DNA of 64,000 nucleotides from Burkholderiales bacterium. Lineage in GTDB: Bacteria > Pseudomonadota > Gammaproteobacteria > Burkholderiales > Burkholderiaceae_C. The stretch is taken from NCBI GenBank assembly GCA_016192425.1, contig JACPUE010000028.1, forward strand, positions 1 through 64,000. The letters run 5' to 3'. The position numbers and the translations under genes were made by a program. The notes under the pieces were generated by a model. That model was not told the origin of the DNA. It saw only the letters and a program-made list of their open reading frames with translations, and did no database searches. Of this stretch, positions 1 through 64,000 are shown piece by piece; positions within the stretch are counted from its first letter, which is position 1, and each line of letters opens with the position of its first letter.

Positions 1-1341
1 CGCACCGCGCAGCCCGATCGCCTGGGCCTGCGCGCCCTCCACCTCGGCGGTCTGCGGCTTTCCCGCCAGCGACAGGCCCGTCACCCGCCCGCGCGCCTGG
101 TAGCTGCGGGGCTCGGTCAGCGCGCCCTGCCAACGCGCCTCGATGGTTTCCACCAGTCCCTGCGGCACGTAGGTGCGCAGCGCCTGGTGCGCCTGCACGT
201 CCAGCGGCAGGCGGTCGGCAACGCGTGCCAGCAGGGCCAGATCCAGCCTGTCGGCCTGGAATTCGCCTTGCTCGGGGCTGCCCTTGCGGGCATCGGTGTG
301 CTTGAAGCGGGCGTTGCCGCCGGGCCAGCGCAACCCGTCGTCGGTGGTGAACTGCAGGTTCTGGGTGGAGACCTCCATGCCCCCGCTCAGGCGCCGCGCC
401 CCCAGGCGGCCTTGCACCGAGGGCAGCACCAGGGGCTGGAGCTTCTCGCCCAGGGTGGTGTTCACGTCGGCCAGCGCCAGGTCCACGGTGCCGCCCATCC
501 ACTGGCCGCGCTCGACGTCCACCCAGGCGCGCACGGCCCCGCGCCCCTGCGCCACCGCAATGCCCAGGTCGGCATGGTGGCGCAGGCGCGAGACATCGAC
601 CCGCGCAAACTGCGCATACAACTGCCCGCTCCAGTCCTGCCAGCGCCCGCTGTGGGTGGTCAGCAGCGGCTGGCGGAACCGGCCCATCAGGGTGAAGCGT
701 TCACCCCATTCGGGCGGCGGCGTGGCGTCGATGCGCAGGCTGTGGCGCCAGTTGCCATTGCGCACCACGATGTCCACGTCCTGCAGCGCCAAGGGTGGCG
801 CAGCGCGCAGTTCATCGGTCCAGCGCAGCGTGCCGCCGCGGATGACGAGTTCCGGCTGCGCAAAAAACCAGTCGGCCGCCGCGCCGTCGCCCGGCCCTTG
901 GTCGGGCAGCTCCAGCCCCGCCAGCAGGATGCGCCCCTCGCGCGTGCGCCGGATGTCCAGCTCGGGGCTCTCGATGTACAGCTGCTCGAAACCAAAGTTC
1001 CACAGCGACCGGGGCGAAACCGCCAGCACCACGCGCGGCAAGCGCAGCGCCTCGCGGCCCTGGGTGTCGAGCAAGGCCACATCTCCGAGCTCCACGGTCG
1101 GGATCAAGCCCTCGGTGCGCGCCGTCACCGTGCCCAGCCGCACCGGTACCCCCAGGGCCCGCGTGGCCTGCTCTTGCAGCTGCGCACGGTAATTTCCGAT
1201 ACGCGGCACAATCCAGCCATGCAGCGCCCCCCAGGCCACCGCTATCAGCAATGCCACCCCCAGCAACAGCCCCAGCGACCACCGGGCGAGCCATGCCATC
1301 GTTCGGAGCAGGCGCGTCGGATGGGCAGCAGGCACGTTCAT
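1..1341 (-). CDS. yhdP: YhdP family protein, N-terminal part (cut by window edge)
   Basis: Large AsmA-like envelope protein of the YhdP/TamB/YdbH group, thought to help move phospholipid from the inner to the outer membrane. The frame is open from an ATG at 1341 to the left edge, about 447 residues of a protein normally over 1200 long. It starts with a short cytoplasmic stretch, one strong membrane anchor (about residues 20-42, LGLLLGVALLIAVAWGAL), then the periplasmic repeats typical of the family, with YIESPELDIRRTREGRI near residue 120. It is divergent from glnE, a pairing I remember from related betaproteobacteria. The start is clear because the membrane anchor follows at the usual distance. 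The C-terminus lies outside the window. Confidence 0.8.
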   Translation of the reverse strand, partial: MNVPAAHPTRLLRTMAWLARWSLGLLLGVALLIAVAWGALHGWIVPRIGNYRAQLQEQATRALGVPVRLGTVTARTEGLIPTVELGDVALLDTQGREALRLPRVVLAVSPRSLWNFGFEQLYIESPELDIRRTREGRILLAGLELPDQGPGDGAAADWFFAQPELVIRGGTLRWTDELRAAPPLALQDVDIVVRNGNWRHSLRIDATPPPEWGERFTLMGRFRQPLLTTHSGRWQDWSGQLYAQFARVDVSRLRHHADLGIAVAQGRGAVRAWVDVERGQWMGGTVDLALADVNTTLGEKLQPLVLPSVQGRLGARRLSGGMEVSTQNLQFTTDDGLRWPGGNARFKHTDARKGSPEQGEFQADRLDLALLARVADRLPLDVQAHQALRTYVPQGLVETIEARWQGALTEPRSYQARGRVTGLSLAGKPQTAEVEGAQAQAIGLRGA

Positions 1342-1438
1342 GGCAGGTATTGGATGTGGCCGGGATTATGACCCGCACCCCCGGTGCCGGTTCCTTCTCC
1401 CAGGCACTTGTTTTTCAGCCGTCTTGCCGCCCACCACT

Positions 1439-4201
1439 GTGACCACCGCCGCCCCCACCCTCGACCTGGCCCTGCACTCGCGCTTTTACCAACGTCTGCA
1501 GCGCCGTTACGCCGATGAATGGCAATTGCTGCCCCCAGGCGCCCCGGTGCGCGCCAGCATGCTGCAAACGCTGGCCGCCCTGCAGGAGCGCGGCCAGCCC
1601 CTGCCCGCGGCGCTGCGCATCCTGCGCCAGTTGGTGATGGCACGGCTCATCGAGCTGGACTGCTGCACCCAGGCGCCGCTGGACGCCATCACCCAGGCCA
1701 CCACCGAACTGGCCGAAATCGCGCTCGACCAGGCCTGCCGCCAAGCGCGTGCGGAACTGGACAGCCGCCACGGCCACCCCTGCGGCCCCGAAGGGCAACC
1801 GGTGGAGTTCTGGATCATCGGCATGGGCAAGCTGGGCGCGCGCGAGCTCAACGTGTCCAGTGACATCGACCTGATCTACGTATACGAGCACGACGGCGAG
1901 ACCTGCGGCACGCCCGACGGGCGCGGACGCATCTCCAACCCCGAATACTTTGCCCGCGTGGCCCGGCTCATCCACACCACAGTGGGCGACACCACCGAGC
2001 ACGGCTGCGTGTTCCGCATGGACCTGGCGCTGCGGCCCAACGGCAACTCGGGGCCGCCGGCTGTTTCGCTGGCGGCGCTGGAGGAATACCTGCAGGTGCA
2101 GGGCCGCGAATGGGAGCGCTTTGCCTGGCTCAAGAGCCGCGTGGTGGCGCCCAGCGACAGCATTGGCGGCACGGCCGTGCAGGCCTTGCGCGGCGTGGTG
2201 CTGCCCTTTGTCTTCCGCCGCTACCTGGACTACAACGTGTTCGAGTCGCTGCGCAGCCTGCACCGCCAGATCCGCGAACACGCCACCAAGCGCAGCGCGG
2301 GCCACCCCGAGCGCGCCAACGACGTCAAACTCTCTCGCGGCGGCATCCGCGAAATCGAGTTCACCGTGCAACTGCTGCAGGTGGTGCGCGGCGGGCAGTT
2401 CCCCGAACTGCGCCGCCGCCCCACGCTGCACGCACTGCCGCGCCTGGCAGCCGCCGGGCTCATGCCGCCGCAGACCGCCGACGCCCTGGCACGCGCCTAC
2501 ATCTTTCTGCGCCGCGTGGAGCACCGCATCCAGTACCTGGACGACCAGCAGACCCACATCCTGCCCACGCGCGACGACGACCTGGCCTGGATCGCCCACA
2601 CCATGGGCTACCCCGACTGCCCTGCCTTCCTGCACGAGCTGAACCTGCACCGCGAACTGGTGGCACAAGAATTCGACACCTTGCTAGGTGCCGAAGAACC
2701 CAAAAAATGCAACGGCTGCAATGGCGGCAGCGCCACCAGCACCTCCGACACGCCAGAACTGGAAAACCTGCTCGAACAGCTCCCTCCCCTGCTGCACGAG
2801 CGCGTGGCCGAGTGGCGCAACCACCCGCGCGTGGCGGCACTGCGCGAAGAAGCCCGTACACGCCTGCTGCGCCTGGTACAGCGCACCGCCCAGTGGGTAC
2901 GCGACGGCCGCGTGGGCGAAGAAGCCGCCGTGCGCCTGGTCAACTGGCTGGAACCGCTGATGCGCCGCGAGAGCTACCTGGCCCTGCTGCTGGAGCGCCC
3001 TGCCGTGCACGAGCAACTGCTGCACCTGCTGGGCGCAGCGCGCTGGCCTGCACGCTACCTGCTGCAGCACCCCGGCGTCATCGACGAACTGGCGGGCAGC
3101 CAACTGCTCTCGGAACGCTTTGTGGCAGCCGACTTCGAGCGCGACCTGCAACTGCGCCTGGCCTCCCTGCGCTCCACCCAGGAAGACGACGACGAAGCAC
3201 TGCTCAACCTGCTGCGCCGCGCGCACCATGCGGAAACCTTCCGCACCCTGGCGCGCGACGTGGAAGGCCGCATCACCGTAGAGCAGGTGGCCGACGACCT
3301 CTCGCTCCTGGCCGACAGCGTGCTGCGCATCACCGCCCAATGGTGCTGGAGCCGCCTGAAAAACCGCCACCGTGACACGCCGCAGTTCGGCATCATCGGC
3401 TACGGCAAGCTCGGCGGCAAGGAGCTAGGCTACGGCAGCGACCTCGACATCGTATTCGTGTTCGACGACGACGACGAACGCGCCCCCGAGATCTACGCCG
3501 CCTTCGTGCGCAAGCTCATCAACTGGCTCACCGTCAAGACGGGCGAGGGCGACCTGTTCGAGATCGACACCCAGCTCCGCCCCAACGGCAACTCCGGCCT
3601 GCTGGTCACCAGCTTCGAGGCCTACGCCAACTACCAGCAGCAGCGCGGCAGCAACACCGCCTGGACCTGGGAACACCAGGCCATGACACGCGCCCGCTTC
3701 GTGCTGGGCAGCGAGGACCTGCCCGACGCCCCCGACAGTGCCGCAGCCACCCGCCTCCCGCTGCGTCAGCGCTTTGATGCCGTACGCAAGGCCGTGATCA
3801 CCGCAGAACGCGACCCGCAGGCGCTGCGCGACGAAATCCACACCATGCGCGAGCGCGTGCGCGCAGCGCACCCCGCACCCGAAGGACAGTTCGACGTCAA
3901 GCACAGCCCCGGCGGCATGGTGGACGCCGAATTCGCCGTGCAGTACTTGGTGCTGTCGCAGTCTGCGGCCCACCCCGAACTGGTGGACAACGTGGGCAAC
4001 ATCGCCCTGCTGCAACGCGCAGAGGCCGCAGGCCTGCTCCCCCCCGGCGTAGGCCAGGCAGCTGCCAGCGCCTACCGCGAACTGCGCCGCGTGCAGCACC
4101 GTGCGCGGCTGGACGAAGTGCCTACGCAGCGGCCCTTTGCAGAACTACAAGCGGAACAAGCAGCGGTGCTAGCCTTATGGGAGGCTGTTTTCGGAAGGTG
4201 A
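1439..4201 (+). CDS. glnE: Bifunctional glutamine synthetase adenylyltransferase/deadenylyltransferase
   Basis: Controls glutamine synthetase by adding AMP to it or removing AMP from it in response to PII. Both nucleotidyltransferase halves are visible: GMGKLGARELNVSSDIDL near residue 127 (deadenylylating half) and GYGKLGGKELGYGSDLDI near residue 653 (adenylylating half), each with the G-GKLG-E-SD-D signature and a following LRPNGNSG. I chose the GTG at 1439 (about 920 residues, a normal family length). The same frame is open back to an ATG at 1340, but that codon overlaps the first codon of the divergent yhdP gene and adds an unlikely N-terminus. A Cys/Asn/Gly/Ser-rich linker (CNGCNGGSATSTSD) separates the halves near residue 425. 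The last 27 bases overlap the convergent membrane-protein gene. Confidence 0.93.
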   Translation: MTTAAPTLDLALHSRFYQRLQRRYADEWQLLPPGAPVRASMLQTLAALQERGQPLPAALRILRQLVMARLIELDCCTQAPLDAITQATTELAEIALDQACRQARAELDSRHGHPCGPEGQPVEFWIIGMGKLGARELNVSSDIDLIYVYEHDGETCGTPDGRGRISNPEYFARVARLIHTTVGDTTEHGCVFRMDLALRPNGNSGPPAVSLAALEEYLQVQGREWERFAWLKSRVVAPSDSIGGTAVQALRGVVLPFVFRRYLDYNVFESLRSLHRQIREHATKRSAGHPERANDVKLSRGGIREIEFTVQLLQVVRGGQFPELRRRPTLHALPRLAAAGLMPPQTADALARAYIFLRRVEHRIQYLDDQQTHILPTRDDDLAWIAHTMGYPDCPAFLHELNLHRELVAQEFDTLLGAEEPKKCNGCNGGSATSTSDTPELENLLEQLPPLLHERVAEWRNHPRVAALREEARTRLLRLVQRTAQWVRDGRVGEEAAVRLVNWLEPLMRRESYLALLLERPAVHEQLLHLLGAARWPARYLLQHPGVIDELAGSQLLSERFVAADFERDLQLRLASLRSTQEDDDEALLNLLRRAHHAETFRTLARDVEGRITVEQVADDLSLLADSVLRITAQWCWSRLKNRHRDTPQFGIIGYGKLGGKELGYGSDLDIVFVFDDDDERAPEIYAAFVRKLINWLTVKTGEGDLFEIDTQLRPNGNSGLLVTSFEAYANYQQQRGSNTAWTWEHQAMTRARFVLGSEDLPDAPDSAAATRLPLRQRFDAVRKAVITAERDPQALRDEIHTMRERVRAAHPAPEGQFDVKHSPGGMVDAEFAVQYLVLSQSAAHPELVDNVGNIALLQRAEAAGLLPPGVGQAAASAYRELRRVQHRARLDEVPTQRPFAELQAEQAAVLALWEAVFGR

Positions 4202-5593
4202 GACAGCGGATGACTGGGGCGCGCTCAATATGACAGCCATCAAAGCGCAGGGTAAGAAAATGAAAAAAGCTGTCATATGCTTTTCGAACTCAAAATACCC
4301 GTCGCCCGCCACCACCGCCAAAGGCGCGAGCAGCATCCATACAGCAATAGCAGCGGAGAACAGCGATCTACAGTACACCAGCGCAATCAGGAGCGTTACG
4401 ATAAATATCCAGCCAAACATACGGGCGAGCAGGGTTTGTGCATTGCCCAGAACCTGTGCAACTGCTGGAGTCAGACGCAATCCTGAGCGGGTGTAGTCGA
4501 CAACATAGTGTGAGCGCACTAAGGTCAGATAAGTATTTTTTACCAGTTGCCACAAAATCACAGGGTGTTGCACCAAGGTAAACAGATAGACATCCGGACG
4601 GCCTTGCACGACAAGCTGATCAAAAAGGTCCTTCGCCTGCTTCTTCTGCGCTTCTGTGCTTTCTGAATTTCTGGCAGTATCCAACAAGGTGCTGGCTGTT
4701 GGTAAGTACGAAGTTCCCAGGTAGTTGTAATGTGGCAATGCGTCAGAGAATAGAGTTTTTAGCTGGTGCTGGTGCTGGTAGAAATATGGGTGTCGCTCTT
4801 CAAACCGCTGGGCAGGCCAGTTGGACGACTGCAAAAGACTCCAACCCACGCCGTTGAAGTAGCGGTTGTATTGATTGGGCGCCTTGTTTTCAGGATGTGC
4901 CCCAAAAAGCATGGCACAAACAGAAATGATGCAAAGCAAGGAGGCCCAGAGTTTTGGATTGGCAGCCCCATAAAGCCACATGTTTCTGAGCAACAAAATC
5001 AAAATAACAGGAGCAACAAAAATCATTTGCTGCTTTGCGTAAAGAACAACCACCGCGCTCAATGTAAAAAGCAAGGCCTTGTTCTCCAGCACCAACCGCC
5101 TTATGCCAACACATAGCATCGGCGCCAGAGCCAAGACCAACGCCTCGCCATAGAATGATTTAAGATAAACCGCGTAGCACAGTAGAACCAAAAAAAATAC
5201 GCTCAGCACCAAAATATCAGAAGAATTATTCTTCTGACGCGCGAGAAAAAAAATTCCCAATACCATCACCAATGCCAAGGCAAAAAAGATGGGCCTGGTC
5301 AGCAATGTAGTTTGTCCCGCGCCCTGAATGATCCAACCTATGGTGCTGAGCATTACGCCCATGCTGCTGTTATTGGCAATTTTTGCCGGAGTACCCAACG
5401 CATACTGTGTTTGCATGGGCTCCCAAGCGGGCGCCAAAAATCCGGCGGGCACTGTAACCCGATCCCAGTCCCCCGTATTGACAGAGGGCCCTTCACTGAA
5501 CCACAAAACGACAGCAATGGCAATCCATACACTGGCGCCAAGCCAGTTTTTCTTGGAAGGCAAGCGAAGCCACTGAGGAGGTGCTGGACACAT
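4175..5593 (-). CDS. Polytopic membrane protein, candidate GT-C glycosyltransferase of the arabinofuranose locus
   Basis: About 472 residues with roughly ten hydrophobic segments. The first membrane helix (about residues 18-32) is followed by an outside loop with GDWDRV (Asp42, Asp44). An acidic motif in the first external loop is where GT-C glycosyltransferases using polyprenyl-phosphate sugars keep their catalytic residues. I do not recognise a named family, so the function is inferred from topology and position: it lies downstream of dprE1/dprE2/gtrA-like genes on the same strand, 108 bases after the dprE2-like gene. The ATG at 5593 is preferred over a TTG at 5605. The gene is clearly AT-richer than glnE, with which its 3' end overlaps by 27 bases. 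A flippase or polymerase role is also possible. Confidence 0.6.
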   Translation of the reverse strand: MCPAPPQWLRLPSKKNWLGASVWIAIAVVLWFSEGPSVNTGDWDRVTVPAGFLAPAWEPMQTQYALGTPAKIANNSSMGVMLSTIGWIIQGAGQTTLLTRPIFFALALVMVLGIFFLARQKNNSSDILVLSVFFLVLLCYAVYLKSFYGEALVLALAPMLCVGIRRLVLENKALLFTLSAVVVLYAKQQMIFVAPVILILLLRNMWLYGAANPKLWASLLCIISVCAMLFGAHPENKAPNQYNRYFNGVGWSLLQSSNWPAQRFEERHPYFYQHQHQLKTLFSDALPHYNYLGTSYLPTASTLLDTARNSESTEAQKKQAKDLFDQLVVQGRPDVYLFTLVQHPVILWQLVKNTYLTLVRSHYVVDYTRSGLRLTPAVAQVLGNAQTLLARMFGWIFIVTLLIALVYCRSLFSAAIAVWMLLAPLAVVAGDGYFEFEKHMTAFFIFLPCALMAVILSAPQSSAVSPSENSLP

Positions 5594-5670
5594 AAGGCGC
5601 TTCAAAATATCAGCTAATACCTTAATTTTGACGAGTGAAATATATTTCTACATGATATTTGCATTAAACA

Positions 5671-5685
5671 CAAGACACTGTCTTG
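5671..5685. promoter_or_regulatory. 15-bp perfect palindrome upstream of the GT-C-like gene
   Basis: CAAGACA-C-TGTCTTG has 7-base arms around one central base. It lies in the AT-rich 108-base gap between the dprE2-like gene and the membrane-protein gene. It could be an operator giving the membrane-protein gene separate control; there is no direct evidence for a cognate regulator. Confidence 0.3.
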
Positions 5686-5701
5686 CCAAAATATCACAGT
5701 A

Positions 5702-6454
5702 CTAGATATTCAGTTTGTTGAATATTTTATAGGGCATGTGCTGTATTATTTTCATTATGATTGCCCATTTTCCTGGCGTATAAAGCATGTGCCTTCCCAC
5801 CATGACCGCATCGACAATCTCCTTTGCAACATCGTCAACCTTCGCCAGCCTGGCTCCCTTTGCCTTGAGATGAGCAGTCATAGGTGTGTCGGTCGGGCCA
5901 GGCTTTACCACAACGACCTTGACACCTGTCCCTGAAAAACGGTGCTGCAGCCCTTGGGCATAACGTGCGATCATCCCCTTGGCGGCGCCATACACATAAT
6001 TGGATTTCCGCCCTCGGTCTCCTGCCACAGACCCAATCAATGCCAGGGTGCCACACTTGGCCATTTCCATTTGTTTGGCGAAGGCCTCTGCAAAGAGAAC
6101 CGGCGACACACCGTTGATTTCCAGCGCATCGCGACAAGATGCCAGATCAGACTGACACTCGGTTTGTTCGGGCAACGATCCATGGGCTATCAGTGCGACA
6201 TCAATGTGACCCGATTGGGCGATTGCCCCGACCAGTGCATCTATGGCCACCGGGTCCAAAAAATCTGCCTCAACAACCCGAATCTCTGATTGTGGACTGC
6301 GAACTCTGAGATCCACCGCCACCCGTTCAACGCGTTGCGCATCGCGTCCTACCAATGTCAGATCGATAGGCATTTGCTCCAGCCAACGCCTGGCGCATCG
6401 TTCCGCAATCGCAGATGTGGCGCCAACGATGACGATCTTCTTGGTTTTTTGCAT
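5702..6454 (-). CDS. dprE2: SDR oxidoreductase, DprE2-like (decaprenylphosphoryl-2-keto-erythro-pentose reductase)
   Basis: 250-residue short-chain dehydrogenase/reductase. The dinucleotide motif GATSAIAERCARRW is at residues 12-25, LIGSVAGDRGRK supplies the catalytic Ser, and YVYGAAKG supplies the YxxxK pair. In the known pathway DprE2 reduces the 2-keto intermediate made by DprE1, so that the pair epimerises polyprenylphosphoryl-ribose to polyprenylphosphoryl-arabinose. The start ATG directly abuts the TGA of the DprE1-like gene (TGA then ATG with no gap), so the two are translationally linked. SDRs are functionally broad; the specific call rests on adjacency to a clear DprE1 relative. Confidence 0.78.
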   Translation of the reverse strand: MQKTKKIVIVGATSAIAERCARRWLEQMPIDLTLVGRDAQRVERVAVDLRVRSPQSEIRVVEADFLDPVAIDALVGAIAQSGHIDVALIAHGSLPEQTECQSDLASCRDALEINGVSPVLFAEAFAKQMEMAKCGTLALIGSVAGDRGRKSNYVYGAAKGMIARYAQGLQHRFSGTGVKVVVVKPGPTDTPMTAHLKAKGARLAKVDDVAKEIVDAVMVGRHMLYTPGKWAIIMKIIQHMPYKIFNKLNI

Positions 6455-7756
6455 TCAACTTCCCAGCACGCGGCGTGAAAAACCGGAACTGATCCCCGGA
6501 TCCCGGTACTTCATAAATTCTGTCAAGCGCGGATAGCCAGCCTCGAAAAGATCTCTGGGCATTCGTGCATCTTTGGCCGGATACAGACGCCCTCTCGCCT
6601 CACGGACGATCGCATCCAGACGCTCGAACAGCTTGTGCGTGCGCGCACCCCGGTTTGGAAAGTCCAGTGCAAGTGTCACCCCGGGTTGCGGGAAACTCAG
6701 CATCCCCAAGGGCTGGCGGTTGCCGAACGTCTTCAGCACGGCAAGAAACGAGCCATCCCTTGATCGGGATATCTCTCTCAGCATGGCCTGAACTGCGTCT
6801 TGCCCCACATCGCGCGGCACCACACACTGATACTGAAAAAACCCCTTGGGACCGTACATTCGATTCCAATCGCGCAGATGGTCGAGAGGGTAGAAAAATG
6901 ACTCATGGTGAGAGACAAAACGCCCCGCCTTCCACCGCTGGAGGTGGTAGTACGCTGCATTCAGGGGACGCAAGGACAGCTGGTTGACCATGGAAACAGG
7001 GGGTGCCACAGGAACACCGAAACTGCGTGCCTTGGGCGCCGGGCCGTGTTCGGTATGGGTGTGATTGCCTCGCATGAACAGACCCCGTCCACGGCCCGGC
7101 GCCAGACAGTCAATCCATGACACGGTGTGCTCCCAAGCAGCCTCGGAATCATCCGCAAGCCGAAAAAACTCATCCAGGCCAGCATAGGGAATGGTCTCTG
7201 TGTCCAACCATGGGCCACTCACGGGACGCAACTGGATCTCCGCCTGTGTGATCACCCCGGTGAGGCCGATCCCACCCACCGTAGCACTGAACCACTCTGC
7301 GCACTCGTCCGGTCCGCACTGGATGATTTCTCCGTCAGTACGTGCAATGGTGAGACTTTTGACATGGTCTCCAAATGATCCCAACACGTGGTGGTTCTTG
7401 CCGTGCACGTCGTTCGCGATGGCACCGCCAACAGTCACCCACTGAGTACCTGGAGTGACAGGAAGAATCCAGCCACGGGGAATAAACAGCCGTTGGATGT
7501 CCTTGAGCAGAACTCCCGCCTCACACACGAGACGCCCGGTAGAGCTGTCAAAAGCGATGAAATGATCGAGGGCTGTCGTGGCCCAGAGTGTGCCTCTCGG
7601 ATTCAGACATACGTCACCATAGCTGCGGCCCATGCCATGGGCCACACCTGGATGAGGCCCTTGAGCAACAACATCCCTGACACTGTGCAGATCCGAAAGA
7701 CCTACAACATGGTGAGGATCGGCACTCAAACGCCCCCACGAGCCCACTGGCCTCAT
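6455..7756 (-). CDS. dprE1: FAD-dependent decaprenylphosphoryl-beta-D-ribose 2-oxidase (DprE1-like)
   Basis: 433-residue FAD-binding oxidoreductase. The FAD-binding half carries HGMGRSYGD (about 40-48), VTPGTQWVTVGGAIANDVHG (100-119), GKNHH (119-123) and FSATVGGIGLTGVI. The substrate half carries FYPLDHLRDWNRMYGPKGF, LSFPQPGVTLALDFP and LYPAKDARM. These follow mycobacterial DprE1 as I remember it, including the FAD-linked His of HGKNHH and the active-site Lys of the AKD motif. The Cys of Mycobacterium tuberculosis DprE1 that benzothiazinones modify (Cys387) aligns with Ala here. ATGA overlap with the upstream GtrA gene and direct abutment with dprE2 indicate one operon. Confidence 0.85.
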   Translation of the reverse strand: MRPVGSWGRLSADPHHVVGLSDLHSVRDVVAQGPHPGVAHGMGRSYGDVCLNPRGTLWATTALDHFIAFDSSTGRLVCEAGVLLKDIQRLFIPRGWILPVTPGTQWVTVGGAIANDVHGKNHHVLGSFGDHVKSLTIARTDGEIIQCGPDECAEWFSATVGGIGLTGVITQAEIQLRPVSGPWLDTETIPYAGLDEFFRLADDSEAAWEHTVSWIDCLAPGRGRGLFMRGNHTHTEHGPAPKARSFGVPVAPPVSMVNQLSLRPLNAAYYHLQRWKAGRFVSHHESFFYPLDHLRDWNRMYGPKGFFQYQCVVPRDVGQDAVQAMLREISRSRDGSFLAVLKTFGNRQPLGMLSFPQPGVTLALDFPNRGARTHKLFERLDAIVREARGRLYPAKDARMPRDLFEAGYPRLTEFMKYRDPGISSGFSRRVLGS

Positions 7757-8166
7757 CCGAGCCCCGCCCGGAAAACGTAGCGCTTGTCGAGGTGGTACTT
7801 GGCCAAGTAGCCGATTGACAAACCTAACACACCGCCAAGGTAACGCATTTCTTTGGTTTCAAAAACATGGTGGAAACCAAACTCAAAGCCCCAGAAAATC
7901 ATGGTCGTAGCCATTCCCATGACTGTGTAAAGTGCGAAAATCCGAGTGTCATGTCCAACACTGCGTGCTTGGAAACGAAAGATATAGTGCTTGTCCAGAA
8001 TGTACTTAACGACAAGCCCGACTCCCGTGCCAAGTGTCACCGAGGCAATAACGGAAAACTCGCCACTGTAGGTACGAATAAGCAGATCCTGAGCGCTGAT
8101 GTTTGCTGCGGTTGCAATGAGTGCAAAAATGGCATAGCTGATCGCCAGTTTGGACAAGGCAAACAT
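7753..8166 (-). CDS. GtrA family membrane protein
   Basis: 137 residues with four predicted membrane helices and the GtrA features VVKYILDKHYIFRFQ and YLAKYHLDKRYVFRAG. GtrA proteins are thought to take part in moving polyprenyl-linked sugars across the inner membrane or in anchoring partners. In mycobacteria the relative Rv3789 sits beside dprE1/dprE2 and has been linked to lipid-arabinose handling or recruitment of an arabinosyltransferase. It is the first gene of the leftward operon, overlapping the dprE1-like gene by ATGA. Its start is only 29 bases from the divergent phosphoribosyltransferase start, so the promoters must overlap coding sequence. Confidence 0.8.
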   Translation of the reverse strand: MFALSKLAISYAIFALIATAANISAQDLLIRTYSGEFSVIASVTLGTGVGLVVKYILDKHYIFRFQARSVGHDTRIFALYTVMGMATTMIFWGFEFGFHHVFETKEMRYLGGVLGLSIGYLAKYHLDKRYVFRAGLG

Positions 8167-8195
8167 TGGGTGTCACCGCCGAGGCTCAAAAATTA

Positions 8196-9080
8196 ATGAA
8201 TGGTACCGCAACCACCTACTCATCTCGCATGCACATGATGGGTCTCATCCAGCTCGTGCGTCCAAAGCAGTGGGTCAAAAACGGCTTTGTTTTGGCTCCG
8301 CTGATGTTTTCCGGTACCTTCATGGACGGCAGGGCTGTCAGTCATGCGCTGCTGGCCATGCTGTTGTTTTGCATCGCATCATCGGCCGCTTATGTCGTCA
8401 ATGATCTGCACGACATTGAGCGCGATCGTCGCCACCCCAAGAAGTCCAAGACGCGCCCGCTGGCTTCTGGCGTCGTCGCGCTGCCCAGCGCATTGATTCT
8501 GCTGGCAATTCTTTACGCCGTGCTGGTGTGGGGCTGGTTCACAGCCCCCAAGGTAGGGCTGATCATCGCGGCCTATCTGGCTTTGAATTTTGCGTACACC
8601 TTCGCTCTCAAGCACCAACCAGTGGTTGACATTTTCACCATCGCCATCGGTTTTGTCCTGCGCGTCTACGCAGGAGCCATGGCCCTGGAGGTTCCAGTGT
8701 CTTCCTGGATGTTCATCACAACCCTGTGTCTGGCACTGTATCTGGCAGCCGTCAAGCGGCGCCAGGAGCTCAGCCAGAGCGGCACAGAGGGCCGCCAAGT
8801 GCTCGAAAAATACACTGTCGCACTGGTAGATCGCTATGCCGAGATGTCTGCAACCGGGGCATTGCTCTTCTACAGCATGTTTGTGATGTCCACCAAGCCC
8901 GAGTTGGTGATCACGGTGCCGTTGGTGCTGTTCGGCCTGTTCCGCTACTGGTTCGTGGTCGAGGCGCTGGATGGGGGAGAGTCACCCACAGACGCATTAT
9001 TCGTGGACTGGCAGTTGCTGCTCACCATACTGATTTGGATCGCCGCTTGCAGTTGGGCGCTTTGGCCGGTGCGGGGGTGA
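8196..9080 (+). CDS. UbiA-family decaprenyl-phosphate phosphoribosyltransferase
   Basis: UbiA-superfamily integral membrane prenyltransferase with about nine helices. It would transfer phosphoribose from PRPP to a polyprenyl phosphate, the first committed step to the lipid-linked arabinofuranose donor. RPKQWVKNGFVLAP (from about residue 22) and the Mg-binding motif NDLHDIERD (69-77) with a following KSKTRPLASG match the DPPR synthase subgroup rather than ubiquinone or heme enzymes. I chose the ATG at 8196 (294 residues). A TTG at 8166 coincides with the divergent gtrA start and is unlikely; an ATG at 8229 is an alternative. The TGA overlaps the GTG of the downstream phosphatase gene. Confidence 0.87.
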   Translation: MNGTATTYSSRMHMMGLIQLVRPKQWVKNGFVLAPLMFSGTFMDGRAVSHALLAMLLFCIASSAAYVVNDLHDIERDRRHPKKSKTRPLASGVVALPSALILLAILYAVLVWGWFTAPKVGLIIAAYLALNFAYTFALKHQPVVDIFTIAIGFVLRVYAGAMALEVPVSSWMFITTLCLALYLAAVKRRQELSQSGTEGRQVLEKYTVALVDRYAEMSATGALLFYSMFVMSTKPELVITVPLVLFGLFRYWFVVEALDGGESPTDALFVDWQLLLTILIWIAACSWALWPVRG

Positions 9081-9502
9081 TCTTGGACTTCTCTTACGCC
9101 TTGACCCCATTTCTTGCCTGGCTCGTCGCTGGAATCTCCAAGTTCGTTATCAACAGCTTCAAGGCCAAAAAACTCGCATTCGGCCTGATTGGCTATGGAG
9201 GGCTCCCCAGCAACCACAGCACCATCGTCAGCAGCATGGCCGCACTCATTGCACTCAAGGATGGCATAGGAACACCCGCCTTCGGCGTTGCCGTCACCTT
9301 GGCCTTTGTCGTGATGCTTGACGCCAACAGCTTGCGCCAACAGGTCGGGAAGCACGCCACCGCCATCAACAAGCTGGCAGCCGATACGGCAGATCACCAA
9401 GTGCTGCGCGAACGCATGGGCCATACCCGATGGGAGATCGTGGCCGGCATCGCCGTAGGCATTGCTGTAGCTGCGATGGTCAACGCGACTATGGTCGGCT
9501 AA
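9077..9502 (+). CDS. Divergent PAP2 family phosphatase, probable 5'-phosphoribosyl-lipid phosphatase
   Basis: About 141 residues with three or four membrane segments and the family motifs GYGGLPSNHST and VVMLDANSLRQQVGKH, matching the divergent PAP2 (DUF212/YuiD) family. In the arabinan pathway a PAP2-type protein (Rv3807c next to UbiA Rv3806c in M. tuberculosis) is proposed to remove the 5'-phosphate from decaprenylphosphoryl-5-phosphoribose before DprE1/DprE2 act. The same pairing is seen here: the GTG start overlaps the preceding stop codon (GTGA). The start is supported by the overlap and by the absence of a better in-frame ATG. Confidence 0.75.
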   Translation: MILDFSYALTPFLAWLVAGISKFVINSFKAKKLAFGLIGYGGLPSNHSTIVSSMAALIALKDGIGTPAFGVAVTLAFVVMLDANSLRQQVGKHATAINKLAADTADHQVLRERMGHTRWEIVAGIAVGIAVAAMVNATMVG

Positions 9503-9511
9503 CACAGCACT

Positions 9512-9529
9512 TTCAAACAACTGTTTGAA
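9512..9529. promoter_or_regulatory. Candidate TetR operator (18-bp palindrome)
   Basis: TTCAAACA-AC-TGTTTGAA is perfectly symmetric apart from the two central bases. It ends 22 bases before the ATG of the TetR-family gene, the usual place for an autoregulatory operator of a TetR repressor that heads an efflux operon. Confidence 0.55.
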
Positions 9530-9551
9530 TTTAATGTTCTAATGCGGCCCC

Positions 9552-10268
9552 ATGGTCGCCCGTGAACCTACTCCACCATCCATACCCCGCAACGCACGCA
9601 GCGACGGCGAACCCACGCGCGAGCGGCTGTTGCTGGCGGCGCTGCGGCTGTTTTCACAGCAGGGCTATGCACGCACGTCGGTGCGTTCCATTGCCCAGGA
9701 AGCCGGTGCCAACGTGGCCGCCATTGCCTACCACTTTGGTGACAAGGCCGCCCTGTACACCGCCACGTTCTACGAGCCCCTGGGCAGCAGCCAGGAGCCC
9801 ATTGCCTACTTCAGCGAACCAGGTATCGGGCTGGAAACGGCACTGCAGCGCTACTTTGACAGCTACCTGGAGCCGCTGCGGCACGACGACCTGATGCGCC
9901 AGTCGCTGCGGCTGCACATGCGCGAGCTGCTGGACCCCACGCATGTGTGGCCCGAGCTGATCGAGCGCGAATGCCGCACCCCGCACATAGCCCTGCTGCG
10001 CCTGCTATGCCGACACCTGGGCGTGGCCCGGGCAGACGACGACATGCACCGCCTGACCTTTTCCATTGCAGGGCTGGTGATGCAGATGTGGACGCAGCAC
10101 GACGTGCTGCACGCCGTGGCGCCCCGGCTGACGCGGCCGCAGGCCATTTCCACCTGGGCGCAGCGACTGGCAGGCTATGCCCTGGCCATGGTGCACAGCG
10201 AAGCCGAGCGCCGCCGCGCCCAGCCCTCCCCCACCCTCCATTCCCGAAAGGCCCCTCCCCATGCCTGA
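9552..10268 (+). CDS. TetR/AcrR family regulator (DUF1956/CecR-like C-terminal domain)
   Basis: 238 residues. The N-terminal TetR helix-turn-helix is clear (RERLLLAALRLFSQQGYARTSVRSI, then AGANVAAIAYHFGDKAALY, about residues 25-72). The C-terminal ligand-binding half resembles the DUF1956/CecR group. It is the first gene of an efflux operon; its stop codon lies inside the start of the outer-membrane component gene (8-base overlap). It probably represses itself and the downstream tripartite pump through the palindrome upstream; the inducer cannot be read from sequence. Confidence 0.85.
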   Translation: MVAREPTPPSIPRNARSDGEPTRERLLLAALRLFSQQGYARTSVRSIAQEAGANVAAIAYHFGDKAALYTATFYEPLGSSQEPIAYFSEPGIGLETALQRYFDSYLEPLRHDDLMRQSLRLHMRELLDPTHVWPELIERECRTPHIALLRLLCRHLGVARADDDMHRLTFSIAGLVMQMWTQHDVLHAVAPRLTRPQAISTWAQRLAGYALAMVHSEAERRRAQPSPTLHSRKAPPHA

Positions 10269-11652
10269 CCCACGCTTTCGCCGCCTGTGGTGGGCTGCCT
10301 GCCTGCCCCTGGCGCTGGCCGCCTGCGCCACCCAGGTCCCAGCGCCGCAGGTGGACGCACCCACCCCTGCCGCCTGGCAAGCCCCGCTGCCGCACGAAGG
10401 ATCGGTGCAGGCCCTGGGCGACTGGTGGGCGCAGTGGGGCGACCCATTGCTGGTAGGGCTGATACGCGATGCGCAGACGCTGAGCCCGGACCTTGCGCAG
10501 GCGCAATCGCGCATCGTGCAGGCGCGTGCCGTGCTGACGGGCAGCCGCGCTGCGCTGGCGCCCTCGGTGGACGCGCAGGCCAGCGCCAGCCGGGGCGTGA
10601 GCGAATCGATCCGCGCCGTAGCCAGCACAGCCCAGGCGGGGCTGCAGGCACAGTGGGAAATCGACCTGTGGGGCGGCAACGCCGCCGCAGAACGTGCCGC
10701 CAGCGAGCGGCTTCAAGGCGCGCAGGCCCAGTGGCACGCCGCCCGCGTGAGCGTGGCGGCCGAGGTGGCATTGCAGTACAGCGGCCTGCGCACCTGCCTG
10801 CAGCAGCAGACCATTGCCGAGGACGATGAGCGCTCGCGCGCGCAGACGGCCCACCTGTCGCTGCAGAGCGAGCGCGCAGGCTTTACCGCCCCGGCCACGC
10901 ACGCGCTGGCCCAGGCCAGCGCCGCCGAAGCCGTGGTACGCAGCGCCCAGCAGCGCATGCAGTGCGCGCTGGAACTCAAGGCGCTGGTGGCGCTCACAGG
11001 CCGCGACGAAACCGCCCTGCGCCCCCTGCTGGCGCCTGCGCCACTGCAGCCACCGTCCGATGCGCTGCTGCACATTGCCGCGCTGCCCGCACAGGTGATT
11101 GCCCAGCGCCCCGACGTGTACGCCGCCGAGCGCGAGGTCGCTGCCGCCAGTGCCGACGTGGGCCAGGCGCAGGCACAGCGCTACCCGCGCCTGGCGCTCA
11201 GCGGCACCATAGGCGCGGCCCAGGTGCGCACGCAGGGGCTGCAGACCGACCTGAACACCTGGTCCATCGGCCCGCTGGCCCTGAGCCTGCCGCTGCTCGA
11301 CGGCGGCCGCCGCGCCGCCCAGGAAGACGCCGCCCGCGCCCGCTACGACGAAGCCGTGGCGTTGTACCGCGCCCGCGTGCGCCTGGCGGTCAGCGAGGTG
11401 GAGCAGGCCCTGGTGCGGCTGGACGCCAGCGTGGGCCGCACGGCCAGCGCCCAGGCCGCCGCCGAGGGCTACCGCACCGCCTTCCGCGCCACCGAGGCGC
11501 GCTGGCGCGCGGGCCTGGCCAGCCAGTTGGAGCTGGAAGACGCGCGCCGCACCGCCCTGGCGGCCGACCAGTCCCTGGCCCAGCTCGCGCACGAGCGCGC
11601 CAGCGCCTGGGTAGCCCTGTACCGCGCTGCAGGCGGTGGGTGGAGGGAATGA
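10261..11652 (+). CDS. Outer-membrane efflux lipoprotein (NodT/OprM family)
   Basis: 463-residue TolC-like outer-membrane channel of an RND pump. The N-terminus RRLWWAACLPLALAAC is a lipoprotein signal with lipobox LAAC, so Cys22 would be lipidated. Two repeats of the outer membrane efflux protein fold follow, with DWWAQWGDPLLVGLI early in the mature part and the second repeat starting near PDVYAAEREVAAASADVGQAQ. The ATG at 10261 gives a clean lipoprotein signal; an earlier in-frame ATG at 10177 lies within the tetR gene and would spoil it. Confidence 0.88.
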   Translation: MPDPRFRRLWWAACLPLALAACATQVPAPQVDAPTPAAWQAPLPHEGSVQALGDWWAQWGDPLLVGLIRDAQTLSPDLAQAQSRIVQARAVLTGSRAALAPSVDAQASASRGVSESIRAVASTAQAGLQAQWEIDLWGGNAAAERAASERLQGAQAQWHAARVSVAAEVALQYSGLRTCLQQQTIAEDDERSRAQTAHLSLQSERAGFTAPATHALAQASAAEAVVRSAQQRMQCALELKALVALTGRDETALRPLLAPAPLQPPSDALLHIAALPAQVIAQRPDVYAAEREVAAASADVGQAQAQRYPRLALSGTIGAAQVRTQGLQTDLNTWSIGPLALSLPLLDGGRRAAQEDAARARYDEAVALYRARVRLAVSEVEQALVRLDASVGRTASAQAAAEGYRTAFRATEARWRAGLASQLELEDARRTALAADQSLAQLAHERASAWVALYRAAGGGWRE

Positions 11653-11680
11653 AACACCCCCCTGTGGCGCTGCGCGCCTT

Positions 11681-11720
11681 CCCCCCGCTCTCGCATCGCA
11701 GTGCGATGCGGGCAGGGGGA
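11681..11720. repeat. GC-rich inverted repeat between pump genes
   Basis: A long hairpin with core GCATCGCA-G-TGCGATGC (11693-11709), flanked by C-runs on the left and G-runs on the right. It lies in the 202-base gap between the outer-membrane channel and the periplasmic adaptor genes. It resembles dispersed GC-rich hairpin repeats common in betaproteobacterial intergenic DNA. It could stabilise or attenuate the upstream part of the operon message. The rest of the gap shows no gene. Confidence 0.45.
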
Positions 11721-11854
11721 CGCTCCCAGCGCCCACACCTGGGAATGCTGGCGGCCCTTGCGCGGGAGCCCTGACCATCTACGCGCCAACTTCAAGCGGC
11801 AGGGGCTCAGTGACTTGCAGCGCCACGGAACATTCAAAGTACTTTTCAGGACAG

Positions 11855-13033
11855 ATGCCAATGCGAAACCTCTCTTTCTCCGCGCTCTCTCCCACCGCCA
11901 TCACCTTGGCCGCGGCCTGTATGCTGGCCACGGGCGGTGCGCTGCTGTTCTCCGGCGCCACGCACGCGCAAGACAGCACCAAGGCCCCGCGCCCTGCCCT
12001 GACCGTGCAGACCGAGCCCCCGCAACGCACCGCCATGGCCCAGCGCCTGGCGGCCAACGGCAATGTGGCCGCGTGGCAGGAGGCCAGCATCGGCACCGAG
12101 AGCAGCGGCCTGCGCCTGACCGAAGTGCGCGTGAACGTGGGTGACACCGTCAAGGCCGGGCAGGTGCTGGCCACCTTTGCCGCCGAGATGGTGCTGGCCG
12201 ATGTCGCCCAGGCGCGCGCCAGCCTGCTGGAAGCCAAGGCCCATGCGGCCGAGGCGGCGTCCAACGCCGAGCGCGCGCGCACCCTGCAGGCCAGCGGCGC
12301 GTTGAGCGCGCAGCAGATCGAGCAATACACCACCGCCGCCCAAGCCGCGCAGGCCCGGGTCGAGGCGGCCCAGGCCTTGCTGCAGGCGCAGCAGCTGCGC
12401 TTGCAGCACACCCAGGTGCGCGCACCTGACCACGGCGTCATCAGCGCCCGCAGCGCCACCGTGGGCGCCGTGGTGGGTGCAGGCACCGAGCTGTTCCGCA
12501 TGGTGCGCAAGGGGCGGCTGGAATGGCGCGCCGAAGTCACCGCCACCGAGCTGGGCCGCTTGCGTCCCGGCACGGCAGCCCAGGTCACGGCGGCCAGCGG
12601 CGCCAGCGTGCAGGGCCAGCTGCGCATGGTGGCCCCCACGGTGGACCCGCAAACGCGCAACGCCCTGGTCTATGTGGACCTGCCCGCGCACCCCGACCTG
12701 CGCGCGGGCATGTTTGCGCGCGGCGAATTCCTGCTCGGCCAGAGCGATGCGCTGACCGTGCCGCAGGAGGCGCTGGTGGTGCGCGAGGGCTTCACCTACC
12801 TGTTCGTGCTGGGCGCAGACCAGCGCGTGCAACGGCTCAAAGTACAGCCCGGACGGCGCGCGGGCGACCGGGTAGAGATTCTTTCGGGCCTGGACGCCGG
12901 TGCGCCGGTGGTGGTGCGCGGCGCGGGCTTCCTCAACGATGGGGACCTGGTGCGCGTGGCCTCGGGCACCGAGAAATCTGAAGAAAAACCGGCTGCAGCT
13001 CCCGCCAATCAAGCGCAACCAGCTATCAAATAA
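11855..13033 (+). CDS. RND efflux periplasmic adaptor subunit
   Basis: About 392-residue membrane-fusion protein. An N-terminal signal or anchor (LAAACMLATGGALLFSG, ending THAQ) is followed by the lipoyl-like half (VNVGDTVKAGQVLATF), an Ala-rich alpha hairpin (about 110-190), the second lipoyl half (VRAPDHGVISARSATVGAVVG) and a beta-barrel. The closest family layout is MdtA/MexE-type adaptors. The start is ATG 11855 or ATG 11861, close behind an AGG ribosome-binding site. The final codons, encoding NQAQPAIK, lie inside a copy of the dispersed ATAGCTG-type repeat in reverse orientation. The permease follows after 12 bases. Confidence 0.9.
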   Translation: MPMRNLSFSALSPTAITLAAACMLATGGALLFSGATHAQDSTKAPRPALTVQTEPPQRTAMAQRLAANGNVAAWQEASIGTESSGLRLTEVRVNVGDTVKAGQVLATFAAEMVLADVAQARASLLEAKAHAAEAASNAERARTLQASGALSAQQIEQYTTAAQAAQARVEAAQALLQAQQLRLQHTQVRAPDHGVISARSATVGAVVGAGTELFRMVRKGRLEWRAEVTATELGRLRPGTAAQVTAASGASVQGQLRMVAPTVDPQTRNALVYVDLPAHPDLRAGMFARGEFLLGQSDALTVPQEALVVREGFTYLFVLGADQRVQRLKVQPGRRAGDRVEILSGLDAGAPVVVRGAGFLNDGDLVRVASGTEKSEEKPAAAPANQAQPAIK

Positions 13034-13034
13034 G
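13007..13034 (-). repeat. Dispersed ATAGCTG-type repeat at the 3' end of the adaptor gene
   Basis: Reverse-complement reading gives TTTGATAGCTGGTTGCGCTTG, which follows the copy at 51304 (TTTTGATAGCTGCTAGCGCTT) closely. It supplies the last codons and stop codon of the efflux adaptor. Confidence 0.5.
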
Positions 13035-13045
13035 GAGCATTCAGC

Positions 13046-16000
13046 ATGAATGTATCCACCTGGTCGATCAAGAACCCCATCCCAGCGCTGATGCTGTTTG
13101 TGCTGCTGTGCTTCGGCGGCCTGCTGTCCTTCAATGCCATGAAGGTGCAGAACTTCCCCGACATCGACCTGCCTACCATTTCGGTCAGCGTGGCACTGCC
13201 CGGTGCTGCACCGGCGCAGCTCGAAAACGATGTGGCGCGCAAGATCGAGAACAGCATCGCTACGCTGCAGGGCCTCAAGCACATCTACACCAAGATCCAG
13301 GATGGCGGCGCCACGGTGACGGCCGAGTTCCGCCTGGAAAAGCCCACACAGGAGGCACTGGACGACGTGCGCTCGGCCGTGGCGCGCGTGCGCGGCGACC
13401 TGCCCGGCGACGTGCGCGACCCCATCGTCACCAAGATGGACCTGGCCGCGCAGCCCGTGCTGGCGTTCACCATCGCGTCCAGCCGCATGGACGACGAGGC
13501 GCTGTCCTGGTTCGTGGACAACGACGTGGCCAAGAAGCTGCTCACCGTGCGCGGCGTGGGCGCCGTCAACCGTGTGGGCGGCGTGGAGCGGCAGGTGCAT
13601 GTGGCGCTGGACCCGCTCAAGCTGCAGGCGCTGGGCACCACGGCGGCCGACATCTCGCGCCAGCTGCGCCAGGTGCAGCAGGAGAGCGCGGGCGGCCGCA
13701 CCGACCTGGGCGGCAGCGAGCAGCCCGTGCGCACCCTGGCCACGGTGCAGACGGCGCAGGAGCTTGCCGGCCTGTCGCTGGCATTGCCCGATGGGCGCAC
13801 GGTGCGCCTGGACCAGCTTGCCACGGTGAGCGATACCTTTGCCGAGCCGCGCGCCATGGCGCTGCTGGACGGCCAGCCCGTGGTGGGCTTCGAAGTGGCG
13901 CGCAGCAAGGGCGCGAGCGAGGTCGAGGTCGGCGCCGCCGTGCAGGCCGCACTGCGGGAACTGCGCGCCCAGCACCCTGGGCTCACGGTCACCGAGGCCT
14001 TCAACTTCGTCGCGCCGGTACAGGAGGAATACGACGGCTCCATGCACCTGCTCTACGAAGGCGCGCTGCTGGCCGTGCTGGTGGTGTGGCTGTTCCTGCG
14101 CGATGCGCGCGCCACCTTCGTCTCGGCGGTAGCGCTGCCGCTGTCGGTCATTCCGGCGTTCATCGGCATGTACCTGCTGGGCTTTTCCATCAACGTGATC
14201 ACGCTGCTGGCGCTGTCGCTGGTGGTGGGCATCCTGGTGGACGACGCCATCGTGGAGGTGGAGAACATCGTGCGCCACCTGCGCATGGGCAAGACACCCT
14301 ACCAGGCGGCCATGGAGGCGGCCGACGAAATCGGCCTGGCGGTGATCGCCACCACCTTCACGCTGATCGCGGTGTTCCTGCCCACGGCGTTCATGAGCGG
14401 CATTGCGGGCAAGTTCTTCAAGCAGTTCGGCTGGACGGCCTCGCTCGCGGTGTTCGCCAGCCTGGTGGTGGCGCGCCTGCTCACGCCCATGATGGCGGCT
14501 TACATCCTCAAGCCCCTTGTGGGCGCGCACCACGAGCCGCGCTGGATGGGCGTGTACCTGCGCTGGGCCGCCTGGTGCGTACGCCACCGCTGGGCCACGT
14601 TTGCGGCCACGCTGGCGTTCTTCATCGGCTCGCTGGCACTCATCCCGCTGCTGCCCACGGGCTTCATCCCGCCGGACGACAACTCGCAGACCCAGGTGTA
14701 CCTGGAGCTGCCGCCCGGCGCCACGCTGGCGCAGACGCGTGCGGTGGCAGAGGACGCACGCCAGCGCGTGATGGGCGTAGCGCATGTCAAGAGCGTGTAC
14801 ACCACCATCGGCGGCGGCTCGGCCGGGGCCGACCCGTTCATGGGCAGCGGCAACAGCGAGACACGCAAGGCCACGCTGACCATCCAATTGGCACCGCGTG
14901 GCGAGCGCCCGCGCAAGCAGGGCATCGAGCAAGGCCTGCGCGCCGCGCTGGAAAGCCTGCCCGGCGTGCGCTACAAGGTGGGCCTGGGCGGTTCGGGCGA
15001 GAAGTTCATTCTGGTGCTCACCGGCGACGACCCGCAGGCGCTCAACAGCGCCGCGCTGGCCGTGGAGAAAGACCTGCGCACCATCCCCGGCCTGGGCAGC
15101 ATTGCGTCCACCGCCAGCCTGGTGCGCACCGAGATTGCCGTGCGCCCCGACTTTGCGCGCGCCGCCGACCTGGGCGTGACCTCGCAAGCCATCGGCGAAA
15201 CGCTGCGCATTGCCACCCTGGGCGACTACGACGTGGCCCTGCCCAAGCTCAACCTGGCATCGCGCCAGGTGCCCATCGTGGTCAAGCTGCAGGACGGCGC
15301 GCGCCAGGATCTGTCCCTGCTCGGGCGCCTGGCCGTGCCAGGCAGCAAAGGCCCGGTGCTGCTGGGCCAGGTGGCGCAGCTCGAATTCAGCGGCGGCCCG
15401 GCCGTGGTGGACCGCTACGACCGCGCGCGCAACGTCAACCTCGAAATCGAGCTGTCGGGCCGCCCGCTGGGCGACGTGACGCAGGAGGTGCAGCAACTGC
15501 CCTCGCTGCAAAAGCTCCCGCCCGGCGTGCGCCAGATCACGGTGGGCGACGCCGAGGTGATGGGCGAGCTCTTTGCCAGCTTCGGCCTGGCCATGCTCAC
15601 GGGCGTGCTGTGCATCTACATCGTGCTGGTACTGCTGTTCAAGGACTTCCTGCACCCGGTCACCATCCTGGCGGCGCTACCGCTGTCGCTGGGCGGGGCC
15701 TTCGTCGGGCTCTTGATTGCGCAGAAGAGCTTCTCCATGCCCTCGCTCATCGGGCTGATCATGCTCATGGGCATTGCCACCAAGAACTCCATCCTGCTGG
15801 TGGAGTACGCCATCCTGGCGCGGCGCGAACACGGCCTCTCACGCTTCGATGCCCTGCTGGACGCCTGCCGCAAGCGCGCGCGCCCCATCATCATGACCAC
15901 GCTGGCCATGGGCGCGGGCATGCTGCCCATTGCCATCGGTCTTGGCGCAGCAGACCCCACCTTCCGCTCGCCCATGGCAGTGGCAGTGATTGGCGGGCTG

Positions 16001-16120
16001 ATCACCTCCACCTTCCTGAGCCTGCTGGTCATTCCGGCCGTGTTCACGGCAGTGGACGATCTGGGGCAGTGGTTTGGCCGCATGGCACGGAGGCTGCGGC
16101 GCGCTCCCCCTGCAAGTTGA
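13046..16120 (+). CDS. RND efflux permease (HAE1/AcrB superfamily)
   Basis: 1024-residue inner-membrane proton/drug antiporter. It begins with the usual MNVSTWSIKNPIPALML helix, followed by FPDIDLPTISV and the porter-domain repeats. The helix-4 motif VGILVDDAIVEVENIVRH (about 395-412) carries the proton-relay Asp pair, and GLIMLMGIATKNSILLVEYA near residue 910 mirrors it in the second half. The periplasmic loops are typical of the MexF/MdtB/AcrF-like branch. It ends the tetR-channel-adaptor-permease operon. Having the outer-membrane channel first, just after the regulator, suggests a self-contained tripartite pump. Substrates cannot be read from sequence. Confidence 0.93.
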   Translation: MNVSTWSIKNPIPALMLFVLLCFGGLLSFNAMKVQNFPDIDLPTISVSVALPGAAPAQLENDVARKIENSIATLQGLKHIYTKIQDGGATVTAEFRLEKPTQEALDDVRSAVARVRGDLPGDVRDPIVTKMDLAAQPVLAFTIASSRMDDEALSWFVDNDVAKKLLTVRGVGAVNRVGGVERQVHVALDPLKLQALGTTAADISRQLRQVQQESAGGRTDLGGSEQPVRTLATVQTAQELAGLSLALPDGRTVRLDQLATVSDTFAEPRAMALLDGQPVVGFEVARSKGASEVEVGAAVQAALRELRAQHPGLTVTEAFNFVAPVQEEYDGSMHLLYEGALLAVLVVWLFLRDARATFVSAVALPLSVIPAFIGMYLLGFSINVITLLALSLVVGILVDDAIVEVENIVRHLRMGKTPYQAAMEAADEIGLAVIATTFTLIAVFLPTAFMSGIAGKFFKQFGWTASLAVFASLVVARLLTPMMAAYILKPLVGAHHEPRWMGVYLRWAAWCVRHRWATFAATLAFFIGSLALIPLLPTGFIPPDDNSQTQVYLELPPGATLAQTRAVAEDARQRVMGVAHVKSVYTTIGGGSAGADPFMGSGNSETRKATLTIQLAPRGERPRKQGIEQGLRAALESLPGVRYKVGLGGSGEKFILVLTGDDPQALNSAALAVEKDLRTIPGLGSIASTASLVRTEIAVRPDFARAADLGVTSQAIGETLRIATLGDYDVALPKLNLASRQVPIVVKLQDGARQDLSLLGRLAVPGSKGPVLLGQVAQLEFSGGPAVVDRYDRARNVNLEIELSGRPLGDVTQEVQQLPSLQKLPPGVRQITVGDAEVMGELFASFGLAMLTGVLCIYIVLVLLFKDFLHPVTILAALPLSLGGAFVGLLIAQKSFSMPSLIGLIMLMGIATKNSILLVEYAILARREHGLSRFDALLDACRKRARPIIMTTLAMGAGMLPIAIGLGAADPTFRSPMAVAVIGGLITSTFLSLLVIPAVFTAVDDLGQWFGRMARRLRRAPPAS

Positions 16121-16218
16121 ACCTTGCGGTAGATCAGGTGTCCATGGAAATGGCGCCTGAAACCTGGGGTTTGCATGCTTTTGCCCCCGCAGGCAGCGCC
16201 CGATAATGCGGCCACACC

Positions 16219-17421
16219 ATGAACCTCGTACCGCTCAGCATCGAGTCCATCCACTTCGGCCAGCCGCTGCCTTTTGTGCTGCGTGGCGCCGATGGAACGC
16301 TGCTGGCGCAAAAGGGCTTCGTCATCCGCAACCGGGAGGATCTGAACACCCTGCTCGCACGCGGCGTGCAACTGTATGTGGATACCGACGAATCCGGCGA
16401 AAGCCACCGCGCCTACATGGCGGGCCTGCAGCGCATGCTGATCGCCGACACCAGCCTGGGCGAAATCGCCAGCATGAAGATCAGCGCCGCGGAGCCCACG
16501 GAGCGCAAGGCCCTGGAATCCGGCCCCGCTGACTGGCCCGCCCTCCAGGAGCGCGCCACGCAGTTGCTGCGCTTTCCCCAGACTGCCGACTTTGGCTCAC
16601 GCTTTCAGGCACTGCACGAGGAGCTGCTGCGCCACACCACCCAGACCCCTGATGCGACCGTGTTGGCACTGATCTACCTGTCGGCCCAGGAAACCTGGCT
16701 GTACAGCGCCACGCACGCCATGCTGGTGTCCTGCGTGTGCATGCTGACGGCGCGCGAGGTACTGGGCTGGCCCGAAGCCAAGGTGCTGACGCTGGGCCGC
16801 GCCGCGCTGAGCATGAACGTGGCCATGACCGAGCTGCAGGATCAACTGGTGCAGCAGGCACACCCCCTGACCGCAGCCCAGATCGCCGCCGTGGAGAACC
16901 ACGCCGCCCGCTCCGAACACCTGCTGCGCCACCTGGGGGTAGCCGACCCGGTGTGGCTGGAGGCCGTGCGCTGCCACCACCACCGCATGCCCGGCCCGCT
17001 GAACGAGAAGTCCGAAGCGCAGCAGATCGCACGCTTGATCCAGCGTGCCGACATTTTTGCGGCCCGCCTGGCACCCCGCGCTGCGCGCTGGCCCATGCCC
17101 GTAACCGCCGCCATGCACGCCAGCTACTACGACGAGGAACACCATGTGGACGCCGCAGGCGCGGCCATCGTCAAGGCGCTGGGCGTCTACCCGCCCGGCG
17201 CGTTTGTGCGCCTGGCCACGCAGGAGATCGCCGTCGTGCTCAAGCGCGGGCCCTCGGCCACCACGCCGCGTGTGGCGGTGGTGATGAACCGCTCGGGCAT
17301 GCCCACTGGCGAGCTGATCCCGCGCAACACGGCTCAGCCCTCATGCAAGATCACCGGCCCGGTGGCACACAAGGATGTACGCGTGCAGATTCCGGTCGCC
17401 CGGTTGGTAACGATGGTGTGA
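16219..17421 (+). CDS. Degenerate HD-GYP-like protein
   Basis: 400 residues. The N-terminal 100 residues (QKGFVIRNREDLNTLLARGVQLYVD) match the domain that often precedes HD-GYP phosphodiesterases in betaproteobacteria. The centre has the helical HD-GYP layout, but the signature residues are mostly gone: where HD is expected there is THAMLVS, HDxGK reads LSMNVAM, and the HHE-GYP stretch is CHHHRMPGPLNEKSEAQ. Isolated remnants remain (AHPLTAAQ, NHAARSEHLL). The protein is therefore probably not an active cyclic-di-GMP phosphodiesterase and may act as a binding or sensing protein. It is a single gene, followed by a 380-base gap with a candidate small RNA. Confidence 0.65.
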   Translation: MNLVPLSIESIHFGQPLPFVLRGADGTLLAQKGFVIRNREDLNTLLARGVQLYVDTDESGESHRAYMAGLQRMLIADTSLGEIASMKISAAEPTERKALESGPADWPALQERATQLLRFPQTADFGSRFQALHEELLRHTTQTPDATVLALIYLSAQETWLYSATHAMLVSCVCMLTAREVLGWPEAKVLTLGRAALSMNVAMTELQDQLVQQAHPLTAAQIAAVENHAARSEHLLRHLGVADPVWLEAVRCHHHRMPGPLNEKSEAQQIARLIQRADIFAARLAPRAARWPMPVTAAMHASYYDEEHHVDAAGAAIVKALGVYPPGAFVRLATQEIAVVLKRGPSATTPRVAVVMNRSGMPTGELIPRNTAQPSCKITGPVAHKDVRVQIPVARLVTMV

Positions 17422-17597
17422 CGGCAGCAAGCCCTGCGATATCGACAATCGACGGCTGCGGACCCAGGCCAAACGCCTGCAGGAACAGAGCCCCGGCAGG
17501 CGAAGCACCTGAACTGACACGCGCTTTGCAAAAATTTGCACAATAGGGCCTGGAACTTTGAGAGTCCGGCCTCACTCTACAGAGCACAAGTTTTGGT

Positions 17598-17697
17598 GTT
17601 GCGAAGCCTTTCGCGCCTGCGGGCAGCGACTGAAACCCTGGAGCGCTTCTCCTCCCTCCCTCTCTTCTTCGTTTCGGGACGCTTCGCAACCTTTTTT
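17598..17697 (+). ncRNA. Candidate small RNA with long stem, CCUCC-rich loop and terminator-like end
   Basis: In the 382-base gap between the HD-GYP-like gene and the GST gene, GTTGCGAAGC (17598-17607) pairs perfectly with GCTTCGCAAC (17681-17690) and is followed at once by TTTTTT (17692-17697). Inside, CTGAAAC (17630-17636) can pair with GTTTCGG (17671-17677). The loop holds a pyrimidine tract with CCTCCCTCCC (17651-17660), which is anti-Shine-Dalgarno-like. The 5' end may lie further upstream. It could also be only a long terminator for the preceding gene. No convincing small ORF or strong promoter is seen in the rest of the gap. Confidence 0.4.
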
Positions 17698-17803
17698 CTA
17701 CCGCTGCTCCCCATCCTGGGGGGCGGCATGAGATCTGTCGGCTCTGGGCACTGAGCCGCCCCGTCTGGTGCGCAGGCTCAAGCGCCGCGCACAAACCTGG
17801 AAC

Positions 17804-18424
17804 TCAAGAAACCACCGGCACCGTATCGGCAAAGCTGGCGCGCTGCGCGAGCTTGTCCATGAGTTTGGCCAGGTTGGGGTATTCGGCACGCCAGCCGATG
17901 TCGGGGAAGCGGAACTCCAGCCAGCCCAGCGCGCAGCCCACGGCAATGTCGGACAGGCTCAGGTGGATGCCGCTGCAAAAGGGCTTGTCGCCCAGGCCCT
18001 GCGCCATGGCCTTGAGGCTGGCGTGCACCTTGTCCATCTGCCGGTCGATCCAGGCCTGGCTGCGCTCGCTGGTCTTGCGGCCTTCGAAGGTGTTTTCCAG
18101 GCGCACCAGGATGGCGGCGTCGAGCAGGCCATCGGCCAGCGCTTCCCAGGTCTTGACTTCAGCGCGCTCGCGGCCGGTGGACGGAATCAGCTTGCCCACG
18201 GGGGAAAGGGTGTCGAGGTATTCCACGATCACGCGCGAATCGAAAACGGCCTCGCCCCCCTCCATGATCAGGCAAGGGACCTTGCCCAGCGGGTTGGAGG
18301 CGGCGATCCTGGTATCGCCTGCCCAGACGTTTTCCAGCAGGAACTGGTAGTCGAGCTTCTTTTCCGCCATCACGATGCGCACTTTGCGCACATAGGGGCT
18401 GGTGGTGGATCCGATCAGTTTCAT
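17804..18424 (-). CDS. Glutathione S-transferase family protein
   Basis: 206 residues. The N-terminal thioredoxin-like domain has the glutathione-site pattern STTSPYVRKVRIVMAEK, NPLGKVPCLIMEGGEAVFDSRVIVEYLD (cis-Pro and the EAVFDSR glutathione contact). The C-terminal helical domain has LSLSDIAVGCALGWLEFRFPDIGWR. It is closest to the YibF-like/stringent-starvation-type bacterial GSTs. It is divergent from purB with 115 bases between starts. The substrate is unknown. Confidence 0.88.
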   Translation of the reverse strand: MKLIGSTTSPYVRKVRIVMAEKKLDYQFLLENVWAGDTRIAASNPLGKVPCLIMEGGEAVFDSRVIVEYLDTLSPVGKLIPSTGRERAEVKTWEALADGLLDAAILVRLENTFEGRKTSERSQAWIDRQMDKVHASLKAMAQGLGDKPFCSGIHLSLSDIAVGCALGWLEFRFPDIGWRAEYPNLAKLMDKLAQRASFADTVPVVS

Positions 18425-18503
18425 GGTTCTGCTTGAAAGAGCGTCAGGGCATTCCGGGATGCCGGGCCGCTGATTCTATCGGCAGCCGCCCACATCCACC
18501 TGA

Positions 18504-19919
<1,416 letters not shown>

Positions 19920-19969
19920 CGCATTGGCTTCTGACCGTGCCGGAGGAGCTTGTCTGCCCCACCGATAAT

Positions 19970-20006
19970 TTATACAAATTGAATATTATTTCTTCTGTTT
20001 GTATAA
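19970..20006. promoter_or_regulatory. AT-rich inverted repeat before the DUF4143 ATPase gene
   Basis: TTATACAAA (19970-19978) is mirrored by TTTGTATAA (19998-20006), separated by 19 AT-rich bases and ending 6 bases before the ATG. The composition contrasts sharply with the GC-rich surroundings. It may be a promoter/operator that came with the gene. Confidence 0.4.
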
Positions 20007-20012
20007 TTTTGC

Positions 20013-21200
20013 ATGCTTGAGCGGCAGCTTTCCTCCACCCTGCAGCGTTTGGCGCACACCTTTCCGGTACTAGCTATGACCGGGCCGCGCCAGTCGGGCA
20101 AAACCACGCTGGCGCGCGCTTTGTTTGCCGACAAGCCCTATGTCAGCCTGGAAGACCCGATAGAGCGCGGGTTTGCCGAAGAAGATCCGCGTGGATTTCT
20201 GGCCCGCTTTCGCAACGGGGCCGTGTTCGACGAGGCCCAGCGATGGCCCGCACTGTTCTCTCATCTGCAAGGCATGGTGGATACTGATCGTGCGCCAGGC
20301 CGCTTCATCCTGACAGGATCGCAGCAGTTTGGATTGCTGGCGGGAGTCACCCAATCGCTGGCTGGCCGCGTGGGCATGACCCGCCTGCTGCCCCTGTCCG
20401 CCGCCGAACTGGCAGGTGTGGCCGATGGCTCGCTGGCACTGGACACCTTGCTGTGGCGAGGCAGTTACCCCGCCTTGCACACCCAGGCCGTATCCCCCGG
20501 TGACTGGTTTGCCAGTTATGTCGCCACCTACCTGGAACGCGACGTGCGCCAGGTGCTGCGCGTACAAAACCTGTCTGTCTTCCAGCGCTTCATGCGCCTG
20601 TGCGCCGGAAGGTGCGGGCAACTGCTCAATCTCCATGCGCTGGCCGACGAAGCGGGCATCACCCACACCACCGCGCGCGCCTGGCTCTCGGTGCTCGAAT
20701 CCAGCGACGTGGTGTTCTTGTTACCCCCTTACCATCGCAATTTTGGTAAGCGGCTGGTCAAGACACCCAAGCTGTATTTTCTGGACACCGGCCTGGCCTG
20801 CTGGCTGCTGGGCATACGCAGCGCCGACATGCTGCCCTTGCACCCACTGCGCGGTGCGCTGTTTGAAAACTGGGTCGTTACCGAGCACCTCAAGGCACGC
20901 TGCAACGCAGGGCAGGCAGCCGACCTGTATTTCTGGCGCGACAACAATGGGGTGGAGGCCGATCTGCTATTCGAAGCGCACGGCAAGCTGCAAACCATCG
21001 AGATCAAATCCGGACAGACCCCCACCAGCGACTACATCCGTGCGGGCCAGAAGTCGGCACGCTTCGCCCAGGACGAGGCCTTGCCTCCGAGGCTGATCTA
21101 TGGGGGGGATTCGTCCTTCGAGCGCGGCGGCGTACAAGTGCGCAGCTGGCGCGCAATGGCCCGGCCCGACCTCTTTGCCGCGCCCATCCAAGCCTCCTGA
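20013..21200 (+). CDS. AAA-type ATPase with DUF4143 domain
   Basis: 395 residues. The Walker A motif is GPRQSGKTT (about residues 24-32) and Walker B is GAVFDEAQRWP; ILTGSQQFGL is the sensor-1-like strand. The C-terminal DUF4143 part has ARAWLSVLESSDVVFLLPPY, KLYFLDTGLACWLLGI, LFENWVVTEHLK and a nuclease-like FWRDNNGVEADLLFE...TIEIKSG. The C-terminal fold resembles PD-(D/E)XK nucleases, with the D...E-x-K residues present. The cellular role of this common, patchily distributed family is not settled. It appears as a single gene with AT-rich upstream DNA, suggesting acquisition by transfer between purB and yaeQ. Confidence 0.85.
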   Translation: MLERQLSSTLQRLAHTFPVLAMTGPRQSGKTTLARALFADKPYVSLEDPIERGFAEEDPRGFLARFRNGAVFDEAQRWPALFSHLQGMVDTDRAPGRFILTGSQQFGLLAGVTQSLAGRVGMTRLLPLSAAELAGVADGSLALDTLLWRGSYPALHTQAVSPGDWFASYVATYLERDVRQVLRVQNLSVFQRFMRLCAGRCGQLLNLHALADEAGITHTTARAWLSVLESSDVVFLLPPYHRNFGKRLVKTPKLYFLDTGLACWLLGIRSADMLPLHPLRGALFENWVVTEHLKARCNAGQAADLYFWRDNNGVEADLLFEAHGKLQTIEIKSGQTPTSDYIRAGQKSARFAQDEALPPRLIYGGDSSFERGGVQVRSWRAMARPDLFAAPIQAS

Positions 21201-21224
21201 CACCCATTCATCACCAAGCATTGC

Positions 21225-21785
21225 ATGGCCCTCAAATCCACCATCTTCAAGGCGAACCTCGCGATCGCCGACATCGACCACGGCTACTACGCCGACCACG
21301 CACTCACCCTGGCGCGCCACCCCAGCGAGACCGACGAGCGCATGATGGTGCGGCTGGCGGCGCTGGCGCTGGCCGCGCACCAGCTCAACGACCTGTGCAA
21401 CGGCGATGGCACCTTGGCCTTTGGCGCGGGCCTGTCGGACCCGGACGACCCCGATGCCTCGCTCACCGACTTCACGGGCCGCAAGCGTGTCTGGATCGAA
21501 GTCGGCCAGCCCGAGGACAAGCCCCTGGCCAAGGCCTGCAGCAAAGCCGACGCGGTGATCGTCTATTGCTTCCACCACGCCGCCGAGGTGTGGTGGAAGG
21601 GCATTGAATCCAAGCTCTCGCGCCTGGACCGGCTGCAGGTCTGGCGTATTCCCACCGAGGCATCCCAGGCCCTGGCGCAGCTTGCCGAGCGCAGCATGCA
21701 GTTGCAAGCCACGGTGCAGGAAGGCGCGCTCACCCTGAGCAGCGCCCTGGGCAGCGTGCACCTGGAGCCGGTGCGCTGGAAGTAG
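21225..21785 (+). CDS. yaeQ: YaeQ family protein
   Basis: 186 residues, matching the YaeQ family (about 180). Features are MALKSTIFKANLAIADIDHGYY, RHPSETDERMMVRLAALAL, VWIEVGQPEDKPLAKAC and the C-terminal WRIPTEASQALAQLA. YaeQ folds like a PD-(D/E)XK-type nuclease, and E. coli YaeQ was linked to suppression of RfaH loss. The biochemical activity is not established. It starts 24 bases after the DUF4143 gene. Confidence 0.9.
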   Translation: MALKSTIFKANLAIADIDHGYYADHALTLARHPSETDERMMVRLAALALAAHQLNDLCNGDGTLAFGAGLSDPDDPDASLTDFTGRKRVWIEVGQPEDKPLAKACSKADAVIVYCFHHAAEVWWKGIESKLSRLDRLQVWRIPTEASQALAQLAERSMQLQATVQEGALTLSSALGSVHLEPVRWK

Positions 21786-21837
21786 GCCCTTGCCCCCCCT
21801 GGAGGGCCCTACGGCATTTACCCGGAGATAATGGCGC

Positions 21838-21962
21838 CTGAAGGGGAGTAGCTCCGATCCCGCATCGCCTGGCAGCGCGGGGATCGGCAGGTCGTCAACA
21901 CGGTGCCACGCACCCGGCCTGCCGGGGCACTGTCGTCCAGACGGTGCCGGGCAAGACCTTCG
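21838..21962 (+). promoter_or_regulatory. yybP-ykoY (manganese) riboswitch upstream of terC
   Basis: The 5' signature AAGGGGAGTAGC (from 21841) is followed by stem-loops, then GTCGTCAACACGGTG, GGGCACTGTCGTCC, and a closing GGGCAAGACCTT. These are the hallmarks of the yybP-ykoY element, which senses Mn2+ and usually turns on export genes. It lies in the leader of a TerC-family gene, a standard target. The start codon is about 58 bases beyond the element. Confidence 0.85.
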
Positions 21963-22019
21963 CCCCCAGCCATGCCTGGCGGGTTTTCGTCCCCTTTCTG
22001 CCTTTTCCCGAGATCCACC

Positions 22020-22754
22020 ATGGAACAATTTCTGACCCCAGAGTTCTGGGTCGCCGTCGGTCAGATCATCATGATCGACATTCTTCTGGGCGGCGACAAC
22101 GCTGTCGTCATTGCCCTGGCCTGCCGCAAGCTGCCGGTGCACCAACGCACCAAGGGCATTCTGTGGGGCACCGCCGGTGCCATCGCCTTGCGCGTGGTGC
22201 TGATTTTCTTTGCACTCACGCTGCTGGCCTTCCCCTTCCTCAAGCTTGCGGGCGCTGCGCTGTTGATGTGGATTGGCGTCAAGCTGCTGGCTCCCGACCC
22301 GGAAGATGAGCACGGCAACATCCAGGCCAGCGACAAGCTGCTGGCAGCCATCAAGACCATCATCGTGGCAGACTTGGTGATGAGTATCGACAACGTGATC
22401 GCCATCGCCGGTGCAGCGCAGGGCGCGTCGAACCACCACCAGATGCCGTTGGTGGTCTTCGGTCTGTTGGTGAGCATTCCCATCATCGTGTGGGGCAGCC
22501 AACTGGTCATCAAGCTCATGGACCGCTTCCCCGTCATCATCACGCTCGGTGGCATGCTGCTGGGCTGGATTGCGGGCACCATGGCCGTGTCGGATCCCGC
22601 ACTGGTCAACCCCGAAACCCTGCCCTGGATGCCCAAGATCACCCCCGTGGACGAGGCGCTGAAATACGGCGCAGGCGTAGCCGGTGCCCTGCTGGTGCTG
22701 GCGCTGGGCAAGTGGATGCTGGCACGCCAGCAGGGCGCAGCGGCTGCTTCCTGA
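22020..22754 (+). CDS. TerC family membrane protein, probable Mn2+ exporter
   Basis: 244 residues with about seven membrane helices. The TerC motifs DILLGGDNAVVIALA (about 21-35) and ADLVMSIDNVIAIAG (about 118-132) supply the conserved intramembrane Asp residues. Members controlled by the yybP-ykoY riboswitch export Mn2+ or help metalate exoenzymes. I chose the ATG at 22020, immediately after the riboswitch; the frame runs further upstream but through the aptamer. The downstream small membrane protein starts 25 bases later and may be cotranscribed. Confidence 0.88.
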   Translation: MEQFLTPEFWVAVGQIIMIDILLGGDNAVVIALACRKLPVHQRTKGILWGTAGAIALRVVLIFFALTLLAFPFLKLAGAALLMWIGVKLLAPDPEDEHGNIQASDKLLAAIKTIIVADLVMSIDNVIAIAGAAQGASNHHQMPLVVFGLLVSIPIIVWGSQLVIKLMDRFPVIITLGGMLLGWIAGTMAVSDPALVNPETLPWMPKITPVDEALKYGAGVAGALLVLALGKWMLARQQGAAAAS

Positions 22755-22779
22755 CACGCAATTGCGCTATGCTGGCACC

Positions 22780-23133
22780 ATGAAACTCCTTGCCAAATGG
22801 CTGCTCAGCGCCTGCGCTCTGCTGTTTGTAGCCTATATCTACAACGGCGTACAGGTGCAGAGCTTTCCCTCGGCACTGCTCGCAGCCTTTGTCATCGGGC
22901 TGTTCAATGTGGTGCTGCGGCCCTTGCTGGTACTGCTGACGCTGCCCGTCACCATCGTCACGCTGGGGCTGTTCCTGTTCGTCATCAACGCGCTGATGTT
23001 CTGGGCGGCCGCGGGCGTGCTCGACGGCTTCCACGTCAACGGTTTTGGTGCGGCATTGCTGGGCTCGCTGATCTACTCGATGCTGGGCCTGCTGATCGAG
23101 TCAGCGCTCGGCGACCTGTTCTCTAAGCAGTGA
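22780..23133 (+). CDS. Phage holin family (DUF360) small membrane protein
   Basis: 117 residues with four hydrophobic helices and the family pattern FVIGLFNVVLRPLLVLLTLPVTIVTLGLFLFVINALMFW. This family carries the Pfam name of a mycobacterial phage holin but is chromosomal and widespread; a lytic role is unlikely. I chose the ATG at 22780 because it places the first helix at the N-terminus. The last 33 bases overlap the 3' end of the convergent M48 protease gene. Confidence 0.82.
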   Translation: MKLLAKWLLSACALLFVAYIYNGVQVQSFPSALLAAFVIGLFNVVLRPLLVLLTLPVTIVTLGLFLFVINALMFWAAAGVLDGFHVNGFGAALLGSLIYSMLGLLIESALGDLFSKQ

Positions 23134-24705
23134 TTCCACGGCACGCAGCCGCGTGTCGATGATCGAAGCCTCCACAAAATCGGCCGCCGTGGTGCTGCGG
23201 CGCGCCAGGTCTTGCCCGGCCTTGAAACGGTCTACCGCCGCGGCGTAGTCGTAGCGCGCAGCATGGGCCTCGGCTTCGGCGCGCACGGCACGCAGCAGCA
23301 GTCCCTGGGCCTGCCATATTTGGCCCAGTTGCAGCCAGGCGCCCGCATCGCGCGGGTGCAAGGCCAGCCAGGTTTGCAAGGCCTCGGCCTGGCTTGCACG
23401 GGCGGTGTCAGGCATGGAGTTCTTGGCGCCTGCCTGCAGCAGCGCCTGACCACGCAGCAGCAATTCAGGCCGCGTGCTGGGTTTCTGCGGCAGCAGGCGC
23501 AGGGTGGTGCCGGTGTCGCCACTGGCCAAAGCCAATTCTGCAGCCAGCAGCCCCACCTGGCGCCGCGCCACTGCATCGCCCTGCACTGCCTGTTCCAGGC
23601 GGGGCAGCAGGCTGCGTGCCTGGGGCGCATCGTGCAAGCTGCTGGCGGCCAGTGCGGCAGCGTACAGGGCGGCTCCCCGACGGTGCGCCGGCAGGTCGGC
23701 AAAGCCACTGGCCTGGGGCTCGGCCATCCATTGGCGCAGGATATCGACCCCTGGGCGCGAGAGCACGCGCGCACGCGCCGCCATCAGGGCGTGTTCCAGC
23801 GTGGGCTGCGCCTGCGCGCTGCCGGCGGGCAGGCGCGCCTGCATGTCGGCCTGGCGCTGTGTGGTCAGTGGGTGGCTGCGCAGGTAGGGCCAGGAGCCGT
23901 TGTCATTGAGCCGGTTCGCCTGCTGGAGCTTGTCGAACATGGCGACAAAGCCCTGGGGCACAAATCCGGCACCGTCCATCAAGCCAAAGCCCACGCGATC
24001 GGCCTCACGCTCCATGTCGCGCGAGAAGTTGAGCTGGTTTTGGATGGCCAGCGCCTGCCCACCCACGGCCAGGGCCTGCGCGGCGCCAGGGTTCTTGCTG
24101 GCGGCCAGTACCGCCAAAATCATGCTGCCAAGCAACAAAGGCGTCTGCTTGCCTTGCTGTGCCACCAGGCGGGCGATATGGCGTTGCGTCACATGGCTAA
24201 GCTCATGCGCCAGCACCGAGGCCAGCTCATCACGGCTGGCGGTCACACCAATCAGGCCCAGGTGCACGCCCAGGTAGCCCCCAGGCAGTGCAAACGCATT
24301 GACACTGCGATCACGGCCCAGCAATACCTCCCAGGCAAAGCGTTCGTCCAGTTCGGAGGAAAGCTCCCCCTGGGCGCGGGCTGCAGCCAGCAGGTTCTGC
24401 CACAGAGCCTGCACATACTCACCCAGCACAGGGTCATCGAGGTAGTCGGGATCGCGGTAGAGCTGCCGCGCAATGCCGTCGCCCAGGCGCCGCTCGACAC
24501 TGGTGGTCAATTCGGCTCCATCACCCAAAGTGGGCAGACGATTTTGGGCATGCACCGGCAGGGGCGCCAACACGCCATTTGCTATAAAAACAATAGCTGC
24601 CAGCGATTGTAAACATTGCGCAAAAGGCCGTTTTTTATCTGAGATTGCCGGATACCCTGCCACCAGGGCGTGGGTGCCGGTACGGAGGAACGAGGGGGTA
24701 CGCAT
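23101..24705 (-). CDS. M48 family metalloprotease with TPR-like C-terminus (BepA-like)
   Basis: 534 residues, close to E. coli BepA (about 487) plus a longer N-terminus. The signal sequence core is [20 protein letters not shown]. The zinc motif is HELSH in [14 protein letters not shown] (His-His), with the third ligand Glu in [13 protein letters not shown]. The C-terminal 250 residues are alpha-helical, of TPR type. BepA degrades or chaperones misassembled outer-membrane proteins such as LptD. The hydrophobic core of the signal sequence is encoded by a copy of the dispersed repeat at 24578-24612. Its 3' end overlaps the convergent holin-like gene. Confidence 0.87.
24578..24612 (+). repeat. 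Dispersed ATAGCTG-type repeat inside the M48 protease signal sequence
   Basis: GCTATAAAAACAATAGCTGCCAGCG-type sequence, core ATAGCTGCCAGCG as in the copies at 54250 and 60656. Read on the minus strand it encodes [11 protein letters not shown], the hydrophobic core of the protease signal peptide. Confidence 0.65.
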
Positions 24706-24759
24706 GGCCGTATGATGCCCTGTCTTGCCAAAGTTTCCGCCTGTGTCGCAGCTTTACCT

Positions 24760-25248
24760 ATGAACCCACTCACGCACTTCGACGCCCAAGGCCAGGCCCA
24801 CATGGTGGATGTAGCCGCCAAGGCCGCCACCCACCGCGTTGCCGTGGCCAGCGGCCGCATCGAAATGTTGCCCGCCACGCTGGCGCTCATCGAGGCTGGC
24901 AATGCCAAGAAAGGCGACGTGCTGGGCATTGCCCGCATTGCAGGCATTCAAGCCGCCAAGAAGACCAGCGATCTCATCCCCCTGTGCCATCCCTTGGCGC
25001 TGACCCGTGTGGCACTGGACTTTGCCCCCGCCAGCGCCCAATACCCCGGCGCTACCGGCATTGCCTGCACGGCCACTGTGGAAACCGTGGGCCCCACCGG
25101 GGTGGAAATGGAAGCGCTCACCGCCGTGCAGGTGGCCCTGCTCACCATCTACGACATGTGCAAGGCAGCAGACCGCGGCATGTCCATCCACGACGTGCGC
25201 GTGCTGGAAAAGCACGGGGGCAAGTCGGGGAGCTATGTGGCGGACTGA
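24760..25248 (+). CDS. moaC: Cyclic pyranopterin monophosphate synthase
   Basis: 162 residues, normal for MoaC, the second enzyme of molybdenum cofactor synthesis. It converts the 3',8-cyclo-dihydro-GTP made by MoaA into cyclic pyranopterin monophosphate. Diagnostic stretches are [52 protein letters not shown] and [12 protein letters not shown]. The ATG at 24760 begins [15 protein letters not shown], the usual family start; the frame is open upstream without a plausible start. It stands alone, divergent from the protease gene. Confidence 0.95.
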
Positions 25249-25308
25249 TGCGCGATGCTCCTTGCCAGGCGCAGACTGCTACCATGACCACCTACCCCGG
25301 AGCGAGCC

Positions 25309-25917
25309 ATGTCCCTACCCGCACCGCAGTCGGCTTTTGATGCCCAGGCCTACCTCGCCTGGGAGGCCGAGCAAAGCACCAAGCACGAGTACCACGACGG
25401 TGAAGTATTTGCGATGGCGGGCGCTTCTGACGCCCATGTGACCGTAGCGCTGAACATTGCCATGGCCCTGCGCAACCACCTGCGCGGCAGCCCCTGCAGC
25501 GTGTTCATCTCTGACATGAAGCTGCGCGTGGAAGAAGACAACGCATTTTTCTACCCCGACGTCTTCGTCACCTGCGCCGACGACGACCGTGGGCAAAGCC
25601 ATAGCAAAAGCGCCCCCGTGCTGGTGGTGGAAGTACTGTCCCCCGCCACCAGCGCCTACGACCGGGGCGCCAAGTTTGCCGCCTACCGCAAACTGCCCAC
25701 GCTGCGCGAATACGCCCTGATCGACCCCGAGCGCCTGAGCGTGGATCTGTTTCGCCGCGAAGGCGACAGCAAGCGCTGGGTGCTGCACCCCATTGAGGCG
25801 GGCGGCCACGTCGAATGGGCCAGCGTGGGCCTGCAAGTGCCGCTGGAGGCACTGTACGAAGACGTGCCCTTGACGCCAGGGCCGCCGCAACCGCACCCGG
25901 TGACTGACCAGGCATAA
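25309..25917 (+). CDS. Uma2 family (DUF820) PD-(D/E)XK-like protein
   Basis: 202 residues. YLAWEAEQSTKHEYHDGEVFAMAGAS, FISDMKLRV...FFYPDVFVTCA and APVLVVEVLSPATSAYDRGAKFAAYRKLPTLREYALIDPE follow the Uma2/DUF820 pattern; the acidic residues and the E-V-L pattern of the nuclease-like core are present. The family is predicted to be a restriction-type endonuclease fold, often present in many copies in cyanobacteria, with unknown function. It is a single gene whose stop lies one base before the 3' end of the convergent pglL-like gene. Confidence 0.85.
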   Translation: MSLPAPQSAFDAQAYLAWEAEQSTKHEYHDGEVFAMAGASDAHVTVALNIAMALRNHLRGSPCSVFISDMKLRVEEDNAFFYPDVFVTCADDDRGQSHSKSAPVLVVEVLSPATSAYDRGAKFAAYRKLPTLREYALIDPERLSVDLFRREGDSKRWVLHPIEAGGHVEWASVGLQVPLEALYEDVPLTPGPPQPHPVTDQA

Positions 25918-25918
25918 G

Positions 25919-27454
25919 CTATTCGCCCGACATCCCGTTCTTCTTCTGCCAGCGCTCATGGTCTTTGGGGTACGCCGCCCGGTAGCGCTGCAGGTGAAAC
26001 GCGGCTTCGTCGTCAAGGCCCAGCAGCGTGGCGCTTTCAATCAGGCGCTCAATGACACGGGGCTCCGGCGAATAATGCAGCATGCTCAAGGCCAGCGCAT
26101 GGACTTGCGGTGCTGTCTCGCGGTTGACCGGCATGGTGGTCAACTCTGCGAAACCAATGGCATCCTTGAAGACCCAGCTGCCATGCAACTGTGCCAAGGG
26201 GTTGTCGCGCATGGAGGGCATGCGCTGCGCTACCGGGGTGTAGATCTGGCTGACACGGTGGTATTGCCAACCCAGAGCAGCCCACAGCACCAAGCCCGAC
26301 ACCCCCACCAGCGCCCACCCCCCCAAGGGAACCCGCCGCACTGCACGCACTGCAAAATCCACCCCCGGACCGCGCCACAGCAATGCCAGCGCCCACAGCG
26401 TAACAAGCTGGAACGGCCCATACCACAACGGAAACTCCAGCATGCTGTGCAGCCCCACCACCGCCAGAATGCCCCAGGCAAACTGGCGCACCGGGTCGGT
26501 TTCGGCCCAGGGGCGCGCACGCCACACCCACAGAGCAACCAGGCCGCAAGCCAGCAACGCCACGGGAAGGCCCAGCTCCACCGCCAAGTGCAAAGGCAGA
26601 TTGTGGGCATTGTCCAGCAACACACAAAAGCGCGTGCCTGGAAACAAGGTGATGTAGTGGGCATAGTCCAACTCACCCCAGCCCCAGCCCGTCCAAGGCT
26701 TTTGCAAAATCAGATGCCACACATTGGCCCACAACACACTGCGGCTGGTACAACCCGGCGCCTCGCCAAAACGGCCCCACAGACTCTCTGCCTGGAAACC
26801 TGTCCACTGCAGCAGCATCTCCGGCAGCAGCCAGGCCGCCCAACCGTACAGCAGCAAACCCGCCAAAGCCAAGCCCAGAGGCAGCAGCCCCCAGGTAGAG
26901 CGCCACAGAAACAGCAGCACACACAAGACCAACCACTGCGCCAACCCCGTACGCGACGCCGTGGCTGCACTGCCCACGGCCAACAGGGCCAGCGCCCAAG
27001 CCAAGAACAAACCCAGGCCCACCGCAAGCCAAGGCATTGGACTTTGCCGCCCCCCCTCGCCCCGATCCCCCAAGCCCCGGACTGACTGCGCCACCACCCA
27101 CCATAGCGCCCACAGGCCCAGGCTTAGGAGCGACGCCTGCTGGTTGCGCTGGCGCAACTGGCCCATGGCTACGCCGGGCTGCGACGGGTGGATCCAGTCG
27201 CTGACTACGGGTGCGATGCCAAAGTACTGAACGATACCAATGGCGCTTGCGAGCAAAGAGGCGAGCAGCAGGCCGGAGGCGCATTGCGTGGCCAAGTCTC
27301 GTCTGTTTTCAACGCACCCGATCCACGCGCCTTTCCACATCAGAAACCAAGCTACGCTCGCACAAAGCCAAGTCGCCATCAGGGGCCAAAAATTGGTAAG
27401 TGGAGGACGAGTAAAAAAGAACAAATAAGACAACGCCAAGGCAAATGCTGGCAT
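25919..27454 (-). CDS. PglL-type O-oligosaccharyltransferase (Wzy_C / O-antigen ligase superfamily)
   Basis: 511-residue membrane protein with about 11-12 helices. [20 protein letters not shown] matches the PglL signature region. The large periplasmic loop holds [19 protein letters not shown], including the His that is essential in Neisseria PglL. The final part [19 protein letters not shown] is also PglL-like, followed by a soluble Wzy_C-type tail. Such enzymes move a lipid-linked glycan onto Ser/Thr of pilins and other periplasmic proteins. The start at 27454 is the first start codon after an in-frame stop. It is divergent from the sugar dehydrogenase gene. Lower GC than the flanking housekeeping genes. 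Confidence 0.82.
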
Positions 27455-27552
27455 GTTGCAGATCCTGCAGAAATGATCGAGCGCCGTTTCCCATTCACCT
27501 AACGGTCATGCACAATGCAGTTAGGCCAATTGTCATTTTATGGTTCTTCTGC

Positions 27553-28884
27553 ATGTCATCTCTTCTAACAGGTAACACTCCACTGCAACAACTTGCTCAA
27601 CGCATTTCCAGCAAGCAGGCTGTGGTTGGCATTTTCGGGTTGGGCTACGTTGGTCTACCTTTGGCACTGCGCTTTGCCGAAGTGGGCCTCAAGGTTATTG
27701 GCTTTGATATTGACCAAGCCAAGGTTCAACAGCTGAATGCCAGCGGCAGCTACATCGAACGGATTGCTCCTCAGAGTGTGCAGCGTGCTCTAGACCTTGG
27801 TTTCGAAGCGACGACTGATTTTTCTCGCAGCACAGAACTTGATGCACTCATCATCTGTGTGCCCACTCCATTGGACGCACATCGCGAGCCTGACCTCAGC
27901 TTCATCATCGCCACCATCGATGCCGCGCTGCCGCACATGCATGTTGGACAACTAGTGAGCCTGGAAAGCACGACATGGCCTGGCACAACCGAAGAAATTT
28001 TGGCCCCACGGATGGCTTTGCGTGGGCTCTCGCCGGGTCAGAATTGTGCCCTTGTTTTCTCACCTGAACGCGAAGATCCCGGCAACCCACATTTCGGCAC
28101 CAAGGACATTCCCAAGGTCATTGGAGGCAGCACCCAAAGCTGCCTCCAGCTTGGTTTGGCACTCTATCAGCACGCCATTCAAACCATGGTACCTGTCAGC
28201 AGCACCCGTGCTGCAGAAATGACCAAGCTGCTGGAGAACATCCACCGCAGCGTGAATATCGGTCTTGTCAACGAAATGAAGATCGTGGCCGACAAGATGG
28301 GTATCAATATCCATGAGGTGATCGCCGCGGCCGCAACCAAGCCCTTTGGTTTTGTTCCCTACAAACCAGGCCCTGGCCTGGGCGGGCACTGCATCCCCAT
28401 TGATCCGTTCTATCTAACCTGGAAGGCTCGCGAATACGGCGTCAACACTCGCTTCATCGAGTTGGCCGGGGAAATCAACCACTACATGCCACACTGGGTT
28501 GTCGGGAAAATCATGGATGCGCTCAATAACCGAGGGCGAGCGCTCAAAGGTTGCCGCATCCTTGTGCTGGGCCTTGCATACAAAAAGAACATCGACGACA
28601 CACGCGAATCACCCGCTGTTGAAATCATGGAGCTGCTCCAGTCCAAAGGTGCAGAAGTCGCCTACAGTGATCCACACGTGCCCATTTTTCCGCACAAGCG
28701 CAACTACCACTTCGACCTACACTCCGAGCCACTCACGCCTGAGAACATTTCTCGCTTCGACTGCTTGGTTCTGGCCACCGACCACGATGCCTTCAACTAC
28801 GATCTGCTGCTTGAACACGCATCGCTGATCATCGATACACGGGGGCGACTGGACTGGCTCCAACACACTGTTGTTCCGGCATGA
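27553..28884 (+). CDS. Nucleotide-sugar dehydrogenase (UDP-GlcNAc/GalNAc 6-dehydrogenase type)
   Basis: About 443 residues. The NAD-binding [20 protein letters not shown] starts near residue 25. [14 protein letters not shown] and [10 protein letters not shown] lie in the first domain. [18 protein letters not shown] and the catalytic Cys in [18 protein letters not shown] follow, then the C-terminal UDP-binding domain ([22 protein letters not shown]). The [10 protein letters not shown] and [13 protein letters not shown] stretches fit the WbpA/WbpO-like branch that oxidises UDP-HexNAc rather than UDP-glucose. It heads a four-gene rightward operon with ATGA overlap to the next gene. The ATG at 27553 is preferred to earlier in-frame starts because it gives the normal family N-terminus. 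Confidence 0.88.
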
Positions 28885-30086
28885 TTGCATCCGTCAAGTC
28901 AGGCCCCGCCACGTCCGCAGTGGCCACCAACACCTTGCATGCCCCCATCTCAACACTCCCTATCCGCACACTTTTTGTGAGCACTACCTATCCGCGCGAT
29001 GCAACGGACTGGCGAGGTACATTCATTGCAAATATTAGTGGTGCGCTGGCTCGACGACCAGACGTTCGACTCAGCCTGTGGGCACCACCAGGCGATGTGG
29101 CACCGGGCATCCAACCAGCCACCACAGCCCAGGAATCCCAATGGCTGGGCCAACTGATGGAGCTTGGCGGCATCTCGCATTGGTTGCGCACTCGGCCAAT
29201 GACCGGATTTCCCGCCGCACTCCAGTTGCTGCACATGCTGCGTTCGGTATATCGGCGCAGCAGCCCATATGACATCTACCATATCAACTGGTTACAGTGC
29301 GCCCTGCCCCTCCCCCAGGATGGCAAACCCGCACTGATTACCGTCTTGGGCAACGACATGCAGTTGCTCCGCCTGCCCATGATGAAGCAAGCCCTGCGGC
29401 GGTGTCTCAGTGGGCGCAGGGCCGCCATCTGCCCCAACGCCACCTGGATGGAGCAGCCACTGAAAGAACTGTTTGGCGACTACGCCAGCATCGCCAGCAT
29501 TCCGTTCGGAATCGATCCTCGCTGGTATGCCATAGAGCGTTCAGTCGGATCCATGCATACCCCGCCCCTGTGGCTGGCCGTGACCCGCCTGACGGCCAAC
29601 AAGCTTGGATCACTGCTTGAATGGTCGCAACCCCTTTTTGGTGACGGCAGCCGCCAACTGCACCTTTTTGGCCCCATGCAGGAAACCATCGATCTGCCCC
29701 ACTGGGTTCACTATCACGGCCCGGCGACTCCAGAGCAGTTGGTCACCGAGTGGTTTCCCCGGGCGCAGGGGCTGATCACGCTCAGCCAACACGCCGAAGG
29801 GCGGCCGCAGGTCATGCTAGAAGCCATGGCTGCAGGCCTCCCTATCATCGCCTCTCAACTCCCTGCCCACGCAGACCTCATCGCCCATGAACAAACTGGC
29901 CTGCTGTGCAATAGCCAACAGGGATATGCGCACGCATTGGCTACACTGGAACATCCACAGACCAATCTACGCATTGGCACGGCTGCCCGCGCATGGGTGA
30001 CGCATGCACTGGGAACCTGGGACGATTGCGCAGAGCGCTACGTTCAAACCTATCAACAGTTGCTGGAGCAGAGCCACCATGTCTGA
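28881..30086 (+). CDS. Glycosyltransferase family 4 protein
   Basis: 401-residue GT-B glycosyltransferase. The N-terminal domain begins [23 protein letters not shown]; the C-terminal donor domain has [17 protein letters not shown] and the GT4 motif [22 protein letters not shown] with the E-x7-E pattern. It is part of the glycan operon, starting in the stop codon of the dehydrogenase (ATGA) and overlapping the epimerase-like gene by 8 bases. It would add a sugar to the lipid-linked glycan in the cytoplasm; the sugar is not predictable. Confidence 0.86.
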
Positions 30087-31002
30087 TCCTGTCCTGCTGA
30101 TTGGCGCCGGGGGATTCGTCGGCCGAGCCTTGCAAGCCGCCCTGACCCAGCAGGGAATCCCGATGATCGCAATGGTTCGAAGTCGTGCCGCGTTGCAAAC
30201 AGTTGGAACGCACATTATCGACACCCCGCTCCAGAGCGCCTCCGACTTGGCACCGCTACTTTCCAAAGTGGGGGCAGTCATTCACCTTGCATCTGCTTCA
30301 ACGCCTGGTGGATCCGCGGGCAATCCCCTTCAAGAACTTGAACACAACCTGCGCCCGACCCTGGCACTGCTGGAAGCACTGCAGTCCACGCCCCATGTAC
30401 GGTTGATTTACGTCTCTTCCGGTGGAACACTCATGCACCGCCAGCAAGATCAAAGCGACGAGTATCAAGCCGTCTATTCACGCTCCTACCATGGTGCCGG
30501 CAAGATTGCAGCAGAACAATTCATAGAAGCCTGGAGTGAACAATTCTCAGGGCACGCCACGGTACTGCGCCCCTCCAACCTATACGGCCCAGGGCAACCC
30601 GAGCGCGCAGGGTTTGGCATCATTCCGGCTGCGATGGGCAAACTGGCCCATGGGCAAGAACTGCACATTTGGGGTGATGGCTCTGCTTGCCGTGACTACC
30701 TGTATATCGATGACTTCGTCCGTCTCTTGCTGACAGTCCTGGAAACACCATCCCCCCAGGGGTGCCGCATCTTCAACGCCTGTAGCGGACTAAGCACCTC
30801 ACTCAATGAACTGCTGGGCCTGATAGAACAAGTCTCCGGCAAGCACCTGCAACGACTCTACATGCCGAGTCGCGCGGTGGACGCCCCCAGCGTACAACTG
30901 CAATCCCATCGCGCCCGCGCTGCCTTTGGATGGACTGCACAAGTGTCTCTTGGCGCCGGACTCCACCTCACATGGCAATGGTTCAACTCCACCCGGCACT
31001 GA
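30079..31002 (+). CDS. NAD-dependent epimerase/dehydratase family protein, altered catalytic motif
   Basis: 307 residues. The Rossmann motif is GAGGFVGRALQ; VIHLASASTPGGSAGNP, YVSSGGTL, RPSNLYGPGQ and RDYLYIDDFVRLLL follow the extended SDR (GalE/RmlB-like) pattern. The usual YxxxK catalytic pair is unusual: the sequence reads RSYHGAGK, so a His occupies the place of Tyr relative to the Lys and the Tyr is one residue earlier. Activity may be altered or carried by the shifted Tyr. The ATG at 30079 overlaps the previous gene. Likely a nucleotide-sugar 4-epimerase-type enzyme for the local glycan. Confidence 0.8.
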   Translation: MSDPVLLIGAGGFVGRALQAALTQQGIPMIAMVRSRAALQTVGTHIIDTPLQSASDLAPLLSKVGAVIHLASASTPGGSAGNPLQELEHNLRPTLALLEALQSTPHVRLIYVSSGGTLMHRQQDQSDEYQAVYSRSYHGAGKIAAEQFIEAWSEQFSGHATVLRPSNLYGPGQPERAGFGIIPAAMGKLAHGQELHIWGDGSACRDYLYIDDFVRLLLTVLETPSPQGCRIFNACSGLSTSLNELLGLIEQVSGKHLQRLYMPSRAVDAPSVQLQSHRARAAFGWTAQVSLGAGLHLTWQWFNSTRH

Positions 31003-32021
31003 ACAGGCCGTCAGCCCCACTTGTTTCAGTGTGCATTGCCAACTACAACGGCATGCACGTACTGAGTGATTGCATTAAGTCAGTGCAGACCCAGTTGGGA
31101 ACCGCATCGGTCGAAATCATCATCCACGACGACGCCTCCAGCGACGACTCGGTGGCATGGATCCGCCAGCACCACCCCCACGTCGAACTCTTGGCTTCAA
31201 CTGAAAACGCGGGTTTTTGCATAGCCAACAACCGCATGGTTGCGCATGCGCGTGGTGACTACGTATTGCTGCTCAACAACGATGCAGCGCTGTTCGAGGA
31301 TGCTCTAACCACTCTACTCACCATGGCATGCGAGCAGCCGACACCCAGCATCATCTCACTGCCGCAATACGACTGGGAAACGGGACAACTGGTAGATCGT
31401 GGCTGTCTGCTCGATCCGTTCTACAACCCTGTACCCAACCCCACGACCACTATCACTGAAGTTGCCATGGTGATAGGCGCCTGCCTGTTCATACCGCGCT
31501 CATTGTGGAACACGCTTGGAGGGTTCCCCGAATGGATGGGGTCACTCGCCGAAGACATGTACCTGTGTTGCCTGGCCCGCCTGCGCGGCCACCCCGTGCT
31601 GGTGGCAGCAAACAGCGGCTACCGTCACCGCCAGGGAGCCAGCTTTGGCGGGAACAGGATCAACGCCGGCAAACTGCAAACCACCTACCTCCGCCGCGCC
31701 ATGAGCGAGCGCAACAAGACGGCCGTCCTGTTGATCTGCACACCTGGCCCAATGGTCTGGCCACTATTGATACTGCATTGCTTCACGCTCACTTTCGAAG
31801 GCATGGCTCTGACACTACTCAAACACGATGCCAAGCTATGGAAACAAGTCTACGGCAATGTAATCACGCAACTGCTGCACCACCGCTCAGCCTGGCATCG
31901 ACAACGCCAGACCGTACAAAACGAGCGCACAGCCACTGTGTTCGCCTATTGGCGGACATTCGTCTGTATGCCCAGAAAACTGGCAATGCTGATACGCTAT
32001 GGACTCCCTGAGGTGCGATGA
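30972..32021 (+). CDS. Glycosyltransferase family 2 protein (rhamnosyltransferase-like)
   Basis: About 349 residues. The GT-A start SVCIANYNGMHVLSDCIKSV, HDDASSDDSVAWI and ENAGFCIANNRMVAHARGDYVLLLNNDA (DXD-like NND) give a GT2 of the GT2_RfbF/WbbL type. MVIGACLFIPRSLWNTLGGF...EDMYLCCLARLRGH is the acceptor-side signature. The C-terminus has a hydrophobic segment (about 255-280), suggesting membrane association. It is the last gene of the rightward glycan operon; the start (30972 or 30978) overlaps the epimerase-like gene by about 31 bases. Confidence 0.85.
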   Translation: MAMVQLHPALNRPSAPLVSVCIANYNGMHVLSDCIKSVQTQLGTASVEIIIHDDASSDDSVAWIRQHHPHVELLASTENAGFCIANNRMVAHARGDYVLLLNNDAALFEDALTTLLTMACEQPTPSIISLPQYDWETGQLVDRGCLLDPFYNPVPNPTTTITEVAMVIGACLFIPRSLWNTLGGFPEWMGSLAEDMYLCCLARLRGHPVLVAANSGYRHRQGASFGGNRINAGKLQTTYLRRAMSERNKTAVLLICTPGPMVWPLLILHCFTLTFEGMALTLLKHDAKLWKQVYGNVITQLLHHRSAWHRQRQTVQNERTATVFAYWRTFVCMPRKLAMLIRYGLPEVR

Positions 32022-32034
32022 TTGGCAGACACCT

Positions 32035-32808
32035 TCAAGCCTTGCGAAACAGGAAAAACGGCTCCAGCGGATTGACCCCAAAATCATCAGCATCACGGTT
32101 GGCCAGCAAAATCTGATGGGTCTGAACGCAGGATTCAAGACCTACCTTTGCAAAGCGGTCAAAAACATCGCGCCCAAACAGGCGCACATGGTCTTCTTGA
32201 CCAAACGCCTGTAACCGCGCCTGCGGTGTATTGATGCCCACATCCTCCCAGGTGTTGTGCAATCTGCGGCTATAAGGCGTCTGGAGAACGGCATACCCGC
32301 CAGGTTTAAGGACGCGATGGATTTCGGCAAGCGCCAAATCGAGCGCATCCACGTGTTCAAGCACATGATTGGCGAGCAGCAGATCGAAAGTTCCTGCCTC
32401 GAAAGGCATGGACTGCATGTCTACACGCATGATGTCAGTTGACGTCGGATACAAATCACAACGAACATGTTGTCTCGGTTTTTGCTCGGCAATACGCTGA
32501 GACAACCGCTTCTCTGGCGCAAAGTGCAGCACTGACCACTGGTGGATTTGATCCCAAAGACCCGAAGACTGCAAATAAAGCAGCAAGTGACGCTCTCGAT
32601 CATGTGCGCTACAACGAGGACATTCAAAATGCTCGACATCACTGCCAACCATGTCCAGAGCAAGCATCAAAGGAGCAACGCCGCTCATGCCTTGTCGAAA
32701 AGGCATAAATCTCCACACTCGGTGTCCACAAACCACGCACTGCCTGCGACCACCGGGTAGCCACCCTGCAAATATATAGGGAACTAGTTTGCGAAAGTGC
32801 AACGGCAT
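32035..32808 (-). CDS. Class I SAM-dependent methyltransferase with N-terminal zinc-ribbon-like motif
   Basis: 257 residues. The N-terminus has two CxxC pairs (CVVCGHRVWRFMPF and CPRCSAHDRERH) that could bind zinc. The methyltransferase core is compact: FDLLLANHVLEHVDALDLALAEIHRVLKPGGYAVLQTPY, typical of Methyltransf_11. It is the last gene of the leftward glycan operon and converges on the GT2 gene 13 bases away. It probably methylates a sugar of the glycan, but the substrate is not known. Confidence 0.8.
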   Translation of the reverse strand: MPLHFRKLVPYIFAGWLPGGRRQCVVCGHRVWRFMPFRQGMSGVAPLMLALDMVGSDVEHFECPRCSAHDRERHLLLYLQSSGLWDQIHQWSVLHFAPEKRLSQRIAEQKPRQHVRCDLYPTSTDIMRVDMQSMPFEAGTFDLLLANHVLEHVDALDLALAEIHRVLKPGGYAVLQTPYSRRLHNTWEDVGINTPQARLQAFGQEDHVRLFGRDVFDRFAKVGLESCVQTHQILLANRDADDFGVNPLEPFFLFRKA

Positions 32809-32823
32809 TGGTTCTATTTTCTC

Positions 32824-33774
32824 TCAGTGATGATACAAAACAGGGAGCTTGTCGTACCCCGCCATCACGGCCAACCTTGCGTTTGCCAGTTTTGCTGCCA
32901 TGCGTGTGACATTGTTCAGCACAATTATGGTGGTACGAAACGGCCCATATGGCGATGCCTCATACACAATAGGCACCCAATGGTGAAGCAATGCCAAGTC
33001 GCGCGTGCGCGCGGCACGAAAGCACACCCGCCTCAGGAAATCGGCAATGCCAAGGGCATAGTCGATATCACTCACGAGTTCACATGGCACGCTCTGTATG
33101 GCTTGCCAGTACAGCTCACGCACGCGCTCATTTGCATTCAGCACAAGTGAGCCCAGGGTATTCACCCGATAGGCCACCATTGGTTCGCCGATATGCCCTA
33201 GCCAGCCATGGCGTGCCTGCCACAAGTGAATCTGATAGTCGATTTGATCACCTTCAACCCAGCCCGTAGAGTTGGCTGCACGATAGAGCATGGAGCTGTT
33301 GTTGAGCACGTTGCCACGACGCAAAAGCGCTGCAAGCGTGAGCTTGGCATCCCCTACATCGTTGAACAAGCCGATGGGCGCACCGGCTTCGTTGACGGTC
33401 AACGCATTGGTGTATACAGCACTGCAATCGGGGTGTGCCTGAAGATAGGCCAACTGCCGCGCCAGCTTACCAGGCAACCAATAGTCATCGCCGTCCACAC
33501 GAGCCACATAATCTGCATTCGCACGCAACAATAGATCGCGCAGATTGGCAAATGCACCCAAGTTAGGCTCCCGTCGCAGATGCTGCAAACGTGCGCCATA
33601 TTCGCAGACCAAGGTCTGCACAATGGAACTGGTGCCGTCAGTTGAAGCGTCGTCCCCCACCAGCACCTGAAGATCAGCCTGCACCTGCTGATCAAGAATA
33701 CTGCGCAGGCAGGTCTCGATATATTGTTGCTGGTTGTAGGTCACCACGCATACAAAAATACGGGGGCGGCTCAT
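32824..33774 (-). CDS. Glycosyltransferase family 2 protein
   Basis: 316 residues. A clear GT-A domain at the N-terminus: FVCVVTYNQQQYIETCLRSIL, VLVGDDASTDGTSSIV, and the metal-binding VARVDGDDYWLPGKL (DGDD). This layout is typical of GT2 enzymes of capsule and O-antigen clusters. ATGA overlap with the upstream flippase gene marks the same operon. The donor sugar is not predictable. Confidence 0.86.
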   Translation of the reverse strand: MSRPRIFVCVVTYNQQQYIETCLRSILDQQVQADLQVLVGDDASTDGTSSIVQTLVCEYGARLQHLRREPNLGAFANLRDLLLRANADYVARVDGDDYWLPGKLARQLAYLQAHPDCSAVYTNALTVNEAGAPIGLFNDVGDAKLTLAALLRRGNVLNNSSMLYRAANSTGWVEGDQIDYQIHLWQARHGWLGHIGEPMVAYRVNTLGSLVLNANERVRELYWQAIQSVPCELVSDIDYALGIADFLRRVCFRAARTRDLALLHHWVPIVYEASPYGPFRTTIIVLNNVTRMAAKLANARLAVMAGYDKLPVLYHH

Positions 33775-35258
33775 GTGAGTGTGCTCTGAGTGGAGGAAGA
33801 ATGCCCAGGCCGCAAAACGCGCAAAAAACCAAGCAAATCACGCCAAGCTTGCATTCCTATGATCACTGCCACAGCCAAATAGGCAAATGCAGCTATACCT
33901 GCGGCTACGAACAACTCCAGCCACAGATTGTCAGTCCACCCCAATGACAACCAGGCAACAGCACTCGACAACAGCGTCAGCAACAGTATGGGCAGCATGT
34001 CACGAAGCTGCAATCGCAATCCACAACCCAGAAGACGCTGGGAATACCAAGTGTTGATCAGCACACAAATCAGGCTGGCACCCAGCAATGCCCAAGCCAC
34101 GGCCATGACCCCAAAGAAGGCCGACGTCCAGACCAACGGAATCGAGATCAACCCCTTGGCGATTTCCATTTGCAACACCAGATCCGATCGCCCCAACGCA
34201 CCGAGTGCTGCCAGGTTGAGCACATGCACCGGCCAAAACAACACAGCGAAGGAAAGCACGGCCAGCAGAGGGCCTACCTCTACCCACTGCGGCCCGTACA
34301 GCAGCATGACCAATGGCTGAGCCATTACCGCAATGCCCGCCATGCACGGGGCAAACACAAACATGGAGAGGCGCAGGGCCAAACGCAACGCACCTGCCAG
34401 CTTGACGGGCTGCCCCGCTACACTAGAAAACATGGGAAGACCCACGCGGTTGAGCAAGCCGCTCATGAACTGGGCCGGTGCCTGCTGTGTATCTTGCGCC
34501 ATTGCATATACGCCCAGGGTTCTGGCATCAAACAGCTTTCCGATCAGCAAAGACTGTAACCGCACCGAAACCACATTCAGCGCATTAGCCAGCAGTAGCC
34601 ACCCCCCAAAACGAAACAACTGCACAAATGCACCCCCGTCAAATCGTCCAACAGGGCGCCACCCCGACAACCTCCACAACAATCCAGCCCTCAACAGTGC
34701 ACCCGCAAGTACCTGCCACACCAAGCTCCAGACGCCACTCCCCTCCATGGCGAGCCACAACGCCAAAGCAGCCGAACCTAAAGACGCCACCATCTCTGCT
34801 GCGGCACGTCGGCGAAAATCAAGCCGCTGGGTCAGCACCGCATTGGGCACCGTAGCCAGCGCTCCCAAGGGCAGCATCCAAAGCAAAACCCTCAGCAAAG
34901 GCGCCAGCGATGGCTGCGCAAAAAAAACTGCGATAAATGGAGCCGCCCACCATAACAGCAGCGCCAAAGTGCAAGCCAAGCCAAGATTAACCAAAAACAC
35001 ACTAGCTTCTTCATTGGCACTGGTCGTCTGCCGCTGGATCAAAGCACTACCGAGCCCACCCTCAACCAGAAGGGCGGCAAAGCCGGTAAATGCCAGCAAC
35101 ATGGCCATAACCCCGAAATCAGAAGGTGTCAGCAACCGCGCCAGCGCCACCATCAAGCCAAATTGAACAACGTAACGAGTGCCAATCTCAAGAAAGCTCC
35201 ATCCCACGGCATGGATCGCTCGCTGCGTTGAGCTCGAAGGCGGGAACAATGGCTTCAT
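33771..35258 (-). CDS. Oligosaccharide flippase family protein (Wzx/WzxC-like, MOP superfamily)
   Basis: 495-residue membrane protein with about 14 helices. The N-terminus AVGWSFLEIGTRYVVQFGLMVALARLLTPSDFGVMAM is the usual start of polysaccharide flippases, and MPLGALATVPNAVLTQRLDFRRRAAAEM is characteristic of the WzxC branch. It would flip the lipid-linked glycan made by the neighbouring glycosyltransferases to the periplasmic face. There it could be polymerised or used by the PglL-type transferase. It overlaps both the upstream acetyltransferase and downstream GT2 genes by 4 bases. Confidence 0.88.
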   Translation of the reverse strand: MKPLFPPSSSTQRAIHAVGWSFLEIGTRYVVQFGLMVALARLLTPSDFGVMAMLLAFTGFAALLVEGGLGSALIQRQTTSANEEASVFLVNLGLACTLALLLWWAAPFIAVFFAQPSLAPLLRVLLWMLPLGALATVPNAVLTQRLDFRRRAAAEMVASLGSAALALWLAMEGSGVWSLVWQVLAGALLRAGLLWRLSGWRPVGRFDGGAFVQLFRFGGWLLLANALNVVSVRLQSLLIGKLFDARTLGVYAMAQDTQQAPAQFMSGLLNRVGLPMFSSVAGQPVKLAGALRLALRLSMFVFAPCMAGIAVMAQPLVMLLYGPQWVEVGPLLAVLSFAVLFWPVHVLNLAALGALGRSDLVLQMEIAKGLISIPLVWTSAFFGVMAVAWALLGASLICVLINTWYSQRLLGCGLRLQLRDMLPILLLTLLSSAVAWLSLGWTDNLWLELFVAAGIAAFAYLAVAVIIGMQAWRDLLGFLRVLRPGHSSSTQSTLT

Positions 35259-35896
35259 TTCTTGCGAACTGCCGGCACGCCAGCAACCAAGGCATTTGCT
35301 TCAACGCTATGGGTCACACATGCGCCCGCAGCAATAACCGCATCATCGCCCACAACAAGAGGCGTATCTGCACTACCGTTGATGAAACATGCATTTGTTC
35401 CCACAAACACCCTGCGACCAATGCGAACGTTGCCAGCAACATTGACAGCGGGCGATAGAGTCGAAAAATCGCCAATAGTCACGTCATGGTTGATGGTGCA
35501 GCCAATATTGATTTGCACATGCTTGCCAACTGCAATGTTGCAAGTAAGTACAGAATTTGCACAGATCACGGTCCCGGCACCTATGTGGACAAGCGGCGAC
35601 ATCTCCACCCGTGGATGGATGAGATTCACTGCCTGATGCCCTGCATCCAAGAACATGGAAACAATCCTCTGACGATCATCAGGATTTCCCAGCGCCACCA
35701 CGAATCTGGCCAGTTCAGATGGGACAAGTTCACTAAAGAGTTTTACCTCCACCCCATTGACAGGTGGCGTCAGATAATCTGATTTATCCACAACAAATGT
35801 CAATTTAACATTGCGCCCAAACCGCTTTTGCGCAAGCCACGCTAATTCTCGGCCAGAACCGCCAGCTCCAAAAATATACAATTCATTGAACAACAT
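35255..35896 (-). CDS. NeuD/PglD-type sugar acetyltransferase (left-handed beta helix)
   Basis: About 213 residues. The N-terminal Rossmann part LYIFGAGGSGRELAWLA binds the nucleotide sugar; the C-terminal hexapeptide repeats include IGAGTVICANSVLTCNIAVGK and VFVGTNACFINGS. INIGCTINHDVTIGD carries the His that is catalytic in PglD. It would N-acetylate an amino sugar made by the adjacent aminotransferase. I chose the ATG at 35896; a TTG at 35929 in frame would overlap the aminotransferase gene. Four-base overlap with the flippase gene. Confidence 0.85.
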   Translation of the reverse strand: MLFNELYIFGAGGSGRELAWLAQKRFGRNVKLTFVVDKSDYLTPPVNGVEVKLFSELVPSELARFVVALGNPDDRQRIVSMFLDAGHQAVNLIHPRVEMSPLVHIGAGTVICANSVLTCNIAVGKHVQINIGCTINHDVTIGDFSTLSPAVNVAGNVRIGRRVFVGTNACFINGSADTPLVVGDDAVIAAGACVTHSVEANALVAGVPAVRKK

Positions 35897-35915
35897 CTCT
35901 GGTGCATCTAGACGG

Positions 35916-37100
35916 CTAATCGCCAACAATTGCTGAATTCACGATAAAAGCCATAAGGCTTGCGATGATGTCAATTTGCTCACTGTGTATGGATATTCCA
36001 TTTGGCAATACCACCACCTGCTCAGCCACAGCACATGTGTATGGCAGCATCAGGCCCGCATGGGGAAACAGGTCACGGTAGGGCTGCATTTGATGACTAC
36101 CTGGCCAGAAATATTTGCGTGCCAAGATATTCTCTGCATGCAGAGCATTGATGATGGCATCCCGACTGACTGGACAGTCCGGCCCCACCTCCAACACTAT
36201 GTAGTGGTGGCTATTGCTTTCTGCAGGGTCGTAATCAAGCACACGAATTCCAGGAATACCAGCCAGCGCTCTGCAATAAGCTGCATGGTTGCGCATATTG
36301 CCCTGAACAATAGCATCAAAATTATCTAGGTTGGTTAGTCCCATAGCTGCACACACCTCGATCATTTTGCCATTCGTGCCGGGATGAATGACGTTGTCAT
36401 AACCCCTAAAACCAAAATTCCGCATCAGGCGCATGGTTTCTGCTAGTTCGTCATCATTGGTCGTGACGGCACCGCCCTCCATGGTGTTGAATGCCTTGGT
36501 AGCATGAAAACTGAAAACCTCACATGCGCCAAAGCGTCCGATGCTATGGCCTCTGTGCGAGCTACCAAACGCATGGGCGGCATCGAACATCAGCTTCAGG
36601 CCATGTTCCGCGGCAATCTCACTCAGCGCATCCACAGGAGCAGCTCGCCCCCACAAGTGCACCCCAATGATCCCGCTGGTGCGCGGTGTGATCATCTTTC
36701 GAACGGACACCGGGTCAAGGTTGTGAGTCGCAGGATCGATATCTGCAAATACCGGCGTGATGCCCTGCCAATACAGGGCATGCGCAGTAGCCACAAACGT
36801 CCAAGACGGCACAATGACCTCCCCAGCAAGGCCCAGGGCACGGATGGCGATCTCCAGGGCAATGGTGCCGTTGCACATGGCCACACAATGCCTGACGTTC
36901 AGCCGATCGGCAATTTTCTGCTCCAACGTCTGCACCATGGGGCCATGGTTTGTCAGCCACTGGCTGTCAACAACCTGCCCCACCCTTGCGAGAAAAGACT
37001 CACGGTTGCCAATATTCGGGCACCCGACATGCAGCGGCGTGGAAAACGCTGGCGGCGCTCCATGGATGGCGAGATCTGCGGGTGAACGAACTGATTTCAT
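35916..37100 (-). CDS. DegT/DnrJ/EryC1/StrS family sugar aminotransferase
   Basis: 394-residue PLP enzyme. NGTIALEIAIRALGL and VIVPSWTFVATAHALYWQGITPVFADID lie in the large domain, DAAHAFGS provides the cofactor-contacting Asp, and SFHATKAFNTMEGGA the PLP Lys. The FHATK..NTMEGG form resembles enzymes that make 4-amino-4,6-dideoxyhexoses (VioA/RmlB-linked type). No 4,6-dehydratase is encoded in the window, so the keto-sugar substrate must come from elsewhere. With the NeuD/PglD-like gene it forms an aminate-then-acetylate pair. Confidence 0.87.
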   Translation of the reverse strand: MKSVRSPADLAIHGAPPAFSTPLHVGCPNIGNRESFLARVGQVVDSQWLTNHGPMVQTLEQKIADRLNVRHCVAMCNGTIALEIAIRALGLAGEVIVPSWTFVATAHALYWQGITPVFADIDPATHNLDPVSVRKMITPRTSGIIGVHLWGRAAPVDALSEIAAEHGLKLMFDAAHAFGSSHRGHSIGRFGACEVFSFHATKAFNTMEGGAVTTNDDELAETMRLMRNFGFRGYDNVIHPGTNGKMIEVCAAMGLTNLDNFDAIVQGNMRNHAAYCRALAGIPGIRVLDYDPAESNSHHYIVLEVGPDCPVSRDAIINALHAENILARKYFWPGSHQMQPYRDLFPHAGLMLPYTCAVAEQVVVLPNGISIHSEQIDIIASLMAFIVNSAIVGD

Positions 37101-37246
37101 GGTCTGCGCTTATCGCACTCTCGTGGTTGGAAGTTTGAAATCTGCTGCCGCCCACCGCCACCCAGGCAATTCGAGCCGATATCAGGCCATTGCAAACCCA
37201 GGATCAAAGGAAGTCGGCACATTGCAAGGAAGCTGCGAAACATCAC

Positions 37247-38107
37247 CTACTTGCTGTCCTTGTACATCAAAGCGGTAATTTGCTCAGAGATCAGCCCCAT
37301 CAAAAACACCATCACGCCGCCAGAGTACAACAGAACGCTCATGTTGGTGAAGCGCCCATCATGCCACCATGTCCAGCCGTACCAACCGCTGGCCAGCATG
37401 AACATCACCACCGCTATGGGGGCAAAAATCTTGAGCGGTGAAAACAGCGTGCCAATCTTGAAAATAATCAACAAGAATCGCGCCCCATCTCGCAGCAGGC
37501 GGATGTGGCTACGCCCTATGCGCCTGGATGCATGTATAGGCACATAAGCCACAGAATAACCAGCACGAAGAAACGCCATGGTGCTGGTAGTGGGATAGGA
37601 AAAGCCATTCGGCAAAAGGTATAAAAACTCCCGGAACCGGGCCGCGCGCACAGCCCTGAAGCCGCTGGTAAGGTCCTCGACCCTGTGCCCCGTCATCCAG
37701 CTGGCAAGACGGTTGTACAGACCGTTAGCCAGCCCCCGGCCCACACTGGCCTGCGAACCCTTTTGGCGCGCCCCCACAGCCATGTCGTGGCCCGCAGCCA
37801 ACTGCTCCAGCAGCCGGTGAATGTCTGCCGGGTCATGCTGCCCATCGGCATCCATGAAAACAATCACCTCACCCAGAGCCGCTCGCGCTCCAGACTTGAT
37901 GGCTGCACCATTGCCCTTACTGTAAGCATGCGTGACCACCTGGGCACCCGCAGCCTGGGCCAGTGCTGCAGTATCGTCATCCGATCCATCATTGACTACG
38001 ATGACCTGCGCTTCAGGGATGGTGGCAGCAATGCCACGCACCACCGACCCTATGGCTGCCGCCTCATTTTTTGCAGGGAGCACGACAGAAATTGTGTTTT
38101 TTTGCAT
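37247..38107 (-). CDS. Polyprenyl-phosphate glycosyltransferase-like family 2 protein (DPM1-like)
   Basis: 286 residues. The GT-A domain has ISVVLPAKNEAAAIGSVV, VIVVNDGSDDDTAALA and VFMDADGQHDPADI (the DxD of DPM1-type enzymes). TSGFRAVRAARFREFLYLLPNGFSYPTTS follows the dolichyl-phosphate-mannose-synthase/GtrB pattern. Two C-terminal membrane helices (about 215-235 and 255-275) fit membrane anchoring. It may charge undecaprenyl phosphate with a sugar for a GT-C enzyme such as the one encoded downstream of pilA, or serve the adjacent glycan. It leads the leftward operon, after a 146-base gap in which I see nothing definite. Confidence 0.84.
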   Translation of the reverse strand: MQKNTISVVLPAKNEAAAIGSVVRGIAATIPEAQVIVVNDGSDDDTAALAQAAGAQVVTHAYSKGNGAAIKSGARAALGEVIVFMDADGQHDPADIHRLLEQLAAGHDMAVGARQKGSQASVGRGLANGLYNRLASWMTGHRVEDLTSGFRAVRAARFREFLYLLPNGFSYPTTSTMAFLRAGYSVAYVPIHASRRIGRSHIRLLRDGARFLLIIFKIGTLFSPLKIFAPIAVVMFMLASGWYGWTWWHDGRFTNMSVLLYSGGVMVFLMGLISEQITALMYKDSK

Positions 38108-38166
38108 GGCTGTTCATGTTTTGCAAAACGAAGGCTTGCTCCGTGCGCCGTTTCAATCAAGTCCCA

Positions 38167-38898
38167 TCAATCCCAAGGCCTCAGATCGAGCACATCAATG
38201 ACCTTCTGATTTTCATCCAGCAAGACCACCATGGACTCCTCTCTCGCATTCAGGGGAAGCCATCTTGCATTCTGGGGGTGCTTCCTGAGCGCATTTTCCA
38301 CCGCCGCTTTCGGGTTGTGGCGGTACAGTTCCGATATATCCTTGCTGCGTTTTTCAAGCGCAGCACGTGCTTCACCAAGGGGGCGATACAGATCCAGCCG
38401 CTGTGGAAGGTCTGCCCCCCCGGTCAGTGCGTCTATCAACAATTGCTGAGCAACCTTGGGGTCATCTTCTGGAAGGACGGCGGCAACCCAGCGTGGCCCG
38501 ATCCAGGAGTCCAGTTGGTATTCTGGCAGGGCAAACGGGCGATATTTGTCCAGCACCTCAGTGGTCTGGATGACATCGAACCGATCCTTGTTGAACACCA
38601 CCCACTGGGGCCGCCCCGCCGCCACAGTATACAAACCATAGGCTAGCGCAGAAATTTGCACCAGCACAATGATGGCCAAATCCAGCTCTAGGTATCTTTT
38701 GCCTTTTTTGTACACCAACAAGGTGAGAAAAGGCCCCAGAATGCTGTCGACGACCAGCACCAAGCCAAACACATTTCTGACGCCCACAGCCTTGTCCAGC
38801 ATGTCTGGATACCAAATGAAAAACACCAGCCATGCCAAGGAAGCCGCTATCAGCAGCGAACAGATAAAATGGAAAGCAAAAGCCTTGAAACGCGTCAT
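38167..38898 (-). CDS. TfpX/TfpZ family type IV pilin accessory protein
   Basis: 243 residues. An N-terminal membrane region (about 8-30, 40-62 and 75-95) contains the family stretches WYPDMLDKAVGVRNVFGLVLVVDSILGPFLTLLVYKKGK and ELDLAIIVLVQISALAYGLYTVAAGRPQWVVF, then VFNKDRFDVIQ. In Pseudomonas aeruginosa each such accessory (TfpX, TfpY or TfpZ) is encoded beside pilA, specific to a pilin type, and needed for full pilus assembly. Here it lies two genes downstream of pilA on the same strand, after the large GT-C-like gene, as TfpZ does in group IV strains. Confidence 0.85.
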   Translation of the reverse strand: MTRFKAFAFHFICSLLIAASLAWLVFFIWYPDMLDKAVGVRNVFGLVLVVDSILGPFLTLLVYKKGKRYLELDLAIIVLVQISALAYGLYTVAAGRPQWVVFNKDRFDVIQTTEVLDKYRPFALPEYQLDSWIGPRWVAAVLPEDDPKVAQQLLIDALTGGADLPQRLDLYRPLGEARAALEKRSKDISELYRHNPKAAVENALRKHPQNARWLPLNAREESMVVLLDENQKVIDVLDLRPWD

Positions 38899-38946
38899 TT
38901 CCGACCCATGGATTGCTAGTTGAGAAAGTAGGAAATCAAAATTTGA

Positions 38947-40911
38947 TCAATCCAGCCCCTCACTGCTTAGTATGGCGTCTACTTTCTGTATGGCGTCTCT
39001 CAGACTCGAAAGGGAGGAGCGCCATGCAGCACCAGTTGCCGAATTGGGGGCTTGCAGTATGACTGAATCGATCCATTCCAGCGCGGCTTTATTTTCGCCG
39101 TGCTGAAACATGGCCACCGCCACAATTTGCGCACCTGAAAAAGATGGAAAGTCATGGAATGCCTTGGCCAGGTAGTCAATGCGCTGCTCCGGCTGCCCCA
39201 ACAACTCGGCATTTTTTGCAAGTTCATGGTACACATGGTGGCGAACCCGGGGCGTGCCATTGACATAGGCATTGTGCAACAGCGCCAGCAGGATTTTCTG
39301 GCTGTCTTGCACACCAAATACCTTACATTTGCCGTTACGCATGGCATCGCCAAGCTTTTGCAAAGAGGTGACCACACCCGACGGCTTGCGCATCAAGGGA
39401 ATGTTCTTTTCCAGCCGCACCATACGCTGCTGCAATTGGGGCGCATCTTCCAGCACACACGCTGCAGCCAGGGACTGCAGCGCCACATCTGTGCGCGAAG
39501 GATTGTCACCAGCAAATTCGTCCAACAGAGAAGCTGCTTTTGCTTCCTTACCCTGCATCTCCAGTTGCCAGGCAAGATATTGCACAGCCCGGGTGGAGTC
39601 AGGCTGCGACTTGTACCAAAGCAAGCCCGCCAGTAGCGGTTTGCCCCAGAGGGATGTGACCTGGGCCAGTGCAAACAACTGGTAGCCCGCAAACAGCAAC
39701 AGCAGCCCCACGGCAATGGATGGCAGCTTGATTCTGCGCATCAAATTTTCGCATAATGCCACCACAAACAAGACTAGCCCCAAAGCAGCTACATAGTTGC
39801 GATGCTCAAAATATAATTCCAACGGAATAAACGTAGATTCCAGCAGGTGGGCCACCCCAAAAAAAAGCACTGCAAACAGCCCAATCCTGCCCAGGCGCGG
39901 CTCCTTGCGGGACCAGCGGTACAGGGTAACAATGACCAGAATCCCAAAAAGTACAGACACCCATGGTACCGCCTGCTGCCAGTTGTAGGGGGCATATCCG
40001 TCGTGGTACGGTCCCAATTGCGCGGGACGAGGCAAAAATATCTGGCGCAGATACTCGATCAAAATGACCGCCTCACTCGCCAGGCGCTGCTCCATGCTGA
40101 AATCGCGTAGGTAGGTCAGGGTGGCCTGGATGGCGTCCCAAGCGTACAGCACGTAGCCCACCAACAGCACCGGCACCGCCGCAAAGGCCACGCGCAAGGC
40201 CCAGCGCCACAGTGCTGGCGCACAGGGTGCCGACAGGTGCCCAAAGAAGAACCACTCTACCAGCGGAATAAAGCACAGCAGCAGCACGCCATTTTCCTTG
40301 GAGAACACTGCCAGCAACGTCCCCAGCCCGCAGGCCAGCACCAAGGCGCCCAGGCTGCGCCAGCCCGGGTAGTTGCCCGCACGTAGGCGCAGCTGGGCAT
40401 AAGTGGCCAATGTGGCAAAGACAAAAAAGCCGGACACCTCCGTCATGCGCTGCACCGGCATGAGCACGCCGCTGGCATGGATGGGCAGCAGCAGCCAGAT
40501 GCCCGCCGTGGCAGCCGCCATGCCCAACGCTCGCGAGGGGCTCGTTTGCAACTGATCCAGCACCGGGCGCAGAAACAGGAAGATGGCAGCCCCCGACATC
40601 AGGTGCCAGACCAGGGTGTGCTGCACCACCCCCCAAGGGTTGCGGGGCCAATGACCATAGTCGGCCAGAAACGTGGCCAATGCAACAGGCCGCCCGCCCG
40701 GCCCCGCAATGCCGCCAAACACAAAGTTCACGGCGCCTAGGTAAGTGTCTGCCTGTGCAAGCCCCTTGAGGTTGATCCAGTCGTCAAATTGCCAGGTGAG
40801 GCCTGCGGCCAGGCCATAGGCCCAGCAGGCCAGCAGGGCGCTAGCGGCCAGAACAAGCCCCGCTACCGCTTGCGCGGGCATGCAGGAAGTCAAGCGAGGT
40901 GTCTGCGTCAT
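38947..40911 (-). CDS. Large GT-C-like membrane glycosyltransferase beside pilA (TfpW-like by position)
   Basis: 654 residues. About eleven membrane helices occupy residues 10-430. The first external loop begins TWQFDDWINLKGL (Asp-Asp at about 43-44), followed by GGRPVALATFLADYGHWPRNPWG, the general GT-C/TMTC-like pattern. The C-terminal 220 residues are soluble and alpha-helical, TPR-like (AAALEWIDSVILQAP-type helices). It lies directly after pilA and before a TfpX/TfpZ gene, the order seen for TfpW, the GT-C D-arabinofuranosyltransferase that modifies P. aeruginosa group IV pilins. I infer a pilin glycosyltransferase; sequence identity to TfpW was not tested. Confidence 0.6.
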   Translation of the reverse strand: MTQTPRLTSCMPAQAVAGLVLAASALLACWAYGLAAGLTWQFDDWINLKGLAQADTYLGAVNFVFGGIAGPGGRPVALATFLADYGHWPRNPWGVVQHTLVWHLMSGAAIFLFLRPVLDQLQTSPSRALGMAAATAGIWLLLPIHASGVLMPVQRMTEVSGFFVFATLATYAQLRLRAGNYPGWRSLGALVLACGLGTLLAVFSKENGVLLLCFIPLVEWFFFGHLSAPCAPALWRWALRVAFAAVPVLLVGYVLYAWDAIQATLTYLRDFSMEQRLASEAVILIEYLRQIFLPRPAQLGPYHDGYAPYNWQQAVPWVSVLFGILVIVTLYRWSRKEPRLGRIGLFAVLFFGVAHLLESTFIPLELYFEHRNYVAALGLVLFVVALCENLMRRIKLPSIAVGLLLLFAGYQLFALAQVTSLWGKPLLAGLLWYKSQPDSTRAVQYLAWQLEMQGKEAKAASLLDEFAGDNPSRTDVALQSLAAACVLEDAPQLQQRMVRLEKNIPLMRKPSGVVTSLQKLGDAMRNGKCKVFGVQDSQKILLALLHNAYVNGTPRVRHHVYHELAKNAELLGQPEQRIDYLAKAFHDFPSFSGAQIVAVAMFQHGENKAALEWIDSVILQAPNSATGAAWRSSLSSLRDAIQKVDAILSSEGLD

Positions 40912-40962
40912 TGTGTGGCCCGCGTGGCTGCGGGCATTTTAGGAACGTGGGGATTTTGCGGC

Positions 40963-40988
40963 AAAAAAAACCCGGCTTGCGCCGGGTT
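40963..40988 (-). terminator. Rho-independent terminator of pilA
   Basis: AACCCGGC (minus strand) with loop GCAA and GCCGGGTT, then eight T residues. It ends pilA transcription 20 bases after the stop codon. The glycosyltransferase gene downstream is thereby expressed less or from its own promoter. Confidence 0.9.
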
Positions 40989-41007
40989 CCTGGGGTGCTG
41001 GGACAGA

Positions 41008-41436
41008 TCAGCGGAAAGCTGCTGAGCGGTATTTTTCTGCAAAGCTGCAGGTACCGGCCCAAGTGACACTACCACCCATATCTGCAGGCGTTATCCTGCA
41101 AGTACCACCAGACACTTTGGTGTTGACCTTCTTGCCATAGGTTGCAACGACCACACCGTTAGCACCGACTGCCACCTGGGTCACGTAAGAACCCACGATG
41201 GAAGCTGCTGTAGGCACGCCTGCCGAAGTGTTGCTGCCAGGAAATCTGCCGCGCTCAGACCAGAAATCCATCACGCCGTTCTTGGCGCCGCCCATCAGCA
41301 CTTCGCCTTCGGACACCTGGGTGCGGATGGTGTAGTCTTGGTAAGCAGGCAGTGCGATGGCAGCCAGAATACCGATAATCGCCACGACGATCATCAATTC
41401 GATCAGGGTGAAACCCTTTTGCATGGTGCGCTTCAT
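41008..41436 (-). CDS. pilA: Type IVa major pilin
   Basis: 142-residue prepilin with an 8-residue leader MKRTMQKG cut before Phe1 ([27 protein letters not shown]); Glu5 of the mature protein is present. Two Cys bracket the D-region ([10 protein letters not shown]...WAGTC). The alpha-beta loop of the mature protein contains [12 protein letters not shown] at about residues 60-71, a Ser/Thr-rich stretch where arabinosylated group IV pilins of P. aeruginosa carry their sugars. A strong ribosome-binding site (AAGGAGTG) precedes the ATG. A sigma-54 promoter lies upstream and a terminator directly downstream, consistent with a highly expressed monocistronic transcript. Confidence 0.95.
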
Positions 41437-41483
41437 AAATCACTCCTTGGAGAGTTAGGGAAAGTTGATTGACGCATCACTAT

Positions 41484-41501
41484 AAGCATATGGCGTGCCA
41501 A
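41484..41501 (-). promoter_or_regulatory. Sigma-54 promoter of pilA
   Basis: On the minus strand TTGGCACGCCATATGCTT has the -24 GG and -12 GC spaced exactly as in the consensus TGGCAC-N5-TTGCW (one mismatch). Transcription would start about 38 bases before the pilA ATG. RpoN with the PilS/PilR system is the usual control of type IVa pilA. Confidence 0.85.
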
Positions 41502-41587
41502 CTTATCATCCATGGCACGGTACCTGTCGCGGCATGCCTCGAACGTGCCCCTAGCAACACCAATGACATTCCTGTCACCCCAACATG

Positions 41588-42382
41588 TCAGACATGGAGC
41601 ACATCCCCCGCCTGCAGCCACCGAATGTCATGCGGCGCCGCAAAACCATGGGGGGTGCTGGCATCAAACTGGCGGATCTCCTGCATGATGAGATCCGTCT
41701 CTGACGGCTTGGTGTGGGTGATGTAGATAGGGCAGCGCCGACAGGGCGCCAATTGCGCCAGTTCCTGGGCCAGGGTGTGGGGGGCCAGGTGCTGTGCCAG
41801 CCGGGCCAGGGCACTTTCGCGGTTGCTGAAGGCGGTTTCTATGACCAGTGCAGCCAGCGGTAGCTGGTTGACGCGTTGCCAGAATTCTGCGCAGTCGCCG
41901 CCCGTGTCGCCGCTGAAGACCCACCACCCCGTGTCGCCCCGCGCCGCGTAGCCTACTGCGGGCACTGTATGGCGGGCAGGCAAAACCTCCAGGTCAAGAC
42001 CTGCCACCTTGAGGCATTGCCCCACCTGCAAGGGCTGGTAGCGCACGAAGGGGCGGGTCTGGCTGGGGATGCGGCCGAAGTCGGGCCAGATGACGTCGTT
42101 GAAGATGTGCTGCCGCAGCGCTGCAATGGTGTCGGGCAGCGCGTGCAGGCGAAGTGGTTCGGCGCGGCGTGAGGCCACGGCATCCAGCATCATGGGCAGG
42201 GCGGCGATGTGGTCCAGGTGCGAATGGGTGAGAAAGACGTCGTCCACCGCCCGCATTTCGTCCAGGCTGAGGTCGCCCACGCCGGTGCCCGCGTCGATGA
42301 GGACGCGCTCGTCGATCAGGAAAGAGGTGGTGCGGCAATCCTTGGCGATGGCCCCGGAGCAGCCCAGCACGCGGACTTTCAT
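41588..42382 (-). CDS. Class II cyclic-nucleotide phosphodiesterase-like metallo-beta-lactamase-fold protein
   Basis: 264 residues. The zinc motif THSHLDH (about residues 52-58), VFSGDTGG and the C-terminal ITHTKPSE fit the PDE class II (CpdA-unrelated, yeast Pde1-type) branch of the metallo-beta-lactamase fold: MKVRVLGCSGAIAKDCRTTSFLIDERVLIDAGTG. It would hydrolyse 3',5'-cAMP. It is cotranscribed with an adenylate cyclase gene 14 bases upstream, so synthesis and breakdown of the messenger are encoded together. It is the last gene of the signalling operon. Confidence 0.82.
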   Translation of the reverse strand: MKVRVLGCSGAIAKDCRTTSFLIDERVLIDAGTGVGDLSLDEMRAVDDVFLTHSHLDHIAALPMMLDAVASRRAEPLRLHALPDTIAALRQHIFNDVIWPDFGRIPSQTRPFVRYQPLQVGQCLKVAGLDLEVLPARHTVPAVGYAARGDTGWWVFSGDTGGDCAEFWQRVNQLPLAALVIETAFSNRESALARLAQHLAPHTLAQELAQLAPCRRCPIYITHTKPSETDLIMQEIRQFDASTPHGFAAPHDIRWLQAGDVLHV

Positions 42383-42396
42383 GGTGGTTGCGATGG

Positions 42397-44670
42397 TTAC
42401 TTGGTGTCGAAATGGGTGGCCCCATCCCAGTCAGGTTCGTAGGGTAACACTCTGCGCTCTTGCAGGCGCTGGGCATAGAAGGCCAGCAACTTCTCGCCTG
42501 CAGGGTTGGACTGCACGCTGGGCCAGAGTTCATCGCACAAAGGCCAGTGCTGCGCGCGGAAGGCGGCCAGCCAGCGGTGCCAGTGCTCCAGGGCCTGCAG
42601 GCGTGCGCCATCCACCTGCCCGGCCGCACCTAGCGGGTGGTAAATGGCTACGGCTTGCTCCTTGCCCTTGACGCATACGCGGTCCAGTTCCAGCCACACA
42701 AAGCCCGGCGCCTGCGCGCACGTGCTTTCACTGGCCACGATTTCCACTCCGTAAGCCTTGCACAGGCCTTCCAGGCGCGAGCCGAGGTTGACCGCGTCGC
42801 CAATCACGGTGTAGCTGCGACGTACGTCGGAGCCCATGTCGCCCACGCACATGGGGCCGGTGTTCAGCCCCACGCCCACGCCGATGGCGGGCAGGCCCTG
42901 TGCCTGGTGCTGCGCGTTGACGGCATGTACGGCCCGCACCATCTCCAGCGCAGCCTGAACGGCCAGCGGCGCGTGGTCTGGCGCGGCCACGGGCGCGCCC
43001 CAGAAGGCCATGACGCAGTCGCCCATGTATTTGTCGATGGTGCCGCGCTGCTGGCGGATGACATGGGTAAGCCTGCTGAACAGGGTATTGAGCAGCGCCT
43101 GCAGTTGCACGGGCTCCATGCGCTCGGACAGGGTGGTGAAGCCGCGGATGTCGCAGAACATGACCGTGAGTTCACGCATGGCGGCCTGCATGCTGTAGCG
43201 CTCGGGTTCGAGCACCATTTCATCCACCAGTTCGGGCGGCACGTAGGTGCCGAACAGTTGGGCCAGGCCGCGCTTGGTACGGCTTTCTACAAAGTAGCCG
43301 TAGCTCATGTTCAGGGAAAAGGCCAGCAGCACCATCACCAGCACCGTGGCCAGGGGAAACACCAGGCCATGCGATACATACAGCCAGAGGTTCAAGCCCC
43401 CCAGCGCCGCGAACAAGGAAGCGCTCAGCGCCAAGGCGGGGCCCGCCCCCAGCCACGGCAGCAGCAAACCCAGCAGCAAGCCAGCAATGGCAATCTGCGC
43501 CACGTCGTAGCCAACGGCATAGTCCGGCTGCACTGGGCCCTGCCCATCCAGAAAGCGTGCAATGAGGTTGGCATGGGTCTCCACACCGGGGTAGGCACCG
43601 CCCACGGGCGTGGCACGCAAATCCTGCAAGCCCGGTGCCGTGGAGCCCACCAGCACCACTTTGTCTTGCAGCTGCGCTGCAGGGAGCTTGCCCAGCAGCA
43701 CATCGGCGGCGGAAACATATGCAAACGAACCGCCCCGCTGCCCCCCAGGCCCACGGTAGGGTACCAGCACGGCCAACCGGTCGTCGGTGGGCACCAGCTG
43801 GCTGCGCCCGTCCTGGTGCAGTTCGATGCCTTGCACATTGGCCCATTCTTCTGTGCCGCCCGGCACGAAACTGGGCCGAACCTCGGGCAGGCCCAGCAGG
43901 GTGCGGAATACCGCCAGCGATAGCGATTCGTAGTACTGCCCCTGGTACTGCGCCAGCAAAGGCAGAGAGCGCACCACGCCGTCGTCATCCGACATGGCAT
44001 TGAAGAAGCCAGCAATGGGTGCCGCCTGGGCCAGCACGGGGATATTGCTGCCATGCCCGTTCCAGACGGTGGTGCGCAAGGCCTGGCCCATCAGTTGCTG
44101 GCTGGTTACTATGGGCGGTGGGAGCTGGCCACGCGCGCCGCCGTCGCGGTCGCTGGTGAAGTAGTAGCCCAGCACCACGTTCTGCCCTTGCAGTACCTGG
44201 GCGAAGCGGTGGTCAAAGTCGAGCTCCGGGGCCAGCTTTTTCAAGGCCTGCGCATAGCCGGGCGCATCGCGCAGGGCGCCTTGGGCCAGGTGCTGCAGGT
44301 GGGTCAGGCCGGAGCTGCCATCGGGCTCGGAAAACACCACGTCAAAACCGACCACGGCCGCCTGCTGGCGCTGCAGCAGTTCCTGGGTGAAGCGTGCCAG
44401 TTTGTCGCGCCCCCAGGGCCAGTGGCCAATTTCCTGGAGGCTGCGTTCGTCAAGATCGACGATGACAACGCGCTCGTCCAGGGTGCGCGGCATGGTCGCG
44501 CGCAGGCGGATGTCGTAAATGATCTGGTCCAGCCGTTCGAGCACCGGCATGCGCCATGCGCCGGTGGCGTGCAGCAGCGCCAGCAGCATGGGCAGAAAGG
44601 CGGCTGCAAGGCGCAGCCCGCGGCGGCGCAATGCCGCGCCCCAGCTTCTGGGAAACGCCTGGGAGACCAT
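42397..44670 (-). CDS. CHASE2-domain adenylate cyclase (class III)
   Basis: 757 residues: N-terminal membrane helix (about 18-38), a periplasmic CHASE2 sensor (about 40-375), three membrane helices (about 390-470) and a class III cyclase domain (about 510-690). FCDIRGFTTLSERM and DKYMGDCVMAFWGAP supply the two metal Asp residues, with Lys just before the second. TVIGDAVNLGSRLEG supplies the Asp that with this Lys selects adenine. NTGPMCVGDMGSD and the RLEG Arg complete the site. It should make cAMP in response to a periplasmic signal. It is preceded by an FHA gene and followed by the phosphodiesterase gene. Confidence 0.9.
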   Translation of the reverse strand: MVSQAFPRSWGAALRRRGLRLAAAFLPMLLALLHATGAWRMPVLERLDQIIYDIRLRATMPRTLDERVVIVDLDERSLQEIGHWPWGRDKLARFTQELLQRQQAAVVGFDVVFSEPDGSSGLTHLQHLAQGALRDAPGYAQALKKLAPELDFDHRFAQVLQGQNVVLGYYFTSDRDGGARGQLPPPIVTSQQLMGQALRTTVWNGHGSNIPVLAQAAPIAGFFNAMSDDDGVVRSLPLLAQYQGQYYESLSLAVFRTLLGLPEVRPSFVPGGTEEWANVQGIELHQDGRSQLVPTDDRLAVLVPYRGPGGQRGGSFAYVSAADVLLGKLPAAQLQDKVVLVGSTAPGLQDLRATPVGGAYPGVETHANLIARFLDGQGPVQPDYAVGYDVAQIAIAGLLLGLLLPWLGAGPALALSASLFAALGGLNLWLYVSHGLVFPLATVLVMVLLAFSLNMSYGYFVESRTKRGLAQLFGTYVPPELVDEMVLEPERYSMQAAMRELTVMFCDIRGFTTLSERMEPVQLQALLNTLFSRLTHVIRQQRGTIDKYMGDCVMAFWGAPVAAPDHAPLAVQAALEMVRAVHAVNAQHQAQGLPAIGVGVGLNTGPMCVGDMGSDVRRSYTVIGDAVNLGSRLEGLCKAYGVEIVASESTCAQAPGFVWLELDRVCVKGKEQAVAIYHPLGAAGQVDGARLQALEHWHRWLAAFRAQHWPLCDELWPSVQSNPAGEKLLAFYAQRLQERRVLPYEPDWDGATHFDTK

Positions 44671-44691
44671 GGCCTGGGGCCAGGGGGCAGA

Positions 44692-45348
44692 TCAGCTCTG
44701 GACGAACTGCATTTCGGTGCCTGCGAGCTCCAGGCGGTCACCGTTGTGCAGCGGCACGGGGGTGCCGCCGATGCGCTGGCCGTTGTGCAGCGGCATGTCC
44801 GGCCCTTCGACATGGGCGAGCACAAAGCCATTGTGCCTGCGGGTGATGGACGCCACCGCCAGCCCAGGCTTGCCAATGGTGGTCACCACCTTGGTGAGGG
44901 CCACCTCGCGCCCGGCTGCAGCGCCACTGAGAACCTTGATGACCGCATGGAGCTGTGCCGCAGCGGCAGCAGGCGTCGCTGCGGGGGCAGGCCGGGGCAT
45001 GGCAGGCGGCAGCACCATGCCGGGTTTGAAGATCATGGTCTTTTCGAAGCCGCCGGCTTCCTCATCGCTGTGGAAGCGAATCTTGTACTTGCCGACTTCG
45101 ATGGTGTCGCCATTGCGCAATGGCTGGCGCTTGGCGGCCTTGCCATTGACATAGGTGCCGTTCGTGCTGCCCAGGTCTTCGACTTCGACGTCCTCGCCCT
45201 GCATGTGGAACACGGCGTGCTCTCCACTGACGGCCAGGTTGTCGATCACGATGTCGTTGTAGGGGCGACGTCCGAGGGTGGTGCGCTCCTTGGTGAGCTG
45301 CACTTCCTTGATGACGACACCGTCGATCGACACGATCATTTTGGGCAT
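44692..45348 (-). CDS. FHA-domain protein
   Basis: About 218 residues. The N-terminal forkhead-associated domain is canonical (TLGRRPYNDIVIDNLAVSGEHAVF, then DLGSTNGTYVNGK), binding phosphothreonine. An Ala/Pro-rich linker (about 115-135) leads to a second, degenerate FHA-like region (VVTTIGKPGLAVASITRRHNG...NGQRIGGTPVPLHNGDRL). It would read phosphorylation by the kinase encoded two genes upstream. The ATG at 45348 has a GGAG ribosome-binding site; a TTG two codons earlier is less likely. Confidence 0.88.
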   Translation of the reverse strand: MPKMIVSIDGVVIKEVQLTKERTTLGRRPYNDIVIDNLAVSGEHAVFHMQGEDVEVEDLGSTNGTYVNGKAAKRQPLRNGDTIEVGKYKIRFHSDEEAGGFEKTMIFKPGMVLPPAMPRPAPAATPAAAAAQLHAVIKVLSGAAAGREVALTKVVTTIGKPGLAVASITRRHNGFVLAHVEGPDMPLHNGQRIGGTPVPLHNGDRLELAGTEMQFVQS

Positions 45349-45396
45349 GGCCAACTCCTGTAATTCTCTAAGCTTGTGTAATGACTCTTTGGCTGG

Positions 45397-46200
45397 CTAT
45401 GCCGCACCCAGCAGGCGCGACATGAAACCTCGTTTGGGGCTGTCTGCCGCCGCCTGCACCAGCACCACGCTGATGTTGTCCCGCCCCCCGGCGGCGTTGG
45501 CGGCGTCGATGAGCTGGCGCGCTTTGTCCGGCAAGGGCAGGTTGGCAGCAGCCAGGTCGGTCAGGTCCTGGTGGCCGACCATTTCGCTCAGGCCGTCGGA
45601 GCACATCAGGTACAAGTCCTGCGGCTCCACATGGAATTCGTTGATCTCGACCAGCACATCCTCCTCCACGCCCAGCGCGCGGGTGACGAGGTTGCGGCTG
45701 CTGGACAAAGCCGCCTGCTGCTGCGTGATGAGACCGGCGTCGATCTGCTCCTGCAGCCAGGAGTGGTCGCGCGTGATCTGTTCCAGCACCCCTTCGCGCA
45801 ACCGGTAGCAGCGCGAATCGCCAATATGCCCCAGCATCAGACGCGTGCCCTGGAACACACCCACCACCAGCGTGGTGCCCATACCCATGTACTGCGGGTT
45901 GGATTCGGCAGCACCCAGAATGGCCTGGTTGGCGTTGTCCACACAGATCTCGATGGCACGCCGCAGATCCTGCGCCTTGAGATGGGGGCCTGCCTGGGCG
46001 ATCCAACGCGAGAGCTCGGACTGAATGAACGTGGTGGCCATGCCGCTGGCCACCTCCCCGGCGTTGTAGCCGCCCATGCCGTCCGCCAGCACGGCAAGCT
46101 GCGACGCGGAATCGACGCTGACCGCGTCTTCGTTGTTGGCACGCACGCGGCCAGGGTCGGTGAGTGCGCAAAACTGGTAGGTGATGGCGAGAACCGTCAT
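45397..46200 (-). CDS. PP2C-type Ser/Thr protein phosphatase (Stp1-like)
   Basis: 267 residues. LTDPGRVRANNEDAV, VLADGMGGYNAGEVAS, HIGDSRCYRLREGVLEQITRDHS, CSDGLSEMVG and GGRDNISVVLV are the PP2C metal-binding motifs, in the order of the short bacterial Stp1/PrpC group. It counteracts the adjacent Ser/Thr kinase. ATGA overlap with the kinase stop codon indicates coupled translation. Confidence 0.93.
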   Translation of the reverse strand: MTVLAITYQFCALTDPGRVRANNEDAVSVDSASQLAVLADGMGGYNAGEVASGMATTFIQSELSRWIAQAGPHLKAQDLRRAIEICVDNANQAILGAAESNPQYMGMGTTLVVGVFQGTRLMLGHIGDSRCYRLREGVLEQITRDHSWLQEQIDAGLITQQQAALSSSRNLVTRALGVEEDVLVEINEFHVEPQDLYLMCSDGLSEMVGHQDLTDLAAANLPLPDKARQLIDAANAAGGRDNISVVLVQAAADSPKRGFMSRLLGAA

Positions 46201-47894
46201 GGCTCAGCCTTGTCCCGGCCCGCTGTGGGCGTTCGCGGCGCAGCCGCGTCCATCACGGTTTCTTGGAAATCCGACATATTGTGCTCAGGGGGATTGCTGA
46301 GCGCATCATAGACGAGCCCTTGCCCTGTCGGCACCGTCGCAGGTGCTCCAGCCCCCCCCAGGGTGGCGTGCACGCCACGCAGGGCGGCAGCAAACTGCCT
46401 TCCGGTCTGGAAGCGCTCACGCGGGTTCTTGCGCAAGGCCTGCTCCACGACCTGCGCCAGGGCCGCCGGTAGTTCCGGGCGCAGCGTGCGCAGGTCGGGG
46501 GCGGGGGTGTGGGCAATGTGGTGCATCAGCTCGCTCATGGAATTGCCACGCAGGGGCAACTGCCCGCTCAGGAGCTGGAACAAGGTGACGCCCAGGGCGT
46601 AGAGGTCGCATCGCCCATCCACACGCTGGCCCGCCAGTTGCTCGGGCGCCATGAAGCTGGGCGTGCCCAACACCAGGCCGGTGCGCGTCTTGCTGCTGTC
46701 GGTGATGCGGGCGATGCCAAAGTCCGACACCTTGACCGCATCGGTGCGCGGGTCGTACATGATGTTGGCGGGCTTGATGTCGCGGTGCACCACGTTTTGC
46801 TGGTGCGCGTAGTCCAGTGCATCGGCCACCCGCGCCGCGATGGAGACCACCTGCCCTACCGGCAGCAGCTTGCCGGGTTCGGTCGCGCTGCTCAGGTCCT
46901 GGCCCTTGAGCAGTTCCATGGCGATCCAGGCCAGTCCCTGGTCTTCGCCCGCGTCGTAGATGGTCACGATGTTCTGGTGCTGCAAGCGGCCTGCGGATTC
47001 TGCCTCGCGGAAAAAGCGCGCCCTGGCGTCCACGAGGGCTGCACCATCGAACTCCTGCACCAGCGCCAGCGCCTTGATGGCCACGATCCGGCCGATCTTG
47101 GGGTCGCGCCCCTGGTACACCACCCCCATGGCGCCACGGCCCAGTTCCTTTTCGATCTGGTAGCGGCCCAGCACGGCTGGATGCGCTACAGAATCTGGCG
47201 GGAGTTCCTGGGGTTTGCTGGCCTGGGCTGCAATTTCGGCCAGGTGGCGCGCGCGCTTGCGGCGCTTGCGCGCCTCGGCATGCTGGCGGTCATGGCGCAG
47301 GAGGTGCTCGTACACCGCCACGGCCTGGTCGTAGCGGTGCTTCTGCTCAAACTCATGCGCCAAATTCAGCAAATCGCCCTGCACCTGCGGGAGGCCGCGC
47401 GCTCGGCGCAGGCGCTCAAAGGCCATGTCCAATTGGCCTTGGCCCATCAGGGCGAGGCCCATCATGCGATCGGATTCGGCCTCTGCTGGCGAAGGTGCAG
47501 CAACAGCTTTCAGTGCAGGGCCAGCGCGTACCAGCAACACCTGCACCAACCAGCCCAGCACCAGCACTGCCGCGGGAAGGGTGAGCGGCAACGCCACAGA
47601 AGCTGCCTGCATGGCGCCCCACTGCAAAGCCAGCAGCATGCCCGCCAGGCCCAGGGCCAGCCCCGCCCCCGCGGCCGTGCCCAGCAGCGGCAAGGCCCCG
47701 ACGAGCACCAACAGAGCCGCCAGCGCACCCAGCCAGGGCAGCGCTACCCCCCACTCGGGCACGGCATGTGCACCCACCGCCGCAGCGCCGAACAGATGGC
47801 GGTCCAGCGCGCTGCCAGACAAGAGATGCAGCAGGCCCAGCACCAACGCCACCAGCACGGCCCCAGCCCCGTGCCCTAGCACGTGCTGCAGCAT
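46197..47894 (-). CDS. Membrane-anchored Ser/Thr protein kinase
   Basis: About 565 residues. Four N-terminal membrane helices (about 10-125), a helical TPR-like linker (about 140-225) and a Hanks-type kinase domain (about 244-510). The P-loop is GRGAMGVVYQG, the VAIK Lys is in RIVAIKALAL, the catalytic loop HRDIKPANIM, and the metal site VSDFGIAR; LGTPSFMAPEQL closes the activation segment. Unlike PknB types, the membrane part precedes the kinase. I chose the ATG at 47894, with AAGGAGGA seven bases before it, over an in-frame ATG at 47954. It is the first gene of the kinase-phosphatase-FHA-cyclase-phosphodiesterase operon. Confidence 0.88.
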   Translation of the reverse strand: MLQHVLGHGAGAVLVALVLGLLHLLSGSALDRHLFGAAAVGAHAVPEWGVALPWLGALAALLVLVGALPLLGTAAGAGLALGLAGMLLALQWGAMQAASVALPLTLPAAVLVLGWLVQVLLVRAGPALKAVAAPSPAEAESDRMMGLALMGQGQLDMAFERLRRARGLPQVQGDLLNLAHEFEQKHRYDQAVAVYEHLLRHDRQHAEARKRRKRARHLAEIAAQASKPQELPPDSVAHPAVLGRYQIEKELGRGAMGVVYQGRDPKIGRIVAIKALALVQEFDGAALVDARARFFREAESAGRLQHQNIVTIYDAGEDQGLAWIAMELLKGQDLSSATEPGKLLPVGQVVSIAARVADALDYAHQQNVVHRDIKPANIMYDPRTDAVKVSDFGIARITDSSKTRTGLVLGTPSFMAPEQLAGQRVDGRCDLYALGVTLFQLLSGQLPLRGNSMSELMHHIAHTPAPDLRTLRPELPAALAQVVEQALRKNPRERFQTGRQFAAALRGVHATLGGAGAPATVPTGQGLVYDALSNPPEHNMSDFQETVMDAAAPRTPTAGRDKAEP

Positions 47895-48068
47895 CTGACG
47901 TCCTCCTTGGTGACCACCCACTGTCTGCACCCCTGTTGTTCCCACTGGCCGCAAGCAAGAATTGCGCCCCTGCTCTCAGAGGCTACGCCGTGAGGCTATG
48001 GGCAGTTACGCAGCCATAGCTACAGGGTTTGCCCGCGCCAAGAAAGACAAAATTGTCAGCACCAGAAA

Positions 48069-48102
48069 CAAAAAGCGCCTGGGCACAGGCCGCAGGCGCT
48101 TC
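48069..48102 (-). terminator. Rho-independent terminator after sucD
   Basis: On the minus strand AGCGCCTG and CAGGCGCT arms pair around an 11-base loop and are followed by TTTTTG. It lies about 30 bases after the sucD stop codon. Confidence 0.85.
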
Positions 48103-48129
48103 GGCAGGGCGCGCCCGAAGGCGCTGCAC

Positions 48130-49026
48130 TCACTTGAGCTGAGCCTTGAGCAGCTTGCCCAGTTCCGAGGGGTTGCGCGTCACGACGAAGCCGCACTCTT
48201 CCATGATGGCGAGCTTGGCGTCGGCCGTGTCGGCACCGCCGGAGATCAGCGCGCCAGCGTGGCCCATGCGCTTGCCGGGAGGGGCGGTCACGCCAGCGAT
48301 GAAGCCGACGATGGGCTTCTTCATGTTGGCCTTGCACCACTGCGCGGCTTCGGCTTCATCGGGACCGCCGATTTCGCCGATCATGATCACAGCGTCGGTG
48401 TCGGGGTCGTCGTTGAAGGCCTTCATCACGTCGATGTGCTTGAGGCCGTTGATCGGGTCGCCGCCGATGCCCACGGCGGTGGACTGGCCCAGGCCGACTT
48501 CGGTCAGCATGGCCACGGCTTCGTACGTCAGCGTGCCGGAGCGCGAGACCACGCCGATGCGGCCCTTGCGGTGGATGTGGCCGGGCATGATGCCGATCTT
48601 GATTTCGTCGGGCGTGATGATGCCGGGGCAGTTGGGGCCCAGCAGCAGCGTCTTCTTGCCGCCAGCGGCTTCCTTGGCCTTCATCTTGTTGCGCACTTCG
48701 AGCATGTCGCGCACGGGGATGCCTTCGGTGATGCAGATGGCCATGTCCAGGTCGGCTTCGACGGCTTCCCAGATGGCGGCAGCGGCGCCTGCGGGCGGCA
48801 CGTAGATCACGGACACGGTGGCGCCGGTCTGTTGCGCGGCTTCCTTGACGGAGGCGTAGATCGGGATGTGGAAGATCGACTCACCGGCCTTCTTGGGGTT
48901 CACGCCTGCGACGAAGCAGTTCTTGCCGTTCGCGTATTCCTGGCACTTTTCGGTGTGGAACTGGCCGGTCTTGCCCGTGATGCCCTGGGTGATGACCTTG
49001 GTGTCTTTGTTGATGTAGATCGACAT
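48130..49026 (-). CDS. sucD: Succinate-CoA ligase, alpha subunit
   Basis: 298 residues, normal length. [28 protein letters not shown] is the CoA-binding N-terminus. [34 protein letters not shown] and [21 protein letters not shown] include the active-site His. With SucC it makes ATP (or GTP) from succinyl-CoA in the TCA cycle. It starts 15 bases after sucC and is followed by a strong terminator. Confidence 0.97.
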
Positions 49027-49041
49027 GTGTGTTCTCCGGGC

Positions 49042-50202
<1,161 letters not shown>

Positions 50203-50293
50203 GAGGGTCTCTCTCAGGGAAGGGATTTCACCCGTCTACCATGGCTGATTGTTCTGGCGGCGGGCTTGGGACATGGCAGCCGGTAAATGTATC

Positions 50294-50310
50294 ATGGTGC
50301 GGCGCACCAT
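50294..50310. promoter_or_regulatory. 17-bp palindrome in the sucC-argC divergent promoter region
   Basis: ATGGTGCG-G-CGCACCAT is perfectly symmetric. It lies about 92 bases upstream of the sucC ATG and 61 bases upstream of the argC ATG, a good place for a shared operator. TGGT...ACCA half sites suit GntR- or LysR-like regulators, but the owner is unknown. Confidence 0.45.
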
Positions 50311-50370
50311 ACCTTTTTGCAAACTTACATGCTGCGGCACTCCCCTGCCGCACATGGCCCTGGAGAGCCC

Positions 50371-51303
50371 ATGCCCACAGTATTCATCGATGGCGAAGCC
50401 GGCACCACCGGCCTGCAGATCCGCGAGCGCCTGCAAGGCATGGCGGGCGTGCAACTGCTGAGCATCGCGCCCGAAAAGCGCAAGGATCCGCAGGCCAAGC
50501 GCGCACTCATTGCGCAGGCCGATCTGGTGGTGCTGTGCCTGCACGACGACGCTGCGCGCGAAAGCGTGGCGCTGGTGGACGCCATCGGCCAGGAAACCGG
50601 CAAGGCCATCAAGATCATCGACGCCAGCACCGCCCACCGCACCACGGCGGGCTGGGTCTACGGCTTCCCGGAGCTGTGCGTGGGCCAGATGGATGCCGTG
50701 CGCCAGGCCACGCGCGTGGCCAACCCCGGCTGCTACGCGACCGGCGCCATCGCCCTGCTGCGCCCGCTGGTGGACGTCGGCCTGCTGCCGCACGATGCAG
50801 CGCTGTCGCTGCCCTCGGTATCGGGCTACAGCGGCGGCGGACGCAGCATGATCGAGGCCTACGAAGCCGGCCAGGCCGCGCCCTACGAGGCCTACGCGCT
50901 GGGCCTGGCACACAAGCACATCCCGGAAATCCTGCACTGCACCGGCCTCACGCGGCGCCCGGTGTTCATCCCGGCGGTGGGCAATTTTGCGCAGGGCATG
51001 CTGGTGCAATGCCCGCTGCACCTGGACCTGCTGCCCGGCGCGCCCAAGGCCGCCGACCTGCACGATGCGCTGGCCGCCCACTACGCCCGCACCAACACGC
51101 CAGAACAGTACGTGAAGGTGCTGCCCCCCACCGACGACCTGAAACTGGCTGCCGACACGCTGGCAAACACCAATGCACTGGAGCTGCGCGTGTTTGCCAA
51201 TGTAACCTATCGCCAGGCTGTGCTGGTGGCCCGGCTGGACAACCTGGGCAAGGGCGCCAGCGGCGCCGCCGTGCAGAACCTGCGCCTGATGCTGGGGCTT
51301 TGA
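50371..51303 (+). CDS. argC: N-acetyl-gamma-glutamyl-phosphate reductase (short type)
   Basis: 310 residues, the short ArgC class. It reduces N-acetylglutamyl phosphate to the semialdehyde in arginine synthesis. [21 protein letters not shown] is the NADP-binding start. [18 protein letters not shown] contains the catalytic Cys, and [12 protein letters not shown] and [10 protein letters not shown] the catalytic His. The ATG at 50371 follows GGAGAGCCC; the frame is open upstream to 50287 through the promoter palindrome, which is unlikely to be translated. A dispersed repeat follows the stop. Confidence 0.94.
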
Positions 51304-51351
51304 TTGCTATTGTTTTGATAGCTGCTAGCGCTTATCCATCAAGCGCAAGCA
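51304..51351 (+). repeat. Dispersed ATAGCTG-type repeat between argC and recX
   Basis: TTGCTATTGTTTTGATAGCTGCTAGCGCTT-type sequence followed by its partial inverse (AAGCGCAAGCAG), so the unit can fold as a hairpin around ATCCATC. It is the most complete copy in the window and lies in the 58-base gap between convergent argC and recX, where it may end both transcripts. Confidence 0.75.
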
Positions 51352-51361
51352 GCCAATAAGA

Positions 51362-51814
51362 CTAAAAATCGTCCTCCACACCCCGCACCACACGGCGCAC
51401 GGTGTCGGCGGAAAATCCGCGTGCGAGCAGAAAGCGCATCTGGCGCGCGCGGCCTGCAGCGTCGGGGGCGGGGGCGCCAAACTTGCGTTCCCACAGCGCA
51501 CGGGCGCGCTCCAGCTCGGTGCCGCCCAGGCCGTCCAGGGCTGCATCGACCGTGGAGGCATCCAGCCCCTTGGCCTGCAGCTCCTGGCGCAGACGCTGCG
51601 TTCCCAGGCGGGCGGCGCGGCGGTACACCAGCGATGCAGCCGCGCGTTCGTCGCTGAGAAAGCCCTGGGCCTGCAAGGCGTCGAGCAGGGCATCAAGCTG
51701 CCCCTCTGTTTCCTCGTGCGGCGCCAGCTTGCGCCGCAGTTCGGCACGCGTGTGCTCGCGCCGCGCCAGGCTGCGCAGTGCGCGGGCCTTGAGCGAAAGG
51801 GCGGGCGGTGCCAT
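51362..51814 (-). CDS. recX: Recombination regulatory protein RecX
   Basis: 150 residues. LARREHTRAELRRKLAPHEE, LLDALQAQGFLSDERAAASLVYRRA, LRQELQAKGLD and the C-terminal RQMRFLLARGFSADTVRRVVRG show the three RecX three-helix repeats. It inhibits RecA filament growth. It starts 6 bases after recA and shares its transcript. Confidence 0.92.
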   Translation of the reverse strand: MAPPALSLKARALRSLARREHTRAELRRKLAPHEETEGQLDALLDALQAQGFLSDERAAASLVYRRAARLGTQRLRQELQAKGLDASTVDAALDGLGGTELERARALWERKFGAPAPDAAGRARQMRFLLARGFSADTVRRVVRGVEDDF

Positions 51815-51820
51815 GTCCGC

Positions 51821-52888
<1,068 letters not shown>

Positions 52889-52936
52889 GGTGGACTCCTT
52901 GGATGGGGAAGGTATTTGCCTGTGCTTCATTACAGG

Positions 52937-52952
52937 CTGGATGCTTGAACAG
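52937..52952 (-). promoter_or_regulatory. LexA (SOS) box before recA
   Basis: On the minus strand CTGTTCAAGCATCCAG has the CTG-N10-CAG form of the proteobacterial SOS box, about 49 bases upstream of the recA ATG. The centre is less AT-rich than in E. coli. Confidence 0.6.
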
Positions 52953-52981
52953 TAGTTTATCCGGCGGTACCTTGGTTCATG

Positions 52982-52993
52982 CCAAATATTTGG
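52982..52993. promoter_or_regulatory. Palindrome upstream of the MarR gene
   Basis: CCAAATATTTGG is a perfect 12-base palindrome 23 bases before the MarR-family ATG, in the recA-marR divergent region. It is a likely self-regulatory operator; an effect on recA is possible because the starts are only 128 bases apart. Confidence 0.45.
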
Positions 52994-53016
52994 TCAGTTT
53001 GATTTACTATCTATCC

Positions 53017-53526
53017 ATGGCCGACACACCTGCCCCCACGCCCCCGGATACCGCGCACCACGATGCCTGGCGCCAGACGCACCTGGGCCGCCTGATGGGC
53101 CACGCCCTGCGGCGCTTTGATGCGCGGGTGCTGCAGCTCATGGCGCGCAATGTGGAGGTGCCGCTGGCGCTGTCCAACCTGGCGGCGCGCCAACAGGTGA
53201 GCGCGGCGCATGTGCACATCACACGCCACCTGTCGCTGCGCGGCGACCGGCTCAGCAGCCTGGCCGCCAAGGCGGGCATGACCAAGCAGGCCATGGGCAC
53301 GCTGGTGGACCAGTGCGAGGCCTGGGGCCTGGTGCAGCGCCTGCCCGACCCGCACGACGCGCGCGCGCGGCGCGTGTGCTTCACGCCCACGGGGCTGGAC
53401 TGGCTGCGCGCCTTCGAGGCCGCCGTGGCGCAGGCCGAGGCCGAGTGGCGTGCCGAGGTGGGCGAGGCCGTGGCCACGGTGGTATCCATCGGGCTGGAGA
53501 CCTACGCCAGCGGCGCCCCGTCTTGA
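53017..53526 (+). CDS. MarR family transcriptional regulator
   Basis: 169 residues. The winged helix-turn-helix is evident: LSLRGDRLSSLAAKAGMTKQAMGTLVDQCEAWGLVQRLPDPHDARARRVCFTPTGLDWL (about 70-130), with the Asp-x-Arg wing. The ATG at 53017 gives a normal length; the frame is open upstream across the palindrome. It is divergent from recA and 42 bases before a two-component regulator gene. Ligand and targets are unknown. Confidence 0.88.
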   Translation: MADTPAPTPPDTAHHDAWRQTHLGRLMGHALRRFDARVLQLMARNVEVPLALSNLAARQQVSAAHVHITRHLSLRGDRLSSLAAKAGMTKQAMGTLVDQCEAWGLVQRLPDPHDARARRVCFTPTGLDWLRAFEAAVAQAEAEWRAEVGEAVATVVSIGLETYASGAPS

Positions 53527-53568
53527 GGCGACACCCTAAAATCCTCGGCATAACCAGGAGACACCCCC

Positions 53569-54243
53569 ATGCGCATCCTCATAGCCGAAGACGACCAGGT
53601 GCTGGCCGACGGGTTGCTGCGCACGCTGCGCAGCTCAGGCGCCGTCGTGGACCATGTGGCCAACGGCGCCGAGGCCGACGCCGCGCTGATGACCAACAAC
53701 GAGTTCGACCTGCTGATCCTGGACCTGGGCCTGCCGCGCATGCACGGGCTGGAGGTGCTCAAGCGCCTGCGCGCGCGCAGCTCGGCACTGCCGGTGCTCA
53801 TCCTCACGGCGGCCGACAGCGTGGAAGAGCGCGTCAAGGGCCTGGACTACGGCGCAGACGACTACATGGCCAAGCCGTTTTCGCTGCAGGAGCTGGAGGC
53901 GCGCGTGCGCGCCCTCACACGCCGGGGCATGGGCGCCACCAGCAGCACCATCAAGCACGGCCCGCTGGTGTACGACCAGGCTGGGCGCGTGGCCACCATC
54001 GACGGCAAGATGATCGAGTTGTCGGCACGCGAACTGGGCCTGCTGGAAGTGCTGCTGCAGCGCGCCGGGCGGCTGGTGAGCAAGGACCAGCTCGTGGAGC
54101 GCCTGTGCGAATGGGGCGAGGAGGTGAGCAACAACGCCATCGAGGTGTACATCCACCGCCTGCGCAAGAAAATCGAGAAGGGGCCAATCCGCATTGCCAC
54201 CGTGCGCGGGCTGGGCTACTGCCTGGAAAAAATCCCCAGCTAA
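53569..54243 (+). CDS. OmpR-family response regulator (TctD-like)
   Basis: 224 residues. The receiver domain has the acidic pair AEDDQVLADG, the phospho-acceptor Asp in LLILDLGLPRMHG (about residue 51), LTAAD and the Lys in YMAKPFSL. The C-terminal winged helix ends NAIEVYIHRLRKKIEKGPIRIATVRGLGYCL. Together with the next gene it resembles the TctD/TctE pair that responds to tricarboxylates, but no tctCBA transporter is in the window. A dispersed repeat lies in the 83-base gap to the kinase gene. Confidence 0.9.
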   Translation: MRILIAEDDQVLADGLLRTLRSSGAVVDHVANGAEADAALMTNNEFDLLILDLGLPRMHGLEVLKRLRARSSALPVLILTAADSVEERVKGLDYGADDYMAKPFSLQELEARVRALTRRGMGATSSTIKHGPLVYDQAGRVATIDGKMIELSARELGLLEVLLQRAGRLVSKDQLVERLCEWGEEVSNNAIEVYIHRLRKKIEKGPIRIATVRGLGYCLEKIPS

Positions 54244-54249
54244 CGTTTT

Positions 54250-54290
54250 GCTATTGTTTTAATAGCTGCCAGCGCTTGCTATAAGAGCCT
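54250..54290 (+). repeat. Dispersed ATAGCTG-type repeat between response regulator and kinase
   Basis: GCTATTGTTTTAATAGCTGCCAGCGCTTGCTATAA-type copy, 7 bases after the response-regulator stop. GCTATT and AATAGC form a short hairpin. It may attenuate transcription into the kinase gene, which also starts with the weak codon TTG. Confidence 0.75.
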
Positions 54291-54326
54291 TACAGGCCAA
54301 CCAGACTCACAAACAGGGCCGCCACC

Positions 54327-55775
54327 TTGAAAATCTTCCAGCGCGAGCAGCGCTCCCTGTTCGGCGAGATCCTGGACTGGATGCTCACCCCGCTGCTGCT
54401 GCTGTGGCCCGTGGGCCTGGCGCTGACCTGGCTGGTGGCGCAGGGCATTGCCAACAAGCCATTTGACCGCGCCCTGATCTACAACGCCCACGCCCTGGCA
54501 CAACTGGTGACCGTGCAGCGCGGCAAGCCGCTGTTCAACCTGCCCCAGCCCGCCAGCGAGATCCTGCGCGCCGACGACTCCGACACCGTGTACTACCAGG
54601 TGCTGGGGCCGCGCGGCGAATGGCTCTCGGGCGAGCGCGACCTGCCGCCCCCGCCCGAGGAAGAAACGCCCCTGCCCGGCGACGTGCGCCTGCGCGACGC
54701 CGAACTGCGCGGGGTGGAAATCCGCGTCGCCTACATCTGGGTGCGCCTGCCCGTGGAAGGCAACCCGATGGCGCTGGTGCAGGTGGCTGAAACACGCGAG
54801 AAACGCAGCATGCTGGCCACCGAAATCATCAAGGGCGTGATGGTGCCGCAGTTCGTGCTGCTGCCGCTGGCCGTGCTGCTGGTGTGGCTGGCGCTGGCGC
54901 GCGGCATCAAGCCGCTCAACCAACTCGAAGAACGCATCCGCGCACGCAGCCCCGACGACCTCTCGCCGCTGGACCACAAGACCGTGCCGCTGGAAGTGGC
55001 GCCGCTGGTGGACTCGGTCAACGACCTGCTCACCCGCCTGAACGATTCGCTGGCCACGCAAAAGCGCTTCCTGGCCGACGCGGCGCACCAGCTCAAGACC
55101 CCGCTGGCGGGCCTGCGCATGCAGGCCGACCTGGCCCAGCGCGAAGGCACCAGCACGGAAGAGCTCAAGCGCTCGCTGCAACAGATCGGGCGCTCCAGCA
55201 TCCGCGCCACGCACACCGTCAACCAGTTGCTGGCCCTGGCGCGGGCCGAGGCCGGCGGCGTGCAGATGGCCCACCTGCCCTGCGACCTGGCGCGCCTGAC
55301 CATGGACGTGGTGCGCGACTCGGTGCCGCGCGCCATGGACAAGCGCATCGACCTGGGCTACGACGGCGCCGAGCCCGGCACCCCCGGCGTGTGGCTCGAC
55401 GGCAACCCCACCTTGCTCAAGGAACTGGTACGCAACCTGGTGGACAACGCCATCAACTACACCCCGTCCACCGGCGAGCGGCCCGGCGTCATCACCGCAC
55501 GGGTGCTGGCCGACACCTTTGGCCGCGTGCTGCTGCTGCAGGTGGAAGACACCGGCCCCGGCGTGCCCGAGGCAGAGCGCGAACTGATCTTCCAGCCCTT
55601 TTACCGCGCCCTGGGCAGCGAGGCCGACGGCTCCGGCCTGGGCCTGCCCATCGTGCAGGAAATTGCCCGCCAGCACCAGGCCGAGATCATCGTGGAAGAC
55701 GCCCGCCCCGGCCAGACGCCGCCAGGGGCGCGGTTCACGGTGCGCTTTCCGGCACGCAGCGACCAGGGAGAGTGA
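54327..55775 (+). CDS. Sensor histidine kinase with 2CSK_N domain (TctE-like)
   Basis: 482 residues with a TTG start that gives the family N-terminus KIFQREQRSLFGEILDWML; no nearby ATG fits. Membrane helix 1 is at about 20-40, the periplasmic 2CSK_N sensor about 40-165 (ANKPFDRALIYNAHALAQLV), membrane helix 2 about 172-192. HisKA follows with FLADAAHQLKTPLAGLRMQ (His254), then the ATPase domain NLVDNAINYTP, DTGPGVPEAERELIF and GSGLGLPIVQEI. It phosphorylates the response regulator upstream. The signal may be an organic acid, as for TctE, but that is inference. Confidence 0.9.
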   Translation: MKIFQREQRSLFGEILDWMLTPLLLLWPVGLALTWLVAQGIANKPFDRALIYNAHALAQLVTVQRGKPLFNLPQPASEILRADDSDTVYYQVLGPRGEWLSGERDLPPPPEEETPLPGDVRLRDAELRGVEIRVAYIWVRLPVEGNPMALVQVAETREKRSMLATEIIKGVMVPQFVLLPLAVLLVWLALARGIKPLNQLEERIRARSPDDLSPLDHKTVPLEVAPLVDSVNDLLTRLNDSLATQKRFLADAAHQLKTPLAGLRMQADLAQREGTSTEELKRSLQQIGRSSIRATHTVNQLLALARAEAGGVQMAHLPCDLARLTMDVVRDSVPRAMDKRIDLGYDGAEPGTPGVWLDGNPTLLKELVRNLVDNAINYTPSTGERPGVITARVLADTFGRVLLLQVEDTGPGVPEAERELIFQPFYRALGSEADGSGLGLPIVQEIARQHQAEIIVEDARPGQTPPGARFTVRFPARSDQGE

Positions 55776-55778
55776 GCT

Positions 55779-56486
55779 TCAGCAGGGCTTGAGCGTCTTG
55801 CCCGCCATGGCCGGGCGCAGCACTTCGAGCTGGGGGCGCAGGGCGTCGTCCACGCTGGGCAGACGCAACTGGTAGCCCGGGGTGTCGGGGCGCTCTTGCA
55901 CCACGCGGGCCGTGCGCACCCCCTTGGCCACCAGGTTACCCAGGCCGCGCTGGGCCGCCTCTTCGGTGGAAAAGCGCCCGAGTGACAGGCCGGGCTCCAG
56001 CGAGGCATTGCTGGGCCGGTCGAAGGAGATGCCCAGCTCGCGCAGCTCGGCACGCTTCTTGGCCAGGGCGTCGGCATCGGCAAACTTGCCCATGTACACC
56101 ATCCAGCGGCCGGGAATGGCGGTGCGCTGCAGGCTCCAGCTGCCTTGCGGCAAGGCGGCAGCGGCGCGGCGCAGGGCGTTGGCCTGCTCTTCGTCGAACA
56201 CGCCGGCCTGCAGGCATTCGCCCGCGGGGCGCTGCGGCTCGGCTGCGGCCACCGGCACCGAGGCAGGAGGCGCGTCGGCGCTGGCCTCGGGCACAGGTGC
56301 GGGGCGTGCAGGCGGGGTGTCCGGCTCACCGGCCAGACGCACGGCTTCGGGGCGGATCTGCTGCTGCAGGCGCTGCGGCTCGCCCTGGGGCGCAGGCGCC
56401 AGGCCCCACTCGGCCAGATGGCCCTGGGACCAGGCGAAGTAGCCAGCGTTGGCCAGCAGCAGCACGATGACGATCAAACGCAGCAT
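55779..56486 (-). CDS. SPOR-domain protein
   Basis: About 235 residues. A membrane anchor at the N-terminus (MLRLIVIVLLLANAGYFAWSQG), a Pro/Ala-rich middle (about 55-90) and a C-terminal SPOR-like region: GSWSLQRTAIPGRWMVYMGKFADADALAKKRAELRELGI. SPOR domains bind denuded peptidoglycan at the division site. I chose the ATG at 56486; a TTG at 56504 overlaps the birA stop and is possible. It follows birA in the same direction and converges on the kinase gene, 3 bases from its stop. Confidence 0.78.
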   Translation of the reverse strand: MLRLIVIVLLLANAGYFAWSQGHLAEWGLAPAPQGEPQRLQQQIRPEAVRLAGEPDTPPARPAPVPEASADAPPASVPVAAAEPQRPAGECLQAGVFDEEQANALRRAAAALPQGSWSLQRTAIPGRWMVYMGKFADADALAKKRAELRELGISFDRPSNASLEPGLSLGRFSTEEAAQRGLGNLVAKGVRTARVVQERPDTPGYQLRLPSVDDALRPQLEVLRPAMAGKTLKPC

Positions 56487-56500
56487 GTGAGAGAAATGGT

Positions 56501-57349
56501 TCAAGCGGCCGCAGGCCGCACGCTGATTTCAGCGCTGGTGACGGCCTGCATGCCCCGCGCAGTATGCACGAGCAGTGCGCCATCCTCGCCCACGCCGTGG
56601 GCCTGGCCCTGCGTGCCGTCGCTGAGCTGCACGCTGCGGCCCGCCAGCGCATCGCGCAGGGCAAAGCGCGGCTGCAGGGGCGCAAAGCCGTACTGGGCAA
56701 AGGCCTGCAGCATGGACACCAGCGGCGGCACCACGCGCAGCAGTGCGCCGGGGGCGTCCAGGCTGGCGTCCACCTCTTGCAGGCAGCCCGGCGGCAGCGA
56801 CAGGCCCGCACCGTCCTGCGGCAGCACATTCAGGCCCACGCCGATGACCACGTAGCGCCCGGCGGACGCCGCCGCAGCCGGGGTACTGGCAGGCGCGGCG
56901 CCCACAAAGCTGGCCGTCTCCACCAGGATGCCGCCGAGCTTGCGGTCGCCCTGGGCGCCGCCCAGCCACAGGTCGTTGGGCCACTTGAGGGCCACCCGCG
57001 GCGTGCTGCCGCCCGCAGCGGGCAGGGTGGGCTGCAGGCTTTCGGCCACGCTCACGCCCACGGCCAGCGACAGGCCCGACCAGTCCTGCGGCGCCAGCGG
57101 CAAGCCCAGCGAGAAGGTGAGCGAAGCGCCCGCCGCGCTGCGCCAGGGCCGGCCCATGCGGCCCTTGCCTGCCGTCTGCTGCTCGGCCACCAGCAGCACG
57201 GCGTCGCAGCGGCCCGCGCGGGCGCGGCGCATGAGCTCGGTGTTGGTGGAGTCGACTTCGGGCAACACCTCGACCGTAAAGCCGGGCAGCAGCGGCGCCA
57301 CGGCTTCCCACAGGGCCTCGGCGGGCCAGCGCAGGGGTGTGGCGTTCAT
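56501..57349 (-). CDS. birA: Biotin--[acetyl-CoA-carboxylase] ligase
   Basis: 282 residues, lacking the N-terminal DNA-binding domain of E. coli BirA, so a ligase only. EVDSTNTELMRRARAG, the adenylate loop AGKGRMGRPWRS, LKWPNDLWLG with the catalytic Lys and KLGGILVET are all present. It attaches biotin to the BCCP subunit. The ATG at 57349 begins the conserved region at the normal distance; the frame is open for 52 codons upstream but into non-conserved sequence. Confidence 0.93.
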   Translation of the reverse strand: MNATPLRWPAEALWEAVAPLLPGFTVEVLPEVDSTNTELMRRARAGRCDAVLLVAEQQTAGKGRMGRPWRSAAGASLTFSLGLPLAPQDWSGLSLAVGVSVAESLQPTLPAAGGSTPRVALKWPNDLWLGGAQGDRKLGGILVETASFVGAAPASTPAAAASAGRYVVIGVGLNVLPQDGAGLSLPPGCLQEVDASLDAPGALLRVVPPLVSMLQAFAQYGFAPLQPRFALRDALAGRSVQLSDGTQGQAHGVGEDGALLVHTARGMQAVTSAEISVRPAAA

Positions 57350-57410
57350 GGGGAAACCTCCGTGCTGCGCACTGCGGTGCGCGCTTGCTTGGGAGCGGCC
57401 CGGCGCGCGC

Positions 57411-57950
57411 TCATGGGCGCCCCTTGCCGCGTGGTGCATGGGGCTGCACCGGGTTGTCGGGGTGCGGCGGCGCCCAGCCGCGCTTGGGCGCCAGCAGGGT
57501 GCCACGGCAGTTGGGGCTGCCGCACCAGCAGGGGTACTCGGCCTTGAGCTTCTTGGTGTAGCGCTCGTCGATGATGAGGCCGTAGTCGTAGTTCAGCTCC
57601 TCGCCCGCGCGGATGTTGCGCAGCGCGGTGATGAAGACGCGGCCGTCCCGCTCGTCGGCATAGCAGTTGGGGTTGCAGCTGTGGTTGATCCAGCGCGCCG
57701 CATTGCCGCCGTACTTGGCGTCGATCACGCGGTCTTCGTCGACGTGGAAGTAAAAGGTGTGGTTGGGCTGCGCGGGGTCGTGCGGGTGGCGGTTCTGCGC
57801 CTCCTGCCAGGAAATGACCTCGCCGGTGTATTCGATCAGCACCTCGCCCTCGGCAATATCCTGCACGGCAAACACGCCTTTGCCGTGCACGCCCGAGCGG
57901 CGGATCTGGATGCGGCGGCCAGGGGCAAGGGCAGTGCGGGTGCGGGGCAT
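57411..57950 (-). CDS. SET-domain protein-lysine methyltransferase
   Basis: 179 residues, a minimal SET domain. GVHGKGVFAVQDIAEGEVLIEYTGEVI binds SAM; ARWINHSCNPNCYADE is the NHSCxPN motif; AGEELNYDYG supplies the catalytic Tyr. The post-SET zinc Cys are in YPCWCGSPNCRGT. The C-terminal 30 residues are Pro/Arg-rich. Bacterial SET proteins methylate lysines on chromatin-like or host proteins. It is divergent from the topB-SWIB gene with 119 bases between them. Confidence 0.9.
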   Translation of the reverse strand: MPRTRTALAPGRRIQIRRSGVHGKGVFAVQDIAEGEVLIEYTGEVISWQEAQNRHPHDPAQPNHTFYFHVDEDRVIDAKYGGNAARWINHSCNPNCYADERDGRVFITALRNIRAGEELNYDYGLIIDERYTKKLKAEYPCWCGSPNCRGTLLAPKRGWAPPHPDNPVQPHAPRGKGRP

Positions 57951-57973
57951 GGCAAAACTCTGTTAACTTGATG

Positions 57974-58006
57974 GTGCACACATGTGCGTGCGCGTGCACG
58001 CGCGTG
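57974..58006. promoter_or_regulatory. 33-nt perfect alternating purine-pyrimidine tract (Z-DNA-prone) in the SET/topB promoter region
   Basis: Every base from 57974 to 58006 alternates purine and pyrimidine, mostly GT/GC steps (for example GTGCGTGCGCGTGCACGCGCG). Such tracts adopt left-handed Z-DNA under negative supercoiling. It fills about a quarter of the short gap between the SET and topoisomerase III genes and contains nested palindromes. Confidence 0.7.
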
Positions 58007-58069
58007 AGAGCACCGATTGTAGAAGCGCCCGGCAGCGTGCCGGGCGGCGTCCGTTTCGAGAAACCATCC

Positions 58070-60994
58070 ATGAGCAAAACCCTGGTCATCGCAGAAAAAC
58101 CCTCGGTCGCGCAGGACATCGTGCGCGCCCTCACGCCAATGGCGGGCAAGTTCGACAAGCACGAAGACCACTTCGAGAACGACCAGTACGTGGTCACCAG
58201 TGCCGTCGGCCACCTGGTCGAGATCCAGGCGCCCGAGCAGTACGACGTCAAGCGCGGCAAGTGGAGCTTTGCCCACCTGCCGGTGATTCCGCCGCACTTT
58301 GACTTGAAGCCCGTGGACAAGACCAAGAGCCGCCTGTCCGCCGTCGTCAAGCAGGCCAGGCGCAAGGACGTGACCCAGCTCATCAACGCCTGCGACGCGG
58401 GCCGCGAGGGCGAGCTGATCTTCCGCCTGATCGAGCAGTACGCGGGCGGCGCCAAAGGGGCGCTGGGCAAGCCCGTGCAGCGCCTGTGGCTGCAGAGCAT
58501 GACGCCGCAGGCCATCCGCGACGGCTTTGAACACCTGCGCAGCGACGCGCAAATGCAGGGCCTAGCCGACGCCGCACGCAGCCGCAGCGAGGCCGACTGG
58601 CTGGTGGGCATCAACGGCACGCGCGCCATGACGGCGTTCAACTCGCAGGGCGGGGGCTTCTTCCTCACCACCGTGGGCCGGGTGCAGACGCCCACGCTGT
58701 CGCTCGTCGTCGAGCGCGAGGAAAAAATCCGCAAGTTCGTGAGCCGCGACTACTGGGAAATCCACGCCAGCTTCGGCGCCGAGGCGGGCAGCTATCCGGC
58801 CAAGTGGTTCGACCCGAAGTGGAAGAAGGGCAACGATCCCGAGGCCAAGGCCGACCGCGTGTGGTCTGCCGCCGAGGCCCAGGCCATCGCCGACGCGGTG
58901 CGCGGCCAGCCCGCCACCGTCACCGAGGAAAGCAAGCCCACCACGCAGGCCTCGCCCCTGCTGTTCGACCTGACCAGCCTGCAGCGCGAGGCCAACGGCA
59001 AGTTCGGCTTTTCTGCCAAGACCACGCTGGCCCTGGCGCAAAGCCTGTACGAACGCCACAAGGCCCTGACCTACCCGCGTACCGACTCGCGCGCGCTGCC
59101 CGAAGACTACCTGGGCGTGGCACGCCAGACCTTCGAAGTGCTGGCCGACTCGGGCATGGCCCACCTGGCGCCCTTTGCGCGCCAGGCGCTGGAGGGCCAC
59201 TACGTGCGCCCCAGCAAACGCATCTTCGACAACAGCAAGGTCAGCGACCACTTTGCCATCATCCCCACCACGCAGGCGCCGCACGGCCTGTCCGAGGCCG
59301 AGCAAAAGCTCTACGACCTGGTGGTGCGCCGCTTCATGGCAGTGTTCTTCCCGAGCGCCGAATACCAGGTGACCACGCGCATCTCCAAGGTGCAGCAGCA
59401 CCACTTCAAGACCGAGGGCAAGGTGCTGGTCAAGCCCGGCTGGCTGGCCATTTACGGCAAGGAAGCGGCCGACGAAGTGGAAGGCGCCAAGGACGGCGAC
59501 AAGGGCCAGAACCTCGTGCCGGTGAAGCCCGGCGAGATGGTGCGCACCGAGCAGGCCGAGCCCAAGGGCTTGAGAACAAAGCCCCCGGCGCGCTATTCCG
59601 AAGCCACGCTGCTGGGCGCCATGGAGAGCGCGGGCAAGCAGATCGACGACGACGAGCTGCGCGAGGCCATGCAGGAAAAAGGCCTGGGCACCCCGGCCAC
59701 GCGCGCGGCCATCATCGAAGGCCTGCTGACCGAAAAATACATGCTGCGCGAGGGCCGCGAGCTCATCCCCACGGCCAAGGCCTTCCAGCTCATGACGCTG
59801 CTGCGCGGCCTGGAGGTGGAGGAACTGTGCCGCGCCGACCTCACGGGCGAGTGGGAATACAAGCTCGCGCAGATGGAAAAGGGACACCTAAGCCGCGAAG
59901 CCTTCATGCGCGAGATCGCCGCCATGACCGAGCGCATGGTGAAAAAGGCCAAGGAATACGACCGCGACACCATCCCCGGCGACTACGCCCAGCTGTCCGC
60001 CCCCTGCCCCAACTGCGGCGGCGTGGTGAAGGAAAACTACCGCCGCTACGCCTGCACCGGAACGGGCGGCAACGGCCAGGGCTGCGGCTTCTCGTTCGGC
60101 AAGTCGCCCGCCGGGCGCACGTTCGAAACCCACGAGGCCGAGCAGTTGCTGGCGCACAGGCGCATCGGCCCGCTGGAGGGCTTCCGCTCCAAGGCGGGCT
60201 GGCCGTTCACGGCGGAGATCGCCATCAGCTTTGATGAGGAAACCAAGAACTACAAGCTCGAATTCGACTTCGGCGACGACCGCAACGCCGAGGACACCGG
60301 CGAGCTGGTGGAGTTTGCCGACGCATCCCTGGGCGCCTGCCCCATGTGCGGCTCGGAAGTGCACGAGCACGGCAGCAACTACGTCTGCACGCGCGCCGTG
60401 CCCACGGCGGCGCAGCCCACGCCTTCCTGCACGTTCAAGAGCGGCAAGGTCATCCTGCAGCAGCCCGTGGAGCGCGCGCAGATGGAGAAGCTCCTGCAGA
60501 CGGGCAAGACCGACCTGCTCGACAAGTTCGTGAGCATGCGCACGCGCCGTGCGTTCAAGGCCTTCCTGGTCTGGGACAAGGAGGCGGGCAAGGTCAACTT
60601 CGAGTTCGAGCAGCGCGAAAGCAAATACCCCCCGCGCAAGACCGCTGCCCGCTCCGCTACAAAAACCATAGCTGCCAGCGCAGAAAAGAAGAGCGCTGCA
60701 GCCCCAAAAACCCCTAAAGAGCCCAAAGCCCCCAAAGCCAGCGCCCCCAAGGCCCCACGCAAGAGCGCGCCAGGCAAGGCGCCCAGCGCAGCCCTGGCGG
60801 CGGTGATCGGCGCCGATCCGGTGTCGCGCCCCGAGGCCGTCAAGAAGCTGTGGGACTACATCAAGGCCCAGGGCCTGCAAGACCCCAAGGACAAGCGCAC
60901 CATCCGCCCCGATGCCAAGCTCCAGGCCGTGCTGGGCAAGCCCGAGGTCGGCATGTTCGAGCTGGCCGGTCTGCTGGGGCCGCACCTGGGCTGA
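58070..60994 (+). CDS. topB: DNA topoisomerase III with Lys/Ala/Pro-rich linker and C-terminal SWIB domain
   Basis: 974 residues against about 650 for E. coli TopB. The Toprim domain starts MSKTLVIAEKPSVAQDIV and includes NACDAGREGELIF. The catalytic Tyr is in LTYPRTDSRALP (about residue 335). Two C-terminal zinc-finger regions follow (CPNCGGVVKENYRRYAC near 645; CPMCGSEVHEHGSNYVC near 757). Then comes a basic linker (about 853-905) rich in KAPKASAPKAP-type repeats, resembling histone H1 tails, and a SWIB/MDM2 domain (about 907-974; RPEAVKKLWDYIKAQGLQDPKDKRTI). The ATG at 58070 is chosen for the conserved N-terminus. Part of the linker is encoded by a copy of the dispersed repeat. Confidence 0.94.
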   Translation: MSKTLVIAEKPSVAQDIVRALTPMAGKFDKHEDHFENDQYVVTSAVGHLVEIQAPEQYDVKRGKWSFAHLPVIPPHFDLKPVDKTKSRLSAVVKQARRKDVTQLINACDAGREGELIFRLIEQYAGGAKGALGKPVQRLWLQSMTPQAIRDGFEHLRSDAQMQGLADAARSRSEADWLVGINGTRAMTAFNSQGGGFFLTTVGRVQTPTLSLVVEREEKIRKFVSRDYWEIHASFGAEAGSYPAKWFDPKWKKGNDPEAKADRVWSAAEAQAIADAVRGQPATVTEESKPTTQASPLLFDLTSLQREANGKFGFSAKTTLALAQSLYERHKALTYPRTDSRALPEDYLGVARQTFEVLADSGMAHLAPFARQALEGHYVRPSKRIFDNSKVSDHFAIIPTTQAPHGLSEAEQKLYDLVVRRFMAVFFPSAEYQVTTRISKVQQHHFKTEGKVLVKPGWLAIYGKEAADEVEGAKDGDKGQNLVPVKPGEMVRTEQAEPKGLRTKPPARYSEATLLGAMESAGKQIDDDELREAMQEKGLGTPATRAAIIEGLLTEKYMLREGRELIPTAKAFQLMTLLRGLEVEELCRADLTGEWEYKLAQMEKGHLSREAFMREIAAMTERMVKKAKEYDRDTIPGDYAQLSAPCPNCGGVVKENYRRYACTGTGGNGQGCGFSFGKSPAGRTFETHEAEQLLAHRRIGPLEGFRSKAGWPFTAEIAISFDEETKNYKLEFDFGDDRNAEDTGELVEFADASLGACPMCGSEVHEHGSNYVCTRAVPTAAQPTPSCTFKSGKVILQQPVERAQMEKLLQTGKTDLLDKFVSMRTRRAFKAFLVWDKEAGKVNFEFEQRESKYPPRKTAARSATKTIAASAEKKSAAAPKTPKEPKAPKASAPKAPRKSAPGKAPSAALAAVIGADPVSRPEAVKKLWDYIKAQGLQDPKDKRTIRPDAKLQAVLGKPEVGMFELAGLLGPHLG
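60656..60700 (+). repeat. Dispersed ATAGCTG-type repeat inside topB
   Basis: GCTACAAAAACCATAGCTGCCAGCGCA-type sequence in the coding region of the basic linker, encoding ATKTIAASAEKKS. It shares the core ATAGCTGCCAGCG with the copies at 24578 and 54250. Confidence 0.65.
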
Positions 60995-60997
60995 CCC

Positions 60998-61345
60998 ATG
61001 CGCAGCCCGCGTGAACGCGCCCTGTGGACCGCCCTGGCCGTGGCCCTGGCCGCTGCGGTCGGGGCTGCGTGGTGGACCGCCGACCAGTGGCTCCCCCACG
61101 CTGGCCCCTGGCTGGAGCGCAGCTGGCGCAGCACCACCCGCCCCGGCCCCGACAGCCTGCCACCGGAGCGCCGGTCTGCCGCAGCCCCCGCAAGCCCCAG
61201 CGCCAACGCCGCCTCGACCCCCGCCACGCAGGCGCGCAAATGCCTGGTCAACGGCCGCACCGTCTATACCGACCAGCCCTGCCCCAGCGGCAGTGCCGAA
61301 AAACCGCTCGAAGGTTCGCTGACGGTGCTGCCACCGCAGAAGTAG
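60998..61345 (+). CDS. Small membrane-anchored protein with DUF4124-like motif
   Basis: 115 residues: one membrane helix (about 10-28, WTALAVALAAAVGAAWW), a Pro/Ser/Ala-rich spacer and a C-terminal KCLVNGRTVYTDQPCPSG, the short Cys-bearing motif of DUF4124-type periplasmic proteins. It starts 3 bases after topB and is probably cotranscribed. The function is unknown. Confidence 0.7.
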   Translation: MRSPRERALWTALAVALAAAVGAAWWTADQWLPHAGPWLERSWRSTTRPGPDSLPPERRSAAAPASPSANAASTPATQARKCLVNGRTVYTDQPCPSGSAEKPLEGSLTVLPPQK

Positions 61346-61435
61346 TGCAGCAGTTGGGGGATCGCGCCTGCGCGACAGGCAGGCGTCATTCGAGGCCACT
61401 ATGCTTGACGATGCATTACCTCAACGCCTGACCCC

Positions 61436-62182
61436 ATGACCCGCCCCACCCGTTCCATTGCGCTGCAAGGCGCCAGCAACTTCCGCGACCTGGGGGGCTA
61501 CCCCGGCCTGGGCGGGCGCACGGTGCGCTGGCGGCGGCTGTTCCGCTCCGACCACCTGGCCCGGCTCAGCGCGCAAGACCAGCAGGCGCTGGCCGCGCTG
61601 GGCATCGTCCGCGCCGTGGACCTGCGCGGCGAGGCCGAGCGCAGCGCCCTGGCCTACGCCCTGCCGGGGGTGCAGTACCACCCGCTCACCATCGAGCCCA
61701 CGGTGGTGCAGCGTATCCAGGACGTGCTGCGCAGCGGCACGGCCCTGTCGGCCCAGGACGCCGCAGGCCTGATGCAGGACACCTACCGCGGCTTCGTGCA
61801 CGACAACGCACCCCGCTTTGCCGCACTGCTGCGGCTGCTGGTGGAGCGCGACGACCCGCTGGTCTTCCACTGCACTGCGGGCAAGGACCGCACGGGCTTT
61901 GCCGCCGCGCTCATCCTGCTGGCCCTGGGCGTGCCGCGTGAGGTGGTGATGCAGGACTACCTGCTCACCAACGCGCTCTACCGCCCCCCAGCCAGCCTGG
62001 CCAGCCACACACCGCCCGAGGTCATGCAGGTGCTGTGCGGCGTGCAGGAAGACTTCCTGGACGCCGCGCTGCACATGGTGGACACGCAGTACGGCGGCAT
62101 CACGCCCTACCTGGAGGATGTGCTGGGGCTGGACGCCGCAGCGCGCAGCGCGCTGGCCGAGCGGTATTTGCAGACCGAGTGA
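61436..62182 (+). CDS. Tyrosine-protein phosphatase (dual-specificity, LMW-unrelated type)
   Basis: 248 residues. The P-loop is HCTAGKDRTGFAAALI (HCxxGKDRTG, with Cys and Arg), preceded by the N-terminal SNFRDLGGYPGLGGRTVRWRRLFRSDHLARL typical of bacterial Y_phosphatase3 proteins such as MptpB/LipA. Substrates may be phosphotyrosine proteins or phosphoinositides. It is a single gene between the DUF4124-like and methyltransferase genes. Confidence 0.88.
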   Translation: MTRPTRSIALQGASNFRDLGGYPGLGGRTVRWRRLFRSDHLARLSAQDQQALAALGIVRAVDLRGEAERSALAYALPGVQYHPLTIEPTVVQRIQDVLRSGTALSAQDAAGLMQDTYRGFVHDNAPRFAALLRLLVERDDPLVFHCTAGKDRTGFAAALILLALGVPREVVMQDYLLTNALYRPPASLASHTPPEVMQVLCGVQEDFLDAALHMVDTQYGGITPYLEDVLGLDAAARSALAERYLQTE

Positions 62183-62245
62183 TCTGCCTGCGCCGCCGCG
62201 CAGTGCTAGCGGCGATACTCAGGCCCCGCCCCACCGGAACCTGAC

Positions 62246-62872
62246 GTGCACCCAGACCGCCCCGCCGACAACGCGCAGTCCATCGCCTTCGACGAGGCCT
62301 ACTACCAGCGCTACTACTTCGACCCCAAGACCAGCGTGGCCGACCCGCAGCACATCGGGCGGCTGGGCGCCTTCGTGTGCAGCTACCTGCAGTACCTGCG
62401 CGTGCCGGTGCGGCGCGTGCTCGACGTAGGCTGCGGCATCGGGCTGTGGCGCGACGTGGTGGCGCGGCATTTTCCGCAAGCCAGTTTCCACGGCGTGGAG
62501 TACAGCGCCTACCTGTGCGAGCGCTTCGGCTGGGAGCGCGGTTCGGTGCTCGACTACCGTTCCAGCGAGCCTTTCGACCTGGTGATCTGCCAGGGCGTGC
62601 TGCCCTACCTGAACGCAGCCGACGCGCAGGCGGCCATGCGCAACCTGGCCCGGCTGTGCCAGGGTGCGCTGTACCTGGAGGCCGTGACGCGCGAGGACTG
62701 GGAGCAGGACATGGTGGACCAGACGCTCACCGATGCGCGCCAGTTCCGCCACCGCGCACAGATGTACCGCCGCACGCTGTCCGAGGGCTTCACCCAGATG
62801 GGCGGCGGCCTGTGGCTGAGCCACCGGGCCGAGGTGCCGCTGTTCGCGCTGGAACACGCGGGCACGCCGTGA
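62246..62872 (+). CDS. Class I SAM-dependent methyltransferase
   Basis: 208 residues with GTG start. The SAM site is VLDVGCGIGLWRDVVARHFPQASFHGVEYS, and FDLVICQGVLPYL is motif III. It resembles the Methyltransf_23/25 group. The stop overlaps the GTG of the DTW gene (GTGA), so the two are coupled; the substrate is unknown. Confidence 0.83.
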   Translation: MHPDRPADNAQSIAFDEAYYQRYYFDPKTSVADPQHIGRLGAFVCSYLQYLRVPVRRVLDVGCGIGLWRDVVARHFPQASFHGVEYSAYLCERFGWERGSVLDYRSSEPFDLVICQGVLPYLNAADAQAAMRNLARLCQGALYLEAVTREDWEQDMVDQTLTDARQFRHRAQMYRRTLSEGFTQMGGGLWLSHRAEVPLFALEHAGTP

Positions 62873-63648
62873 CGCCCACCCACCCGCCCCACGCCGTGGC
62901 GCGCCTGCGCGCCGAGCGCCTGACGCGCAGCGCCAAGCCCTTCCTTGCCCGGGGCGGGCCCAGCGGCGAACGCTGCCCGGGCTGCCGCCTGCGGCCCAGC
63001 CACTGCCTGTGTGCCCTGCGGCCGCAGGTGCCCACGCGCGCGGGCTTTTGCCTGCTGATGGCCGACACCGAGGCGCTCAAGCCCAGCAACACCGGCTGGC
63101 TGGTGGCCGATGTGGTGGCCGACACCTTTGCCTTCGGCTGGGCACGCACTGAGGTGCACCCCGGCCTGCTGGCCCTGCTGGCCGATCCGCTGTGGCAGCC
63201 GTACCTGGTGTTTCCCGGCGGCTATGCGGCGCCGCAGCGCGTGGTCACGCAAGTGCAACCCGCTGCGCAGCCTGGTACGGCACCCACGCGGCGCCCGCTG
63301 TTCGTGCTGCTCGACGCCACCTGGGCCGAGGCGCGCCGCATGTTCCGCAAGAGCCCCTACCTGGACGCCTTGCCGGTGCTGGGCCTGCAGCCCGAACAAT
63401 CGTCGCGCTACCGGCTGCGCCAGTCGGCCGACACGGCGCATTTGTGCACGCTGGCGGTGGCGGCGCTGTGCATGGCGCTGGCGGGCGAGACGCAGGCGTC
63501 CCAGGTGATGCAGGCCTACCTCGACGTCTTCACCCACCACTACCTGCAGGCCAAGAACCAGCAGCCGGTGGACACTGCCGATGCGCTGCACCAGCACCTG
63601 CACAGCCTGTGCCACGGCGGCGCCGACAGTCTGCCGGGCACCCTGTAG
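62869..63648 (+). CDS. DTW-domain protein, probable tRNA-uridine aminocarboxypropyltransferase
   Basis: 259 residues with a GTG start overlapping the previous stop. The N-terminal CPGCRLRPSHCLCALRPQVPT is the Cys cluster of the family. LLMADTEALKPSNTGWLV and the signature LLDATWAEARRMFRKSPYL (DxTW) identify the DTW domain. Characterised members (E. coli TapT) make acp3U47 in tRNA from SAM. Here a methyltransferase gene is translationally coupled to it. Confidence 0.88.
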   Translation: MTPTHPPHAVARLRAERLTRSAKPFLARGGPSGERCPGCRLRPSHCLCALRPQVPTRAGFCLLMADTEALKPSNTGWLVADVVADTFAFGWARTEVHPGLLALLADPLWQPYLVFPGGYAAPQRVVTQVQPAAQPGTAPTRRPLFVLLDATWAEARRMFRKSPYLDALPVLGLQPEQSSRYRLRQSADTAHLCTLAVAALCMALAGETQASQVMQAYLDVFTHHYLQAKNQQPVDTADALHQHLHSLCHGGADSLPGTL

Positions 63649-63682
63649 AGCACGGCTTTCGCGGCACCGGGGAGGAGAGCCG

Positions 63683-64000
63683 TCAGCCCAGTAAATGGGC
63701 CTGCACCCCCCGGCGCGGCGCAGGCCCCACGGGCGGCGCGTAGCCCAGGCGCGCCCACATCTGCACCGTGCCGCGACCGCCATCAGCGCCCAGCAGCGTG
63801 TGGATGGCCGCGTGGTGCTGCGCCTGTTCGGGGTATTCCTGCAAGGCCTGCTGCAACGGGTGCATGGCCAGGCCGTGCGCCGTGGCGGCGAGCTGCGCAC
63901 GCGCATAGGCGCGCCCGGCCCGCACCTGGGTGGTGCGGTCGTTGCCCTCGGTCACCATCGCGAAGAAGGCGGGCGTGGCCTCGATCTTGGCGTTGAAGTC
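63683..64000 (-). CDS. Nitroreductase-like (Acg family) protein, C-terminal part
   Basis: The frame is open from the right edge to the stop at 63683 (about 105 residues). VTEGNDRTTQVRAGRAYARAQLAATAHGLAMHPLQQALQEYPEQ and the ending VQMWARLGYAPPVGPAPRRGVQAHLLG resemble the C-terminus of Acg-type FMN-binding oxidoreductases. The rest lies outside the window, so the call rests on this end only. Confidence 0.6.
   Translation of the reverse strand, partial: DFNAKIEATPAFFAMVTEGNDRTTQVRAGRAYARAQLAATAHGLAMHPLQQALQEYPEQAQHHAAIHTLLGADGGRGTVQMWARLGYAPPVGPAPRRGVQAHLLG

Follow-up and report, generated by a model that had tools for sequence, protein, structure and literature searches.

The DNA window analysed here (64,000 nucleotides from a Burkholderiales bacterium) carries a type IV pilin gene, pilA, followed in operon-like order by the gene of a 654-aa GT-C-like membrane protein and a TfpX/TfpZ-family accessory gene, which is the order of the TfpW group IV arabinosylation locus of P. 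paraeruginosa PA7/Pa5196. This raises the question of whether the 654-aa protein glycosylates the pilin and, if so, with which sugar. The preliminary description had answered with TfpW-type glycosylation by D-arabinofuranose (D-Araf), drawn from a donor pathway about 30 kb away. The three ORFs were found where it had placed them, all on the minus strand (Table 1); PilA matched the Pilin family (PF00114, E 9.7e-14) as well as N_methyl, and the 243-aa accessory protein exceeded the TfpX/TfpZ model threshold (NF041437, 282 bits vs a cut-off of 200). The DprE1/DprE2-like/UbiA set of the donor pathway is also real, with 31.2 kb between DprE1 and the 654-aa gene. Because the GT-C-like gene is linked to the pilin and TfpX/TfpZ in the PA7 order and has a distant profile kinship with TfpW, glycosylation of the pilin by this cassette is likely, whereas D-Araf is not supported by the tree, the motifs, the GT2 pairing, the DprE1 absences and the pilin type described below. 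We propose, with a rough probability of 0.72, that the cassette downstream of pilA is a second GT-C-type pilin glycosylation unit, fed by a lipid donor that a GT2 glycosyltransferase would start and that perhaps carries an oligosaccharide. In PA7, presumably, pilB adjoins pilA.

Table 1. Features of the pilA locus and of the D-Araf donor cluster in the window.
Feature	Coordinates	Strand	Description
sigma-54-like promoter element	41485-41500	-	TGGCACGCCATATGCT; 48 bases 5' of the pilA start codon; weak lead
pilA	41008-41436	-	142 aa; type IV pilin, Neisseria PilE-like
intrinsic-terminator-like hairpin	40963-40990	-	AACCCGGC-GCAA-GCCGGGTT-T6; between pilA and the GT-C-like gene
654-aa gene	38947-40911	-	ORF; GT-C-like membrane protein with TPR-like C-terminal part; candidate glycosyl- or oligosaccharyltransferase for the pilin
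TfpX/TfpY/TfpZ-family pilin accessory gene	38167-38898	-	243 aa; 3 hydrophobic segments
GT2	37247-38107	-	ArnC/DPMS/AglJ-like polyprenyl-phosphate-sugar synthase; DAD motif; 2 hydrophobic segments at the C-terminal end; candidate enzyme for making the donor
DegT-family sugar aminotransferase	35916-37100	-	nearest model DesI; TIGR04427 E 4e-143, below model cut-off
NeuD/PglB/VioB-family sugar acetyltransferase	35255-35929	-	TIGR03570 174 bits, cut-off 160.8
Wzx/MOP flippase	33771-35258	-	related to O-glycosylation flippase model NF058658, E 1e-67, below cut-off
second GT2 glycosyltransferase	32824-33774	-	no hydrophobic segments
methyltransferase	32035-32808	-	candidate glycan-extending enzyme
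D-Araf donor cluster	4175-9080		judged a separate system
polytopic 476-aa protein	4175-5605	-	the D-Araf cluster's own polytopic protein
DprE2-like	5702-6454	-	top equivalog match falls short of the cut-off
DprE1	6455-7756	-	E 2e-74 to solved DprE1
GtrA-like	7753-8166	-	in D-Araf cluster
UbiA	8166-9080	+	in D-Araf cluster

We examined the 654-aa protein and its relation to TfpW. A simple hydropathy scan counted roughly 10 hydrophobic segments, and FDD occupies residues 42-44, just past the first of them; this is the polytopic layout with an acidic pair after the first transmembrane segment looked for in a GT-C enzyme. The sole Pfam matches were weak, sub-cut-off TPRs, and no Pfam GT-C family was matched by any of 14 members scanned. 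A profile search against the PDB returned 95 matches, and the 60 listed all start at a profile position of at least 429, in the tail, and are mostly TPR proteins. A GT-C fold is predicted from the hydropathy and from the distant similarity to TfpW. In TfpW, too, a DD follows the opening hydrophobic segment and KE and ER/HR motifs sit at comparable places, and its relatives carry TPR-like tails. In the comparison with TfpW that the preliminary description had proposed as a check, the two profiles aligned in hhalign (99.8%, 15% identity), which indicates a distant relationship; direct BLASTP to PA7 TfpW gave E 0.028. A tree was built from 28 proteins. PA7 TfpW fell together with six relatives (7 rows), and the 654-aa protein sat with 18 further proteins in a second group (19 rows), the two groups being split at 100/100; the tree left out G494 and G580 (both fetched), one further L057 copy, the Accumulibacter match L079 and G740. 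Motifs defined by conservation differ as well, WDD, GRFD, KE and RF after G in the TfpW relatives having the counterparts FDD, VQRM, KENG and EHRNY in the window protein. Hence, the 654-aa protein has an ancestry apart from TfpW, and TfpW orthology was rejected. A Wzy_C-type ligase (PglL/TfpO-type) was rejected since the protein has no Wzy_C domain, and a PglL_A domain was likewise not found in it. In a contig scan, two GT-C-like proteins from D-Araf loci as queries gave 2 loci only, one being the query's own, so PA7 TfpW was reached via other genomes. With the same profile, a class-wide search reached E <= 1e-20 in 6 of 369 genomes, and the window genome was not one of them. Of these six, G366 joins the TfpW group in the tree, whereas G587 and G597 fall outside that group. 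G430 sits with the window protein, although no GT2 homologue was seen beside its gene, and the other two are G494 and G580, named above.

The pairing of the GT-C-like gene with a GT2 gene is constant. Homologues of the 654-aa protein occur in 14 of the 299 family genomes, and GT2 homologues, counted at E <= 1e-70 so that weaker relatives fall outside, occur in the identical set (Fisher p = 2.6e-24, shared ancestry ignored). In all 14 fetched loci GT2 lies directly downstream of the GT-C-like gene; across loci it is 60-83% identical, and the GT-C-like protein about 26-41% over aligned parts. At the gene level, the pair is therefore conserved together as in three-component systems. The window GT2 aligned with ArnC over nearly its full length (E 6e-16), and further matches were dolichol-phosphate mannose synthase (1e-10) and sll0501 (9e-7), which we take to be GtrB. 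Its top NCBIfam match was AglJ (E 1.3e-36, below cut-off). These similarities point to a polyprenyl-phosphate-sugar synthase and do not fix the sugar. A weak negative is that the open-licence PMC subset yielded no description of such a GT-C/GT2 pair; in the parts of the literature covered by the search, the pilin-glycosylating enzymes were PglL/TfpO-type ligases and TfpW.

The pilin itself resembles that of Neisseria. The nearest solved pilins are Neisseria PilE, and the motif SNTSAG places a serine at mature position 63 in a gapless alignment with PilE; Ser63 is the glycosylated position in Neisseria (PMC3643930). The loop is unlike those of PA7, G028 and G154, so the pilin is not of the group IV type. 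A Ser/Thr-rich loop had been claimed, and the quoted segment does sit at mature 60-71. The richness of the loop region is ordinary, the Ser/Thr fraction at mature 48-85 being 0.21 vs 0.13-0.34 across 31 pilins (window included; loci L055, L062 and L072 contributed none), and it was dropped as evidence. The SAG motif is missing from the pilins of L053, L063, L064 and L065, and L061 has SLG (L055 and L062 being outside the comparison), which counts against the proposed cassette. With cleavage assumed before FTLIE, the unmodified mature pilin would have a mass of ~13,918 Da with N-methyl-Phe.

Taken together with the genes further downstream, these features suggest a route to the pilin. On the cytoplasmic side, GT2 would attach a sugar, in all likelihood a hexose, to polyprenyl phosphate; this sugar would either serve by itself or be extended by enzymes encoded further down, namely the second glycosyltransferase, the aminotransferase, the acetyltransferase and the methyltransferase. 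Wzx would probably flip the resulting lipid-linked glycan, and the GT-C-like protein would transfer it to the pilin, most likely to Ser63, the TfpZ protein probably being a pilus assembly aid and not the transferase. The Wzx-type flippase, the NeuD/PglB/VioB-family acetyltransferase and the aminotransferase recall Neisseria PglL/PilE and the pilin-adjacent PglL loci of Burkholderiales, which share the Ser63-type acceptor loop and the slot behind pilA; the window transferase, unlike PglL, has neither Wzy_C nor PglL_A. A viosamine-type sugar is a tentative idea, as are the names VioA and PglD.

A narrower form, which we find somewhat doubtful, is that the 654-aa protein passes on just one hexose, taken directly from the GT2 product, and that the downstream glycan genes serve another pathway. 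This would be the simplest use of a DPMS-type enzyme, and it fits the 146 bp gap between GT2 and the aminotransferase in the window as well as L059 and L065, which have no obvious extension set (no co-directional glycosyltransferase or flippase among the next four genes). Against it, in 13 of 15 loci the next four genes include another glycosyltransferase or flippase-type gene that points the same way. This count relies on a custom-written ORF caller and on single-linkage clustering, and its flippase assignments are weak for L053 and L055. An oligosaccharide route has a parallel in Haloferax, where AglJ adds the first sugar to dolichol phosphate, other enzymes extend it and a membrane transferase passes it to protein (PMC3871713). 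That system is archaeal and N-linked with an STT3/PglB-type transferase, whereas the window system is bacterial and presumably O-linked. We tentatively suggest, as a possible though rather unlikely elaboration, a bacterial counterpart of the AglJ route, in which a pilin O-oligosaccharide would be begun by the DPMS-type GT2 on polyprenyl monophosphate, flipped by Wzx and passed intact onto Ser63 by a so far undescribed family of GT-C oligosaccharyltransferases that alternates with TfpW- and PglL-types in one variable slot behind pilA.

It is improbable that the pair instead forms a three-component-type system that decorates a surface polysaccharide with side-chain sugars in the periplasm, with pilA as a mere neighbour. 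A GT2 polyprenyl-P-sugar synthase with a GT-C protein is indeed the logic of Gtr-type and GT136 systems (PMC11127046); glycan-assembly genes often come next, and two of the 15 loci (L057 and L059) have no pilin within the 20 kb fetched. However, a recognisable pilin adjoins the pair in 12 of the 15 (window included), and the same slot, behind an MBL gene and pilA, otherwise holds TfpW (G028/G154) or Wzy_C-type ligases (G225, G262). No GtrA-like gene was found in the cassette among the neighbours scanned, the one in the window lying in the D-Araf cluster; the flippase candidate is Wzx, and the acceptor is probably the pilin and not O antigen.

We also looked at the distribution of DprE1, with a cut set at the jump of the best per-genome E-values from 2e-85 to 3e-16; just under it comes G261, where a short stretch of 53% identity may represent part of a DprE1. 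Six of the 14 genomes with a 654-aa homologue, as against 27 of the other 285, have a strong DprE1 (p = 0.0018), and this enrichment is unexplained by the GT2-fed cassette. Nevertheless, strong DprE1 is missing from the remaining 8 genomes, all at least 99% complete, and same-genus G225 has the D-Araf cluster at a near-equal distance from pilA without the 654-aa gene. Two other family genomes (G028/G154) show what an arabinose-type locus looks like: group IV-like pilA, TfpW (38-40% to PA7 TfpW), TfpZ, DprE1 and DprE2 stand in a row, with no match to the 654-aa protein and none to GT2 at 1e-70; a 27%-identity GT2 (E ~1e-12) lies further down. Hence, despite the shared gene order, the profile similarity, the donor pathway in the same window and the DprE1 enrichment, it is highly improbable that the 654-aa protein is TfpW and attaches D-Araf from the DprE1/DprE2 pathway, given its separate tree group, its lack of TfpW motifs, its constant GT2 partner in place of a DprE1/DprE2 link and the Neisseria-like pilin.

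If the GT2-fed glycosylation unit is real, the pilin-cassette slot would hold a further enzyme family with its own donor-making partner, and a glycan is predicted at a known acceptor position; pilin glycans guard against pilus-specific phages (PMC12369383, PMC11841053). The locus also cautions that gene order, even together with a donor pathway encoded at another site of the same genome, does not suffice to assign a sugar.

Two putative regulatory elements flank pilA. The sigma-54-like element has 1 mismatch to the consensus used; since matches with up to 2 mismatches in the window (20) are not above chance (23.7), it is a weak lead as a pilA promoter. The intergenic hairpin, absent from the listing of a consensus scan, folds at -19.8 kcal/mol (z -2.48).

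The window locus probably directs glycosylation of its own pilin. The gene order given in the preliminary description, pilA, a GT-C-like gene and a TfpX/TfpZ gene on the minus strand, was confirmed, all three genes being real and as described. PilA belongs to the type IV pilins and the 243-aa protein to the TfpX/TfpZ family, of which it is the sole member found in its genome. The 654-aa GT-C-like protein contains some ten hydrophobic segments, the first followed immediately by two acidic residues, and carries a TPR-like tail. A hairpin and a T-run lie between pilA and the 654-aa gene; in other species, according to an excerpt of PMC11841053, a terminator stands between a pilin gene and the accessory genes that follow it. 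Downstream follow, co-directionally, a GT2 glycosyltransferase, an aminotransferase, an acetyltransferase, a Wzx flippase, a second GT2 and a methyltransferase, with intergenic gaps of -14 to 146 bp from pilA onward. The window also holds a convergent group of glycan genes (a nucleotide-sugar dehydrogenase, two glycosyltransferases and an epimerase/dehydratase; see the table).

We examined whether the 654-aa protein is the arabinosyltransferase TfpW, as had been proposed. The general layout agrees, and a profile-profile comparison of the window-type and TfpW sets (99.8%, 15% identity) shows them to be distant relatives. However, in a maximum-likelihood tree of 28 proteins, for which the program flagged a deviating residue composition in many of the rows as well as a single long branch, the window protein and 18 others (17 from loci with a GT2, plus that of G430, where no GT2 was seen beside it) were separated from seven TfpW-type proteins, both groups at 100/100. 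The latter came from Pseudomonas PA7, from five genomes with DprE1 (G028, G154, G208, G289 and G723) and from G366; two more distant proteins (G587, G597) branched on the TfpW side. The conserved residues also differ, being FDD, VQRM, KE and HR (mostly EHRNY) in 14 aligned window-type rows, as against WDD, GRFD, KE and RF in six TfpW-type rows; among the window type, G196 lacks EHR, and the tandem partner copies G049a, G158a and G240c lack VQRM. Direct BLASTP against PA7 TfpW gave an E value of 0.028. The 654-aa protein thus resembles TfpW in its general layout without itself being a TfpW.

Homologues of the 654-aa protein occur in 14 of 299 family genomes, and 14 loci were fetched from the 13 genomes other than the window's own. 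In all 14, the GT-C-like gene is followed immediately by a GT2 gene, whose product is 60-83% identical to the window GT2, whereas in the window the TfpZ gene stands between the two. An independent search of the same 299 genomes found the GT2 (E <= 1e-70) in 14, identical to the GT-C-like set. Of the 15 loci, window included, 12 have a pilin next to the pair. L054, without one, begins at a contig end; in L057 and L059, which carry tandem GT-C-like genes with a GT2 among neighbours that look housekeeping-like by eye, no pilin was found within the fetched 20 kb.

Genuine arabinose-type loci are present in the same family. G028 and G154 have the order MBL gene, pilA, TfpW (38-40% identity to PA7 TfpW), TfpZ, DprE1, DprE2 and another polytopic protein. 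Their pilins are very similar to that of PA7 and have a loop of the PA7 group IV type; these complete loci hint at transfer between the family and Pseudomonas. The PA7 reference has pilA, a 641-aa TfpW and a 245-aa TfpX. In G208 (Hydrogenophaga taeniospiralis, Comamonadaceae) and G289, TfpW relatives lie between pilin and DprE genes. The 299-genome searches listed none of G028, G154, G208 and G289 as a match to the 654-aa protein, or to the window GT2 at 1e-70. G213 has group IV-like pilins and TfpZ, a TfpW match being absent from the fetched 20 kb. In G740 (Pseudomonadaceae, with strong DprE1), one search reported stops inside the match to a TfpW-like gene and another an open 627-aa frame, so that the start codon may come after these stops.

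The D-Araf donor genes on which the arabinose proposal drew are indeed in the window, at 4.2-9.1 kb. Strong DprE1 (E below 1e-80) was found in 33 of 299 family genomes and in six of the 14 with 654-aa homologues, a significant excess (p 0.0018, Fisher, shared ancestry ignored) and the sole statistical point in favour of arabinose. Eight genomes, each at least 99% complete, have the cassette without strong DprE1, and 27 have DprE1 without the cassette. Arabinosylation of the window pilin is unlikely. In G225, from the window's genus, a D-Araf cluster with 92-95% identity to the window's (82% for the 476-aa protein) lies about 32 kb from pilA and the 654-aa gene is absent; hence, the cluster neither needs nor predicts this protein. 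The slot of the 654-aa gene can hold a different enzyme: in G225, a Wzy_C ligase sits between pilA and TfpZ. In G294 and G141, of the same genus, pilA and TfpZ are present and a GT-C-like match is absent from the fetched stretches (8.6 and 20 kb). The D-Araf cluster carries its own polytopic protein, which varies between genomes. In the window and L066-L069, those beside DprE2 are dissimilar, the window/G225 pair excepted, as if they served different acceptors.

The window locus is best regarded as a further type of pilin glycosylation cassette. Its GT2, which has a DAD motif and, at the C terminus, two hydrophobic segments, aligned with ArnC over nearly the full length and also matched dolichol-phosphate mannose synthase, and should make a polyprenyl-phosphate-sugar. 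Its top NCBIfam match, below the model's cut-off, was AglJ, which begins a chain on dolichol phosphate in Haloferax (excerpt of PMC3871713). In 13 of 15 loci, the next four genes include one or more additional glycosyltransferase or flippase-type genes in the same direction (our own count; assignment to the flippase class is weak for L053 and L055, the latter additionally having a glycosyltransferase-class gene), which favours an oligosaccharide that the GT2 would start, as AglJ does its chain. A dTDP-glucose 4,6-dehydratase, above cut-off, is encoded elsewhere in the genome, and the window gene set suggests an acetamido-deoxyhexose, possibly methylated.

The solved pilins nearest to window PilA are Neisseria PilE (E about 2.5e-30). 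The window pilin loop, a SAG loop, places a Ser at mature position 63, and in the meningococcal peptide WPGNNTSAGV the glycan is on Ser63 (excerpt of PMC3643930). The SAG loop is also found in pilins adjoining Wzy_C ligases (G032, G165), while at four loci the GT-C/GT2 pair is accompanied by other pilin loops and at a fifth the loop reads SLG; thus, Ser63 is a good guess for the predicted acceptor and no signature of the GT-C-like enzyme. The window pilin ends in the AFR or AFRS type, with its last Cys 12-13 residues from the end, an ending shared with both G187 pilins and unlike most other pilins compared.

Coordinates of the features discussed (G, genome; L, fetched locus)
Feature	Locus	Position	Content
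Pilin gene pilA	window (-)	41008-41436	
Convergent glycan genes	window (+)	27445-32021	
Pilins	L052 (G187)	7939-8376; 8352-8936	
Polytopic protein beside DprE2	window	4175-5605	
Polytopic protein beside DprE2	L066	7217-8641	
Polytopic protein beside DprE2	L067	7272-8990	
Polytopic protein beside DprE2	L068	7642-9510	
Polytopic protein beside DprE2	L069	7101-8561	
Tandem GT-C-like genes and GT2	L059	8298-13422	
Tandem GT-C-like genes and GT2	L057	10565-15587	
Complete arabinose-type pilin locus	L163 (G028)	6145-11931	group IV-like pilA, TfpW, TfpZ, DprE1, DprE2
Complete arabinose-type pilin locus	L164 (G154)	6421-12201	group IV-like pilA, TfpW, TfpZ, DprE1, DprE2
Group IV-like pilins and TfpZ	L169 (G213)	9984-11093	
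TfpW-like gene	L108 (G740)	9032-10915
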